Shown piece after piece: positions 1 through 64,000 of a stretch of DNA of 64,000 bases. Below the pieces are notes generated by a model. It did no database searches and was not told the DNA's origin. It saw only the letters and a list, made by a program, of their open reading frames with translations. Source of the DNA: Loxodes magnus (taxonomy: Eukaryota > Ciliophora > Karyorelictea > Loxodida > Loxodidae); NCBI GenBank assembly GCA_946699065.1, contig CAMPDV010001059.1:62001-126000 (forward strand), in the 5' to 3' direction. Every line of letters begins with the position of its first letter. Position 1 is the first letter of the stretch. A program made the translations under genes and the position numbers.

Positions 1-2
1 GA

Positions 3-3000
3 AGTTATGATAATACGGTGAGACTATGGGACGTCAAGACAGGTACCTGTAAGACCATGAGTGGTCACACAGGTTATGCATATGCTGTGGCTATATCCAG
101 TGATTCACAGTTCATCGTATCGGGAAGTTATGATAATACGGTGAGACTATGGGACGTCAAGACAGGTACCTGTAAGACCATGAGTGGTCACACTAGTAAT
201 GCATATGCTGTGGCTATATCCAGTGATTCAGAGTTCATCGTATCGGGAAGTTATGATAATACGGTGAGACTATGGGACGTCAAGACAGGTACCTGTAAGA
301 CCATGAGTGGTCACACTAATTCTGCATATGCTGTGGCAATATCCAGTGATTCAGAGTTCATCGTATCGGGAAGTTATGATAATACGGTGAGACTATGGGA
401 CGTCAAGACAGGTACCTGTAAGACCATGAGTGGTCACACAGGTTATGTATATGCTGTGGCTATATCCAGTGATTCAGAGTTCATCGTATCGGGAAGTTAT
501 GATAAAACGGTGAGACTATGGGACGTCAAGACAGGTACCTGTAAGACCATGAGTGGTCACACAGGTTATGCATATGCTGTGGCTATATCCAGTGATTCAG
601 AGTTCATCGTATCGGGAAGTTATGATAATACGGTGAGACTATGGGACGTCAAGACAGGTACCTGTAAGACCATGAGTGGTCACACTAATTCTGTATATGC
701 TGTGGCTATATCCAGTGATTCAGAGTTCATCGTATCGGGAAGTTATGATAATACGGTGAGACTATGGGACGTCAAGACAGGTACCTGTAAGACCATGAGT
801 GGTCACACAGATTATGTATATGCTGTGGCTATATCCAGTGATTCAGAGTTCATCGTATCGGGAAGTTATGATAAAACGGTGAGACTATGGGACGTCAAGA
901 CAGGTACCTGTAAGACCATGAGTGGTCACACAGGTTATGTATATGCTGTGGCTATATCCAGTGATTCAGAGTTCATCGTATCGGAAAGTTATGATAATAC
1001 GGTGAGACTATGGGACGTCAAGACAGGTACCTGTAAGACCATGAGTGGTCACACAGGTTTTGTATATGCTGTGGCTATATCCAGTGATTCACAGTTCATC
1101 GTATCGGGAAGTTATGATAATACGGTGAGACTATGGGACGTCAAGACAGGTACCTGTAAGACCATGAGTGGTCACACTAGTAATGCATATGCTGTGGCTA
1201 TATCCAGTGATTCAGAGTTCATCGTATCGGAAAGTTATGATAATACGGTGAGACTATGGGACGTCAAGACAGGTACCTGTAAGACCATGAGTGGTCACAC
1301 AGGTTTTGTATATGCTGTGGCTATATCCAGTGATTCACAGTTCATCGTATCGGGAAGTTATGATAATACGGTGAGACTATGGGACGTCAAGACAGGTACC
1401 TGTAAGACCATGAGTGGTCACACAGGTTATGCATATGCTGTGGCTATATCCAGTGATTCACAGTTCATCGTATCGGGAAGTTATGATAATACGGTGAGAC
1501 TATGGGACGTCAAGACAGGTACCTGTAAGACCATGAGTGGTCACACTAGTAATGCATATGCTGTGGCAATATCCAGTGATTCAGAGTTCATCGTATCGGG
1601 AAGTTATGATAAAACGGTGAGACTATGGGACGTCAAGACAGGTACCTGTAAGACCATGAGTGGTCACACTAATTCTGTATATGCTGTGGCTATATCCAGT
1701 GATTCAGAGTTCATCGTATCGGGAAGTTATGATAATACGGTGAGACTATGGGACGTCAAGACAGGTACCTGTAAGACCATGAGTGGTCACACAGGTTTTG
1801 TATATGCTGTGGCAATATCCAGTGATTCAGAGTTCATCGTATCGGGAAGTTATGATAATACGGTGAGACTATGGGACGTCAAGACAGGTACCTGTAAGAC
1901 CATGAGTGGTCACACAGATTCTGTATATGCTGTGGCTATATCCAGTGATTCAGAGTTCATCGTATCGGAAAGTTATGATAATACGGTGAGACTATGGGAC
2001 GTCAAGACAGGTACCTGTAAGACCATGAGTGGTCACACAGATTTTGTAAGAACTGTGTCTATATCCAGTGATTCAGAGTTCATCGTATCGGGAAGTTATG
2101 ATAAAACGGTGAGACTATGGGACGTCAAGACAGGTACCTGTAAGACCATGAGTGGTCACACAGATTTTGTAAGAACTGTGTCTATATCCAGTGATTCAGA
2201 GTTCATCGTATCGGGAAGTTATGATAAAACGGTGAGACTATGGGACGTCAAGACAGGTACCTGTAAGACCATGAGTGGTCACACTAGTAATGCATATGCT
2301 GTGGCTATATCCAGTGATTCACAGTTCAATGTATCGGGAAGTTATGATGATACAGTGAGACTATGGGACGTCAAGACAGGTAACTGTAAGACCATGAGTG
2401 GTCACACAGGTTATGCATATGCTGTGGCTATATCCAGTGATTCAGAGTTCATCGTATCGGAAAGTTATGATAAAACGGTGAGACTATGGGACGTCAAGAC
2501 AGGTACCTGTAAGACCATGAGTGGTCACACTAATTCTGTATATGCTGTGGCTATATCCAGTGATTCAGAGTTCAATGTATCGGGAAGTGTTGATAATACG
2601 GTGAGACTATGGGACGTCAAGACAGGTACCTGTAAGACCATGAGTGGTCACACAGATTCTGTATATGCTGTGGCTATATCCAGTGATTCAGAGTTCATCG
2701 TATCGGAAAGTTATGATAATACAGTGAGACTATGGGACGTCAAGACAGGTACCTGTAAGACCATGAGTGGTCACACAGATTCTGTATATGCTGTGGCTAT
2801 ATCCAGTGATTCAGAGTTCAATGTATCGGGAAGTGTTGATAATACGGTGAGACTATGGGACGTCAAGACAGGTACCTGTAAGACCATGAGTGGTCACACT
2901 AATTCTGTATATGCTGTGGCTATATCCAGTGATTCACAGTTCAATGTATCGGGAAGTGTTGATAATACGGTGAGACTATGGGACGTCAAGACAGGTACCT

Positions 3001-6000
3001 GTAAGACCATGAGTGGTCACACAGGTTATGCATATGCTGTGGCTATATCCAGTGATTCACAGTTCATCGTATCGGGAAGTTATGATAATACGGTGAGACT
3101 ATGGGACGTCAAGACAGGTACCTGTAAGACCATGAGTGGTCACACAGATTCTGTATATGCTGTGGCTATATCCAGTGATTCAGAGTTTATCGTATCGGAA
3201 AGTTATGATAATACGGTGAGACTATGGGACGTCAAGACAGGTACCTGTAAGACCATGAGTGGTCACACTAATTCTGTATATGCTGTGGCTATATCCAGTG
3301 ATTCAGAGTTCATCGTATCGGGAAGTTTTGATAAAACGGTGAGACTATGGGACGTCAAGACAGGTACCTGTAAGAACGTGAGTGGTCACACAGGTTATGT
3401 ATATGCTGTGTCTATATCCAGTGATTCAGAGTTCATCGTATCGGAAAGTTATGATAATACGGTGAGACTATGGGACGTCAAGACAGGTACCTGTAAGACC
3501 ATGAGTGGTCACACAGGTTATGTATATGCTGTGGCTATATCCAGTGATTCACAGTTCATCGTATCGGGAAGTTATGATAATACGGTGAGACTATGGGACG
3601 TCAAGACAGGTACCTGTAAGACCATGAGTGGTCACACTAATTCTGTTTCATCTGTGGCTATATCCAGTGATTCAGAGTTCATCGTATCGGAAAGTTATGA
3701 TAATACGGTGAGACTATGGGACGTCAAGACAGGTACCTGTAAGACCATGAGTGGTCACACTAATTCTGTATATGCTGTGGCTATATCCAGTGATTCAGAG
3801 TTCATCGTATCGGGAAGTTATGATAATACGGTGAGACTATGGGACGTCAAGACAGGTACCTGTAAGACCATGAGTGGTCACACTAGTAATGCATATGCTT
3901 TGGCAATATCCAGTGATTCAGAGTTCATCGTATCGGGAAGTTATGATAATACGGTGAGACTATGGGACGTCAAGACAGGTACCTGTAAGACCATGAGTGG
4001 TCACACAGATTTTGTAAGAACTGTGTCTATATCCAGTGATTCAGAGTTCATCGTATCGGGAAGTTATGATAAAACGGTGAGACTATGGGACGTCAAGACA
4101 GGTACCTGTAAGACCATGAGTGGTCACACAGATTCTGTATATGCTGTGGCTATATCCAGTGATTCAGAGTTCATCGTATCGGGAAGTTATGATAATACGG
4201 TGAGACTATGGGACGTCAAGACAGGTACCTGTAAGACCATGAGTGGTCACACTAATTCTGTATATGCTGTGGCTATATCCAGTGATTCACAGTTCATCGT
4301 ATCGGGAAGTTATGATAATACGGTGAGACTATGGGACGTCAAGACAGGTACCTGTAAGACCATGAGTGGTCACACAGATTTTGTAAGAACTGTGTCTATA
4401 TCCAGTGATTCAGAGTTCATCGTATCGGGAAGTTATGATAAAACGGTGAGACTATGGGACGTCAAGACAGGTACCTGTAAGACCATGAGTGGTCACACTA
4501 GTAATTCATATGCTTTGGCAATATCCAGTGATTCACAGTTCATCGTATCGGGAAGTTATGATAATACGGTGAGACTATGGGACGTCAAGACAGGTACCTG
4601 TAAGACCATGAGTGGTCACACTAATTCTGTTTCATCTGTGGCAATATCCAGTGATTCAGAGTTTATCGTATCGGGAAGTTATGATAATACGGTGAGACTA
4701 TGGGACGTCAAGACAGGTACCTGTAAGACCATGAGTGGTCACACAGGTTATGTATATGCTGTGTCTATATCCAGTGATTCAGAGTTTATCGTATCGGGAA
4801 GTTATGATAAAACGGTGAGACTATGGGACGTCAAGACAGGTACCTGTAAGACCATGAGTGGTCACACTAATTCTGTATATGCTGTGGCTATATCCAGTGA
4901 TTCAGAGTTCATCGTATCTGGAAGTGTTGATAATACGGTGAGACTATGGGACGTCAAGACAGGTACCTGTAAGACCATGAGTGGTCACACTAATTCTGTA
5001 TATGCTGTTGCTATATCCAGTGATTCAGAGTTTATCGTATCGGGAAGTTATGATAATACGGTGAGACTATGGGACGTCAAGACAGGTACCTGTAAGACCA
5101 TGAGTGGTCACACTAATTCTGTATATGCTGTGGCTATATCCAGTGATTCAGAGTTCATCGTATCGGGAAGTTATGATAAAACGGTGAGACTATGGGACGT
5201 CAAGACAGGTACCTGTAAGACCATGAGTGGTCACACAGGTTATGTATATGCTGTGTCTATATCCAGTGATTCAGAGTTCATCGTATCGGGAAGTTATGAT
5301 GATACGGTGAGACTATGGGACGTCAAGACAGGTACCTGTAAGACCATGAGTGGTCACACAGGTTATGCATATGCTGTGGCTATATCCAGTGATTCAGAGT
5401 TCATCGTATCGGGAAGTTATGATAATACGGTGAGACTATGGGACGTCAAGACAGGTACCTGTAAGACCATGAGTGGTCACACAGGTTTTGTATATGCTGT
5501 GGCTATATCCAGTGATTCAGAGTTCATCGTATCGGGAAGTTATGATAAAACGGTGAGACTATGGGACGTCAAGACAGGTACCTGTAAGACCATGAGTGGT
5601 CACACTAATTCTGTATATGCTGTGGCTATATCCAGTGATTCAGAGTTCATCGTATCTGGAAGTGTTGATAATACGGTGAGACTATGGGACGTCAAGACAG
5701 GTACCTGTAAGACCATGAGTGGTCACACAGGTTATGTATATGCTGTGGCTATATCCAGTGATTCAGAGTTCATCGTATCGGAAAGTTATGATAATACGGT
5801 GAGACTATGGGACGTCAAGACAGGTACCTGTAAGACCATGAGTGGTCACACAGATTCTGTATATGCTGTTGCTATATCCAGTGATTCAGAGTTTATCGTA
5901 TCGGGAAGTTATGATAATACGGTGAGACTATGGGACGTCAAGACAGGTACCTGTAAGACCATGAGTGGTCACACAGATTCTGTATATGCTGTTGCTATAT

Positions 6001-9000
6001 CCAGTGATTCAGAGTTTATCGTATCGGGAAGTTATGATAATACGGTGAGACTATGGGACGTCAAGACAGGTACCTGTAAGACCATGAGTGGTCACACAGA
6101 TTCTGTATATGCTTTGGCAATATCCAGTGATTCAGAGTTCATCGTATCGGGAAGTTATGATAATACGGTGAGACTATGGGACGTCAAGACAGGTACCTGT
6201 AAGACCATGAGTGGTCACACAGATTCTGTATATGCTGTGGCTATATCCAGTGATTCAGAGTTCATCGTATCGGGAAGTTATGATAAAACGGTGAGACTAT
6301 GGGACGTCAAGACAGGTACCTGTAAGACCATGAGTGGTCACACAGGTTATGTATATGCTGTGGCTATATCCAGTGATTCAGAGTTCATCGTATCGGGAAG
6401 TTATGATAAAACGGTGAGACTATGGGACGTCAAGACAGGTACCTGTAAGACCATGAGTGGTCACACAGGTTATGCATATGCTGTGGCAATATCCAGTGAT
6501 TCAGAGTTCATCGTATCGGGAAGTTATGATGATACGGTGAGACTATGGGACGTCAAGACAGGTACCTGTAAGACCATGAGTGGTCACACTAATTCTGTAT
6601 ATGCTGTGGCTATATCCAGTGATTCAGAGTTCATCGTATCGGGAAGTTATGATAATACGGTGAGACTATGGGACGTCAAGACAGGTACCTGTAAGACCAT
6701 GAGTGGTCACACTAATTCTGTTTCATCTGTGGCAATATCCAGTGATTCAGAGTTCATCGTATCGGGAAGTTATGATAATACAGTGAGACTATGGGACGTC
6801 AAGACAGGTACCTGTAAGACCATGAGTGGTCACACAGATTCTGTTTCATCTGTGGCTATATCCAGTGATTCAGAGTTCATCGTATCGGAAAGTTATGATA
6901 ATACGGTGAGACTATGGGACGTCAAGACAGGTACCTGTAAGACCATGAGTGGTCACACAGGTTATGTATATGCTGTGGCTATATCCAGTGATTCAGAGTT
7001 CATCGTATCGGAAAGTTATGATAATACGGTGAGACTATGGGACGTCAAGACAGGTACCTGTAAGACCATGAGTGGTCACACAGGTTATGTATATGCTGTG
7101 GCTATATCCAGTGATTCAGAGTTCATCGTATCGGAAAGTTATGATAATACGGTGAGACTATGGGACGTCAAGACAGGTACCTGTAAGACCATGAGTGGTC
7201 ACACTAATTCTGTTTCATCTGTGGCAATATCCAGTGATTCAGAGTTCATCGTATCGGGAAGTTATGATAATACAGTGAGACTATGGGACGTCAAGACAGG
7301 TACCTGTAAGACCATGAGTGGTCACACAGGTTTTGTATATGCTGTGGCTATATCCAGTGATTCAGAGTTCATCGTATCGGGAAGTTATGATAAAACGGTG
7401 AGACTATGGGACGTCAAGACAGGTACCTGTAAGACCATGAGTGGTCACACTAATTCTGTATATGCTGTGGCTATATCCAGTGATTCAGAGTTCATCGTAT
7501 CTGGAAGTGTTGATAATACGGTGAGACTATGGGACGTCAAGACAGGTACCTGTAAGACCATGAGTGGTCACACAGGTTATGTATATGCTGTGGCTATATC
7601 CAGTGATTCAGAGTTCATCGTATCGGGAAGTTATGATAAAACGGTGAGACTATGGGACGTCAAGACAGGTACCTGTAAGACCATGAGTGGTCACACTAAT
7701 TCTGTTTCATCTGTGGCAATATCCAGTGATTCAGAGTTCATCGTATCGGGAAGTTATGATAATACAGTGAGACTATGGGACGTCAAGACAGGTACCTGTA
7801 AGACCATGAGTGGTCACACAGATTCTGTTTCATCTGTGGCTATATCCAGTGATTCAGAGTTTATCGTATCGGGAAGTTATGATAATACAGTGAGACTATG
7901 GGACGTCAAGACAGGTACCTGTAAGACCATGAGTGGTCACACAGGTTTTGTATATGCTGTGGCTATATCCAGTGATTCAGAGTTCATCGTATCGGGAAGT
8001 TATGATAAAACGGTGAGACTATGGGACGTCAAGACAGGTACCTGTAAGACCATGAGTGGTCACACAGGTTTTGTATATGCTGTGGCTATATCCAGTGATT
8101 CAGAGTTCATCGTATCGGGAAGTTTAGATAAGTCGGTGAGACTATGGGACGTCAAGACAGGTACCTGTAAGACCATGAGTGGTCACACAGATTCTGTATA
8201 TTCTGTGGCAATATCCAGTGATTCAGAGTTCAATGTATCGGGAAGTGTTGATAATACGGTGAGACTATGGGACGTCAAGACAGGTACCTGTAAGACCATG
8301 AGTGGTCACACAGGTTATGCATATGCTGTGGCTATATCCAGTGATTCAGAGTTCATCGTATCGGGAAGTTATGATAATACGGTGAGACTATGGGACGTCA
8401 AGACAGGTACCTGTAAGACCATGAGTGGTCACACTAATTCTGTATATGCTGTGGCTATATCCAGTGTTTCAGAGTTCATCGTATCGGAAAGTTATGATAA
8501 TACGGTGAGACTATGGGACGTCAAGACAGGTACCTGTAAGACCATGAGTGGTCACACTAGTAATGCATATGCTTTGGCAATATCCAGTGATTCACAGTTC
8601 ATCGTATCGGGAAGTTATGATAATACGGTGAGACTATGGGACGTCAAGACAGGTACCTGTAAGACCATGAGTGGTCACACTAATTCTGTATATGCTGTGG
8701 CAATATCCAGTGATTCAGAGTTCATCGTATCGGGAAGTTATGATAATACAGTGAGACTATGGGACGTCAAGACAGGTACCTGTAAGACCATGAGTGGTCA
8801 CACAGATTCTGTATATGCTGTTGCTATATCCAGTGATTCAGAGTTTATCGTATCGGGAAGTTATGATAATACGGTGAGACTATGGGACGTCAAGACAGGT
8901 ACCTGTAAGACCATGAGTGGTCACACAGGTTATGTATATGCTGTGGCAATATCCAGTGATTCACATTTCATCGTATCGGGAAGTTATGATAATACGGTGA

Positions 9001-9923
9001 GACTATGGGACGTCAAGACAGGTACCTGTAAGACCATGAGTGGTCACACAGGTTTTGTATATGCTGTGGCTATATCCAGTGATTCAGAGTTCATCGTATC
9101 GGGAAGTTATGATAAAACGGTGAGACTATGGGACGTCAAGACAGGTACCTGTAAGACCATGAGTGGTCACACTAATTCTGTATATGCTGTGGCTATATCC
9201 AGTGATTCAGAGTTCATCGTATCGGGAAGTGTTGATAATACGGTGAGACTATGGGACGTCAAGACAGGTACCTGTAAGACCATGAGTGGTCACACAGGTT
9301 ATGTATATGCTGTGGCTATATCCAGTGATTCAGAGTTCATCGTATCGGGAAGTTATGATAAAACGGTGAGACTATGGGACGTCAAGACAGGTACCTGTAA
9401 GACCATGAGTGGTCACACAGGTTATGTATATGCTGTGGCTATATCCAGTGATTCAGAGTTCATCGTATCGGGAAGTTATGATAAAACGGTGAGACTATGG
9501 GACGTCAAGACAGGTACCTGTAAGACCATGAGTGGTCACACTAGTAATGCATATGCTTTGGCAATATCCAGTGATTCAGAGTTCATCGTATCGGGAAGTT
9601 ATGATAATACGGTGAGACTATGGGACGTCAAGACAGGTACCTGTAAGACCATGAGTGGTCACACAGATTCTGTATATGCTGTGGCTATATCCAGTGATTC
9701 AGAGTTCATCGTATCGGGAAGTTATGATAATACAGTGAGACTATGGGACGTCAAGACAGGTACCTGTAAGACCATGAGTGGTCACACTAATTCTGTATAT
9801 GCTGTGGCTATATCCAGTGATTCAGAGTTCATCGTATCGGGAAGTTATGATGATACGGTGAGACTATGGGACGTCAAGACAGGTACCTGTAAGACCATGA
9901 GTGGTCACACTAATTCTGTATAA
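3..9923 (+). CDS. Giant WD40-repeat protein, 5' part missing (C-terminal about 3,306 residues)
   Basis: The frame is open from the left edge to TAA at 9921-9923 and holds more than 80 consecutive 41-residue WD40 units. There is no start codon to choose: the GTG at 18 is only the Val of the TVRLWD motif, so the true start lies upstream. Each unit has the propeller tetrad (Asp3, His22, a Ser in strand b, Trp9), so many seven- or eight-bladed propellers could form. I see no signal peptide, membrane segment or catalytic domain. Scaffold codons are almost identical between units. Codons 24-27 alternate among GYA, GYV, GFV, DSV, DFV, DYV, NSV, NSA, SNA and SNS, followed by YAV, YAL, RTV or SSV. Codons 2 and 4 give YDN, YDK, YDD, VDN, FDK or LDK, and codon 41 is G or E. 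WD40 propellers are protein-binding scaffolds; the partner is unknown. The stop comes from TAT to TAA at codon 27, and the repeat continues beyond it. Rare variants: T15N (2392), D34V (8467), LDKS (about 8125). An N-terminal effector such as NACHT is possible but not seen. Confidence 0.85.
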   Translation, partial: SYDNTVRLWDVKTGTCKTMSGHTGYAYAVAISSDSQFIVSGSYDNTVRLWDVKTGTCKTMSGHTSNAYAVAISSDSEFIVSGSYDNTVRLWDVKTGTCKTMSGHTNSAYAVAISSDSEFIVSGSYDNTVRLWDVKTGTCKTMSGHTGYVYAVAISSDSEFIVSGSYDKTVRLWDVKTGTCKTMSGHTGYAYAVAISSDSEFIVSGSYDNTVRLWDVKTGTCKTMSGHTNSVYAVAISSDSEFIVSGSYDNTVRLWDVKTGTCKTMSGHTDYVYAVAISSDSEFIVSGSYDKTVRLWDVKTGTCKTMSGHTGYVYAVAISSDSEFIVSESYDNTVRLWDVKTGTCKTMSGHTGFVYAVAISSDSQFIVSGSYDNTVRLWDVKTGTCKTMSGHTSNAYAVAISSDSEFIVSESYDNTVRLWDVKTGTCKTMSGHTGFVYAVAISSDSQFIVSGSYDNTVRLWDVKTGTCKTMSGHTGYAYAVAISSDSQFIVSGSYDNTVRLWDVKTGTCKTMSGHTSNAYAVAISSDSEFIVSGSYDKTVRLWDVKTGTCKTMSGHTNSVYAVAISSDSEFIVSGSYDNTVRLWDVKTGTCKTMSGHTGFVYAVAISSDSEFIVSGSYDNTVRLWDVKTGTCKTMSGHTDSVYAVAISSDSEFIVSESYDNTVRLWDVKTGTCKTMSGHTDFVRTVSISSDSEFIVSGSYDKTVRLWDVKTGTCKTMSGHTDFVRTVSISSDSEFIVSGSYDKTVRLWDVKTGTCKTMSGHTSNAYAVAISSDSQFNVSGSYDDTVRLWDVKTGNCKTMSGHTGYAYAVAISSDSEFIVSESYDKTVRLWDVKTGTCKTMSGHTNSVYAVAISSDSEFNVSGSVDNTVRLWDVKTGTCKTMSGHTDSVYAVAISSDSEFIVSESYDNTVRLWDVKTGTCKTMSGHTDSVYAVAISSDSEFNVSGSVDNTVRLWDVKTGTCKTMSGHTNSVYAVAISSDSQFNVSGSVDNTVRLWDVKTGTCKTMSGHTGYAYAVAISSDSQFIVSGSYDNTVRLWDVKTGTCKTMSGHTDSVYAVAISSDSEFIVSESYDNTVRLWDVKTGTCKTMSGHTNSVYAVAISSDSEFIVSGSFDKTVRLWDVKTGTCKNVSGHTGYVYAVSISSDSEFIVSESYDNTVRLWDVKTGTCKTMSGHTGYVYAVAISSDSQFIVSGSYDNTVRLWDVKTGTCKTMSGHTNSVSSVAISSDSEFIVSESYDNTVRLWDVKTGTCKTMSGHTNSVYAVAISSDSEFIVSGSYDNTVRLWDVKTGTCKTMSGHTSNAYALAISSDSEFIVSGSYDNTVRLWDVKTGTCKTMSGHTDFVRTVSISSDSEFIVSGSYDKTVRLWDVKTGTCKTMSGHTDSVYAVAISSDSEFIVSGSYDNTVRLWDVKTGTCKTMSGHTNSVYAVAISSDSQFIVSGSYDNTVRLWDVKTGTCKTMSGHTDFVRTVSISSDSEFIVSGSYDKTVRLWDVKTGTCKTMSGHTSNSYALAISSDSQFIVSGSYDNTVRLWDVKTGTCKTMSGHTNSVSSVAISSDSEFIVSGSYDNTVRLWDVKTGTCKTMSGHTGYVYAVSISSDSEFIVSGSYDKTVRLWDVKTGTCKTMSGHTNSVYAVAISSDSEFIVSGSVDNTVRLWDVKTGTCKTMSGHTNSVYAVAISSDSEFIVSGSYDNTVRLWDVKTGTCKTMSGHTNSVYAVAISSDSEFIVSGSYDKTVRLWDVKTGTCKTMSGHTGYVYAVSISSDSEFIVSGSYDDTVRLWDVKTGTCKTMSGHTGYAYAVAISSDSEFIVSGSYDNTVRLWDVKTGTCKTMSGHTGFVYAVAISSDSEFIVSGSYDKTVRLWDVKTGTCKTMSGHTNSVYAVAISSDSEFIVSGSVDNTVRLWDVKTGTCKTMSGHTGYVYAVAISSDSEFIVSESYDNTVRLWDVKTGTCKTMSGHTDSVYAVAISSDSEFIVSGSYDNTVRLWDVKTGTCKTMSGHTDSVYAVAISSDSEFIVSGSYDNTVRLWDVKTGTCKTMSGHTDSVYALAISSDSEFIVSGSYDNTVRLWDVKTGTCKTMSGHTDSVYAVAISSDSEFIVSGSYDKTVRLWDVKTGTCKTMSGHTGYVYAVAISSDSEFIVSGSYDKTVRLWDVKTGTCKTMSGHTGYAYAVAISSDSEFIVSGSYDDTVRLWDVKTGTCKTMSGHTNSVYAVAISSDSEFIVSGSYDNTVRLWDVKTGTCKTMSGHTNSVSSVAISSDSEFIVSGSYDNTVRLWDVKTGTCKTMSGHTDSVSSVAISSDSEFIVSESYDNTVRLWDVKTGTCKTMSGHTGYVYAVAISSDSEFIVSESYDNTVRLWDVKTGTCKTMSGHTGYVYAVAISSDSEFIVSESYDNTVRLWDVKTGTCKTMSGHTNSVSSVAISSDSEFIVSGSYDNTVRLWDVKTGTCKTMSGHTGFVYAVAISSDSEFIVSGSYDKTVRLWDVKTGTCKTMSGHTNSVYAVAISSDSEFIVSGSVDNTVRLWDVKTGTCKTMSGHTGYVYAVAISSDSEFIVSGSYDKTVRLWDVKTGTCKTMSGHTNSVSSVAISSDSEFIVSGSYDNTVRLWDVKTGTCKTMSGHTDSVSSVAISSDSEFIVSGSYDNTVRLWDVKTGTCKTMSGHTGFVYAVAISSDSEFIVSGSYDKTVRLWDVKTGTCKTMSGHTGFVYAVAISSDSEFIVSGSLDKSVRLWDVKTGTCKTMSGHTDSVYSVAISSDSEFNVSGSVDNTVRLWDVKTGTCKTMSGHTGYAYAVAISSDSEFIVSGSYDNTVRLWDVKTGTCKTMSGHTNSVYAVAISSVSEFIVSESYDNTVRLWDVKTGTCKTMSGHTSNAYALAISSDSQFIVSGSYDNTVRLWDVKTGTCKTMSGHTNSVYAVAISSDSEFIVSGSYDNTVRLWDVKTGTCKTMSGHTDSVYAVAISSDSEFIVSGSYDNTVRLWDVKTGTCKTMSGHTGYVYAVAISSDSHFIVSGSYDNTVRLWDVKTGTCKTMSGHTGFVYAVAISSDSEFIVSGSYDKTVRLWDVKTGTCKTMSGHTNSVYAVAISSDSEFIVSGSVDNTVRLWDVKTGTCKTMSGHTGYVYAVAISSDSEFIVSGSYDKTVRLWDVKTGTCKTMSGHTGYVYAVAISSDSEFIVSGSYDKTVRLWDVKTGTCKTMSGHTSNAYALAISSDSEFIVSGSYDNTVRLWDVKTGTCKTMSGHTDSVYAVAISSDSEFIVSGSYDNTVRLWDVKTGTCKTMSGHTNSVYAVAISSDSEFIVSGSYDDTVRLWDVKTGTCKTMSGHTNSV

Positions 9924-10598
9924 GCTGTGACTATATCCAGTGATTCAGAGTTCATCGTATCGGAAAGTTATGATAATACGGTGAGACTATGGGACGTCAA
10001 GACAGGTACCTGTAAGAACGTGAGTGGTCACACAGGTTTTGTAAGAACTGTGTCTATATCCAGTGATTCAGAGTTCATCGTATCGGGAAGTTATGATAAT
10101 ACGGTGAGACTATGGGACGTCAAGACAGGTACCTGTAAGACCATGAGTGGTCACACAGGTTATGCATATGCTGTGGCTATATCCAGTGATTCAGAGTTCA
10201 TCGTATCGGGAAGTTATGATAATACAGTGAGACTATGGGACGTCAAGACAGGTACCTGTAAGACCATGAGTGGTCACACAGATTCTGTTTCATCTGTGGC
10301 TATATCCAGTGATTCAGAGTTCATCGTATCGGAAAGTTATGATAATACGGTGAGACTATGGGACGTCAAGACAGGTACCTGTAAGACCATGAGTGGTCAC
10401 ACTAATTCTGTATATGCTGTGGCAATATCCAGTGATTCAGAGTTCATCGTATCGGGAAGTTATGATAATACGGTGAGACTATGGGACGTCAAGACAGGTA
10501 CCTGTAAGACCATGAGTGGTCACACAGGTTTTGTATATGCTGTGCTATATCCAGTGATTCACAGTTCAATGTATCGGGAAGTGTTGATAATACGGTGA
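9924..10598 (+). pseudogene. WD40 repeat fragment after the first stop, ends in a frameshift
   Basis: This continues the preceding frame after TAA 9921. The first codons read GCT GTG ACT, so a GCT-to-ACT change is linked to the nonsense change. Five good units follow (GFV-RTV, GYA, DSV-SSV, NSV, then GFV). One G is then missing from GTGGCT at about 10544, so the frame reads out as LYPVIHSSMYREVLIIR and stops at 10596-10598. The first unit has KNV instead of KTM at codons 17-19, as also at about 3374. Translation would need readthrough or reinitiation, so it is probably not expressed as an independent protein. Confidence 0.75.
10541..10546 (+). other. One-base deletion (GTGGCT to GTGCT), frame 3 to 2
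   Basis: Sequence TGTGCTATAT replaces TGTGGCTATA. The downstream repeat frame shifts by one and the unit is 122 bp long. Confidence 0.9.
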
Positions 10599-11458
10599 GA
10601 CTATGGGACGTCAAGACAGGTACCTGTAAGACCATGAGTGGTCACACAGATTCTGTATATGCTGTGGCTATATCCAGTGATTCAGAGTTCATCGTATCGG
10701 GAAGTTATGATGATACGGTGAGACTATGGGACGTCAAGACAGGTACCTGTAAGACCATGAGTGGTCACACTAGTAATGCATATGCTTTGGCAATATCCAG
10801 TGATTCAGAGTTCATCGTATCGGGAAGTTATGATAATACGGTGAGACTATGGGACGTCAAGACAGGTACCTGTAAGACCATGAGTGGTCACACAGATTTT
10901 GTAAGAACTGTGTCTATATCCAGTGATTCAGAGTTCATCGTATCGGAAAATTATGATAATACTGTGAGACTATGGGACGTCAAGACAGGTACCTGTAAGA
11001 CCATGAGTGGTCACACAGGTTATGTATATGCTGTGGCTATATCCAGTGATTCAGAGTTCATCGTATCGGAAAGTTATGATAAAACGGTGAGACTATGGGA
11101 CGTCAAGACAGGTACCTGTAAGACCATGAGTGGTCACACAGATTCTGTTTCATCTGTGGCTATATCCAGTGATTCAGAGTTCATCGTATCGGAAAGTTAT
11201 GATAATACGGTGAGACTATGGGACGTCAAGACAGGTACCTGTAAGACCATGAGTGGTCACACTAATTCTGTATATGCTGTGGCAATATCCAGTGATTCAG
11301 AGTTCATCGTATCGGGAAGTTATGATAATACGGTGAGACTATGGGACGTCAAGACAGGTACCTGTAAGACCATGAGTGGTCACACAGGTTTTGTATATGC
11401 TGTGCTATATCCAGTGATTCACAGTTCAATGTATCGGGAAGTTATGATAAAACGGTGA
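10595..11458 (+). pseudogene. WD40 repeat fragment in frame 2, ends in the same frameshift
   Basis: The repeat frame resumes in frame 2 after the deletion at 10544; the GTG at 10595 is the Val6 codon, not an evident start. Seven units follow: DSV, SNA-YAL, DFV-RTV, GYV, DSV-SSV, NSV, GFV. The last repeats the one-G deletion, at about 11404. The three units before that deletion match those before 10544, so the break was copied by a 7-unit duplication. Codon 1 of one unit is Asn (SENYD, about 10949), a rare variant. Confidence 0.75.
11401..11406 (+). other. One-base deletion (GTGGCT to GTGCT), frame 2 to 1
   Basis: Same change as at 10544, 860 bases later (7 units minus 1). It is therefore a copied mutation rather than an independent one. 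Confidence 0.9.
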
Positions 11459-13332
11459 GACTATGGGACGTCAAGACAGGTACCTGTAAGACCATGAGTG
11501 GTCACACAGATTCTGTATATGCTGTGGCTATATCCAGTGATTCAGAGTTCATCGTATCGGGAAGTTATGATGATACGGTGAGACTATGGGACGTCAAGAC
11601 AGGTACCTGTAAGACCATGAGTGGTCACACAGGTTATGCATATGCTGTGGCTATATCCAGTGATTCACAGTTCATCGTATCGGGAAGTTATGATAAAACG
11701 GTGAGACTATGGGACGTCAAGACAGGTACCTGTAAGACCATGAGTGGTCACACAGGTTATGTATATGCTGTGGCTATATCCAGTGATTCAGAGTTCATCG
11801 TATCGGAAAGTTATGATAATACGGTGAGACTATGGGACGTCAAGACAGGTACCTGTAAGACCATGAGTGGTCACACTAATTCTGTATATGCTGTGGCTAT
11901 ATCCAGTGATTCAGAGTTCATCGTATCGGGAAGTGCAGATTATACGGTGAGACTATGGGACGTCAAGACAGGTACCTGTAAGACCATGAGTGGTCACACA
12001 GATTTTGTAAGAACTGTGTCTATATCCAGTGATTCACAGTTCATCGTATCGGGAAGTTATGATAATACGGTGAGACTATGGGACGTCAAGACAGGTACCT
12101 GTAAGACCATGAGTGGTCACACAGATTTTGTAAGAACTGTGTCTATATCCAGTGATTCAGAGTTTATCGCATCGGGAAGTTATGATAAAACGGTGAGACT
12201 ATGGGACGTCAAGACAGGTACCTGTAAGACCATGAGTGGTCACACTAGTAATGCATATGCTTTGGCAATATCCAGTGATTCACAGTTCATCGTATCGGGA
12301 AGTTATGATAATACGGTGAGACTATGGGACGTCAAGACAGGTACCTGTAAGACCATGAGTGGTCACACTAATTCTGTATATGCTGTGGCTATATCCAGTG
12401 ATTCAGAGTTCATCGTATCGGAAAGTTATGATAATACGGTGAGACTATGGGACGTCAAGACAGGTACCTGTAAGACCATGAGTGGTCACACTAATTCTGT
12501 ATATGCTGTGGCTATATCCAGTGATTCACAGTTCAATGTATCGGGAAGTGTTGATAATACGGTGAGACTATGGGACGTCAAGACAGGTACCTGTAAGACC
12601 ATGAGTGGTCACACTAATTCTGTTTCATCTGTGGCAATATCCAGTGATTCAGAGTTCATCGTATCGGGAAGTTATGATAATACAGTGAGACTATGGGACG
12701 TCAAGACAGGTACCTGTAAGACCATGAGTGGTCACACAGATTCTGTATATGCTGTTGCTATATCCAGTGATTCAGAGTTTATCGTATCGGGAAGTTATGA
12801 TAATACGGTGAGACTATGGGACGTCAAGACAGGTACCTGTAAGACCATGAGTGGTCACACAGGTTATGTATATGCTGTGGCAATATCCAGTGATTCACAT
12901 TTCATCGTATCGGGAAGTTATGATAATACGGTGAGACTATGGGACGTCAAGACAGGTACCTGTAAGACCATGAGTGGTCACACAGGTTTTGTATATGCTG
13001 TGGCTATATCCAGTGATTCAGAGTTCATCGTATCGGGAAGTTATGATAAAACGGTGAGACTATGGGACGTCAAGACAGGTACCTGTAAGACCATGAGTGG
13101 TCACACTAATTCTGTATATGCTGTGGCTATATCCAGTGATTCAGAGTTCATCGTATCGGGAATTGTTGATAATACGGTGAGACTATGGGACGTCAAGACA
13201 GGTACCTGTAAGACCATGAGTGGTCACACAGGTTATGTATATGCTGTGGCTATATCCAGTGATTCAGAGTTCATCGTATCGGGAAGTTATGATAAAACGG
13301 TGAGACTATGGGACGTCAAGACAGGTACCTGA
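11455..13332 (+). pseudogene. WD40 repeat fragment in frame 1, ended by TGT-to-TGA
   Basis: There are about 15 type 1 units in frame 1 after the second deletion. The fragment is closed by TGA at 13330-13332, where every other unit has TGT (Cys16). It carries markers typical of region 2 or rare elsewhere: ADYT at about 11934, IAS at about 12168, SGIVDN at about 13163. The part around 12,740-13,420 matches 8,806-9,486 in unit order, including the rare SDSHF unit (8961 and 12895). This shows a 32-unit segmental copy. Outside codon 16 of the last unit it looks coding-competent. Confidence 0.75.
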
Positions 13333-14472
13333 AAGACCATGAGTGGTCACACAGGTTATGTATATGCTGTGGCTATATCCAGTGATTCAGAGTTCATCGT
13401 ATCGGGAAGTTATGATAAAACGGTGAGACTATGGGACGTCAAGACAGGTACCTGTAAGACCATGAGTGGTCACACAGGTTTTGTAAGAACTGTGTCTATA
13501 TCCAGTGATTCAGAGTTCATCGTATCGGAAAGTTATGATAATACTGTGAGACTATGGGACGTCAAGACAGGTACCTGTAAGACCATGAGTGGTCACACAG
13601 ATTCTGTATATGCTGTGGCTATATCCAGTGATTCAGAGTTCATCGTATCGGGAAGTTATGATAATACAGTGAGACTATGGGACGTCAAGACAGGTACCTG
13701 TAAGACCATGAGTGGTCACACTAATTCTGTATATGCTGTGGCTATATCCAGTGATTCAGAGTTCATCGTATCGGGAAGTTATGATGATACGGTGAGACTA
13801 TGGGACGTCAAGACAGGTACCTGTAAGACCATGAGTGGTCACACAGGTTTTGTATATGCTTTGGCAATATCCAGTGATTCAGAGTTCATCGTATCGGGAA
13901 GTTATGATAATACGGTGAGACTATGGGACGTCAAGACAGGTACCTGTAAGACCATGAGTGGTCACACTAATTCTGTATATGCTGTGGCTATATCCAGTGA
14001 TTCAGAGTTCATCGTATCGGGAAGTTATGATAATACGGTGAGACTATGGGACGTCAAGACAGGTACCTGTAAGACCATGAGTGGTCACACAGATTCTGTA
14101 TATGCTGTGGCTATATCCAGTGATTCAGAGTTCATCGTATCGGGAAGTTATGATAATACAGTGAGACTATGGGACGTCAAGACAGGTACCTGTAAGACCA
14201 TGAGTGGTCACACTAATTCTGTATATGCTGTGGCTATATCCAGTGATTCAGAGTTCATCGTATCGGAAAGTTATGATAATACGGTGAGACTATGGGACGT
14301 CAAGACAGGTACCTGTAAGACCATGAGTGGTCACACAGATTCTGTATATGCTGTGGCTATATCCAGTGATTCACAGTTCATCGTATCGGGAAGTTATGAT
14401 GATACGGTGAGACTATGGGACGTCAAGACAGGTACCTGTAAGACCATGAGTGGTCAACCTAGTTATGTATGA
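13333..14472 (+). pseudogene. Last nearly clean type 1 WD40 stretch
   Basis: Nine further units follow in frame 1, directly continuing the previous fragment past TGA 13330; the first ATG (13339) is the Met19 codon of the unit. Order: GYV, GFV-RTV, DSV, NSV, GFV-YAL, NSV, DSV, NSV, DSV. It ends in the first SGQPSYV block, with TGA at 14470-14472. This is where the array changes character: His22 becomes Gln (CAC to CAA), Thr23 becomes Pro, and codon 27 becomes a stop. Confidence 0.75.
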
Positions 14473-16002
14473 TCTGTGGCTATATCCAGTGATTCAGAGT
14501 TCATCGTATCGGGAAGTGATGATAATACGTTGAGACTATGTGACGTCAAGACAGGTACCTGTAAGACCATGAGTGGTCACACTAGTAATGCATATGCTTT
14601 GGCAATATCCAGTGATTCAGAGTTCATCGTATCGGGAAGTTATGATGATACGGTGAGACTATGGGACGTCAAGACAGGTACCTGTAAGGCCATGAGTGGT
14701 CAACCTAGTTATGTATGATCTGTGGCTATATCCAGTGATTCAGAGTTCATCGTATCGGGAAGTGATGATAATACGTTGAGACTATGTGACGTCAAGACAG
14801 GTATCTGTAAGATCATGAGTGGTCACACTAGTTGTGTAAATGCTGCGGCTATATCCAGTGATTCAGAGTTCATCGTATCGGGAAGTTATGATGATACGGT
14901 GAGACTATGGGACGTCAAGACAGGTACCTGTAAGGCCATGAGTGGTCACACTAGTAATGCATATGCTTTGGCAATATCCAGTGATTCAGAGTTCATCGTA
15001 TCGGGAAGTGATGATAATACGTTGAGACTATGTGACGTCAAGACAGGTATCTGTAAGATCATGAGTGGTCACACTAGTTGTGTAAATGCTGCGGCTATAT
15101 CCAGTGATTCAGAGTTCATCGTATCGGGAAGTGGAGATAAGACGGTGAGAATATGGGACGTCAAGACAGGTACCTGTAAGACCATGAGTGGTCACACTAG
15201 TTATGTATTATCTGTGGCTATATCCAGTGATTCAGAGTTCATCGTATCGGGAAGTGATGATAATACGTTGAGACTATGTGACGTCAAGACAGGTATCTGT
15301 AAGATCATGAGTGGTCACACTAGTTGTGTAAATGCTGTGGCTATATCAAGTGATTCAGAGTTCATCGTATCGGGAAGTGGAGATAAGACGGTGAGAATAT
15401 GGGACGTCAAGACAGGTACCTGTAAGACCATGAGTGGTCACACTAATTCTGTATTATCTGTGGCTATATCCATTGATTTGGAGTTCATCGTATCGGGAAG
15501 TCATGATTAGACGGTGAGACTATGGGACGTCAAGACAGGTACCTGTAAGACCATGAGTGGTCAACCTAGTTATGTATATGCTGCGGCTATATCCAGTGAT
15601 TCAGAGTTCATCGTATCGGGAAGTGATGATAATACGTTGAGACTATGTGACGTCAAGACAGGTATCTGTAAGATCATGAGTGGTCACACTAGTTGTGTAA
15701 ATGCTGTGGCTATATCAAGTGATTCAGAGTTCATCGTATCGGGAAGTGGAGATAAGACGGTGAGACTATGGGACGTCAAGACAGGTACCTGTAAGACCAT
15801 GAGTGGTCAAACTAGTTATGTATGATCTGTGGCTATATCCAGTGATTCAGAGTTCATCGTATCGGGAAGTTATGATGATACGGTGAGACTATGGGACGTC
15901 AAGACAGGTACCTGTAAGACCATGAGTGGTCACACTAATTAAGTATTATCTGTGTCTATATCCAGTGATTCAGAGTTCATCGTATCGGGAAGTCATGATT
16001 AG
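14473..16002 (+). pseudogene. Transition zone: first type 2 WD40 units
   Basis: Type 2 units begin here: DDNTLRLCD with ICKIM, SCVNAAA, SNAYALA with YDD, and RIWD with GDK. Stops are TGA 14470 and 14716 (codon 27), TAG 15508 (codon 4), TGA 15823 and TAA 15940 (codon 25). Blocks of type 1 character (SNAYALA, YDD) still alternate with type 2 blocks. Open pieces are 14476-14718 and 14722-15510. Confidence 0.8.
14722..15510 (+). pseudogene. Open WD40 fragment, 262 residues
   Basis: Units in order: [85 protein letters not shown]. It ends at TAG in SHD*. Three of the Trp9 codons are Cys, so several blades lack the tetrad Trp. Bounded by TGA 14716 and TAG 15508. Confidence 0.6.
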
Positions 16003-17631
16003 ACGGTGAGAATATGGGACGTCAAGACAGGTACCTGTAAGACCATGAGTGGTCACACTAATTAAGTATTATCTGTGTCTATATCCAGTGATTCAGAGTT
16101 CATCGTATCGGGAAGTTATGATGATACGGTGAGACTATGGGACGTCAAGACAGGTACCTGTAAGGCCATGAGTGGTCAACCTAGTTATGTATGATCTGTG
16201 GCTATATCCAGTGATTCAGAGTTCATCGTATCGGGAAGTGATGATAATACGTTGAGACTATGTGACGTCAAGACAGGTATCTGTAAGATCATGAGTGGTC
16301 ACACTAGTTGTGTAAATGCTGCGGCTATATCCAGTGATTCAGAGTTCATCGTATCGGGAAGTTATGATGATACGGTGAGACTATGGGACGTCAAGACAGG
16401 TACCTGTAAGACCATGAGTGGTCACACTAGTTATGTATTATCTGTGGCTATATCCATTGATTTGGAGTTCATCGTATCGGGAAGTTATGATGATACGGTG
16501 AGACTATGGGACGTCAAGACAGCTACCTGTAAGACCATGAGTGGTCAACCTAGTTATGTATGATCTGTGGCTATATCCAGTGATTCAGAGTTCATCGTAT
16601 CGGGAAGTGATGATAATACGTTGAGACTATGTGACGTCAAGACAGGTATCTGTAAGATCATGAGTGGTCACACTAGTTGTGTAAATGCTGTGGCTATATC
16701 AAGTGATTCAGAGTTCATCGTATCGGGAAGTGGAGATAAGACGGTGAGAATATGGGACGTCAAGACAGGTACCTGTAAGACCATGAGTGGTCACACTAAT
16801 TCTGTATTATCTGTGGCTATATCCATTGATTTGGAGTTCATCGTATCGGGAAGTCATGATTAGACGGTGAGACTATGGGACGTCAAGACAGGTACCTGTA
16901 AGACCATGAGTGGTCAACCTAGTTATGTATGATCTGTGGCTATATCCAGTGATTCAGAGTTCATCGTATCGGGAAGTGATGATAATACGTTGAGACTATG
17001 TGACGTCAAGACAGGTATCTGTAAGATCATGAGTGGTCACACTAGTTGTGTAAATGCTGTGGCTATATCCAGTGATTCAGAGTTCATCGTATCGTGAAGT
17101 GGAGATAAGACGGTGAGAATATGGGACGTCAAGACAGGTACCTGTAAGACCATGAGTGGTCACACTAGTTATGTATATGCTGTGGCTATATCCATTGATT
17201 TGGAGTTCATCGTATCGGGAAGTCATGATGATACGGTGAGAATATGGGACGTCAAGACAGGTACCTGTAAGACCATGAGTGGTCACACTAGTTATGTATA
17301 TGCTGCGGCTATATCCAGTGATTCAGAGTTCATCGTATCGGGAAGTGATGATAATACGTTGAGACTATGTGACGTCAAGACAGGTACCTGTAAGACCATG
17401 AGTGGTCAACCTAGTTGTGTAAATGCTGTGGCTATATCCAGTGATTCAGAGTTCATCGTATCGGGAAGTGGAGATAAGACGGTGAGAATATGGGACGTCA
17501 AGACAGGTACCTGTAAGACCATGAGTGGTCACACTAATTCTGTATTATCTGTGGCTATATCCATTAATTTGGAGTTCATCGTATCGGGAAGTCATGATTA
17601 TACGGTGAGACTATGGGACGTCAAGACAGGT
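16003..17631 (+). repeat. Segmental duplication H1, copy A (about 13 units)
   Basis: Matches 17971-19599 (16 units on) and 22030-23658 (49 units on) in unit order and, as far as I can read, base for base. Signature: TAA, TGA and TAG stops, a KTATCK unit (GGT to GCT, about 16,520), and TGA at 17095 replacing Gly41. It diverges on the right where copy A reads GTATCTG and B and C read GTACCTG. Confidence 0.85.
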
Positions 17632-17793
17632 ATCTGTAAGATCATGAGTGGTCACACTAGTTGTGTAAATGCTGTGGCTATATCAAGTGATTCAGAGTTC
17701 ATCGTATCGGGAAGTGGAGATAAGACGGTGAGACTATGGGACGTCAAGACAGGTACCTGTAAGACCATGAGTGGTCAAACTAGTTATGTATGA
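17113..17793 (+). pseudogene. Open WD40 fragment, 226 residues
   Basis: Starts after the unusual TGA (17095) that replaces Gly41. Units: [69 protein letters not shown], ending QTSYV and TGA. The HDYT block here is the unmutated parent form of the HD-stop (TAT versus TAG at codon 4). Confidence 0.6.
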
Positions 17794-17970
17794 TCTGTGG
17801 CTATATCCAGTGATTCAGAGTTCATCGTATCGGGAAGTTATGATGATACGGTGAGACTATGGGACGTCAAGACAGGTACCTGTAAGACCATGAGTGGTCA
17901 CACTAGTTATGTATATGCTGCGGCTATATCCAGTGATTCAGAGTTCATCGTATCGGGAAGTCATGATTAG

Positions 17971-19599
17971 ACGGTGAGAATATGGGACGTCAAGACAGGT
18001 ACCTGTAAGACCATGAGTGGTCACACTAATTAAGTATTATCTGTGTCTATATCCAGTGATTCAGAGTTCATCGTATCGGGAAGTTATGATGATACGGTGA
18101 GACTATGGGACGTCAAGACAGGTACCTGTAAGGCCATGAGTGGTCAACCTAGTTATGTATGATCTGTGGCTATATCCAGTGATTCAGAGTTCATCGTATC
18201 GGGAAGTGATGATAATACGTTGAGACTATGTGACGTCAAGACAGGTATCTGTAAGATCATGAGTGGTCACACTAGTTGTGTAAATGCTGCGGCTATATCC
18301 AGTGATTCAGAGTTCATCGTATCGGGAAGTTATGATGATACGGTGAGACTATGGGACGTCAAGACAGGTACCTGTAAGACCATGAGTGGTCACACTAGTT
18401 ATGTATTATCTGTGGCTATATCCATTGATTTGGAGTTCATCGTATCGGGAAGTTATGATGATACGGTGAGACTATGGGACGTCAAGACAGCTACCTGTAA
18501 GACCATGAGTGGTCAACCTAGTTATGTATGATCTGTGGCTATATCCAGTGATTCAGAGTTCATCGTATCGGGAAGTGATGATAATACGTTGAGACTATGT
18601 GACGTCAAGACAGGTATCTGTAAGATCATGAGTGGTCACACTAGTTGTGTAAATGCTGTGGCTATATCAAGTGATTCAGAGTTCATCGTATCGGGAAGTG
18701 GAGATAAGACGGTGAGAATATGGGACGTCAAGACAGGTACCTGTAAGACCATGAGTGGTCACACTAATTCTGTATTATCTGTGGCTATATCCATTGATTT
18801 GGAGTTCATCGTATCGGGAAGTCATGATTAGACGGTGAGACTATGGGACGTCAAGACAGGTACCTGTAAGACCATGAGTGGTCAACCTAGTTATGTATGA
18901 TCTGTGGCTATATCCAGTGATTCAGAGTTCATCGTATCGGGAAGTGATGATAATACGTTGAGACTATGTGACGTCAAGACAGGTATCTGTAAGATCATGA
19001 GTGGTCACACTAGTTGTGTAAATGCTGTGGCTATATCCAGTGATTCAGAGTTCATCGTATCGTGAAGTGGAGATAAGACGGTGAGAATATGGGACGTCAA
19101 GACAGGTACCTGTAAGACCATGAGTGGTCACACTAGTTATGTATATGCTGTGGCTATATCCATTGATTTGGAGTTCATCGTATCGGGAAGTCATGATGAT
19201 ACGGTGAGAATATGGGACGTCAAGACAGGTACCTGTAAGACCATGAGTGGTCACACTAGTTATGTATATGCTGCGGCTATATCCAGTGATTCAGAGTTCA
19301 TCGTATCGGGAAGTGATGATAATACGTTGAGACTATGTGACGTCAAGACAGGTACCTGTAAGACCATGAGTGGTCAACCTAGTTGTGTAAATGCTGTGGC
19401 TATATCCAGTGATTCAGAGTTCATCGTATCGGGAAGTGGAGATAAGACGGTGAGAATATGGGACGTCAAGACAGGTACCTGTAAGACCATGAGTGGTCAC
19501 ACTAATTCTGTATTATCTGTGGCTATATCCATTAATTTGGAGTTCATCGTATCGGGAAGTCATGATTATACGGTGAGACTATGGGACGTCAAGACAGGT
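17971..19599 (+). repeat. Segmental duplication H1, copy B
   Basis: Same unit order as copy A at an offset of +1968. Carries the Gly41 TGA at 19063 and the KTATCK unit near 18,490. Copies B and C stay alike to about 19765 / 23824, further than A, so B and C share a more recent history. Confidence 0.85.
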
Positions 19600-19692
19600 A
19601 CCTGTAAGACCATGAGTGGTCACACTAGTTATGTATTATCTGTGGCTATATCCAGTGATTCAGAGTTAATCGTATCGGAAAGTCATGATTAG
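19081..19692 (+). pseudogene. Open WD40 fragment, 203 residues (H1 copy B)
   Basis: Identical as a translation to 23140-23751. Units run from RIWD-SYVYAVA through QPSCVNAVA and NSVLSVA to SYVLSVA with SDSELIVSE. It ends at TAG in SHD*. It differs from the copy A fragment (17113) only after the RLWD of the HDY unit. Confidence 0.6.
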
Positions 19693-20610
19693 ACGGTGAG
19701 AATATGGGACGTCAAGACAGGTACCTGTAAGACCATGAGTGGTCACACTAGTTATGTATATGCTGTGGCTATATCCATTAATTTGGAGTTCATCGTATCG
19801 GGAAGTTATGATGATACGGTGAGACTATGGGACGTCAAGACAGGTACCTGTAAGACCATGAGTGGTCACACTAGTTATGTATGATCTGTGACTATATCCA
19901 GTGATTCAGAGTTCATCGTATCGGGAAGTCATGATTAGACGGTGAGAATATGGGACGTCAAGACAGGTACCTGTAAGACCATGAGTGGTCACACTAGTTA
20001 TGTATATGCTGTGGCTATATCCATTGATTTGGAGTTCATCGTATCGGGAAGTTATGATGATACGGTGAGACTATGGGACGTCAAGACAGGTACCTGTAAG
20101 ACCATGAGTGGTCACACTAGTTATGTATGATCTGTGGCTATATCCAGTGATTCAGAGTTCATCGTATCGGGAAGTCATGATTAGACGGTGAGAATATGGG
20201 ACGTCAAGACAGGTACCTGTAAGACCATGAGTGGTCACACTAATTAAGTATTATCTGTGTCTATATCCAGTGATTCAGAGTTCATCGTATCGGGAAGTCA
20301 TGATTAGACGGTGAGAATATGGGACGTCAAGACAGGTACCTGTAAGACCATGAGTGGTCACACTAGTTATGTATATGCTGTGGCTATATCCATTGATTTG
20401 GAGTTCATCGTATCGGGAAGTTATGATGATACGGTGAGACTATGGGACGTCAAGACAGCTACCTGTAAGACCATGAGTGGTCACACTAGTTATGTATGAT
20501 CTGTGGCTATATCCAGTGATTCAGAGTTCATCGTATCGGGAAGTCATGATTAGACGGTGAGAATATGGGACGTCAAGACAGGTACCTGTAAGACCATGAG
20601 TGGTCACACT
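19520..20610 (+). repeat. Segmental duplication H2, copy 1 (about 9 units)
   Basis: Same unit order as 27388-28478. The offset of 7868 equals 64 units minus the four one-base deletions between them. Contains repeated RIWD-SYVYAVA / SYV-TGA / SHD-TAG triplets. It diverges where copy 1 has SCVNAAA and copy 2 has HTN-TAA. Confidence 0.8.
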
Positions 20611-22029
20611 AGTTGTGTAAATGCTGCGGCTATATCCAGTGATTCAGAGTTCATCGTATCGGGAAGTTATGATGATACGGTGAGACTATGGGACGTCAAG
20701 ACAGGTACCTGTAAGACCATGAGTGGTCAAACTAGTTATGTATGATCTGTGGCTATATCCAGTGATTCAGAGTTCATCGTATCGGGAAGTGATGATAATA
20801 CGTTGAGACTATGTGACGTCAAGACAGGTATCTGTAAGATCATGAGTGGTCACACTAGTTGTGTAAATGCTGTGGCTATATCCAGTGATTCAGAGTTCAT
20901 CGTATCGGGAAGTTTAGATAAGACGGTGAGACTATGGGACGTCAAGACAGGTACCTGTAAGACCATGAGTGGTCAAACTAGTTATGTATGATCTGTGGCT
21001 ATATCCAGTGATTCAGAGTTCATCGTATCGGGAAGTTATGATGATACGGTGAGACTATGGGACGTCAAGACAGGTACCTGTAAGACCATGAGTGGTCACA
21101 CTAATTAAGTATTATCTGTGTCTATATCCAGTGATTCAGAGTTCATCGTATCGGGAAGTCATGATTAGACGGTGAGAATATGGGACGTCAAGACAGGTAC
21201 CTGTAAGACCATGAGTGGTCACACTAGTTATGTATATGCTGTGGCTATATCCATTGATTTGGAGTTCATCGTATCGGGAAGTTATGATGATACGGTGAGA
21301 CTATGGGACGTCAAGACAGGTACCTGTAAGACCATGAGTGGTCACACTAGTTATGTATGATCTGTGGCTATATCCAGTGATTCAGAGTTCATCGTATCGG
21401 GAAGTCATGATTAGACGGTGAGAATATGGGACGTCAAGACAGGTACCTGTAAGACCATGAGTGGTCACACTAGTTATGTATATGCTGTGGCTATATCCAT
21501 TGATTTGGAGTTCATCGTATCGGGAAGTGCAGATTATACGGTGAGACTATGGGACGTCAAGACAGGTACCTGTAAGACCATGAGTGGTCACACTAGTTAT
21601 GTATATGCTGTGGCTATATCCATTGATTTGGAGTTCATCGTATCGGGAAGTTATGATGATACGGTGAGACTATGGGACGTCAAGACAGGTACCTGTAAGA
21701 CCATGAGTGGTCACACTAGTTATGTATGATCTGTGGCTATATCCAGTGATTCAGAGTTCATCGTATCGGGAAGTCATGATTAGACGGTGAGAATATGGGA
21801 CGTCAAGACAGGTACCTGTAAGACCATGAGTGGTCAAACTAGTTATGTATGATCTGTGGCTATATCCAGTGATTCAGAGTTCATCGTATCGGGAAGTTAT
21901 GATGATACGGTGAGACTATGGGACGTCAAGACAGGTACCTGTAAGACCATGAGTGGTCACACTAGTTATGTATATGCTGCGGCTATATCCAGTGATTCAG
22001 AGTTCATCGTATCGGGAAGTGGAGATAAG
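20611..22029 (+). pseudogene. Interrupted type 2 WD40 units
   Basis: About 11.5 units. Open pieces are 20557-20745, 20749-20991 (with LDKT), 21172-21360, 21418-21729 (with ADYT) and 21856-22092. Stops are TGA after SYV or QTSYV, TAG in SHD* and TAA in HTN*. Frame 1 is kept throughout. Confidence 0.75.
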
Positions 22030-23658
22030 ACGGTGAGAATATGGGACGTCAAGACAGGTACCTGTAAGACCATGAGTGGTCACACTAATTAAGTATTATC
22101 TGTGTCTATATCCAGTGATTCAGAGTTCATCGTATCGGGAAGTTATGATGATACGGTGAGACTATGGGACGTCAAGACAGGTACCTGTAAGGCCATGAGT
22201 GGTCAACCTAGTTATGTATGATCTGTGGCTATATCCAGTGATTCAGAGTTCATCGTATCGGGAAGTGATGATAATACGTTGAGACTATGTGACGTCAAGA
22301 CAGGTATCTGTAAGATCATGAGTGGTCACACTAGTTGTGTAAATGCTGCGGCTATATCCAGTGATTCAGAGTTCATCGTATCGGGAAGTTATGATGATAC
22401 GGTGAGACTATGGGACGTCAAGACAGGTACCTGTAAGACCATGAGTGGTCACACTAGTTATGTATTATCTGTGGCTATATCCATTGATTTGGAGTTCATC
22501 GTATCGGGAAGTTATGATGATACGGTGAGACTATGGGACGTCAAGACAGCTACCTGTAAGACCATGAGTGGTCAACCTAGTTATGTATGATCTGTGGCTA
22601 TATCCAGTGATTCAGAGTTCATCGTATCGGGAAGTGATGATAATACGTTGAGACTATGTGACGTCAAGACAGGTATCTGTAAGATCATGAGTGGTCACAC
22701 TAGTTGTGTAAATGCTGTGGCTATATCAAGTGATTCAGAGTTCATCGTATCGGGAAGTGGAGATAAGACGGTGAGAATATGGGACGTCAAGACAGGTACC
22801 TGTAAGACCATGAGTGGTCACACTAATTCTGTATTATCTGTGGCTATATCCATTGATTTGGAGTTCATCGTATCGGGAAGTCATGATTAGACGGTGAGAC
22901 TATGGGACGTCAAGACAGGTACCTGTAAGACCATGAGTGGTCAACCTAGTTATGTATGATCTGTGGCTATATCCAGTGATTCAGAGTTCATCGTATCGGG
23001 AAGTGATGATAATACGTTGAGACTATGTGACGTCAAGACAGGTATCTGTAAGATCATGAGTGGTCACACTAGTTGTGTAAATGCTGTGGCTATATCCAGT
23101 GATTCAGAGTTCATCGTATCGTGAAGTGGAGATAAGACGGTGAGAATATGGGACGTCAAGACAGGTACCTGTAAGACCATGAGTGGTCACACTAGTTATG
23201 TATATGCTGTGGCTATATCCATTGATTTGGAGTTCATCGTATCGGGAAGTCATGATGATACGGTGAGAATATGGGACGTCAAGACAGGTACCTGTAAGAC
23301 CATGAGTGGTCACACTAGTTATGTATATGCTGCGGCTATATCCAGTGATTCAGAGTTCATCGTATCGGGAAGTGATGATAATACGTTGAGACTATGTGAC
23401 GTCAAGACAGGTACCTGTAAGACCATGAGTGGTCAACCTAGTTGTGTAAATGCTGTGGCTATATCCAGTGATTCAGAGTTCATCGTATCGGGAAGTGGAG
23501 ATAAGACGGTGAGAATATGGGACGTCAAGACAGGTACCTGTAAGACCATGAGTGGTCACACTAATTCTGTATTATCTGTGGCTATATCCATTAATTTGGA
23601 GTTCATCGTATCGGGAAGTCATGATTATACGGTGAGACTATGGGACGTCAAGACAGGT
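22030..23658 (+). repeat. Segmental duplication H1, copy C
   Basis: Third copy, +6027 from A and +4059 from B. Carries the Gly41 TGA at 23122. On its left edge it has GDK where A and B have HD-stop. Confidence 0.85.
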
Positions 23659-23751
23659 ACCTGTAAGACCATGAGTGGTCACACTAGTTATGTATTATCT
23701 GTGGCTATATCCAGTGATTCAGAGTTAATCGTATCGGAAAGTCATGATTAG
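23140..23751 (+). pseudogene. Open WD40 fragment, 203 residues (H1 copy C)
   Basis: Translation identical to 19081-19692. Followed by RIWD-SYVYAAA-SSDSEF, where copy B has [12 protein letters not shown], marking the end of the duplication. Confidence 0.6.
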
Positions 23752-24539
23752 ACGGTGAGAATATGGGACGTCAAGACAGGTACCTGTAAGACCATGAGTG
23801 GTCACACTAGTTATGTATATGCTGCGGCTATATCCAGTGATTCAGAGTTCATCGTATCGGGAAGTTATGATGATACGGTGAGAATATGGGACGTCAAGAC
23901 AGGTACCTGTAAGACCATGAGTGGTCACACTAGTTATGTATGATCTGTGGCTATATCCAGTGATTCAGAGTTCATCGTATCGGGAAGTCATGATTAGACG
24001 GTGAGAATATGGGACGTCAAGACAGGTACCTGTAAGACCATGAGTGGTCACACTAGTTATGTATATGCTGTGGCTATATCCATTAATTTGGAGTTCATCG
24101 TATCGGGAAGTTATGATGATACGGTGAGACTATGGGACGTCAAGACAGGTACCTGTAAGACCATGAGTGGTCACACTAGTTATGTATGATCTGTGGCTAT
24201 ATCCAGTGATTCAGAGTTCATCGTATCGGGAAGTGATGATAATACGTTGAGACTATGTGACGTCAAGACAGGTATCTGTAAGATCATGAGTGGTCACACT
24301 AGTTGTGTAAATGCTGTGGCTATATCCAGTGATTCAGAGTTCATCGTATCGGGAAGTGGAGATAAGACGGTGAGAATATGGGACGTCAAGACAGGTACCT
24401 GTAAGACCATGAGTGGTCACACTAATTCTGTATTATCTGTGGCTATATCCATTGATTCACAGTTCAATGTCTCGGGAAGTTATGATAATACGGTGAGACT
24501 ATGGGACGTCAAGACAGGTACCTGTAAGACCATGAGTGG

Positions 24540-26402
<1,863 letters not shown>

Positions 26403-27137
26403 GTGGCTATATCCAGTGATTCAGAGTTCATCGTATCGGGAAGTGATGATAATACGTTGAGACTATGTGACGTCAAGACAGGTATCTGTAAGATCATGAG
26501 TGGTCACACTAGTTGTGTAAATGCTGTGGCTATATCCAGTGATTCAGAGTTCATCGTATCGGGAAGTGGAGATAAGACGGTGAGAATATGGGACGTCAAG
26601 ACAGGTACCTGTAAGACCATGAGTGGTCACACTAATTCTGTATTATCTGTGGCTATATCCATTGATTCACAGTTCAATGTCTCGGGAAGTTATGATAATA
26701 CGGTGAGACTATGGGACGTCAAGACAGGTACCTGTAAGACCATGAGTGGTCACACTAGTTATGTATATGCTGCGGCTATATCCAGTGATTCAGAGTTCAT
26801 CGTATCGGGAAGTGGAGATAAGACGGTGAGAATATGGGACGTCAAGACAGGTACCTGTAAGACCATGAGTGGTCACACTAATTCTGTATTATCTGTGGCT
26901 ATATCCATTAATTTGGAGTTCATCGTATCGGGAAGTGCAGATTATACGGTGAGACTATGGGACGTCAAGACAGGTACATGTAAGACCATGAGTGGTCACA
27001 CTAGTTATGTATATGCTGTGGCTATATCCATTGATTTGGAGTTCATCGTATCGGGAAGTTATGATGATACGGTGAGACTATGGGACGTCAAGACAGGTAC
27101 CTGTAAGACCATGAGTGGTCACACTAGTTATGTATGA
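26403..27137 (+). pseudogene. Open WD40 fragment, 244 residues
   Basis: Six units in frame 3: [83 protein letters not shown], ending SYV and TGA. Its first three units copy 24193-24540. One unit has ACA instead of ACC for Thr15 (about 26,975). Confidence 0.6.
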
Positions 27138-27387
27138 TCTGTGGCTATATCCAGTGATTCAGAGTTAATCGTATCGGAAAGTCATGATTAGACGGTGAGA
27201 ATATGGGACGTCAAGACAGGTACCTGTAAGACCATGAGTGGTCACACTAGTTATGTATATGCTGTGGCTATATCCATTAATTTGGAGTTCATCGTATCGG
27301 GAAGTTATGATGATACGGTGAGACTATGGGACGTCAAGACAGGTACCTGTAAGACCATGAGTGGTCACACTAGTTATGTATATGCTG

Positions 27388-28478
27388 TGGCTATATCCAT
27401 TAATTTGGAGTTCATCGTATCGGGAAGTCATGATTATACGGTGAGACTATGGGACGTCAAGACAGGTACCTGTAAGACCATGAGTGGTCACACTAGTTAT
27501 GTATTATCTGTGGCTATATCCAGTGATTCAGAGTTAATCGTATCGGAAAGTCATGATTAGACGGTGAGAATATGGGACGTCAAGACAGGTACCTGTAAGA
27601 CCATGAGTGGTCACACTAGTTATGTATATGCTGTGGCTATATCCATTAATTTGGAGTTCATCGTATCGGGAAGTTATGATGATACGGTGAGACTATGGGA
27701 CGTCAAGACAGGTACCTGTAAGACCATGAGTGGTCACACTAGTTATGTATGATCTGTGACTATATCCAGTGATTCAGAGTTCATCGTATCGGGAAGTCAT
27801 GATTAGACGGTGAGAATATGGGACGTCAAGACAGGTACCTGTAAGACCATGAGTGGTCACACTAGTTATGTATATGCTGTGGCTATATCCATTGATTTGG
27901 AGTTCATCGTATCGGGAAGTTATGATGATACGGTGAGACTATGGGACGTCAAGACAGGTACCTGTAAGACCATGAGTGGTCACACTAGTTATGTATGATC
28001 TGTGGCTATATCCAGTGATTCAGAGTTCATCGTATCGGGAAGTCATGATTAGACGGTGAGAATATGGGACGTCAAGACAGGTACCTGTAAGACCATGAGT
28101 GGTCACACTAATTAAGTATTATCTGTGTCTATATCCAGTGATTCAGAGTTCATCGTATCGGGAAGTCATGATTAGACGGTGAGAATATGGGACGTCAAGA
28201 CAGGTACCTGTAAGACCATGAGTGGTCACACTAGTTATGTATATGCTGTGGCTATATCCATTGATTTGGAGTTCATCGTATCGGGAAGTTATGATGATAC
28301 GGTGAGACTATGGGACGTCAAGACAGCTACCTGTAAGACCATGAGTGGTCACACTAGTTATGTATGATCTGTGGCTATATCCAGTGATTCAGAGTTCATC
28401 GTATCGGGAAGTCATGATTAGACGGTGAGAATATGGGACGTCAAGACAGGTACCTGTAAGACCATGAGTGGTCACACT
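27388..28478 (+). repeat. Segmental duplication H2, copy 2
   Basis: Second copy of 19520-20610, including SELIVSESHD-TAG, a GTGACT variant near 27,756 and the KTATCK unit near 28,327 that is also in copy 1 (about 20,458). Confidence 0.8.
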
Positions 28479-28603
28479 AATTAAGTATTATCTGTGTCTA
28501 TATCCAGTGATTCAGAGTTCATCGTATCGGGAAGTTATGATGATACGGTGAGACTATGGGACGTCAAGACAGGTACCTGTAAGGCCATGAGTGGTCAACC
28601 TAG

Positions 28604-29957
28604 TTGTGTAAATGCTGCGGCTATATCCAGTGATTCAGAGTTCATCGTATCGGGAAGTTATGATGATACGGTGAGACTATGGGACGTCAAGACAGGTACC
28701 TGTAAGACCATGAGTGGTCACACTAATTATGTATTATCTGTGTCTATATCCAGTGATTCAGAGTTCATCGTATCGGGAAGTGATGATAATACGTTGAGAC
28801 TATGTGACGTCAAGACAGGTATCTGTAAGATCATGAGTGGTCACACTAGTTGTGTAAATGCTGTGGCTATATCCAGTGATTCAGAGTTCATCGTATCGGG
28901 AAGTTTAGATAAGACGGTGAGACTATGGGACGTCAAGACAGGTACCTGTAAGACCATGAGTGGTCAAACTAGTTATGTATGATCTGTGGCTATATCCAGT
29001 GATTCAGAGTTCATCGTATCGGGAAGTTATGATGATACGGTGAGACTATCGGACGTCAAGACAGGTACCTGTAAGACCATGAGTGGTCACACTAGTTATG
29101 TATATGCTGTGGCTATATCCATTGATTTGGAGTTCATCGTATCGGGAAGTTATGATGATACGGTGAGACTATGGGACGTCAAGACAGGTACCTGTAAGAC
29201 CATGAGTGGTCACACAGGTTATGTATATGCTGTGGCTTATCCGTTGATTTGGAGTTCATCGTATCGGGAAGTGCAGATTATACGGTGAGACTATGGGACG
29301 TCAAGACAGGTACCTGTAAGACCATGAGTGGTCACACTAATTAAGTATTATCTGTGTCTATATCCAGTGATTCAGAGTTCATCGTATCGGGAAGTTATGA
29401 TGATACGGTGAGACTATGGGACGTCAAGACAGGTACCTGTAAGACCATGAGTGGTCACACTAGTTATGTATGATCTGTGGCTATATCCAGTGATTCAGAG
29501 TTCATCGTATCGGGAAGTCATGATTAGACGGTGAGAATATGGGACGTCAAGACAGGTACCTGTAAGACCATGAGTGGTCACACTAGTTATGTATATGCTG
29601 TGGCTTATCCGTTGATTTGGAGTTCATCGTATCGGGAAGTTATGATGATACGGTGAGACTATGGGACGTCAAGACAGGTACCTGTAAGACCATGAGTGGT
29701 CACACTAATTAAGTATTATCTGTGTCTATATCCAGTGATTCAGAGTTCATCGTATCGGGAAGTCATGATTAGACGGTGAGAATATGGGACGTCAAGACAG
29801 GTACCTGTAAGACCATGAGTGGTCACACTAGTTATGTATATGCTGTGGCTATATCCATTGATTTGGAGTTCATCGTATCGGGAAGTTATGATGATACGGT
29901 GAGACTATGGGACGTCAAGACAGGTACCTGTAAGACCATGAGTGGTCACACTAGTTA
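28604..29957 (+). repeat. Segmental duplication H3, copy 1 (11 units)
   Basis: Same order as 30447-31800 at an offset of 1843 (15 units minus 2 deletions). Contains HTNYVLSVS, the uninterrupted parent of HTN-stop (TAT versus TAA at codon 25), and two of the one-base deletions. One difference is visible: Trp9 is TCG (Ser) at about 29050 here but TGG in copy 2. Confidence 0.85.
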
Positions 29958-30446
29958 TGTATGATCTGTGGCTATATCCAGTGATTCAGAGTTCATCGTA
30001 TCGGGAAGTCATGATTAGACGGTGAGAATATGGGACGTCAAGACAGGTACCTGTAAGACCATGAGTGGTCACACTAATTAAGTATTATCTGTGTCTATAT
30101 CCAGTGATTCAGAGTTCATCGTATCGGGAAGTCATGATTAGACGGTGAGAATATGGGACGTCAAGACAGGTACCTGTAAGACCATGAGTGGTCACACTAG
30201 TTATGTATATGCTGTGGCTATATCCATTGATTTGGAGTTCATCGTATCGGGAAGTTATGATGATACGGTGAGACTATGGGACGTCAAGACAGGTACCTGT
30301 AAGACCATGAGTGGTCACACTAGTTATGTATGATCTGTGGCTATATCCAGTGATTCAGAGTTCATCGTATCGGGAAGTCATGATTAGACGGTGAGAATAT
30401 GGGACGTCAAGACAGGTACCTGTAAGACCATGAGTGGTCACACTAG

Positions 30447-31800
30447 TTGTGTAAATGCTGCGGCTATATCCAGTGATTCAGAGTTCATCGTATCGGGAAG
30501 TTATGATGATACGGTGAGACTATGGGACGTCAAGACAGGTACCTGTAAGACCATGAGTGGTCACACTAATTATGTATTATCTGTGTCTATATCCAGTGAT
30601 TCAGAGTTCATCGTATCGGGAAGTGATGATAATACGTTGAGACTATGTGACGTCAAGACAGGTATCTGTAAGATCATGAGTGGTCACACTAGTTGTGTAA
30701 ATGCTGTGGCTATATCCAGTGATTCAGAGTTCATCGTATCGGGAAGTTTAGATAAGACGGTGAGACTATGGGACGTCAAGACAGGTACCTGTAAGACCAT
30801 GAGTGGTCAAACTAGTTATGTATGATCTGTGGCTATATCCAGTGATTCAGAGTTCATCGTATCGGGAAGTTATGATGATACGGTGAGACTATGGGACGTC
30901 AAGACAGGTACCTGTAAGACCATGAGTGGTCACACTAGTTATGTATATGCTGTGGCTATATCCATTGATTTGGAGTTCATCGTATCGGGAAGTTATGATG
31001 ATACGGTGAGACTATGGGACGTCAAGACAGGTACCTGTAAGACCATGAGTGGTCACACAGGTTATGTATATGCTGTGGCTTATCCGTTGATTTGGAGTTC
31101 ATCGTATCGGGAAGTGCAGATTATACGGTGAGACTATGGGACGTCAAGACAGGTACCTGTAAGACCATGAGTGGTCACACTAATTAAGTATTATCTGTGT
31201 CTATATCCAGTGATTCAGAGTTCATCGTATCGGGAAGTTATGATGATACGGTGAGACTATGGGACGTCAAGACAGGTACCTGTAAGACCATGAGTGGTCA
31301 CACTAGTTATGTATGATCTGTGGCTATATCCAGTGATTCAGAGTTCATCGTATCGGGAAGTCATGATTAGACGGTGAGAATATGGGACGTCAAGACAGGT
31401 ACCTGTAAGACCATGAGTGGTCACACTAGTTATGTATATGCTGTGGCTTATCCGTTGATTTGGAGTTCATCGTATCGGGAAGTTATGATGATACGGTGAG
31501 ACTATGGGACGTCAAGACAGGTACCTGTAAGACCATGAGTGGTCACACTAATTAAGTATTATCTGTGTCTATATCCAGTGATTCAGAGTTCATCGTATCG
31601 GGAAGTCATGATTAGACGGTGAGAATATGGGACGTCAAGACAGGTACCTGTAAGACCATGAGTGGTCACACTAGTTATGTATATGCTGTGGCTATATCCA
31701 TTGATTTGGAGTTCATCGTATCGGGAAGTTATGATGATACGGTGAGACTATGGGACGTCAAGACAGGTACCTGTAAGACCATGAGTGGTCACACTAGTTA
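30447..31800 (+). repeat. Segmental duplication H3, copy 2
   Basis: Second copy of 28604-29957, with deletions at 31078 and 31446. It diverges at 31801, where SYA-YAV replaces SYV-stop. The 24,490-25,090 region has a related, shorter version of the same ordered units. Confidence 0.85.
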
Positions 31801-33408
<1,608 letters not shown>

Positions 33409-34390
33409 GTGGCTATATCCAGTGATTCAGAGTTCATCGTATCGGGAAGTGATGATAATACGTTGAGACTATGTGACGTCAAGACAGGTATCTGTAAGAT
33501 CATGAGTGGTCACACTAGTTGTGTAAATGCTGTGGCTATATCCAGTGATTCAGAGTTCATCGTATCGGGAAGTGGAGATAAGACGGTGAGAATATGGGAC
33601 GTCAAGACAGGTACCTGTAAGACCATGAGTGGTCACACTAATTCTGTATTATCTGTGGCTATATCCATTGATTTGGAGTTCATCGTATCGGGAAGTTATG
33701 ATGATACGGTGAGAATATGGGACGTCAAGACAGGTACCTGTAAGACCATGAGTGGTCACACTAGTTATGTATGATCTGTGGCTATATCCATTAATTTGGA
33801 GTTCATCGTATCGGGAAGTTATGATGATACGGTGAGACTATGGGACGTCAAGACAGGTACCTGTAAGACCATGAGTGGTCACACTAGTTATGTATATGCT
33901 GTGGCTATATCCATTAATTTGGAGTTCATCGTATCGGGAAGTGATGATAATACGGTGAGACTATGGGACGTCAAGACAGGTACCTGTAAGACCATGAGTG
34001 GTCAACCTAGTTATGTATATGCTGTGGCTATATCCAGTGATTCAGAGTTCATCGTATCGGGAAGTTTAGATAAGTCGGTGAGACTATGGGACGTCAAGAC
34101 AGGTACCTGTAAGACCATGAGTGGTCACACTAGTTATGTATATGCTGTGGCTATATCCAGTGATTCAGAGTTCATCGTATCGGGAAGTGGAGATAAGACG
34201 GTGAGAATATGGGACGTCAAGACAGGTACCTGTAAGACCATGAGTGGTCACACTAATTCTGTATTATCTGTGGCTATATCCATTAATTTGGAGTTCATCG
34301 TATCGGGAAGTTATGATGATACGGTGAGACTATGGGACGTCAAGACAGGTACCTGTAAGACCATGAGTGGTCACACTAATTAAGTATTAT
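33409..34390 (+). repeat. Segmental duplication H4, copy 1
   Basis: Unit order [78 protein letters not shown]. It recurs from 35991, where one additional unit (SYVYAAA-GDK-RIWD) is inserted before SYV-TGA. The offset rises from 21 to 22 units, a clean one-unit gain or loss. Confidence 0.75.
33778..34383 (+). pseudogene. Open WD40 fragment, 201 residues
   Basis: Five units: [71 protein letters not shown], ending HTN and TAA. QPSYV is not followed by a stop here: codon 27 is TAT, not TGA. Confidence 0.6.
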
Positions 34391-35375
34391 CTGTGTCTAT
34401 ATCCAGTGATTCAGAGTTCATCGTATCGGGAAGTTATGATGATACGGTGAGACTATGGGACGTCAAGACAGGTACCTGTAAGACCATGAGTGGTCACACT
34501 AGTTATGTATGATCTGTGGCTATATCCAGTGATTCAGAGTTCATCGTATCGGGAAGTCATGATTAGACGGTGAGAATATGGGACGTCAAGACAGGTACCT
34601 GTAAGACCATGAGTGGTCACACTAGTTATGTATATGCTGTGGCTTATCCGTTGATTTGGAGTTCATCGTATCGGGAAGTTATGATGATACGGTGAGACTA
34701 TGGGACGTCAAGACAGGTACCTGTAAGACCATGAGTGGTCACACTAGTTATGTATGATCTGTGGCTATATCCAGTGATTCAGAGTTCATCGTATCGGGAA
34801 GTCATGATTAGACGGTGAGAATATGGGACGTCAAGACAGGTACCTGTAAGACCATGAGTGGTCACACTAGTTGTGTAAATGCTGCGGCTATATCCAGTGA
34901 TTCAGAGTTCATCGTATCGGGAAGTTATGATAATACGGTGAGACTATGGGACGTCAAGACAGGTACCTGTAAGACCATGAGTGGTCACACTAGTTATGTA
35001 TGATCTGTGGCTATATCCAGTGATTCAGAGTTCATCGTATCGGGAAGTTATGATAATACGGTGAGACTATGGGACGTCAAGACAGGTATCTGTAAGATCA
35101 TGAGTGGTCACACTAGTTGTGTAAATGCTGTGGCTATATCAAGTGATTCAGAGTTCATCGTATCGGGAAGTGGAGATAAGACGGTGAGAATATGGGACGT
35201 CAAGACAGGTACCTGTAAGACCATGAGTGGTCACACTAATTCTGTATTATCTGTGGCTATATCCATTGATTTGGAGTTCATCGTATCGGGAAGTTATGAT
35301 TAGACGGTGAGACTATGGGACGTCAAGACAGGTACCTGTAAGACCATGAGTGGTCAACCTAGTTATGTATGATCT
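34391..35375 (+). pseudogene. Interrupted type 2 WD40 units with the last frameshift
   Basis: About eight units. The last one-base deletion is at 34642, after which frame 3 is kept to the end of the window. Open pieces are 34815-35003 and 35007-35303. TAG at 35301 follows TATGAT (SYD*) instead of the usual CATGAT, a separate form of the codon 4 stop that recurs at 35916. Confidence 0.75.
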
Positions 35376-35918
35376 GTGGCTATATCCAGTGATTCAGAGT
35401 TCATCGTATCGGGAAGTGATGATAATACGTTGAGACTATGTGACGTCAAGACAGGTACCTGTAAGACCATGAGTGGTCACACTAGTTGTGTAAATGCTGC
35501 GGCTATATCCAGTGATTCAGAGTTCATCGTATCGGGAAGTTATGATAATACGGTGAGACTATGGGACGTCAAGACAGGTACCTGTAAGACCATGAGTGGT
35601 CACACTAGTTATGTATATGCTGTGGCTATATCCAGTGATTCAGAGTTCATCGTATCGGGAAGTGGAGATAATACGGTGAGACTATGTGACGTCAAGACAG
35701 GTATCTGTAAGATCATGAGTGGTCACACTAGTTGTGTAAATGCTGTGGCTATATCCAGTGATTCAGAGTTCATCGTATCGGGAAGTGGAGATAATACGGT
35801 GAGACTATGGGACGTCAAGACAGGTACCTGTAAGACCATGAGTGGTCACACTAATTCTGTATTATCTGTGGCTATATCCATTGATTTGGAGTTCATCGTA
35901 TCGGGAAGTTATGATTAG
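35376..35918 (+). pseudogene. Open WD40 fragment, 180 residues
   Basis: Units: [60 protein letters not shown], then TAG. GDN is a local combination (elsewhere GDK), an example of block shuffling at codons 2-4. Confidence 0.6.
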
Positions 35919-36377
35919 ACGGTGAGACTATGGGACGTCAAGACAGGTACCTGTAAGACCATGAGTGGTCAACCTAGTTATGTATGATCTGTGGCTATAT
36001 CCAGTGATTCAGAGTTCATCGTATCGGGAAGTGATGATAATACGTTGAGACTATGTGACGTCAAGACAGGTATCTGTAAGATCATGAGTGGTCACACTAG
36101 TTGTGTAAATGCTGTGGCTATATCCAGTGATTCAGAGTTCATCGTATCGGGAAGTGGAGATAAGACGGTGAGAATATGGGACGTCAAGACAGGTACCTGT
36201 AAGACCATGAGTGGTCACACTAATTCTGTATTATCTGTGGCTATATCCATTGATTTGGAGTTCATCGTATCGGGAAGTTATGATGATACGGTGAGAATAT
36301 GGGACGTCAAGACAGGTACCTGTAAGACCATGAGTGGTCACACTAGTTATGTATATGCTGCGGCTATATCCAGTGAT

Positions 36378-37697
36378 TCAGAGTTCATCGTATCGGGAAG
36401 TGGAGATAAGACGGTGAGAATATGGGACGTCAAGACAGGTACCTGTAAGACCATGAGTGGTCACACTAGTTATGTATGATCTGTGGCTATATCCATTAAT
36501 TTGGAGTTCATCGTATCGGGAAGTTATGATGATACGGTGAGACTATGGGACGTCAAGACAGGTACCTGTAAGACCATGAGTGGTCACACTAGTTATGTAT
36601 ATGCTGTGGCTATATCCATTAATTTGGAGTTCATCGTATCGGGAAGTGATGATAATACGGTGAGACTATGGGACGTCAAGACAGGTACCTGTAAGACCAT
36701 GAGTGGTCAACCTAGTTATGTATATGCTGTGGCTATATCCAGTGATTCAGAGTTCATCGTATCGGGAAGTTTAGATAAGTCGGTGAGACTATGGGACGTC
36801 AAGACAGGTACCTGTAAGACCATGAGTGGTCACACTAGTTATGTATTATCTGTGGCTATATCCAGTGATTCAGAGTTCATCGTATCGGGAAGTGATGATA
36901 ATACGTTGAGACTATGTGACGTCAAGACAGGTATCTGTAAGATCATGAGTGGTCACACTAGTTGTGTAAATGCTGTGGCTATATCAAGTGATTCAGAGTT
37001 CATCGTATCGGGAAGTGGAGATAAGACGGTGAGAATATGGGACGTCAAGACAGGTACCTGTAAGACCATGAGTGGTCACACTAGTTATGTATGATCTGTG
37101 GCTATATCCATTAATTTGGAGTTCATCGTATCGGGAAGTTATGATGATACGGTGAGACTATGGGACGTCAAGACAGGTACCTGTAAGACCATGAGTGGTC
37201 ACACTAGTTATGTATATGCTGTGGCTATATCCATTAATTTGGAGTTCATCGTATCGGGAAGTGATGATAATACGGTGAGACTATGGGACGTCAAGACAGG
37301 TACCTGTAAGACCATGAGTGGTCAACCTAGTTATGTATATGCTGTGGCTATATCCAGTGATTCAGAGTTCATCGTATCGGGAAGTTTAGATAAGTCGGTG
37401 AGACTATGGGACGTCAAGACAGGTACCTGTAAGACCATGAGTGGTCACACTAGTTATGTATTATCTGTGGCTATATCCAGTGATTCAGAGTTCATCGTAT
37501 CGGGAAGTGATGATAATACGTTGAGACTATGTGACGTCAAGACAGGTATCTGTAAGATCATGAGTGGTCACACTAGTTGTGTAAATGCTGTGGCTATATC
37601 AAGTGATTCAGAGTTCATCGTATCGGGAAGTGGAGATAAGACGGTGAGAATATGGGACGTCAAGACAGGTACCTGTAAGACCATGAGTGGTCACACT
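36378..37697 (+). repeat. Five-unit tandem duplication (615-bp period)
   Basis: The five-unit string INLEF-YDD / [15 protein letters not shown] / QPSYVYAVA-LDKS / SYVLSVA-DDN-RLCD / SCVNAVA-GDK-RIWD occurs twice in direct succession, beginning at 36483 and 37098. The copies part only at the junctions: SYV-TGA after the first, NSVLSVA after the second. Confidence 0.85.
36483..37094 (+). pseudogene. Open WD40 fragment, 203 residues
   Basis: First copy of the five-unit tandem duplication. Closed by TGA at 37092 at codon 27. Has ATATCAAGT (AGT after TCA rather than TCC) in its SCVNAVA unit, a synonymous marker shared with 37,60x and 16,70x. Confidence 0.6.
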
Positions 37698-37763
37698 AAT
37701 TCTGTATTATCTGTGGCTATATCCATTGATTTGGAGTTCATCGTATCGGGAAGTCATGATTAG
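37098..37763 (+). pseudogene. Open WD40 fragment, 221 residues
   Basis: Second copy of the five-unit tandem duplication plus an [12 protein letters not shown] unit. Closed by SHD-TAG at 37761. Confidence 0.6.
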
Positions 37764-37766
37764 ACG

Positions 37767-38324
37767 GTGAGACTATGGGACGTCAAGACAGGTACCTGTA
37801 AGACCATGAGTGGTCACACTAGTTATGTATATGCTGCGGCTATATCCAGTGATTCAGAGTTCATCGTATCGGGAAGTTATGATGATACGGTGAGAATATG
37901 GGACGTCAAGACAGGTACCTGTAAGACCATGAGTGGTCACACTAATTCTGTATTATCTGTGGCTATATCCATTAATTTGGAGTTCATCGTATCGGGAAGT
38001 TATGATGATACGGTGAGACTATGGGACGTCAAGACAGGTACCTGTAAGACCATGAGTGGTCACACTAGTTATGTATATGCTGTGGCTATATCCATTAATT
38101 TGGAGTTCATCGTATCGGGAAGTTATGATGATACGGTGAGACTATGGGACGTCAAGACAGGTACCTGTAAGACCATGAGTGGTCAACCTAGTTATGTATA
38201 TGCTGTGGCTATATCCAGTGATTCAGAGTTCATCGTATCGGGAAGTGCAGATTATACGGTGAGACTATGGGACGTCAAGACAGGTACCTGTAAGACCATG
38301 AGTGGTCAAACTAGTTATGTATGA
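37767..38324 (+). pseudogene. Open WD40 fragment, 185 residues
   Basis: Units: [56 protein letters not shown], ending QTSYV and TGA. From 36.48 to 39.19 kb only five stops occur in 2.7 kb, the least interrupted part of region 2. Confidence 0.6.
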
Positions 38325-38327
38325 TCT

Positions 38328-39185
38328 GTGGCTATATCCAGTGATTCAGAGTTCATCGTATCGGGAAGTGCAGATTATACGGTGAGACTATGGGACGTCA
38401 AGACAGGTACCTGTAAGACCATGAGTGGTCACACTAGTTATCTATATGCTGTGGCTATATCCATTAATTTGGAGTTCATCGTATCGGGAAGTGCAGATTA
38501 TACGGTGAGACTATGGGACGTCAAGACAGGTACCTGTAAGACCATGAGTGGTCACACAGATTCTGTATATGCTGTGGCTATATCCAGTGATTCAGAGTTC
38601 ATCGTATCGGAAAGTTATGATAATACGGTGAGACTATGGGACGTCAAGACAGGTACCTGTAAGACCATGAGTGGTCACACTAATTCTGTATATGCTGTGG
38701 CTATATCCAGTGATTCAGAGTTCATCGTATCGGGAAGTTATGATAATACGGTGAGACTATGGGACGTCAAGACAGGTACCTGTAAGACCATGAGTGGTCA
38801 CACTAATTCTGTATATGCTGTGGCTATATCCAGTGATTCAGAGTTAATCGTATCGGAAAGTTATGATAATACGGTGAGACTATGGGACGTCAAGACAGGT
38901 ACCTGTAAGACCATGAGTGGTCACACTAGTTATGTATATGCTGTGGCTATATCCAGTGATTCAGAGTTCATCGTATCGGGAAGTGGAGATAATACGTTGA
39001 GAATATGGGACGTCAAGACAGGTACCTGTAAGACCATGAGTGGTCACACTAATTCTGTATTATCTGTGGCTATATCCATTGATTTGGAGTTCATCGTATC
39101 GGGAAGTTATGATGATACGGTGAGACTATGGGACGTCAAGACAGGTACCTGTAAGACCATGAGTGGTCAACCTAGTTATGTATGA
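38328..39185 (+). pseudogene. Longest open WD40 fragment of region 2, 285 residues, with type 1 units
   Basis: Seven units: ADY, SYLYAVA-INLEF-ADY (TAT-CTA near 38448 is unusual), then an island of type 1 units (DSV-SESYDN, NSV-YDN, NSV-SELIVSESYDN) at about 38,555-38,925, then [31 protein letters not shown]. It ends QPSYV and TGA (39183). All tetrad residues are present except His22 in the last partial unit, so seven blades could fold. No start or upstream signal is visible. Confidence 0.6.
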
Positions 39186-40582
39186 TCTGTGGCTATATCC
39201 AGTGATTCAGAGTTCATCGTATCGGGAAGTGATGATAATACGTTGAGACTATGTGACGTCAAGACAGGTATCTGTAAGATCATGAGTGGTCACACTAGTT
39301 GTGTAAATGCTGTGGCTATATCCAGTGATTCAGAGTTCATCGTATCGGGAAGTGGAGATAATACGGTGAGACTATGGGACGTCAAGACAGGTACCTGTAA
39401 GACCATGAGTGGTCACACTAGTTATGTATTATCTGTGTCTATATCCAGTGATTCAGAGTTCATCGTATCGGGAAGTTATGATAATACGGTGAGACTATGG
39501 GACGTCAAGACAGGTACCTGTAAGACCATGAGTGGTCACACTAGTTATGTATTATCTGTGGCTATATCCATTGATTTGGAGTTCATCGTATCGGGAAGTG
39601 CAGATTATACGGTGAGACTATGGGACGTCAAGACAGGTACCTGTAAGACCATGAGTGGTCACACTAGTTATGTATATGCTGTGGCTATATCCAGTGATTC
39701 AGAGTTCATCGTATCGGGAAGTGGAGATAAGACGGTGAGAATATGGGACGTCAAGACAGGTACCTGTAAGACCATGAGTGGTCAAACTAGTTATGTATGA
39801 TCTGTGGCTATATCCAGTGATTCAGAGTTCATCGTATCGGGAAGTTTAGATAAGTCGGTGAGACTATGGGACGTCAAGACAGGTACCTGTAAGACCATGA
39901 GTGGTCACACTAATTCTGTATTATCTGTGGCTATATCCATTGATTTGGAGTTCATCGTATCGGGAAGTCATGATTAGACGGTGAGACTATGGGACGTCAA
40001 GACAGGTACCTGTAAGACCATGAGTGGTCACACTAATTCTGTATTATCTGTGGCTATATCCATTGATTTGGAGTTCATCGTATCGGGAAGTCATGATTAG
40101 ACGGTGAGACTATGGGACGTCAAGACAGGTACCTGTAAGACCATGAGTGGTCACACTAGTTATGTATATGCTGTGGCTATATCCATTAATTTGGAGTTCA
40201 TCGTATCGGGAAGTTATGATGATACGGTGAGACTATGGGACGTCAAGACAGGTACCTGTAAGACCATGAGTGGTCACACTAGTTATGTATATGCTGTGGC
40301 TATATCCATTAATTTGGAGTTCATCGTATCGGGAAGTTATGATGATACGGTGAGACTATGGGACGTCAAGACAGGTACCTGTAAGACCATGAGTGGTCAA
40401 CCTAGTTATGTATGATCTGTGGCTATATCCAGTGATTCAGAGTTCATCGTATCGGGAAGTGATGATAATACGTTGAGACTATGTGACGTCAAGACAGGTA
40501 TCTGTAAGATCATGAGTGGTCACACTAGTTGTGTAAATGCTGTGGCTATATCCAGTGATTCAGAGTTCATCGTATCGGGAAG
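39108..40582 (+). repeat. Segmental duplication H6, copy 1 (12 units)
   Basis: Repeats at 41076-42550, +1968 bases (16 units). The translations 39189-39800 and 41157-41768 are identical (203 residues), as are 40104-40415 and 42072-42383. One block differs: near 39,911 this copy has NSVLSVA, while copy 2 (about 41,879) has SYVYAVA. Confidence 0.85.
39189..39800 (+). pseudogene. Open WD40 fragment, 203 residues (H6 copy 1)
   Basis: Units: DDN-RLCD, SCVNAVA-GDN-RLWD, SYVLSVS-YDN, SYVLSVA-IDLEF-ADY, SYVYAVA-GDK-RIWD, ending QTSYV and TGA. SYVLSVS preserves the GTGTCT of HTN-TAA units without the stop. Confidence 0.6.
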
Positions 40583-41075
40583 TTATGATAATACGGTGAG
40601 ACTATGGGACGTCAAGACAGGTACCTGTAAGACCATGAGTGGTCACACTAATTCTGTATATGCTGTGGCTATATCCAGTGATTCAGAGTTAATCGTATCG
40701 GAAAGTTATGATAATACGGTGAGACTATGGGACGTCAAGACAGGTACCTGTAAGACCATGAGTGGTCACACTAGTTATGTATATGCTGTGGCTATATCCA
40801 GTGATTCAGAGTTCATCGTATCGGGAAGTTATGATGATACGGTGAGACTATGGGACGTCAAGACAGGTACCTGTAAGGCCATGAGTGGTCAACCTAGTTA
40901 TGTATGATCTGTGGCTATATCCAGTGATTCAGAGTTCATCGTATCGGAAAGTTATGATAATACGGTGAGACTATGGGACGTCAAGACAGGTACCTGTAAG
41001 ACCATGAGTGGTCACACAGGTTATGCATATGCTGTGGCTATATCCAGTGATTCAGAGTTAATCGTATCGGAAAGT
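40583..41075 (+). pseudogene. Spacer between H6 copies with type 1 units
   Basis: Four units that separate the two H6 copies: NSVYAVA-SELIVSESYDN, SYVYAVA-YDD, QPSYV-TGA (40905), SESYDN, GYAYAVA-SELIVSESHDD. NSV, GYA and ESYDN are type 1 blocks. The CKAM variant (ACC to GCC at codon 18) precedes QPSYV. Confidence 0.7.
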
Positions 41076-42550
41076 CATGATGATACGGTGAGACTATGGG
41101 ACGTCAAGACAGGTACCTGTAAGACCATGAGTGGTCAACCTAGTTATGTATGATCTGTGGCTATATCCAGTGATTCAGAGTTCATCGTATCGGGAAGTGA
41201 TGATAATACGTTGAGACTATGTGACGTCAAGACAGGTATCTGTAAGATCATGAGTGGTCACACTAGTTGTGTAAATGCTGTGGCTATATCCAGTGATTCA
41301 GAGTTCATCGTATCGGGAAGTGGAGATAATACGGTGAGACTATGGGACGTCAAGACAGGTACCTGTAAGACCATGAGTGGTCACACTAGTTATGTATTAT
41401 CTGTGTCTATATCCAGTGATTCAGAGTTCATCGTATCGGGAAGTTATGATAATACGGTGAGACTATGGGACGTCAAGACAGGTACCTGTAAGACCATGAG
41501 TGGTCACACTAGTTATGTATTATCTGTGGCTATATCCATTGATTTGGAGTTCATCGTATCGGGAAGTGCAGATTATACGGTGAGACTATGGGACGTCAAG
41601 ACAGGTACCTGTAAGACCATGAGTGGTCACACTAGTTATGTATATGCTGTGGCTATATCCAGTGATTCAGAGTTCATCGTATCGGGAAGTGGAGATAAGA
41701 CGGTGAGAATATGGGACGTCAAGACAGGTACCTGTAAGACCATGAGTGGTCAAACTAGTTATGTATGATCTGTGGCTATATCCAGTGATTCAGAGTTCAT
41801 CGTATCGGGAAGTTTAGATAAGTCGGTGAGACTATGGGACGTCAAGACAGGTACCTGTAAGACCATGAGTGGTCACACTAGTTATGTATATGCTGTGGCT
41901 ATATCCATTGATTTGGAGTTCATCGTATCGGGAAGTCATGATTAGACGGTGAGACTATGGGACGTCAAGACAGGTACCTGTAAGACCATGAGTGGTCACA
42001 CTAATTCTGTATTATCTGTGGCTATATCCATTGATTTGGAGTTCATCGTATCGGGAAGTCATGATTAGACGGTGAGACTATGGGACGTCAAGACAGGTAC
42101 CTGTAAGACCATGAGTGGTCACACTAGTTATGTATATGCTGTGGCTATATCCATTAATTTGGAGTTCATCGTATCGGGAAGTTATGATGATACGGTGAGA
42201 CTATGGGACGTCAAGACAGGTACCTGTAAGACCATGAGTGGTCACACTAGTTATGTATATGCTGTGGCTATATCCATTAATTTGGAGTTCATCGTATCGG
42301 GAAGTTATGATGATACGGTGAGACTATGGGACGTCAAGACAGGTACCTGTAAGACCATGAGTGGTCAACCTAGTTATGTATGATCTGTGGCTATATCCAG
42401 TGATTCAGAGTTCATCGTATCGGGAAGTGATGATAATACGTTGAGACTATGTGACGTCAAGACAGGTATCTGTAAGATCATGAGTGGTCACACTAGTTGT
42501 GTAAATGCTGTGGCTATATCCAGTGATTCAGAGTTCATCGTATCGGGAAG
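41076..42550 (+). repeat. Segmental duplication H6, copy 2
   Basis: Second copy of 39108-40582. It diverges at about 42,551, where GDK replaces YDN. Confidence 0.85.
41157..41768 (+). pseudogene. Open WD40 fragment, 203 residues (H6 copy 2)
   Basis: Translation identical to 39189-39800, bounded by TGA 41151 and TGA 41766. Confidence 0.6.
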
Positions 42551-44160
42551 TGGAGATAAGACGGTGAGACTATGGGACGTCAAGACAGGTACCTGTAAGA
42601 CCATGAGTGGTCACACTAGTTATGTATATGCTGTGGCTATATCCATTGATTTGGAGTTCATCGTATCGGGAAGTCATGATTATACGGTGAGACTATGGGA
42701 CGTCAAGACAGGTACCTGTAAGACTATGAGTGGTCACACTAGTTATGTATTATCTGTGGCTATATCCAGTGATTCAGAGTTCATCGTATCGGGAAGTTTA
42801 GATAAGTCGGTGAAACTATGGGACGTCAAGACAGGTACCTGTAAGACCATGAGTGGTCAACCTAGTTATGTATGATCTGTGGCTATATCCAGTGATTCAG
42901 AGTTCATCGTATCGGGAAGTCATGATTAGACGGTGAGAATATGGGACGTCAAGACAGGTACCTGTAAGACCATGAGTGGTCACACTAGTTATGTATATGC
43001 TGTGGCTATATCCAGTGATTCAGAGTTAATCGTATCGGGAAGTTTAGATAAGTCGGTGAGACTATGGGACGTCAAGACAGGTACATGTAAGACCATGAGT
43101 GGTCACACTAATTAAGTATTATCTGTGTCTATATCCAGTGATTCAGAGTTCATCGTATCGGGAAGTGGAGATAAGACGGTGAGACTATGGGACGTCAAGA
43201 CAGGTACCTGTAAGACCATGAGTGGTCAACCTAGTTATGTATGATCTGTGGCTATATCCAGTGATTCAGAGTTCATCGTATCGGGAAGTCATGATTAGAC
43301 GGTGAGAATATGGGACGTCAAGACAGGTACCTGTAAGACCATGAGTGGTCACACTAGTTATGTATATGCTGTGGCTATATCCATTGATTTGGAGTTCATC
43401 GTATCGGGAAGTGCAGATTATACGGTGAGACTATGGGACGTCAAGACAGGTACATGTAAGACCATGAGTGGTCACACTAATTAAGTATTATCTGTGTCTA
43501 TATCCAGTGATTCAGAGTTCATCGTATCGGGAAGTGGAGATAAGACGGTGAGACTATGGGACGTCAAGACAGGTACCTGTAAGACCATGAGTGGTCAACC
43601 TAGTTATGTATGATCTGTGGCTATATCCAGTGATTCAGAGTTCATCGTATCGGGAAGTCATGATTAGACGGTGAGAATATGGGACGTCAAGACAGGTACC
43701 TGTAAGACCATGAGTGGTCACACTAGTTATGTATTATCTGTGGCTATATCCAGTGATTCAGAGTTAATCGTATCGGGAAGTTTAGATAAGTCGGTGAGAC
43801 TATGGGACGTCAAGACAGGTACCTGTAAGACCATGAGTGGTCACACTAGTTATGTATATGCTGTGGCTATATCCATTGATTTGGAGTTCATCGTATCGGG
43901 AAGTCATGATTATACGGTGAGACTATGGGACGTCAAGACAGGTACCTGTAAGACTATGAGTGGTCACACTAGTTATGTATTATCTGTGGCTATATCCAGT
44001 GATTCAGAGTTAATCGTATCGGGAAGTTTAGATAAGTCGGTGAAACTATGGGACGTCAAGACAGGTACCTGTAAGACCATGAGTGGTCAACCTAGTTATG
44101 TATGATCTGTGGCTATATCCAGTGATTCAGAGTTCATCGTATCGGGAAGTCATGATTAGA
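42551..44160 (+). repeat. Start of the 369-bp three-unit higher-order repeat
   Basis: From about 42,930 the order RIWD-SYV(YAV or LSV) / RLWD-HTN-TAA-VLSVS-GDK / RLWD-QPSYV-TGA-SVA-SHD-TAG recurs every 369 bp (RIWD codons at 42933, 43302, 43671). Each period contains one TAA, one TGA and one TAG. The middle unit uses ACA for Thr15, which breaks the 12-bp palindrome. A KLWD variant (AGA to AAA at codon 7) appears near 42,815 and recurs downstream. Confidence 0.8.
43671..44105 (+). pseudogene. Open WD40 fragment, 144 residues, repeated four times
   Basis: The units [62 protein letters not shown], ending QPSYV-TGA, occur with the same translation at 43671, 45147, 49821 and 53880. Intervals are 12, 38 and 33 units. 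Confidence 0.6.
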
Positions 44161-46850
44161 CGGTGAGACTATGGGACGTCAAGACAGGTACATGTAAGAC
44201 CATGAGTGGTCACACTAATTAAGTATTATCTGTGTCTATATCCAGTGATTCAGAGTTCATCGTATCGGGAAGTGGAGATAAGACGGTGAGACTATGGGAC
44301 GTCAAGACAGGTACCTGTAAGACCATGAGTGGTCAACCTAGTTATGTATGATCTGTGGCTATATCCAGTGATTCAGAGTTCATCGTATCGGGAAGTCATG
44401 ATTAGACGGTGAGAATATGGGACGTCAAGACAGGTACCTGTAAGACCATGAGTGGTCACACTAGTTATGTATTATCTGTGGCTATATCCAGTGATTCAGA
44501 GTTAATCGTATCGGGAAGTTTAGATAAGTCGGTGAGACTATGGGACGTCAAGACAGGTACATGTAAGACCATGAGTGGTCACACTAATTAAGTATTATCT
44601 GTGTCTATATCCAGTGATTCAGAGTTCATCGTATCGGGAAGTGGAGATAAGACGGTGAGACTATGGGACGTCAAGACAGGTACCTGTAAGACCATGAGTG
44701 GTCAACCTAGTTATGTATGATCTGTGGCTATATCCAGTGATTCAGAGTTCATCGTATCGGGAAGTCATGATTAGACGGTGAGAATATGGGACGTCAAGAC
44801 AGGTACCTGTAAGACCATGAGTGGTCACACTAGTTATGTATATGCTGTGGCTATATCCATTGATTTGGAGTTCATCGTATCGGGAAGTGCAGATTATACG
44901 GTGAGACTATGGGACGTCAAGACAGGTACATGTAAGACCATGAGTGGTCACACTAATTAAGTATTATCTGTGTCTATATCCAGTGATTCAGAGTTCATCG
45001 TATCGGGAAGTGGAGATAAGACGGTGAGACTATGGGACGTCAAGACAGGTACCTGTAAGACCATGAGTGGTCAACCTAGTTATGTATGATCTGTGGCTAT
45101 ATCCAGTGATTCAGAGTTCATCGTATCGGGAAGTCATGATTAGACGGTGAGAATATGGGACGTCAAGACAGGTACCTGTAAGACCATGAGTGGTCACACT
45201 AGTTATGTATTATCTGTGGCTATATCCAGTGATTCAGAGTTAATCGTATCGGGAAGTTTAGATAAGTCGGTGAGACTATGGGACGTCAAGACAGGTACCT
45301 GTAAGACCATGAGTGGTCACACTAGTTATGTATATGCTGTGGCTATATCCATTGATTTGGAGTTCATCGTATCGGGAAGTCATGATTATACGGTGAGACT
45401 ATGGGACGTCAAGACAGGTACCTGTAAGACTATGAGTGGTCACACTAGTTATGTATTATCTGTGGCTATATCCAGTGATTCAGAGTTAATCGTATCGGGA
45501 AGTTTAGATAAGTCGGTGAAACTATGGGACGTCAAGACAGGTACCTGTAAGACCATGAGTGGTCAACCTAGTTATGTATGATCTGTGGCTATATCCAGTG
45601 ATTCAGAGTTCATCGTATCGGGAAGTCATGATTAGACGGTGAGACTATGGGACGTCAAGACAGGTACCTGTAAGACCATGAGTGGTCACACTAGTTATGT
45701 ATATGCTGTGGCTATATCCATTAATTTGGAGTTCATCGTATCGGGAAGTTATGATGATACGGTGAGACTATGGGACGTCAAGACAGGTACCTGTAAGACC
45801 ATGAGTGGTCAACCTAGTTATGTATGATCTGTGGCTATATCCAGTGATTCAGAGTTCATCGTATCGGGAAGTGATGATAATACGTTGAGACTATGTGACG
45901 TCAAGACAGGTATCTGTAAGATCATGAGTGGTCACACTAGTTGTGTAAATGCTGTGGCTATATCCAGTGATTCAGAGTTCATCGTATCGGGAAGTGGAGA
46001 TAAGACGGTGAGAATATGGGACGTCAAGACAGGTACCTGTAAGACCATGAGTGGTCACACTAGTTATGTATATGCTGTGGCTATATCCATTGATTTGGAG
46101 TTCATCGTATCGGGAAGTGCAGATTATACGGTGAGACTATGGGACGTCAAGACAGGTACATGTAAGACCATGAGTGGTCACACTAATTAAGTATTATCTG
46201 TGTCTATATCCAGTGATTCAGAGTTCATCGTATCGGGAAGTGGAGATAAGACGGTGAGACTATGGGACGTCAAGACAGGTACCTGTAAGACCATGAGTGG
46301 TCAACCTAGTTATGTATGATCTGTGGCTATATCCAGTGATTCAGAGTTCATCGTATCGGGAAGTCATGATTAGACGGTGAGAATATGGGACGTCAAGACA
46401 GGTACCTGTAAGACCATGAGTGGTCACACTAGTTATGTATTATCTGTGGCTATATCCAGTGATTCAGAGTTAATCGTATCGGGAAGTTTAGATAAGTCGG
46501 TGAGACTATGGGACGTCAAGACAGGTACCTGTAAGACCATGAGTGGTCAACCTAGTTATGTATGATCTGTGGCTATATCCAGTGATTCAGAGTTCATCGT
46601 ATCGGGAAGTCATGATTAGACGGTGAGAATATGGGACGTCAAGACAGGTACCTGTAAGACTATGAGTGGTCACACTAGTTATGTATTATCTGTGGCTATA
46701 TCCAGTGATTCAGAGTTAATCGTATCGGGAAGTTTAGATAAGTCGGTGAGACTATGGGACGTCAAGACAGGTACCTGTAAGACCATGAGTGGTCACACTA
46801 GTTATGTATCATCTGTGGCTATATCCATTGATTTGGAGTTCATCGTATCG
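44160..46850 (+). repeat. Segmental duplication H7, copy 1 (about 22 units)
   Basis: Recurs at 48834-51524, +4674 (38 units). All open pieces correspond: 44409/49083, 44778/49452, 45147/49821, 45639/50313, 45831/50505, 46377/51051, 46623/51297. Largest duplication in the window. It diverges right of SYVSSVA-IDLEF (ADY versus HDY). The 369-bp periods continue in its left half. Confidence 0.85.
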
Positions 46851-48280
46851 GGAAGTGCAGATTATACGGTGAGACTATGGGACGTCAAGACAGGTACCTG
46901 TAAGACTATGAGTGGTCACACTAGTTATGTATTATCTGTGGCTATATCCAGTGATTCAGAGTTAATCGTATCGGGAAGTTTAGATAAGTCGGTGAAACTA
47001 TGGGACGTCAAGACAGGTACCTGTAAGACCATGAGTGGTCAACCTAGTTATGTATGATCTGTGGCTATATCCAGTGATTCAGAGTTCATCGTATCGGGAA
47101 GTCATGATTAGACGGTGAGACTATGGGACGTCAAGACAGGTACCTGTAAGACCATGAGTGGTCACACTAGTTATGTATATGCTGTGGCTATATCCATTAA
47201 TTTGGAGTTCATCGTATCGGGAAGTTATGATTATACGGTGAGACTATGGGACGTCAAGACAGGTACCTGTAAGACCATGAGTGGTCACACAGATTCTGTA
47301 TTATCTGTGGCTATATCCAGTGATTCAGAGTTCATCGTATCGGGAAGTGATGATAATACGTTGAGACTATGTGACGTCAAGACAGGTACCTGTAAGATCA
47401 TGAGTGGTCACACTAGTTGTGTAAATGCTGTGGCTATATCCAGTGATTCAGAGTTCATCGTATCGGGAAGTGGAGATAAGACGGTGAGAATATGGGACGT
47501 CAAGACAGGTACCTGTAAGACCATGAGTGGTCACACTAGTTATGTATATGCTGTGGCTATATCCATTGATTTGGAGTTCATCGTATCGGGAAGTGCAGAT
47601 TATACGGTGAGACTATGGGACGTCAAGACAGGTACATGTAAGACCATGAGTGGTCACACTAATTAAGTATTATCTGTGTCTATATCCAGTGATTCAGAGT
47701 TCATCGTATCGGGAAGTGGAGATAAGACGGTGAGACTATGGGACGTCAAGACAGGTACCTGTAAGACCATGAGTGGTCAACCTAGTTATGTATGATCTGT
47801 GGCTATATCCAGTGATTCAGAGTTCATCGTATCGGGAAGTCATGATTAGACGGTGAGAATATGGGACGTCAAGACAGGTACCTGTAAGACCATGAGTGGT
47901 CACACTAGTTATGTATTATCTGTGGCTATATCCAGTGATTCAGAGTTAATCGTATCGGGAAGTTTAGATAAGTCGGTGAGACTATGGGACGTCAAGACAG
48001 GTACCTGTAAGACCATGAGTGGTCAACCTAGTTATGTATGATCTGTGGCTATATCCAGTGATTCAGAGTTCATCGTATCGGGAAGTCATGATTAGACGGT
48101 GAGAATATGGGACGTCAAGACAGGTACCTGTAAGACTATGAGTGGTCACACTAGTTATGTATTATCTGTGGCTATATCCAGTGATTCAGAGTTAATCGTA
48201 TCGGGAAGTTTAGATAAGTCGGTGAGACTATGGGACGTCAAGACAGGTACCTGTAAGACCATGAGTGGTCACACTAGTTA
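45921..48280 (+). repeat. 12-unit (1476-bp) shifted duplication H8
   Basis: About 45,921-46,800 matches 47,397-48,276 (open pieces 46377/47853 and 46623/48099). It lies across the end of H7, so duplications overlap and are nested in time. Confidence 0.75.
47115..47666 (+). pseudogene. Open WD40 fragment, 183 residues
   Basis: Units: [15 protein letters not shown] (a new combination), [43 protein letters not shown], ending HTN-TAA. DSVLSVA joins a type 1 start (GAT TCT) to a type 2 end (TTA TCT). The RLCD unit here has TACC-KIM instead of the usual TATC-KIM. Confidence 0.6.
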
Positions 48281-49810
48281 TGTATGATCTGTGGCTATAT
48301 CCATTGATTTGGAGTTCATCGTATCGGGAAGTCATGATTATACGGTGAGACTATGGGACGTCAAGACAGGTACCTGTAAGACTATGAGTGGTCACACTAG
48401 TTGTGTAAATGCTGTGGCTATATCCAGTGATTCAGAGTTCATCGTATCGGGAAGTGCAGATTATACGGTGAGAATATGGGACGTCAAGACAGGTACCTGT
48501 AAGACCATGAGTGGTCACACTAGTTATGTATATGCTGTGGCTATATCCATTGATTTGGAGTTCATCGTATCGGGAAGTCATGATTATACGGTGAGACTAT
48601 GGGACGTCAAGACAGGTACCTGTAAGACTATGAGTGGTCACACTAGTTGTGTAAATGCTGTGGCTATATCCAGTGATTCAGAGTTCATCGTATCGGGAAG
48701 TGGAGATAAGACGGTGAGAATATGGGACGTCAAGACAGGTACCTGTAAGACCATGAGTGGTCACACTAGTTATGTATATGCTGTGGCTATATCCATTGAT
48801 TTGGAGTTCATCGTATCGGGAAGTGCAGATTATACGGTGAGACTATGGGACGTCAAGACAGGTACATGTAAGACCATGAGTGGTCACACTAATTAAGTAT
48901 TATCTGTGTCTATATCCAGTGATTCAGAGTTCATCGTATCGGGAAGTGGAGATAAGACGGTGAGACTATGGGACGTCAAGACAGGTACCTGTAAGACCAT
49001 GAGTGGTCAACCTAGTTATGTATGATCTGTGGCTATATCCAGTGATTCAGAGTTCATCGTATCGGGAAGTCATGATTAGACGGTGAGAATATGGGACGTC
49101 AAGACAGGTACCTGTAAGACCATGAGTGGTCACACTAGTTATGTATTATCTGTGGCTATATCCAGTGATTCAGAGTTAATCGTATCGGGAAGTTTAGATA
49201 AGTCGGTGAGACTATGGGACGTCAAGACAGGTACATGTAAGACCATGAGTGGTCACACTAATTAAGTATTATCTGTGTCTATATCCAGTGATTCAGAGTT
49301 CATCGTATCGGGAAGTGGAGATAAGACGGTGAGACTATGGGACGTCAAGACAGGTACCTGTAAGACCATGAGTGGTCAACCTAGTTATGTATGATCTGTG
49401 GCTATATCCAGTGATTCAGAGTTCATCGTATCGGGAAGTCATGATTAGACGGTGAGAATATGGGACGTCAAGACAGGTACCTGTAAGACCATGAGTGGTC
49501 ACACTAGTTATGTATATGCTGTGGCTATATCCATTGATTTGGAGTTCATCGTATCGGGAAGTGCAGATTATACGGTGAGACTATGGGACGTCAAGACAGG
49601 TACATGTAAGACCATGAGTGGTCACACTAATTAAGTATTATCTGTGTCTATATCCAGTGATTCAGAGTTCATCGTATCGGGAAGTGGAGATAAGACGGTG
49701 AGACTATGGGACGTCAAGACAGGTACCTGTAAGACCATGAGTGGTCAACCTAGTTATGTATGATCTGTGGCTATATCCAGTGATTCAGAGTTCATCGTAT
49801 CGGGAAGTCA
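47389..49810 (+). repeat. Segmental duplication H9, copy 1 (about 20 units)
   Basis: Matches 50587-53008 at +3198 (26 units). One telling difference: codon 27 is TGA at 48285 but TCA at 51483 in the other copy. Confidence 0.8.
48291..48896 (+). pseudogene. Open WD40 fragment, 201 residues
   Basis: [66 protein letters not shown], ending HTN-TAA. The same units form the right part of 51297-52094, where the missing stop makes one longer frame. Confidence 0.6.
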
Positions 49811-51524
49811 TGATTAGACGGTGAGAATATGGGACGTCAAGACAGGTACCTGTAAGACCATGAGTGGTCACACTAGTTATGTATTATCTGTGGCTATATC
49901 CAGTGATTCAGAGTTAATCGTATCGGGAAGTTTAGATAAGTCGGTGAGACTATGGGACGTCAAGACAGGTACCTGTAAGACCATGAGTGGTCACACTAGT
50001 TATGTATATGCTGTGGCTATATCCATTGATTTGGAGTTCATCGTATCGGGAAGTCATGATTATACGGTGAGACTATGGGACGTCAAGACAGGTACCTGTA
50101 AGACTATGAGTGGTCACACTAGTTATGTATTATCTGTGGCTATATCCAGTGATTCAGAGTTAATCGTATCGGGAAGTTTAGATAAGTCGGTGAAACTATG
50201 GGACGTCAAGACAGGTACCTGTAAGACCATGAGTGGTCAACCTAGTTATGTATGATCTGTGGCTATATCCAGTGATTCAGAGTTCATCGTATCGGGAAGT
50301 CATGATTAGACGGTGAGACTATGGGACGTCAAGACAGGTACCTGTAAGACCATGAGTGGTCACACTAGTTATGTATATGCTGTGGCTATATCCATTAATT
50401 TGGAGTTCATCGTATCGGGAAGTTATGATGATACGGTGAGACTATGGGACGTCAAGACAGGTACCTGTAAGACCATGAGTGGTCAACCTAGTTATGTATG
50501 ATCTGTGGCTATATCCAGTGATTCAGAGTTCATCGTATCGGGAAGTGATGATAATACGTTGAGACTATGTGACGTCAAGACAGGTATCTGTAAGATCATG
50601 AGTGGTCACACTAGTTGTGTAAATGCTGTGGCTATATCCAGTGATTCAGAGTTCATCGTATCGGGAAGTGGAGATAAGACGGTGAGAATATGGGACGTCA
50701 AGACAGGTACCTGTAAGACCATGAGTGGTCACACTAGTTATGTATATGCTGTGGCTATATCCATTGATTTGGAGTTCATCGTATCGGGAAGTGCAGATTA
50801 TACGGTGAGACTATGGGACGTCAAGACAGGTACATGTAAGACCATGAGTGGTCACACTAATTAAGTATTATCTGTGTCTATATCCAGTGATTCAGAGTTC
50901 ATCGTATCGGGAAGTGGAGATAAGACGGTGAGACTATGGGACGTCAAGACAGGTACCTGTAAGACCATGAGTGGTCAACCTAGTTATGTATGATCTGTGG
51001 CTATATCCAGTGATTCAGAGTTCATCGTATCGGGAAGTCATGATTAGACGGTGAGAATATGGGACGTCAAGACAGGTACCTGTAAGACCATGAGTGGTCA
51101 CACTAGTTATGTATTATCTGTGGCTATATCCAGTGATTCAGAGTTAATCGTATCGGGAAGTTTAGATAAGTCGGTGAGACTATGGGACGTCAAGACAGGT
51201 ACCTGTAAGACCATGAGTGGTCAACCTAGTTATGTATGATCTGTGGCTATATCCAGTGATTCAGAGTTCATCGTATCGGGAAGTCATGATTAGACGGTGA
51301 GAATATGGGACGTCAAGACAGGTACCTGTAAGACTATGAGTGGTCACACTAGTTATGTATTATCTGTGGCTATATCCAGTGATTCAGAGTTAATCGTATC
51401 GGGAAGTTTAGATAAGTCGGTGAGACTATGGGACGTCAAGACAGGTACCTGTAAGACCATGAGTGGTCACACTAGTTATGTATCATCTGTGGCTATATCC
51501 ATTGATTTGGAGTTCATCGTATCG
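48834..51524 (+). repeat. Segmental duplication H7, copy 2
   Basis: Second copy of 44160-46850. It overlaps both H9 copies, so H7 and H9 were formed successively from the same units. Confidence 0.85.
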
Positions 51525-53008
51525 GGAAGTCATGATTATACGGTGAGACTATGGGACGTCAAGACAGGTACCTGTAAGACTATGAGTGGTCACACTAGTT
51601 GTGTAAATGCTGTGGCTATATCCAGTGATTCAGAGTTCATCGTATCGGGAAGTGCAGATTATACGGTGAGAATATGGGACGTCAAGACAGGTACCTGTAA
51701 GACCATGAGTGGTCACACTAGTTATGTATATGCTGTGGCTATATCCATTGATTTGGAGTTCATCGTATCGGGAAGTCATGATTATACGGTGAGACTATGG
51801 GACGTCAAGACAGGTACCTGTAAGACTATGAGTGGTCACACTAGTTGTGTAAATGCTGTGGCTATATCCAGTGATTCAGAGTTCATCGTATCGGGAAGTG
51901 GAGATAAGACGGTGAGAATATGGGACGTCAAGACAGGTACCTGTAAGACCATGAGTGGTCACACTAGTTATGTATATGCTGTGGCTATATCCATTGATTT
52001 GGAGTTCATCGTATCGGGAAGTGCAGATTATACGGTGAGACTATGGGACGTCAAGACAGGTACATGTAAGACCATGAGTGGTCACACTAATTAAGTATTA
52101 TCTGTGTCTATATCCAGTGATTCAGAGTTCATCGTATCGGGAAGTGGAGATAAGACGGTGAGACTATGGGACGTCAAGACAGGTACCTGTAAGACCATGA
52201 GTGGTCAACCTAGTTATGTATGATCTGTGGCTATATCCAGTGATTCAGAGTTCATCGTATCGGGAAGTCATGATTAGACGGTGAGAATATGGGACGTCAA
52301 GACAGGTACCTGTAAGACCATGAGTGGTCACACTAGTTATGTATTATCTGTGGCTATATCCAGTGATTCAGAGTTAATCGTATCGGGAAGTTTAGATAAG
52401 TCGGTGAGACTATGGGACGTCAAGACAGGTACATGTAAGACCATGAGTGGTCACACTAATTAAGTATTATCTGTGTCTATATCCAGTGATTCAGAGTTCA
52501 TCGTATCGGGAAGTGGAGATAAGACGGTGAGACTATGGGACGTCAAGACAGGTACCTGTAAGACCATGAGTGGTCAACCTAGTTATGTATGATCTGTGGC
52601 TATATCCAGTGATTCAGAGTTCATCGTATCGGGAAGTCATGATTAGACGGTGAGAATATGGGACGTCAAGACAGGTACCTGTAAGACCATGAGTGGTCAC
52701 ACTAGTTATGTATATGCTGTGGCTATATCCATTGATTTGGAGTTCATCGTATCGGGAAGTGCAGATTATACGGTGAGACTATGGGACGTCAAGACAGGTA
52801 CATGTAAGACCATGAGTGGTCACACTAATTAAGTATTATCTGTGTCTATATCCAGTGATTCAGAGTTCATCGTATCGGGAAGTGGAGATAAGACGGTGAG
52901 ACTATGGGACGTCAAGACAGGTACCTGTAAGACCATGAGTGGTCAACCTAGTTATGTATGATCTGTGGCTATATCCAGTGATTCAGAGTTCATCGTATCG
53001 GGAAGTGG
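50587..53008 (+). repeat. Segmental duplication H9, copy 2
   Basis: Second copy of 47389-49810. It diverges at about 53,009, where GDK-RIWD replaces SHD-TAG-RIWD. Confidence 0.8.
51297..52094 (+). pseudogene. Open WD40 fragment, 265 residues
   Basis: SYVLSVA-LDKS, SYVSSVA-IDLEF-HDY, SCVNAVA-ADY-RIWD, SYVYAVA-HDY, SCVNAVA-GDK-RIWD, SYVYAVA-ADY, ending HTN-TAA (52092). Codon 27 is TCA at 51483, so the frame passes where its duplicate (48285) is closed. Confidence 0.6.
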
Positions 53009-54932
53009 AGATAAGACGGTGAGAATATGGGACGTCAAGACAGGTACCTGTAAGACCATGAGTGGTCACACTAGTTATGTATTATCTGTGGCTATATCCA
53101 GTGATTCAGAGTTAATCGTATCGGGAAGTTTAGATAAGTCGGTGAGACTATGGGACGTCAAGACAGGTACCTGTAAGACCATGAGTGGTCACACTAGTTA
53201 TGTATATGCTGTGGCTATATCCATTGATTTGGAGTTCATCGTATCGGGAAGTCATGATTATACGGTGAGACTATGGGACGTCAAGACAGGTACCTGTAAG
53301 ACCATGAGTGGTCAACCTAGTTATGTATGATCTGTGGCTATATCCAGTGATTCAGAGTTCATCGTATCGGGAAGTCATGATTAGACGGTGAGAATATGGG
53401 ACGTCAAGACAGGTACCTGTAAGACCATGAGTGGTCACACTAATTCTGTATTATCTGTGGCTATATCCATTGATTTGGAGTTCATCGTATCGGGAAGTGC
53501 AGATTATACGGTGAGACTATGGGACGTCAAGACAGGTACCTGTAAGACCATGAGTGGTCACACTAGTTATGTATATGCTGTGGCTATATCCATTGATTTG
53601 GAGTTCATCGTATCGGGAAGTCATGATTATACGGTGAGACTATGGGACGTCAAGACAGGTACCTGTAAGACCATGAGTGGTCACACTAGTTATGTATTAT
53701 CTGTGGCTATATCCAGTGATTCAGAGTTAATCGTATCGGAAAGTTTAGATAAGTCGGTGAAACTATGGGACGTCAAGACAGGTACCTGTAAGACCATGAG
53801 TGGTCAACCTAGTTATGTATGATCTGTGGCTATATCCAGTGATTCAGAGTTCATCGTATCGGGAAGTCATGATTAGACGGTGAGAATATGGGACGTCAAG
53901 ACAGGTACCTGTAAGACCATGAGTGGTCACACTAGTTATGTATTATCTGTGGCTATATCCAGTGATTCAGAGTTAATCGTATCGGGAAGTTTAGATAAGT
54001 CGGTGAGACTATGGGACGTCAAGACAGGTACCTGTAAGACCATGAGTGGTCACACTAGTTATGTATATGCTGTGGCTATATCCATTGATTTGGAGTTCAT
54101 CGTATCGGGAAGTCATGATTATACGGTGAGACTATGGGACGTCAAGACAGGTACCTGTAAGACTATGAGTGGTCACACTAGTTATGTATTATCTGTGGCT
54201 ATATCCAGTGATTCAGAGTTAATCGTATCGGGAAGTTTAGATAAGTCGGTGAAACTATGGGACGTCAAGACAGGTACCTGTAAGACCATGAGTGGTCAAC
54301 CTAGTTATGTATGATCTGTGGCTATATCCAGTGATTCAGAGTTCATCGTATCGGGAAGTCATGATTAGACGGTGAGACTATGGGACGTCAAGACAGGTAC
54401 CTGTAAGACCATGAGTGGTCACACTAGTTATGTATATGCTGTGGCTATATCCATTAATTTGGAGTTCATCGTATCGGGAAGTTATGATGATACGGTGAGA
54501 CTATGGGACGTCAAGACAGGTACCTGTAAGACCATGAGTGGTCAACCTAGTTATGTATATGCTGTGGCTATATCCAGTGATTCAGAGTTCATCGTATCGG
54601 GAAGTTTAGATAAGTCGGTGAGACTATGGGACGTCAAGACAGGTACCTGTAAGACCATGAGTGGTCAACCTAGTTATGTATGATCTGTGGCTATATCCAG
54701 TGATTCAGAGTTAATCGTATCGGGAAGTTTAGATAAGTCGGTGAGACTATGGGACGTCAAGACAGGTACCTGTAAGACTATGAGTGGTCACACTAGTTAT
54801 GTATTATCTGTGGCTATATCCAGTGATTCAGAGTTAATCGTATCGGGAAGTTTAGATAAGTCGGTGAGACTATGGGACGTCAAGACAGGTACCTGTAAGA
54901 CCATGAGTGGTCAACCTAGTTATGTATGATCT
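53009..54932 (+). pseudogene. Interrupted type 2 WD40 units, LDKS-rich
   Basis: About 16 units with open pieces 52965-53330, 53388-53822, 53880-54314, 54372-54683 and 54687-54929. LDKS with SELIV and the VKLWD variant dominate. Stops are QPSYV-TGA and SHD-TAG only; the TAA form is absent here. Confidence 0.75.
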
Positions 54933-55667
54933 GTGTCTATATCCAGTGATTCAGAGTTCATCGTATCGGGAAGTGATGATAATACGTTGAGACTATGTGA
55001 CGTCAAGACAGGTACCTGTAAGACTATGAGTGGTCACACTAGTTATGTATTATCTGTGGCTATATCCAGTGATTCAGAGTTAATCGTATCGGGAAGTTTA
55101 GATAAGTCGGTGAGACTATGGGACGTCAAGACAGGTACCTGTAAGACCATGAGTGGTCACACAGATTCTGTATATGCTGTGGCTATATCCAGTGATTCAG
55201 AGTTCATCGTATCGGGAAGTGATGATAATACGTTGAGACTATGTGACGTCAAGACAGGTATCTGTAAGATCATGAGTGGTCACACTAGTTGTGTAAATGC
55301 TGTGGCTATATCCAGTGATTCAGAGTTCATCGTATCGGGAAGTGGAGATAAGACGGTGAGAATATGGGACGTCAAGACAGGTACCTGTAAGACCATGAGT
55401 GGTCACACTAGTTATGTATATGCTGTGGCTATATCCATTGATTTGGAGTTCATCGTATCGGGAAGTGCAGATTATACGGTGAGAATATGGGACGTCAAGA
55501 CAGGTACCTGTAAGACCATGAGTGGTCACACTAGTTATGTATATGCTGTGGCTATATCCATTGATTTGGAGTTCATCGTATCGGGAAGTCATGATTATAC
55601 GGTGAGACTATGGGACGTCAAGACAGGTACCTGTAAGACCATGAGTGGTCAACCTAGTTATGTATGA
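54933..55667 (+). pseudogene. Open WD40 fragment, 244 residues
   Basis: Units: DDN-RLCD (with TACC-KTM), SYVLSVA-LDKS, DSVYAVA-DDN-RLCD (a type 1 DSVYAVA block), SCVNAVA-GDK-RIWD, SYVYAVA-ADY-RIWD, SYVYAVA-HDY, ending QPSYV-TGA. Confidence 0.6.
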
Positions 55668-55916
55668 TCTGTGGCTATATCCAGTGATTCAGAGTTAATC
55701 GTATCGGGAAGTTTAGATAAGTCGGTGAGACTATGGGACGTCAAGACAGGTACCTGTAAGACTATGAGTGGTCACACTAGTTATGTATATGCTGTGGCTA
55801 TATCCATTGATTTGGAGTTCATCGTATCGGGAAGTGCAGATTATACGGTGAGAATATGGGACGTCAAGACAGGTACCTGTAAGACCATGAGTGGTCAACC
55901 TAGTTATGTATGATCT

Positions 55917-56645
55917 GTGGCTATATCCAGTGATTCAGAGTTCATCGTATCGGGAAGTGCAGATTATACGGTGAGACTATGGGACGTCAAGACAGGTACC
56001 TGTAAGACCATGAGTGGTCACACTAGTTATGTATTATCTGTGGCTATATCCAGTGATTCAGAGTTCATCGTATCGGGAAGTGGAGATAAGACGGTGAGAA
56101 TATGGGACGTCAAGACAGGTACCTGTAAGACCATGAGTGGTCACACAGATTCTGTATATGCTGTGGCTATATCCAGTGATTCAGAGTTCATCGTATCGGG
56201 AAGTGATGATAATACGTTGAGACTATGTGACGTCAAAACAGGTATCTGTAAGATCATGAGTGGTCACACTAGTTGTGTAAATGCTGTGGCTATATCCAGT
56301 GATTCAGAGTTCATCGTATCGGGAAGTGGAGATAAGACGGTGAGACTATGGGACGTCAAGACAGGTACCTGTAAGACCATGAGTGGTCACACTAGTTATG
56401 TATCATCTGTGGCTATATCCAGTGATTCAGAGTTCATCGTATCGGCAAGTGATGATGAGACGGTGAGACTATGGAACGTCAAGACAGGTACCTGTAAGAC
56501 CATGAGTGGTCACACTAGTTATGTATATGCTGTGGCTATATCCATTGATTTGGAGTTCATCGTATCGGGAAGTGCAGATTATACGGTGAGACTATGGGAC
56601 GTCAAGACAGGTACCTGTAAGAACATGAGTGGTCACACTAATTAA
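55917..56645 (+). pseudogene. Open WD40 fragment with a unique SASDDETVRLWN unit, 242 residues
   Basis: ADY, SYVLSVA-GDK-RIWD, DSVYAVA-DDN-RLCD, SCVNAVA-GDK, SYVSSVA, then a unit seen nowhere else in the window: GCA at codon 41, GAT-GAT-GAG at 2-4 and AAC for Asp10 (56,441-56,480). The next unit has KNM. It ends HTN-TAA. This unit has private changes not shared with neighbours. Confidence 0.6.
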
Positions 56646-57077
56646 GTATTATCTGTGTCTATATCCAGTGATTCAGAGTTCATCGTATCGGGAAGTTATG
56701 ATGATACGGTGAGACTATGGGACGTCAAGACAGGTACCTGTAAGGCCATGAGTGGTCAACCTAGTTATGTATGATCTGTGGCTATATCCAGTGATTCAGA
56801 GTTAATCGTATCGGAAAGTCATGATAATACGTTGAGACTATGGGACGTCAAGACAGGTACCTGTAAGACCATGAGTGGTCACACTAATTCTGTATTATCT
56901 GTGGCTATATCCATTGATTTGGAGTTCATCGTATCGGGAAGTTATGATGATACGGTGAGACTATGGGACGTCAAGACAGGTACCTGTAAGACCATGAGTG
57001 GTCACACTAGTTATGTATTATCTGTGGCTATATCCAGTGATTCAGAGTTAATCGTATCGGAAAGTCATGATTAGACG
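56646..57077 (+). pseudogene. Interrupted type 2 WD40 units
   Basis: About 3.5 units. YDD, CKAM-QPSYV-TGA (56775), then open piece 56778-57074 with [49 protein letters not shown] and TAG. Confidence 0.7.
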
Positions 57078-57875
57078 GTGAGAATATGGGACGTCAAGAC
57101 AGGTACCTGTAAGGCCATGAGTGGTCAACCTAGTTATGTATATGCTGTGGCTATATCCATTAATTTGGAGTTTATCGTATCGGGAAGTTATGATGATACG
57201 GTGAGACTATGGGACGTCAAGACAGGTATCTGTAAGATCATGAGTGGTCACACTAGTTGTGTAAATGCTGTGGCTATATCCAGTGATTCAGAGTTCATCG
57301 TATCGGGAAGTGGAGATAAGACGGTGAGAATATGGGACGTCAAGACAGGTACCTGTAAGACCATGAGTGGTCACACTAGTTATGTATATGCTGTGGCTAT
57401 ATCCATTGATTTGGAGTTCATCGTATCGGGAAGTGCAGATTATACGGTGAGAATATGGGACGTCAAGACAGGTACCTGTAAGACCATGAGTGGTCACACT
57501 AGTTATGTATATGCTGTGGCTATATCCATTGATTTGGAGTTCATCGTATCGGGAAGTGATGATAGTACGTTGAGACTATGTGACGTCAAGACAGGTATCT
57601 GTAAGATCATGAGTGGTCACACTAGTTGTGTAAATGCTGTGGCTATATCCAGTGATTCAGAGTTCATCGTATCGGGAAGTGGAGATAAGACGGTGAGAAT
57701 ATGGGACGTCAAGACAGGTACCTGTAAGACCATGAGTGGTCACACTAGTTATGTATATGCTGTGGCTATATCCATTGATTTGGAGTTCATCGTATCGGGA
57801 AGTGCAGATTATACGGTGAGACTATGGGACGTCAAGACAGGTACATGTAAGACCATGAGTGGTCACACTAATTAA
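57078..57875 (+). pseudogene. Open WD40 fragment, 265 residues
   Basis: [66 protein letters not shown] (DDS occurs only here), SCVNAVA-GDK-RIWD, SYVYAVA-ADY, ending HTN-TAA. GAGTTTATC (57,16x) is a synonymous marker otherwise typical of region 1. Confidence 0.6.
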
Positions 57876-58119
57876 GTATTATCTGTGTCTATATCCAGTG
57901 ATTCAGAGTTCATCGTATCGGGAAGTTATGATGATACGTTGAGACTATGTGACGTCAAGACAGGTACCTGTAAGACCATGAGTGGTCAACCTAGTTATGT
58001 ATGATCTGTGGCTATATCCAGTGATTCAGAGTTCATCGTATCGGGAAGTCATGATTAGACGGTGAGAATATGGGACGTCAAGACAGGTACCTGTAAGACT
58101 ATGAGTGGTCACACTAGTT

Positions 58120-59100
58120 ATGTATTATCTGTGGCTATATCCAGTGATTCAGAGTTAATCGTATCGGGAAGTGATGATAATACGTTGAGACTATGTGACG
58201 TCAAGACAGGTATCTGTAAGATCATGAGTGGTCACACTAGTTGTGTAAATGCTGTGGCTATATCCATTGATTTGGAGTTCATCGTATCGGGAAGTGCAGA
58301 TTATACGGTGAGACTATGGGACGTCAAGACAGGTACATGTAAGACCATGAGTGGTCACACTAATTAAGTATTATCTGTGTCTATATCCAGTGATTCAGAG
58401 TTCATCGTATCGGGAAGTGGAGATAAGACGGTGAGACTATGGGACGTCAAGACAGGTACCTGTAAGACCATGAGTGGTCACACTAGTTATGTATATGCTG
58501 TGGCTATATCCATTGATTTGGAGTTCATCGTATCGGGAAGTGCAGATTATACGGTGAGACTATGGGACGTCAAGACAGGTACCTGTAAGACCATGAGTGG
58601 TCACACTAGTTATGTATGATCTGTGGCTATATCCAGTGATTCAGAGTTCATCGTATCGGGAAGTCATGATTAGACGGTGAGAATATGGGACGTCAAGACA
58701 GGTACCTGTAAGACCATGAGTGGTCAACCTAGTTATGTATGATCTGTGGCTATATCCAGTGATTCAGAGTTCATCGTATCGGGAAGTTATGATAATACAG
58801 TGAGAATATGGGACGTCAAGACAGGTACCTGTAAGACTATGAGTGGTCACACTAGTTATGTATTATCTGTGGCTATATCCAGTGATTCAGAGTTCATCGT
58901 ATCGGGAAGTGCAGATTATACGGTGAGACTATGGGACGTCAAGACAGGTACCTGTAAGACCATGAGTGGTCACACTAGTTATGTATATGCTGTGGCTATA
59001 TCCATTGATTTGGAGTTCATCGTATCGGGAAGTGCAGATTATACGGTGAGACTATGGGACGTCAAGACAGGTACCTGTAAGACCATGAGTGGTCAACCTA
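58120..59100 (+). repeat. Mosaic duplication H10, copy 1
   Basis: Units around 58,120-58,600 and 58,746-59,090 recur at +2214 (18 units) at 60,334-61,304. They are interrupted by blocks that differ: here SYV-TGA / SHD-TAG-RIWD, there HTN-TAA / YDD-TLRLCD. The patchwork suggests conversion after duplication. Confidence 0.7.
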
Positions 59101-60333
59101 GTTATGTATGATCTGTGGCTATATCCAGTGATTCAGAGTTCATCGTATCGGGAAGTTTAGATAAGTCGGTGAGACTATGGGACGTCAAGACAGGTACCTG
59201 TAAGACCATGAGTGGTCAACCTAGTTATGTATGATCTGTGGCTATATCCAGTGATTCAGAGTTCATCGTATCGGGAAGTGATGATAATACGTTGAGACTA
59301 TGTGACGTCAAGACAGGTACCTGTAAGACCATGAGTGGTCACACTAGTTATGTATATGCTGTGGCTATATCCATTGATTCAGAGTTAATCGTATCGGAAA
59401 GTTATGATAATACGGTGAGACTATGGGACGTCAAGACAGGTACCTGTAAGACCATGAGTGGTCACACTAATTCTGTATATGCTGTGGCTATATCCAGTGA
59501 TTCAGAGTTCATCGTATCGGAAAGTTATGATAATACGGTGAGACTATGGGACGTCAAGACAGGTACCTGTAAGACCATGAGTGGTCACACTAATTCTGTA
59601 TATGCTGTGGCTATATCCAGTGATTCAGAGTTCATCGTATCGGGAAGTCATGATTAGACGGTGAGAATATGGGACGTCAAGACAGGTACCTGTAAGACCA
59701 TGAGTGGTCACACTAGTTATGTATATGCTGTGGCTATATCCATTGATTCAGAGTTAATCGTATCGGAAAGTTATGATAATACGGTGAGACTATGGGACGT
59801 CAAGACAGGTACCTGTAAGACCATGAGTGGTCACACTAGTTATGTATATGCTGTGGCTATATCCATTGATTCAGAGTTCATCGTATCGGGAAGTTATGAT
59901 GATACGGTGAGACTATGGGACGTCAAGACAGGTACCTGTAAGGCCATGAGTGGTCAACCTAGTTATGTATGATCTGTGGCTATATCCAGTGATTCAGAGT
60001 TCATCGTATCGGAAAGTTATGATAATACGGTGAGACTATGGGACGTCAAGACAGGTACCTGTAAGACCATGAGTGGTCACACAGGTTATGCATATGCTGT
60101 GGCTATATCCAGTGATTCAGAGTTCATCGTATCGGAAAGTCATGATTAGACGGTGAGAATATGGGACGTCAAGACAGGTACCTGTAAGACCATGAGTGGT
60201 CACACTAGTTATGTATATGCTGTGGCTATATCCAGTGATTCACAGTTCATCGTATCGGGAAGTTATGATAATACGGTGAGACTATGGGACGTCAAGACAG
60301 GTACCTGTAAGACCATGAGTGGTCACACTAGTT
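59101..60333 (+). pseudogene. Mixed type 1 and type 2 WD40 units
   Basis: Open pieces are 59238-59657, 59661-59972 and the start of 60153-60581. Type 1 blocks (NSVYAVA with ESYDN at about 59,380-59,640, GYAYAVA at about 60,085, SDSQFIV-YDN at about 60,240) alternate with type 2. IDSELIV (ATT-GAT-TCA-GAG-TTA) is a join of the IDLEF and SDSELIV blocks. Stops are SHD-TAG and QPSYV-TGA. Confidence 0.75.
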
Positions 60334-61314
60334 ATGTATTATCTGTGGCTATATCCAGTGATTCAGAGTTAATCGTATCGGGAAGTGATGATAATACGTT
60401 GAGACTATGTGACGTCAAGACAGGTATCTGTAAGATCATGAGTGGTCACACTAGTTGTGTAAATGCTGTGGCTATATCCATTGATTTGGAGTTCATCGTA
60501 TCGGGAAGTGCAGATTATACGGTGAGACTATGGGACGTCAAGACAGGTACATGTAAGACCATGAGTGGTCACACTAATTAAGTATTATCTGTGTCTATAT
60601 CCAGTGATTCAGAGTTCATCGTATCGGGAAGTGGAGATAAGACGGTGAGACTATGGGACGTCAAGACAGGTACCTGTAAGACCATGAGTGGTCACACTAG
60701 TTATGTATATGCTGTGGCTATATCCATTGATTTGGAGTTCATCGTATCGGGAAGTGCAGATTATACGGTGAGACTATGGGACGTCAAGACAGGTACATGT
60801 AAGACCATGAGTGGTCACACTAATTAAGTATTATCTGTGTCTATATCCAGTGATTCAGAGTTCATCGTATCGGGAAGTTATGATGATACGTTGAGACTAT
60901 GTGACGTCAAGACAGGTACCTGTAAGACCATGAGTGGTCAACCTAGTTATGTATGATCTGTGGCTATATCCAGTGATTCAGAGTTCATCGTATCGGGAAG
61001 TTATGATAATACAGTGAGAATATGGGACGTCAAGACAGGTACCTGTAAGACTATGAGTGGTCACACTAGTTATGTATTATCTGTGGCTATATCCAGTGAT
61101 TCAGAGTTCATCGTATCGGGAAGTGCAGATTATACGGTGAGACTATGGGACGTCAAGACAGGTACCTGTAAGACCATGAGTGGTCAACCTAGTTATGTAT
61201 ATGCTGTGGCTATATCCATTGATTTGGAGTTCATCGTATCGGGAAGTGCAGATTATACGGTGAGACTATGGGACGTCAAGACAGGTACATGTAAGACCAT
61301 GAGTGGTCACACTA
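60334..61314 (+). repeat. Mosaic duplication H10, copy 2
   Basis: Second copy of 58120-59100 with block replacements. It includes the uncommon ACA-GTG-AGA-ATA combination (YDN-TVRIWD) at about 61,010, as at about 58,796. Confidence 0.7.
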
Positions 61315-63820
61315 ATTAAGTATTATCTGTGTCTATATCCAGTGATTCAGAGTTCATCGTATCGGGAAGTGGAGATAAGACGGTGAGACTATGGGACGTC
61401 AAGACAGGTACCTGTAAGACCATGAGTGGTCACACTAGTTATGTATATGCTGTGGCTATATCCATTAATTTGGAGTTCATCGTATCGGGAAGTTATGATG
61501 ATACGGTGAGACTATGGGACGTCAAGACAGGTACCTGTAAGACCATGAGTGGTCAACCTAGTTATGTATGATCTGTGGCTATATCCAGTGATTCAGAGTT
61601 CATCGTATCGGGAAGTGATGATAATACGTTGAGACTATGTGACGTCAAGACAGGTACCTGTAAGACCATGAGTGGTCACACTAGTTATGTATATGCTGTG
61701 GCTATATCCATTGATTCAGAGTTAATCGTATCGGAAAGTTATGATAATACGGTGAGACTATGGGACGTCAAGACAGGTACCTGTAAGACTATGAGTGGTC
61801 ACACTAGTTATGTATATGCTGTGGCTATATCCATTGATTTGGAGTTCATCGTATCGGGAAGTCATGATTATACGGTGAGACTATGGGACGTCAAGACAGG
61901 TACCTGTAAGACCATGAGTGGTCACACTAGTTATGTATTATCTGTGGCTATATCCAGTGATTCAGAGTTAATCGTATCGGAAAGTCATGATAATACGTTG
62001 AGACTATGTGACGTCAAGACAGGTACCTGTAAGACCATGAGTGGTCAACCTAGTTATGTATGATCTGTGGCTATATCCAGTGATTCAGAGTTAATCGTAT
62101 CGGGAAGTCATGATTAGACGGTGAGACTATGGGACGTCAAGACAGGTACCTGTAAGACCATGAGTGGTCACACTAGTTATGTATTATCTGTGGCTATATC
62201 CAGTGATTCAGAGTTCATCGTATCGGGAAGTCATGATAATACGTTGAGACTATGTGACGTCAAGACAGGTACCTGTAAGACTATGAGTGGTCACACTAAT
62301 TAAGTATTATCTGTGTCTATATCCAGTGATTCAGAGTTCATCGTATCGGGAAGTCATGATTAGACGGTGAGACTATGGGACGTCAAGACAGGTACCTGTA
62401 AGACCATGAGTGGTCACACTAGTTATGTATGATCTGTGGCTATATCCAGTGATTCAGAGTTCATCGTATCGGGAAGTCATGATTAGACGGTGAGAATATG
62501 GGACGTCAAGACAGGTACCTGTAAGACCATGAGTGGTCACACTAGTTATGTATGATCTGTGGCTATATCCAGTGATTCAGAGTTCATCGTATCGGGAAGT
62601 CATGATTAGACGGTGAGACTATGGGACGTCAAGACAGGTACCTGTAAGACCATGAGTGGTCACACTAGTTATGTATTATCTGTGGCTATATCCAGTGATT
62701 CAGAGTTAATCGTATCGGAAAGTCATGATTAGACGGTGAGAATATGGGACGTCAAGACAGGTACCTGTAAGACCATGAGTGGTCACACTAGTTATGTATA
62801 TGCTGTGGCTATATCCATTGATTTGGAGTTCATCGTATCGGGAAGTTATGATGATACGGTGAGACTATGGGACGTCAAGACAGGTACCTGTAAGACCATG
62901 AGTGGTCACACTAGTTGTGTAAATGCTGTGGCTATATCCAGTGATTCAGAGTTCATCGTATCGGGAAGTGGAGATAAGACGGTGAGAATATGGGACGTCA
63001 AGACAGGTACCTGTAAGACCATGAGTGGTCACACTAGTTATGTATGATCTGTGGCTATATCCAGTGATTCAGAGTTCATCGTATCGGGAAGTGGAGATAA
63101 GACGGTGAGACTATGGGACGTCAAGACAGGTACCTGTAAGACCATGAGTGGTCACACTAGTTATGTATATGCTGTGGCTATATCCATTGATTTGGAGTTC
63201 ATCGTATCGGGAAGTCATGATTAGACGGTGAGACTATGGGACGTCAAGACAGGTACCTGTAAGACCATGAGTGGTCACACTAGTTATGTATATGCTGTGG
63301 CTATATCCATTAATTTGGAGTTCATCGTATCGGGAAGTTATGATGATACGGTGAGACTATGGGACGTCAAGACAGGTACCTGTAAGACCATGAGTGGTCA
63401 ACCTAGTTATGTATGATCTGTGGCTATATCCAGTGATTCAGAGTTCATCGTATCGGGAAGTGATGATAATACGTTGAGACTATGTGACGTCAAGACAGGT
63501 ATCTGTAAGATCATGAGTGGTCACACTAGTTGTGTATATGCTGTGGCTATATCCATTGATTTGGAGTTCATCGTATCGGGAAGTGCAGATTATACGGTGA
63601 GAATATGGGACGTCAAGACAGGTACCTGTAAGACCATGAGTGGTCACACTAGTTATGTATATGCTGTGGCTATATCCATTGATTTGGAGTTCATCGTATC
63701 GGGAAGTCATGATTATACGGTGAGACTATGGGACGTCAAGACAGGTACCTGTAAGACTATGAGTGGTCACACTAGTTATGTATTATCTGTGGCTATATCC
63801 AGTGATTCAGAGTTAATCGT
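61315..63820 (+). pseudogene. Interrupted type 2 WD40 units at the right end
   Basis: About 20 units. Open pieces are 61329-61571, 61575-62063, 62121-62303, 62736-63047 and 63228-63416. A cluster of TAA, TAG and TGA stops lies at 62,300-62,740. HDN-TLRLCD combinations occur at about 61,990 and 62,230. Confidence 0.75.
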
Positions 63821-64000
63821 ATCGGTAAGTTATGATAATACGGTGAGACTATGGGACGTCAAGACAGGTACCTGTAAGACCATGAGTGGTCACACAGGTT
63901 ATGCATATGCTGTGGCTATATCCAGTGATTCAGAGTTCATCGTATCGGGAAGTTATGATAATACGGTGAGACTATGTGACGTCAAGACAGGTATCTGTAA
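63821..64000 (+). pseudogene. Return of type 1-like units at the window edge
   Basis: The last unit and a half read SYDN, GYAYAVA, SGSYDN, then RLCDVKTGIC, which mixes type 1 and type 2 blocks. They are open to the edge in frame 3. Codon 41 is GTA (GGA to GTA), unique here, and it makes GGTAAGT at 63824-63830. Confidence 0.65.

Follow-up and report, generated by a model that had tools for sequence, protein, structure and literature searches.

A WD40-repeat satellite in the ciliate Loxodes magnus probably derives from the diversified blades of a large gene family

The window analyzed here, a 64,000-nucleotide stretch of a Loxodes magnus contig, is probably noncoding satellite DNA that arose when central WD40 blades from a large family of ciliate genes were amplified, and its variation was probably inherited from those genes. 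TRF and a unit walk resolve the whole window (1 to 64000, plus strand) into a single tandem array of 520 units of 41 codons, each a WD40 repeat; 508 units measure 123 bp and 12 measure 122 bp. The parent contig of 141,669 bp, the source of all our array statistics, is array throughout, both ends included, with 1151 units and no flanking nonarray sequence in its 141.7 kb. The 705.7-Mb genome contains 346,945 exact copies of a 36-mer from the unit (reversed control, 0). Because 846 of the 1151 contig units carry this 36-mer, the count scales to a genome-wide total near 472,000 units (58 Mb). Long tandem arrays at this copy number place the sequence among satellite DNAs. We found the array at 1 of 20 sampled places, one in each of 20 contigs of our choosing. 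Unit-lag comparisons in segments, up to 119 units, revealed no higher-order repeat of one fixed period, only local duplications.

The window holds two classes of unit. Class I (1 to 14472, plus strand, extending upstream to contig base 1) retains Trp9 in 116 of 116 units and the GH motif in 115 of 116, and its codons 24, 25, and 4 vary most. Class II (14473 to 64000, plus strand) is highly varied at codons 2 (Y/H/G/D/A/L) and 4 (K/D/N/Q/Y) on a decayed scaffold, with Trp9 lost from 52 of 393 units and GH from 84 of 393. TAA and TAG are read as Gln and TGA as Trp in flanking WD40 genes, as in the Loxodes code described in PMC11441545, which rules out table-11 frames and stops as gene limits. 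The 3306-aa table-11 ORF (3 to 9923, plus strand) terminates at a TAA that reads Gln in this code and therefore does not mark the limit of a gene, and the table-11 ORF edges that delimit the first region of the initial annotation are likewise artifacts of translation with the wrong code. Without TAA, TAG, and TGA as stops, some intact frames are long, reaching 45.1 kb in class II.

With codon 1 (AGT) placed at window base 3, 116 full-length units lie within 1 to 14472. Codons 5 to 23, described in the initial annotation as almost invariant, have 0 to 2 nonsynonymous departures each, with synonymous variation limited to codons 5 (14/116) and 23 (44/116). The eight codons it singled out as variable do change: non-modal amino acids occur in 75 of the 116 units at codon 24, 60 at codon 25, 37 at codon 4, 22 at codon 41, 21 at codon 27, 18 at codon 36, 14 at codon 2, and 6 at codon 38, and replacements arrive as multi-base blocks. 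Codons 26, 28, 29, and 30, inside its 24-to-30 block, vary too (21, 21, 8, and 13 of 116). The free recombination proposed for these blocks is evident in the presence of all four gametes for 177 of 300 common-site pairs and in mean r2, which falls from 0.30 at 0 to 3 nt to 0.012 at 26 to 62 nt. Linkage thus decays within one unit, which indicates that short tracts have been exchanged in the array. The pattern is not peculiar to the first region, since it spans the entire contig and the two other arrays that we examined (L028 and L019).

Replacement change is concentrated at five codons. Among distinct unit types in 1 to 14472, NG86 gives a pN of 0.289 and a pS of 0.040 at codons 2, 4, 24, 25, and 27 (ratio, 7.15) versus 0.027 and 0.063 at the other 36 codons (ratio, 0.43), although NG86 overstates independence among recombining repeats and all such ratios are descriptive. 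This excess bears out the pattern that the annotation described. Synonymous diversity, which the annotation offered as a test, gives a mixed result: pS at the five codons is lower in the first region but higher in class II (0.097 versus 0.031) and in the genes described below (0.156 versus 0.094), and NG86 paths through multi-base changes, which score some steps as synonymous, may raise pS without extra mutation. The class II scaffold has a dN/dS of 1.72.

A single-sequence model of seven consecutive units (24 to 884, plus strand) predicts a WD40 propeller (pLDDT, 93.4; pTM, 0.90), and nine units match the WD40 profile PF00400 with an E value of 2.1e-99. PDB neighbors include 2ymu (phmmer E value, 9.5e-155), 5yzv (TM, 0.91 to 0.93), and WDR5 (TM, about 0.9), with 5mzh (TM, 0.82) ranked first by E value. 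In the model, codons 2, 4, 24, 25, and 27 map to the b-c turn and to the d-a loop and start of strand a, consistent with the proposed binding-face positions, with burial assessed from secondary structure. Codons 36, 38, and 41, also proposed as surface variation, vary in the array, but their replacements are absent from 102 blades of related genes, and E36Q, I38N, and G41E would fall in the a-b loop and strand b.

The array shows decay that argues against the annotation's view of the window as a recognition gene, as does the loss of Trp and GH in 14473 to 64000. Forty-five of the 1151 contig units are frameshifted. Ten units within 24478 to 34676 (plus strand) carry an identical 1-base deletion at unit column 91 (unit starts 24478, 24846, 25214, 25828, 29148, 29516, 30991, 31359, 32219, and 34555), a frameshift spread by amplification along with the array. 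The unit walk also found a common 1-base deletion at column 87 in two units within 10458 to 11439 (plus strand; starts 10458 and 11318), and two further contig units have it (4 in all). Contig alleles seen 1 to 5 times comprise 8 synonymous and 42 nonsynonymous changes, a small sample (n = 50) that possibly includes consensus errors; they fit neutrality (P = 0.39 and 0.08 under two mutation spectra) and conflict with a dN/dS of 0.43 to 0.47 (P = 2e-4 to 7e-4). Five of these 50 fall at the five codons (about 6 expected), in contrast to 22 of the 49 alleles present in over 30 copies (P = 1e-8), and singletons there number 3 of 27 (3.3 expected). Judged from the sequence of this one contig, amplified frameshifts and neutral young alleles suggest that the array is free of selection for a protein. 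It is conceivable that class I has been coding recently or in part, given its scaffold dN/dS of 0.43 over all class I alleles.

The unit matches the central blades of a gene family found elsewhere in the genome, with a RING-like head, pentapeptide repeats, and seven-blade spacing. Gene tags gave 299 exact matches (control, 0), and there are at least 150 heads, at least 150 tails, and at least 150 N termini, 150 being all that were scored of each; the family numbers roughly 420 genes. Head and tail are separated by 477 bp, exactly the seven-blade spacing, in 41 of 47 close pairs. In two long-gap pairs (11,972 and 11,736 bp), head and tail were assigned to different genes and the pairs left out of account, since subtracting 477 leaves no multiple of 123. 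Arrays beginning just downstream of gene heads were likewise sought and rejected, with none at 20 places 1.6 kb downstream. Pentapeptide repeats (PF00805) scored 53.0 and 46.6 bits in the two genes scanned (cutoff, 20.2), and zf-RING_UBOX scored 17.5 or 14.6 bits in two scans (cutoff, 25.2). The first 450 aa of gene L020, which precede the propeller, yielded no HET or NACHT match, only subthreshold zinc finger matches; L020 alone was domain scanned there, and the N termini of other genes were matched to it.

Codons 2, 4, 24, 25, and 27 are also the most variable in the genes, as judged from 102 blades of 34 genes. All 34 were selected for their resemblance to a single gene, and 33 of them for the 477-bp spacing as well, so the sample is biased toward intact copies. 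Their dN/dS is 3.12 at these codons and 0.47 elsewhere, codon 2 has an entropy of 3.48 bits, and the 102 blades contain 88 combinations. Gene-scaffold singletons (16 of 48 synonymous) lie weakly above the neutral expectation (one-sided P = 0.09), at most a hint of purifying selection on the genes.

A comparable arrangement is known from HNWD, the Podospora anserina allorecognition genes het-d, het-e, and het-r (PMC1805685, PMC2873952, and PMC12222747). HNWD repeats vary at positions 11, 12, 14, 30, and 32 (PMC12222747), and their diversified residues occupy the d-a loop and the b-c turn (PMC1805685). That spacing equals Loxodes codons 24, 25, 27, and, in the next unit, 2 and 4. Both systems thus have near-identical WD40 units with diversified residues in pairs around a conserved site, and in Loxodes the gene dN/dS, the spacing, and the predicted strand map all place the diversifying codons in the same loop and turn. 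The resemblance to HNWD noted in the annotation therefore holds for these positions, but membership in het-d/e/r is unsupported because HET and NACHT were not found in the scanned gene. Loxodes genes instead carry the RING-like head and pentapeptide repeats, their unit has 41 residues rather than 42, and nothing hypervariable in them corresponds to HNWD positions 10 and 39. Among the Loxodes paralogs compared, blade spacing appears fixed (41 of 47 pairs); HNWD alleles are characterized by a variable number of high-identity repeats. The Loxodes genes number hundreds, versus ten HNWD genes, in a ciliate rather than a fungus, and in Loxodes the unit also makes up a giant satellite.

Most likely, then, the array took its variation from recognition-type genes. 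In these genes, near-identical central blades would have diversified at the five codons on the predicted binding face, most likely because partner recognition was under selection, and blades would have traded sequence with one another. Long arrays would then have grown by amplification of a few variants of a single blade subtype, and within them unequal exchange and short-tract conversion may have shuffled the inherited variants. Such shuffling would explain why the array retains combinatorial surface codons though no longer selected as protein.

We consider it improbable that the array encodes one or more giant WD40 recognition proteins whose surface codons are diversifying now. The conserved Trp9 and GH of class I, its scaffold dN/dS, frame runs of up to 45 kb without stops, and the propeller model would fit such proteins, but frameshifts common to 10 and to 4 units, young variants that are neutral and evenly spread, and the decay of class II (scaffold dN/dS and lost Trp and GH) would not; nor would the missing flank or the half-million or so units genome-wide. 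Just as improbable is local hypermutation, or some sequence-directed mechanism, making the codons hypervariable without selection. It would account for multi-base block changes and for the higher five-codon pS of class II and the genes, a rise that multi-base NG86 paths could themselves inflate, yet pS is not raised in the first region, singletons at the five codons are no more frequent than expected, and pN there is 3 to 7 times pS. The positions also match HNWD, for which selection has been inferred (PMC1805685 and PMC12222747).

Slightly less probable still is an archive of blade cassettes feeding the genes by gene conversion, like the silent copies of antigenic variation. With blades rotated to the array codon order, 81 of the 102 gene blades lie 1 to 8 nt from some unit of the contig array, linkage decay points to short-tract exchange in the array, and many genes lie near contig ends. 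However, array variants are nearly absent from the gene blades: E36Q (112/585 class I units), G41E (94/585), and V26A (150/585) occur in 0 of 102, as does I38N, and S33I (138/519 class II units) occurs in 1 of 102. Had the genes drawn on the class I pool of this one contig, the probabilities of the first three zeros would be 4e-10, 2e-8, and 8e-14, respectively, and we see no sign of an archive role in this gene-to-contig comparison. The least probable order of events has the satellite arising before its units were inserted into genes. In its favor, the array is far more numerous than the genes, and the central units of L020 and L022 differ in their distance from the array, some lying within 1 to 5 nt of an array unit and others, in those same genes, 13 to 22 nt away. 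The genes are nevertheless richer in residues at hypervariable codons (15 at codon 2, versus 7 in each array class), the LRLYNI blade subtype is found in 19 of 102 gene blades and 0 of 1104 array units, and 41 of 47 pairs share one blade spacing. Derivation of the array from the genes accommodates these differences.

Like other satellites, the array is long, homogeneous, and head to tail, with huge copy number and a decaying frame; it is atypical in that its monomer is a WD40 protein repeat and its common variants bear the imprint of gene-family variation. In fold and repeat, the unit resembles highly repetitive bacterial WD40 proteins (2ymu) and WDR5-type propellers, which to our knowledge are single proteins without a diversified surface. 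Titles and abstract openings in the literature searched yielded no WD40 satellite or hypervariable WD40 family in a ciliate, and the main text of PMC11441545 has 0 matches for wd40, satellite, wd-repeat, or beta-propeller.

Tentatively, and at a little short of even confidence, we propose that these several hundred genes, many of them near contig ends and pointing outward, form a recognition repertoire in a single-celled ciliate. Each would join a RING-like head and pentapeptide repeats to a seven-blade propeller, with its central blades shuffled, and diversified at five surface positions that serve non-self recognition in fungi, an outcome reached without NLR architecture. The same blades would also have escaped to form a satellite, now at about half a million copies, in which past variants are preserved. 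Candidate roles include cell recognition, mating, and defense against parasites. The results point to a large hypervariable family in a karyorelict ciliate, absent from the searched portion of the literature, that reached the HNWD solution in another architecture. Satellite DNA could serve as a record of selection on its coding source, and codon-level selection scans of repeats may indicate strong positive selection where the DNA has ceased to be a gene.

Many of the genes lie near contig ends and point outward. Trypanosome VSG and Plasmodium var genes are likewise large, variable families with many members near contig ends pointing outward. The likeness extends to size, variability, and placement; the Loxodes genes have no known surface location, switching, or telomere. 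We set aside contig ends as telomeres because no telomere motif was established at the 12 ends inspected. Two of these ends (L102 and L106) have no tandem repeat, and the other 10 carry one of 80 to 98 bp, with self-matches of 0.71 to 1.00.

In contig CAMPDV010001059.1 (C1059), a 123-base unit is repeated head to tail over all 141,669 bases, leaving no flanks, as TRF also found for the window (contig positions 62001-126000). Walking the array gave 1,151 units for the contig, 1,105 of them 123 bp long, and 520 for the window (508 of 123 bp and 12 of 122 bp). An exact 36-mer of the unit has 346,945 copies in the 705,730,643 bases of genome scanned (reversed control, 0). Since it is present in 846 of the 1,151 units of the contig (290 of 520 in the window), we estimate about 472,000 units genome-wide, or 58 Mb and 8% of the assembly; the lower limit for array DNA is 42.7 Mb. 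The 123-bp array was met at 1 of 20 picked places, one on each of 20 contigs. The Loxodes magnus macronuclear assembly is described as 706 Mbp, of which 231 Mbp are tandem repeats (PMC11441545).

The same unit also occurs within genes, in short runs. One gene, L020, is an 869-amino-acid frame in which WD40 Trp positions are encoded by TGA and TAA/TAG codons are numerous, and most of the 150 gene N termini scored contain several TAA/TAG and no TGA. PMC11441545 describes a Loxodes code in which TAA and TAG specify Gln and TGA is Trp or stop. This code usage in the L020 frame and the N termini rules out table-11 ORF limits, such as 3-9923 in the initial annotation, as gene limits, because the flanking genes need TAA/TAG read as Gln and TGA as Trp. 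L020 and a second member gene, L022, each have seven WD40 blades (counted by eye), the central ones of array type, and pentapeptide repeats scoring 53.0 and 46.6 bits, respectively (cut-off, 20.2). The L020 N terminus is RING-like below the cut-off (17.5 versus 25.2 bits), and no Pfam family exceeds its own cut-off in the first 450 amino acids. Gene head, gene tail and gene N terminus each have at least 150 genomic matches. Among the matches listed, 47 of 49 head-tail pairs are close, and the gap is exactly 477 bp in 41 of the 47, which corresponds to four central blades in a set of seven; the other gaps are 354 bp (two), 474 bp (two), 478 bp (one) and 481 bp (one). A 17-mer of the gene tail has 299 genomic copies (reversed control, 0), none of them in C1059, and its presence in 24 of 34 genes suggests a family of about 420 genes.

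Variation within the genes was assessed in 102 blades, namely, blades 2 to 4 of the sampled genes (32 of the 41 pairs with a 477-bp gap, L022, which is one of the 41, and L020). At codons 2, 4, 24, 25 and 27, the NG86 ratio is 3.12 (pN, 0.488; pS, 0.156), and at the remaining codons it is 0.47 (pN, 0.044; pS, 0.094). Amino acid entropy at the five codons is 3.48, 2.51, 2.14, 1.98 and 2.60 bits, respectively, followed by codon 28, which is mostly S or A (1.23 bits), and codon 10, which is D or N (0.99 bits). Of the 102 blades, 100 retain D3, and 88 combinations occur among the 102. Codon pairs 2-4, 4-24, 4-27 and 27-28 are associated (P < 0.02), and the other 11 of 15 pairs are not at the 0.05 level. 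Scaffold singletons number 16 synonymous and 32 nonsynonymous, a synonymous share weakly above the neutral one. Two subtypes are visible around codons 6 to 11, TVRLWDVKT and TLRLYNIKT.

The array carries a similar pattern in region 1 (window 1-14472, class I), where the variation described in the initial annotation is real. Across 116 full-length units (85 types), codons 5 to 23 are nearly invariant and codons 2, 4, 24, 25, 27, 36, 38 and 41 are variable, as are codons 26, 28, 29 and 30. Among distinct unit types, the NG86 ratio is 7.15 at the five codons versus 0.43 at the other 36. The proposed free shuffling of blocks is upheld by the drop in r2 from 0.30 at 0 to 3 nt to 0.012 at 26 to 62 nt. 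For class II (window 14473-64000), the ratio is 3.9 at the five codons and 1.72 at the scaffold; codons 1, 3, 19, 20 and 21 are invariant, and of 393 units, 52 lack Trp9 and 84 lack GH. Among 392 class II units, codon 2 encodes Y (102), H (99), G (63), D (49), A (40) or L (39), and codon 4 encodes K (97), D (82), N (76), Q (76), Y (59) or two others. Across C1059, 99 combinations occur at codons 2, 4, 25 and 27.

Single-sequence folding of seven window units gave a confident model (pLDDT, 93.4; pTM, 0.90) whose PDB relatives are propellers: 5mzh ranks first by E value (TM, 0.82), 5yzv reaches a TM of 0.91 to 0.93, and WDR5 is at about 0.9. Predicted strands a to d span codons 26-31, 37-1, 5-10 and 16-20. 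The surface position claimed for the variable codons may hold in part: in the model, codons 24 and 25 fall in the d-a loop, codon 27 at the beginning of strand a, and codons 2 and 4 in the b-c turn. Codons 36, 38 and 41 fall in the a-b loop and strand b. Descriptions of the Podospora HNWD genes place codons under selection in the d-a loop and b-c turn (PMC1805685), both of which our five codons would occupy, and list positions 10, 11, 12, 14, 30, 32 and 39 (PMC12222747); positions 11, 12, 14, 30 and 32 have the spacing of codons 24, 25, 27, 2' and 4' here. We regard the genes as a variant of the HNWD-like hypervariable propellers, with a different architecture and from a different lineage, and do not claim HNWD membership.

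The diversifying recognition surface proposed for region 1 suits the gene family elsewhere in the genome, and the window itself is probably a satellite copy of that hypervariable WD40 family. The frame is changed in 45 of 1,151 units of C1059, and identical one-base deletions recur at column 91 (10 units) and column 87 (4 units), indicating that frameshifted units were amplified; shared sequencing error is less likely because the assembly was built from CCS reads (PMC11441545). Over 1,104 full-length units, alleles seen once comprise 4 synonymous and 23 nonsynonymous changes (3 of 27 at the five codons, against an expectation of 3.3), those seen 2 to 5 times 4 and 19 (2 of 23), those seen 6 to 30 times 6 and 8 (0 of 14), and those seen more than 30 times 8 and 41 (22 of 49; P = 1e-8). 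For alleles seen 1 to 5 times, the 8 synonymous changes of 50 are incompatible with a dN/dS of 0.43 to 0.47 (P = 2e-4 to 7e-4) and consistent with neutrality (P = 0.39 and 0.08). Young array variants therefore look neutral and are scattered evenly, and old ones are concentrated, so the pattern of the array is apparently inherited. The overall class I scaffold ratio, still 0.43, argues against a non-gene array, and we read it as inherited too. Hypermutation rather than selection could instead underlie the hypervariable codons; because pS is raised at the five codons in class II and in genes, this alternative gains slightly and the satellite-copy reading loses slightly, yet we consider hypermutation very improbable.

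Markers distinguish array from genes. Class I alleles E36Q (112 of 585 units), I38N (60 of 585), G41E (94 of 585) and V26A (150 of 585) are each absent from the 102 gene blades, and class II markers S33I (138 of 519) and H22Q by CAA (114 of 519) occur in one gene blade each; shared alleles also exist, such as A28S (308 of 519 class II units and 55 of 102 gene blades). Codon 2 has 15 residues in genes versus 7 in each array class, and the LRLYNI subtype accounts for 19 of 102 gene blades versus 0 of 1,104 array units. Some residues were seen in the array alone: codon 2 can encode F there, codon 4 can encode S, and codon 25 can encode F, N or C. From these sequences, founding by few blades of one subtype would fit. 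The marker comparison with 102 blades revealed no flow from the C1059 array into genes; rare flow, or flow from other arrays, may occur.

Gene positions derive from the first 100 of the 299 tail tags, 59 of the 100 listed being on contigs C2 to C147. Among these 59, the tags no more than 65 kb from a contig start number 24 and all have minus orientation, pointing outward; the remaining 35 comprise 24 plus and 11 minus. Head matches within 60 kb of a start (C1 to C150, among the matches listed) are likewise minus in 17 of 17. On known-length contigs, partly picked for end-near genes, 16 of 23 tags lie within 65 kb of an end versus about 12% expected, and 15 of the 16 point outward. Large-contig ends carry tandem repeats of AT-rich 80- to 98-bp units in 10 of 11 cases (L095 to L105), L102 being without them; the repeats are C/T-rich at starts and A/G-rich at ends. 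On C4, positions 3500-4700 of segment L018 (2220001-2227500) match a protein kinase-like domain (PF07714) in two frames, with E values of 3.6e-22 and 9.6e-16, upstream of an array from 5722 onward. About 49 kb on, the terminal 6.7 kb of C4 (L019) still consist of array, where 51 full-length units have G (19), Y (15), W (13), V (2) or A (2) at codon 2. L019 represents a further array class that goes back to different founders; codon 25 encodes Q (32), Y (13) or H (6), codon 34 is Asn in all 51 full-length units, and 1 of 53 units has an 8-base frameshift. On C2 (L003) and C3 (L021), array-type units stand alone in groups of two to three, surrounded by AT-rich DNA, and are perhaps moved fragments.
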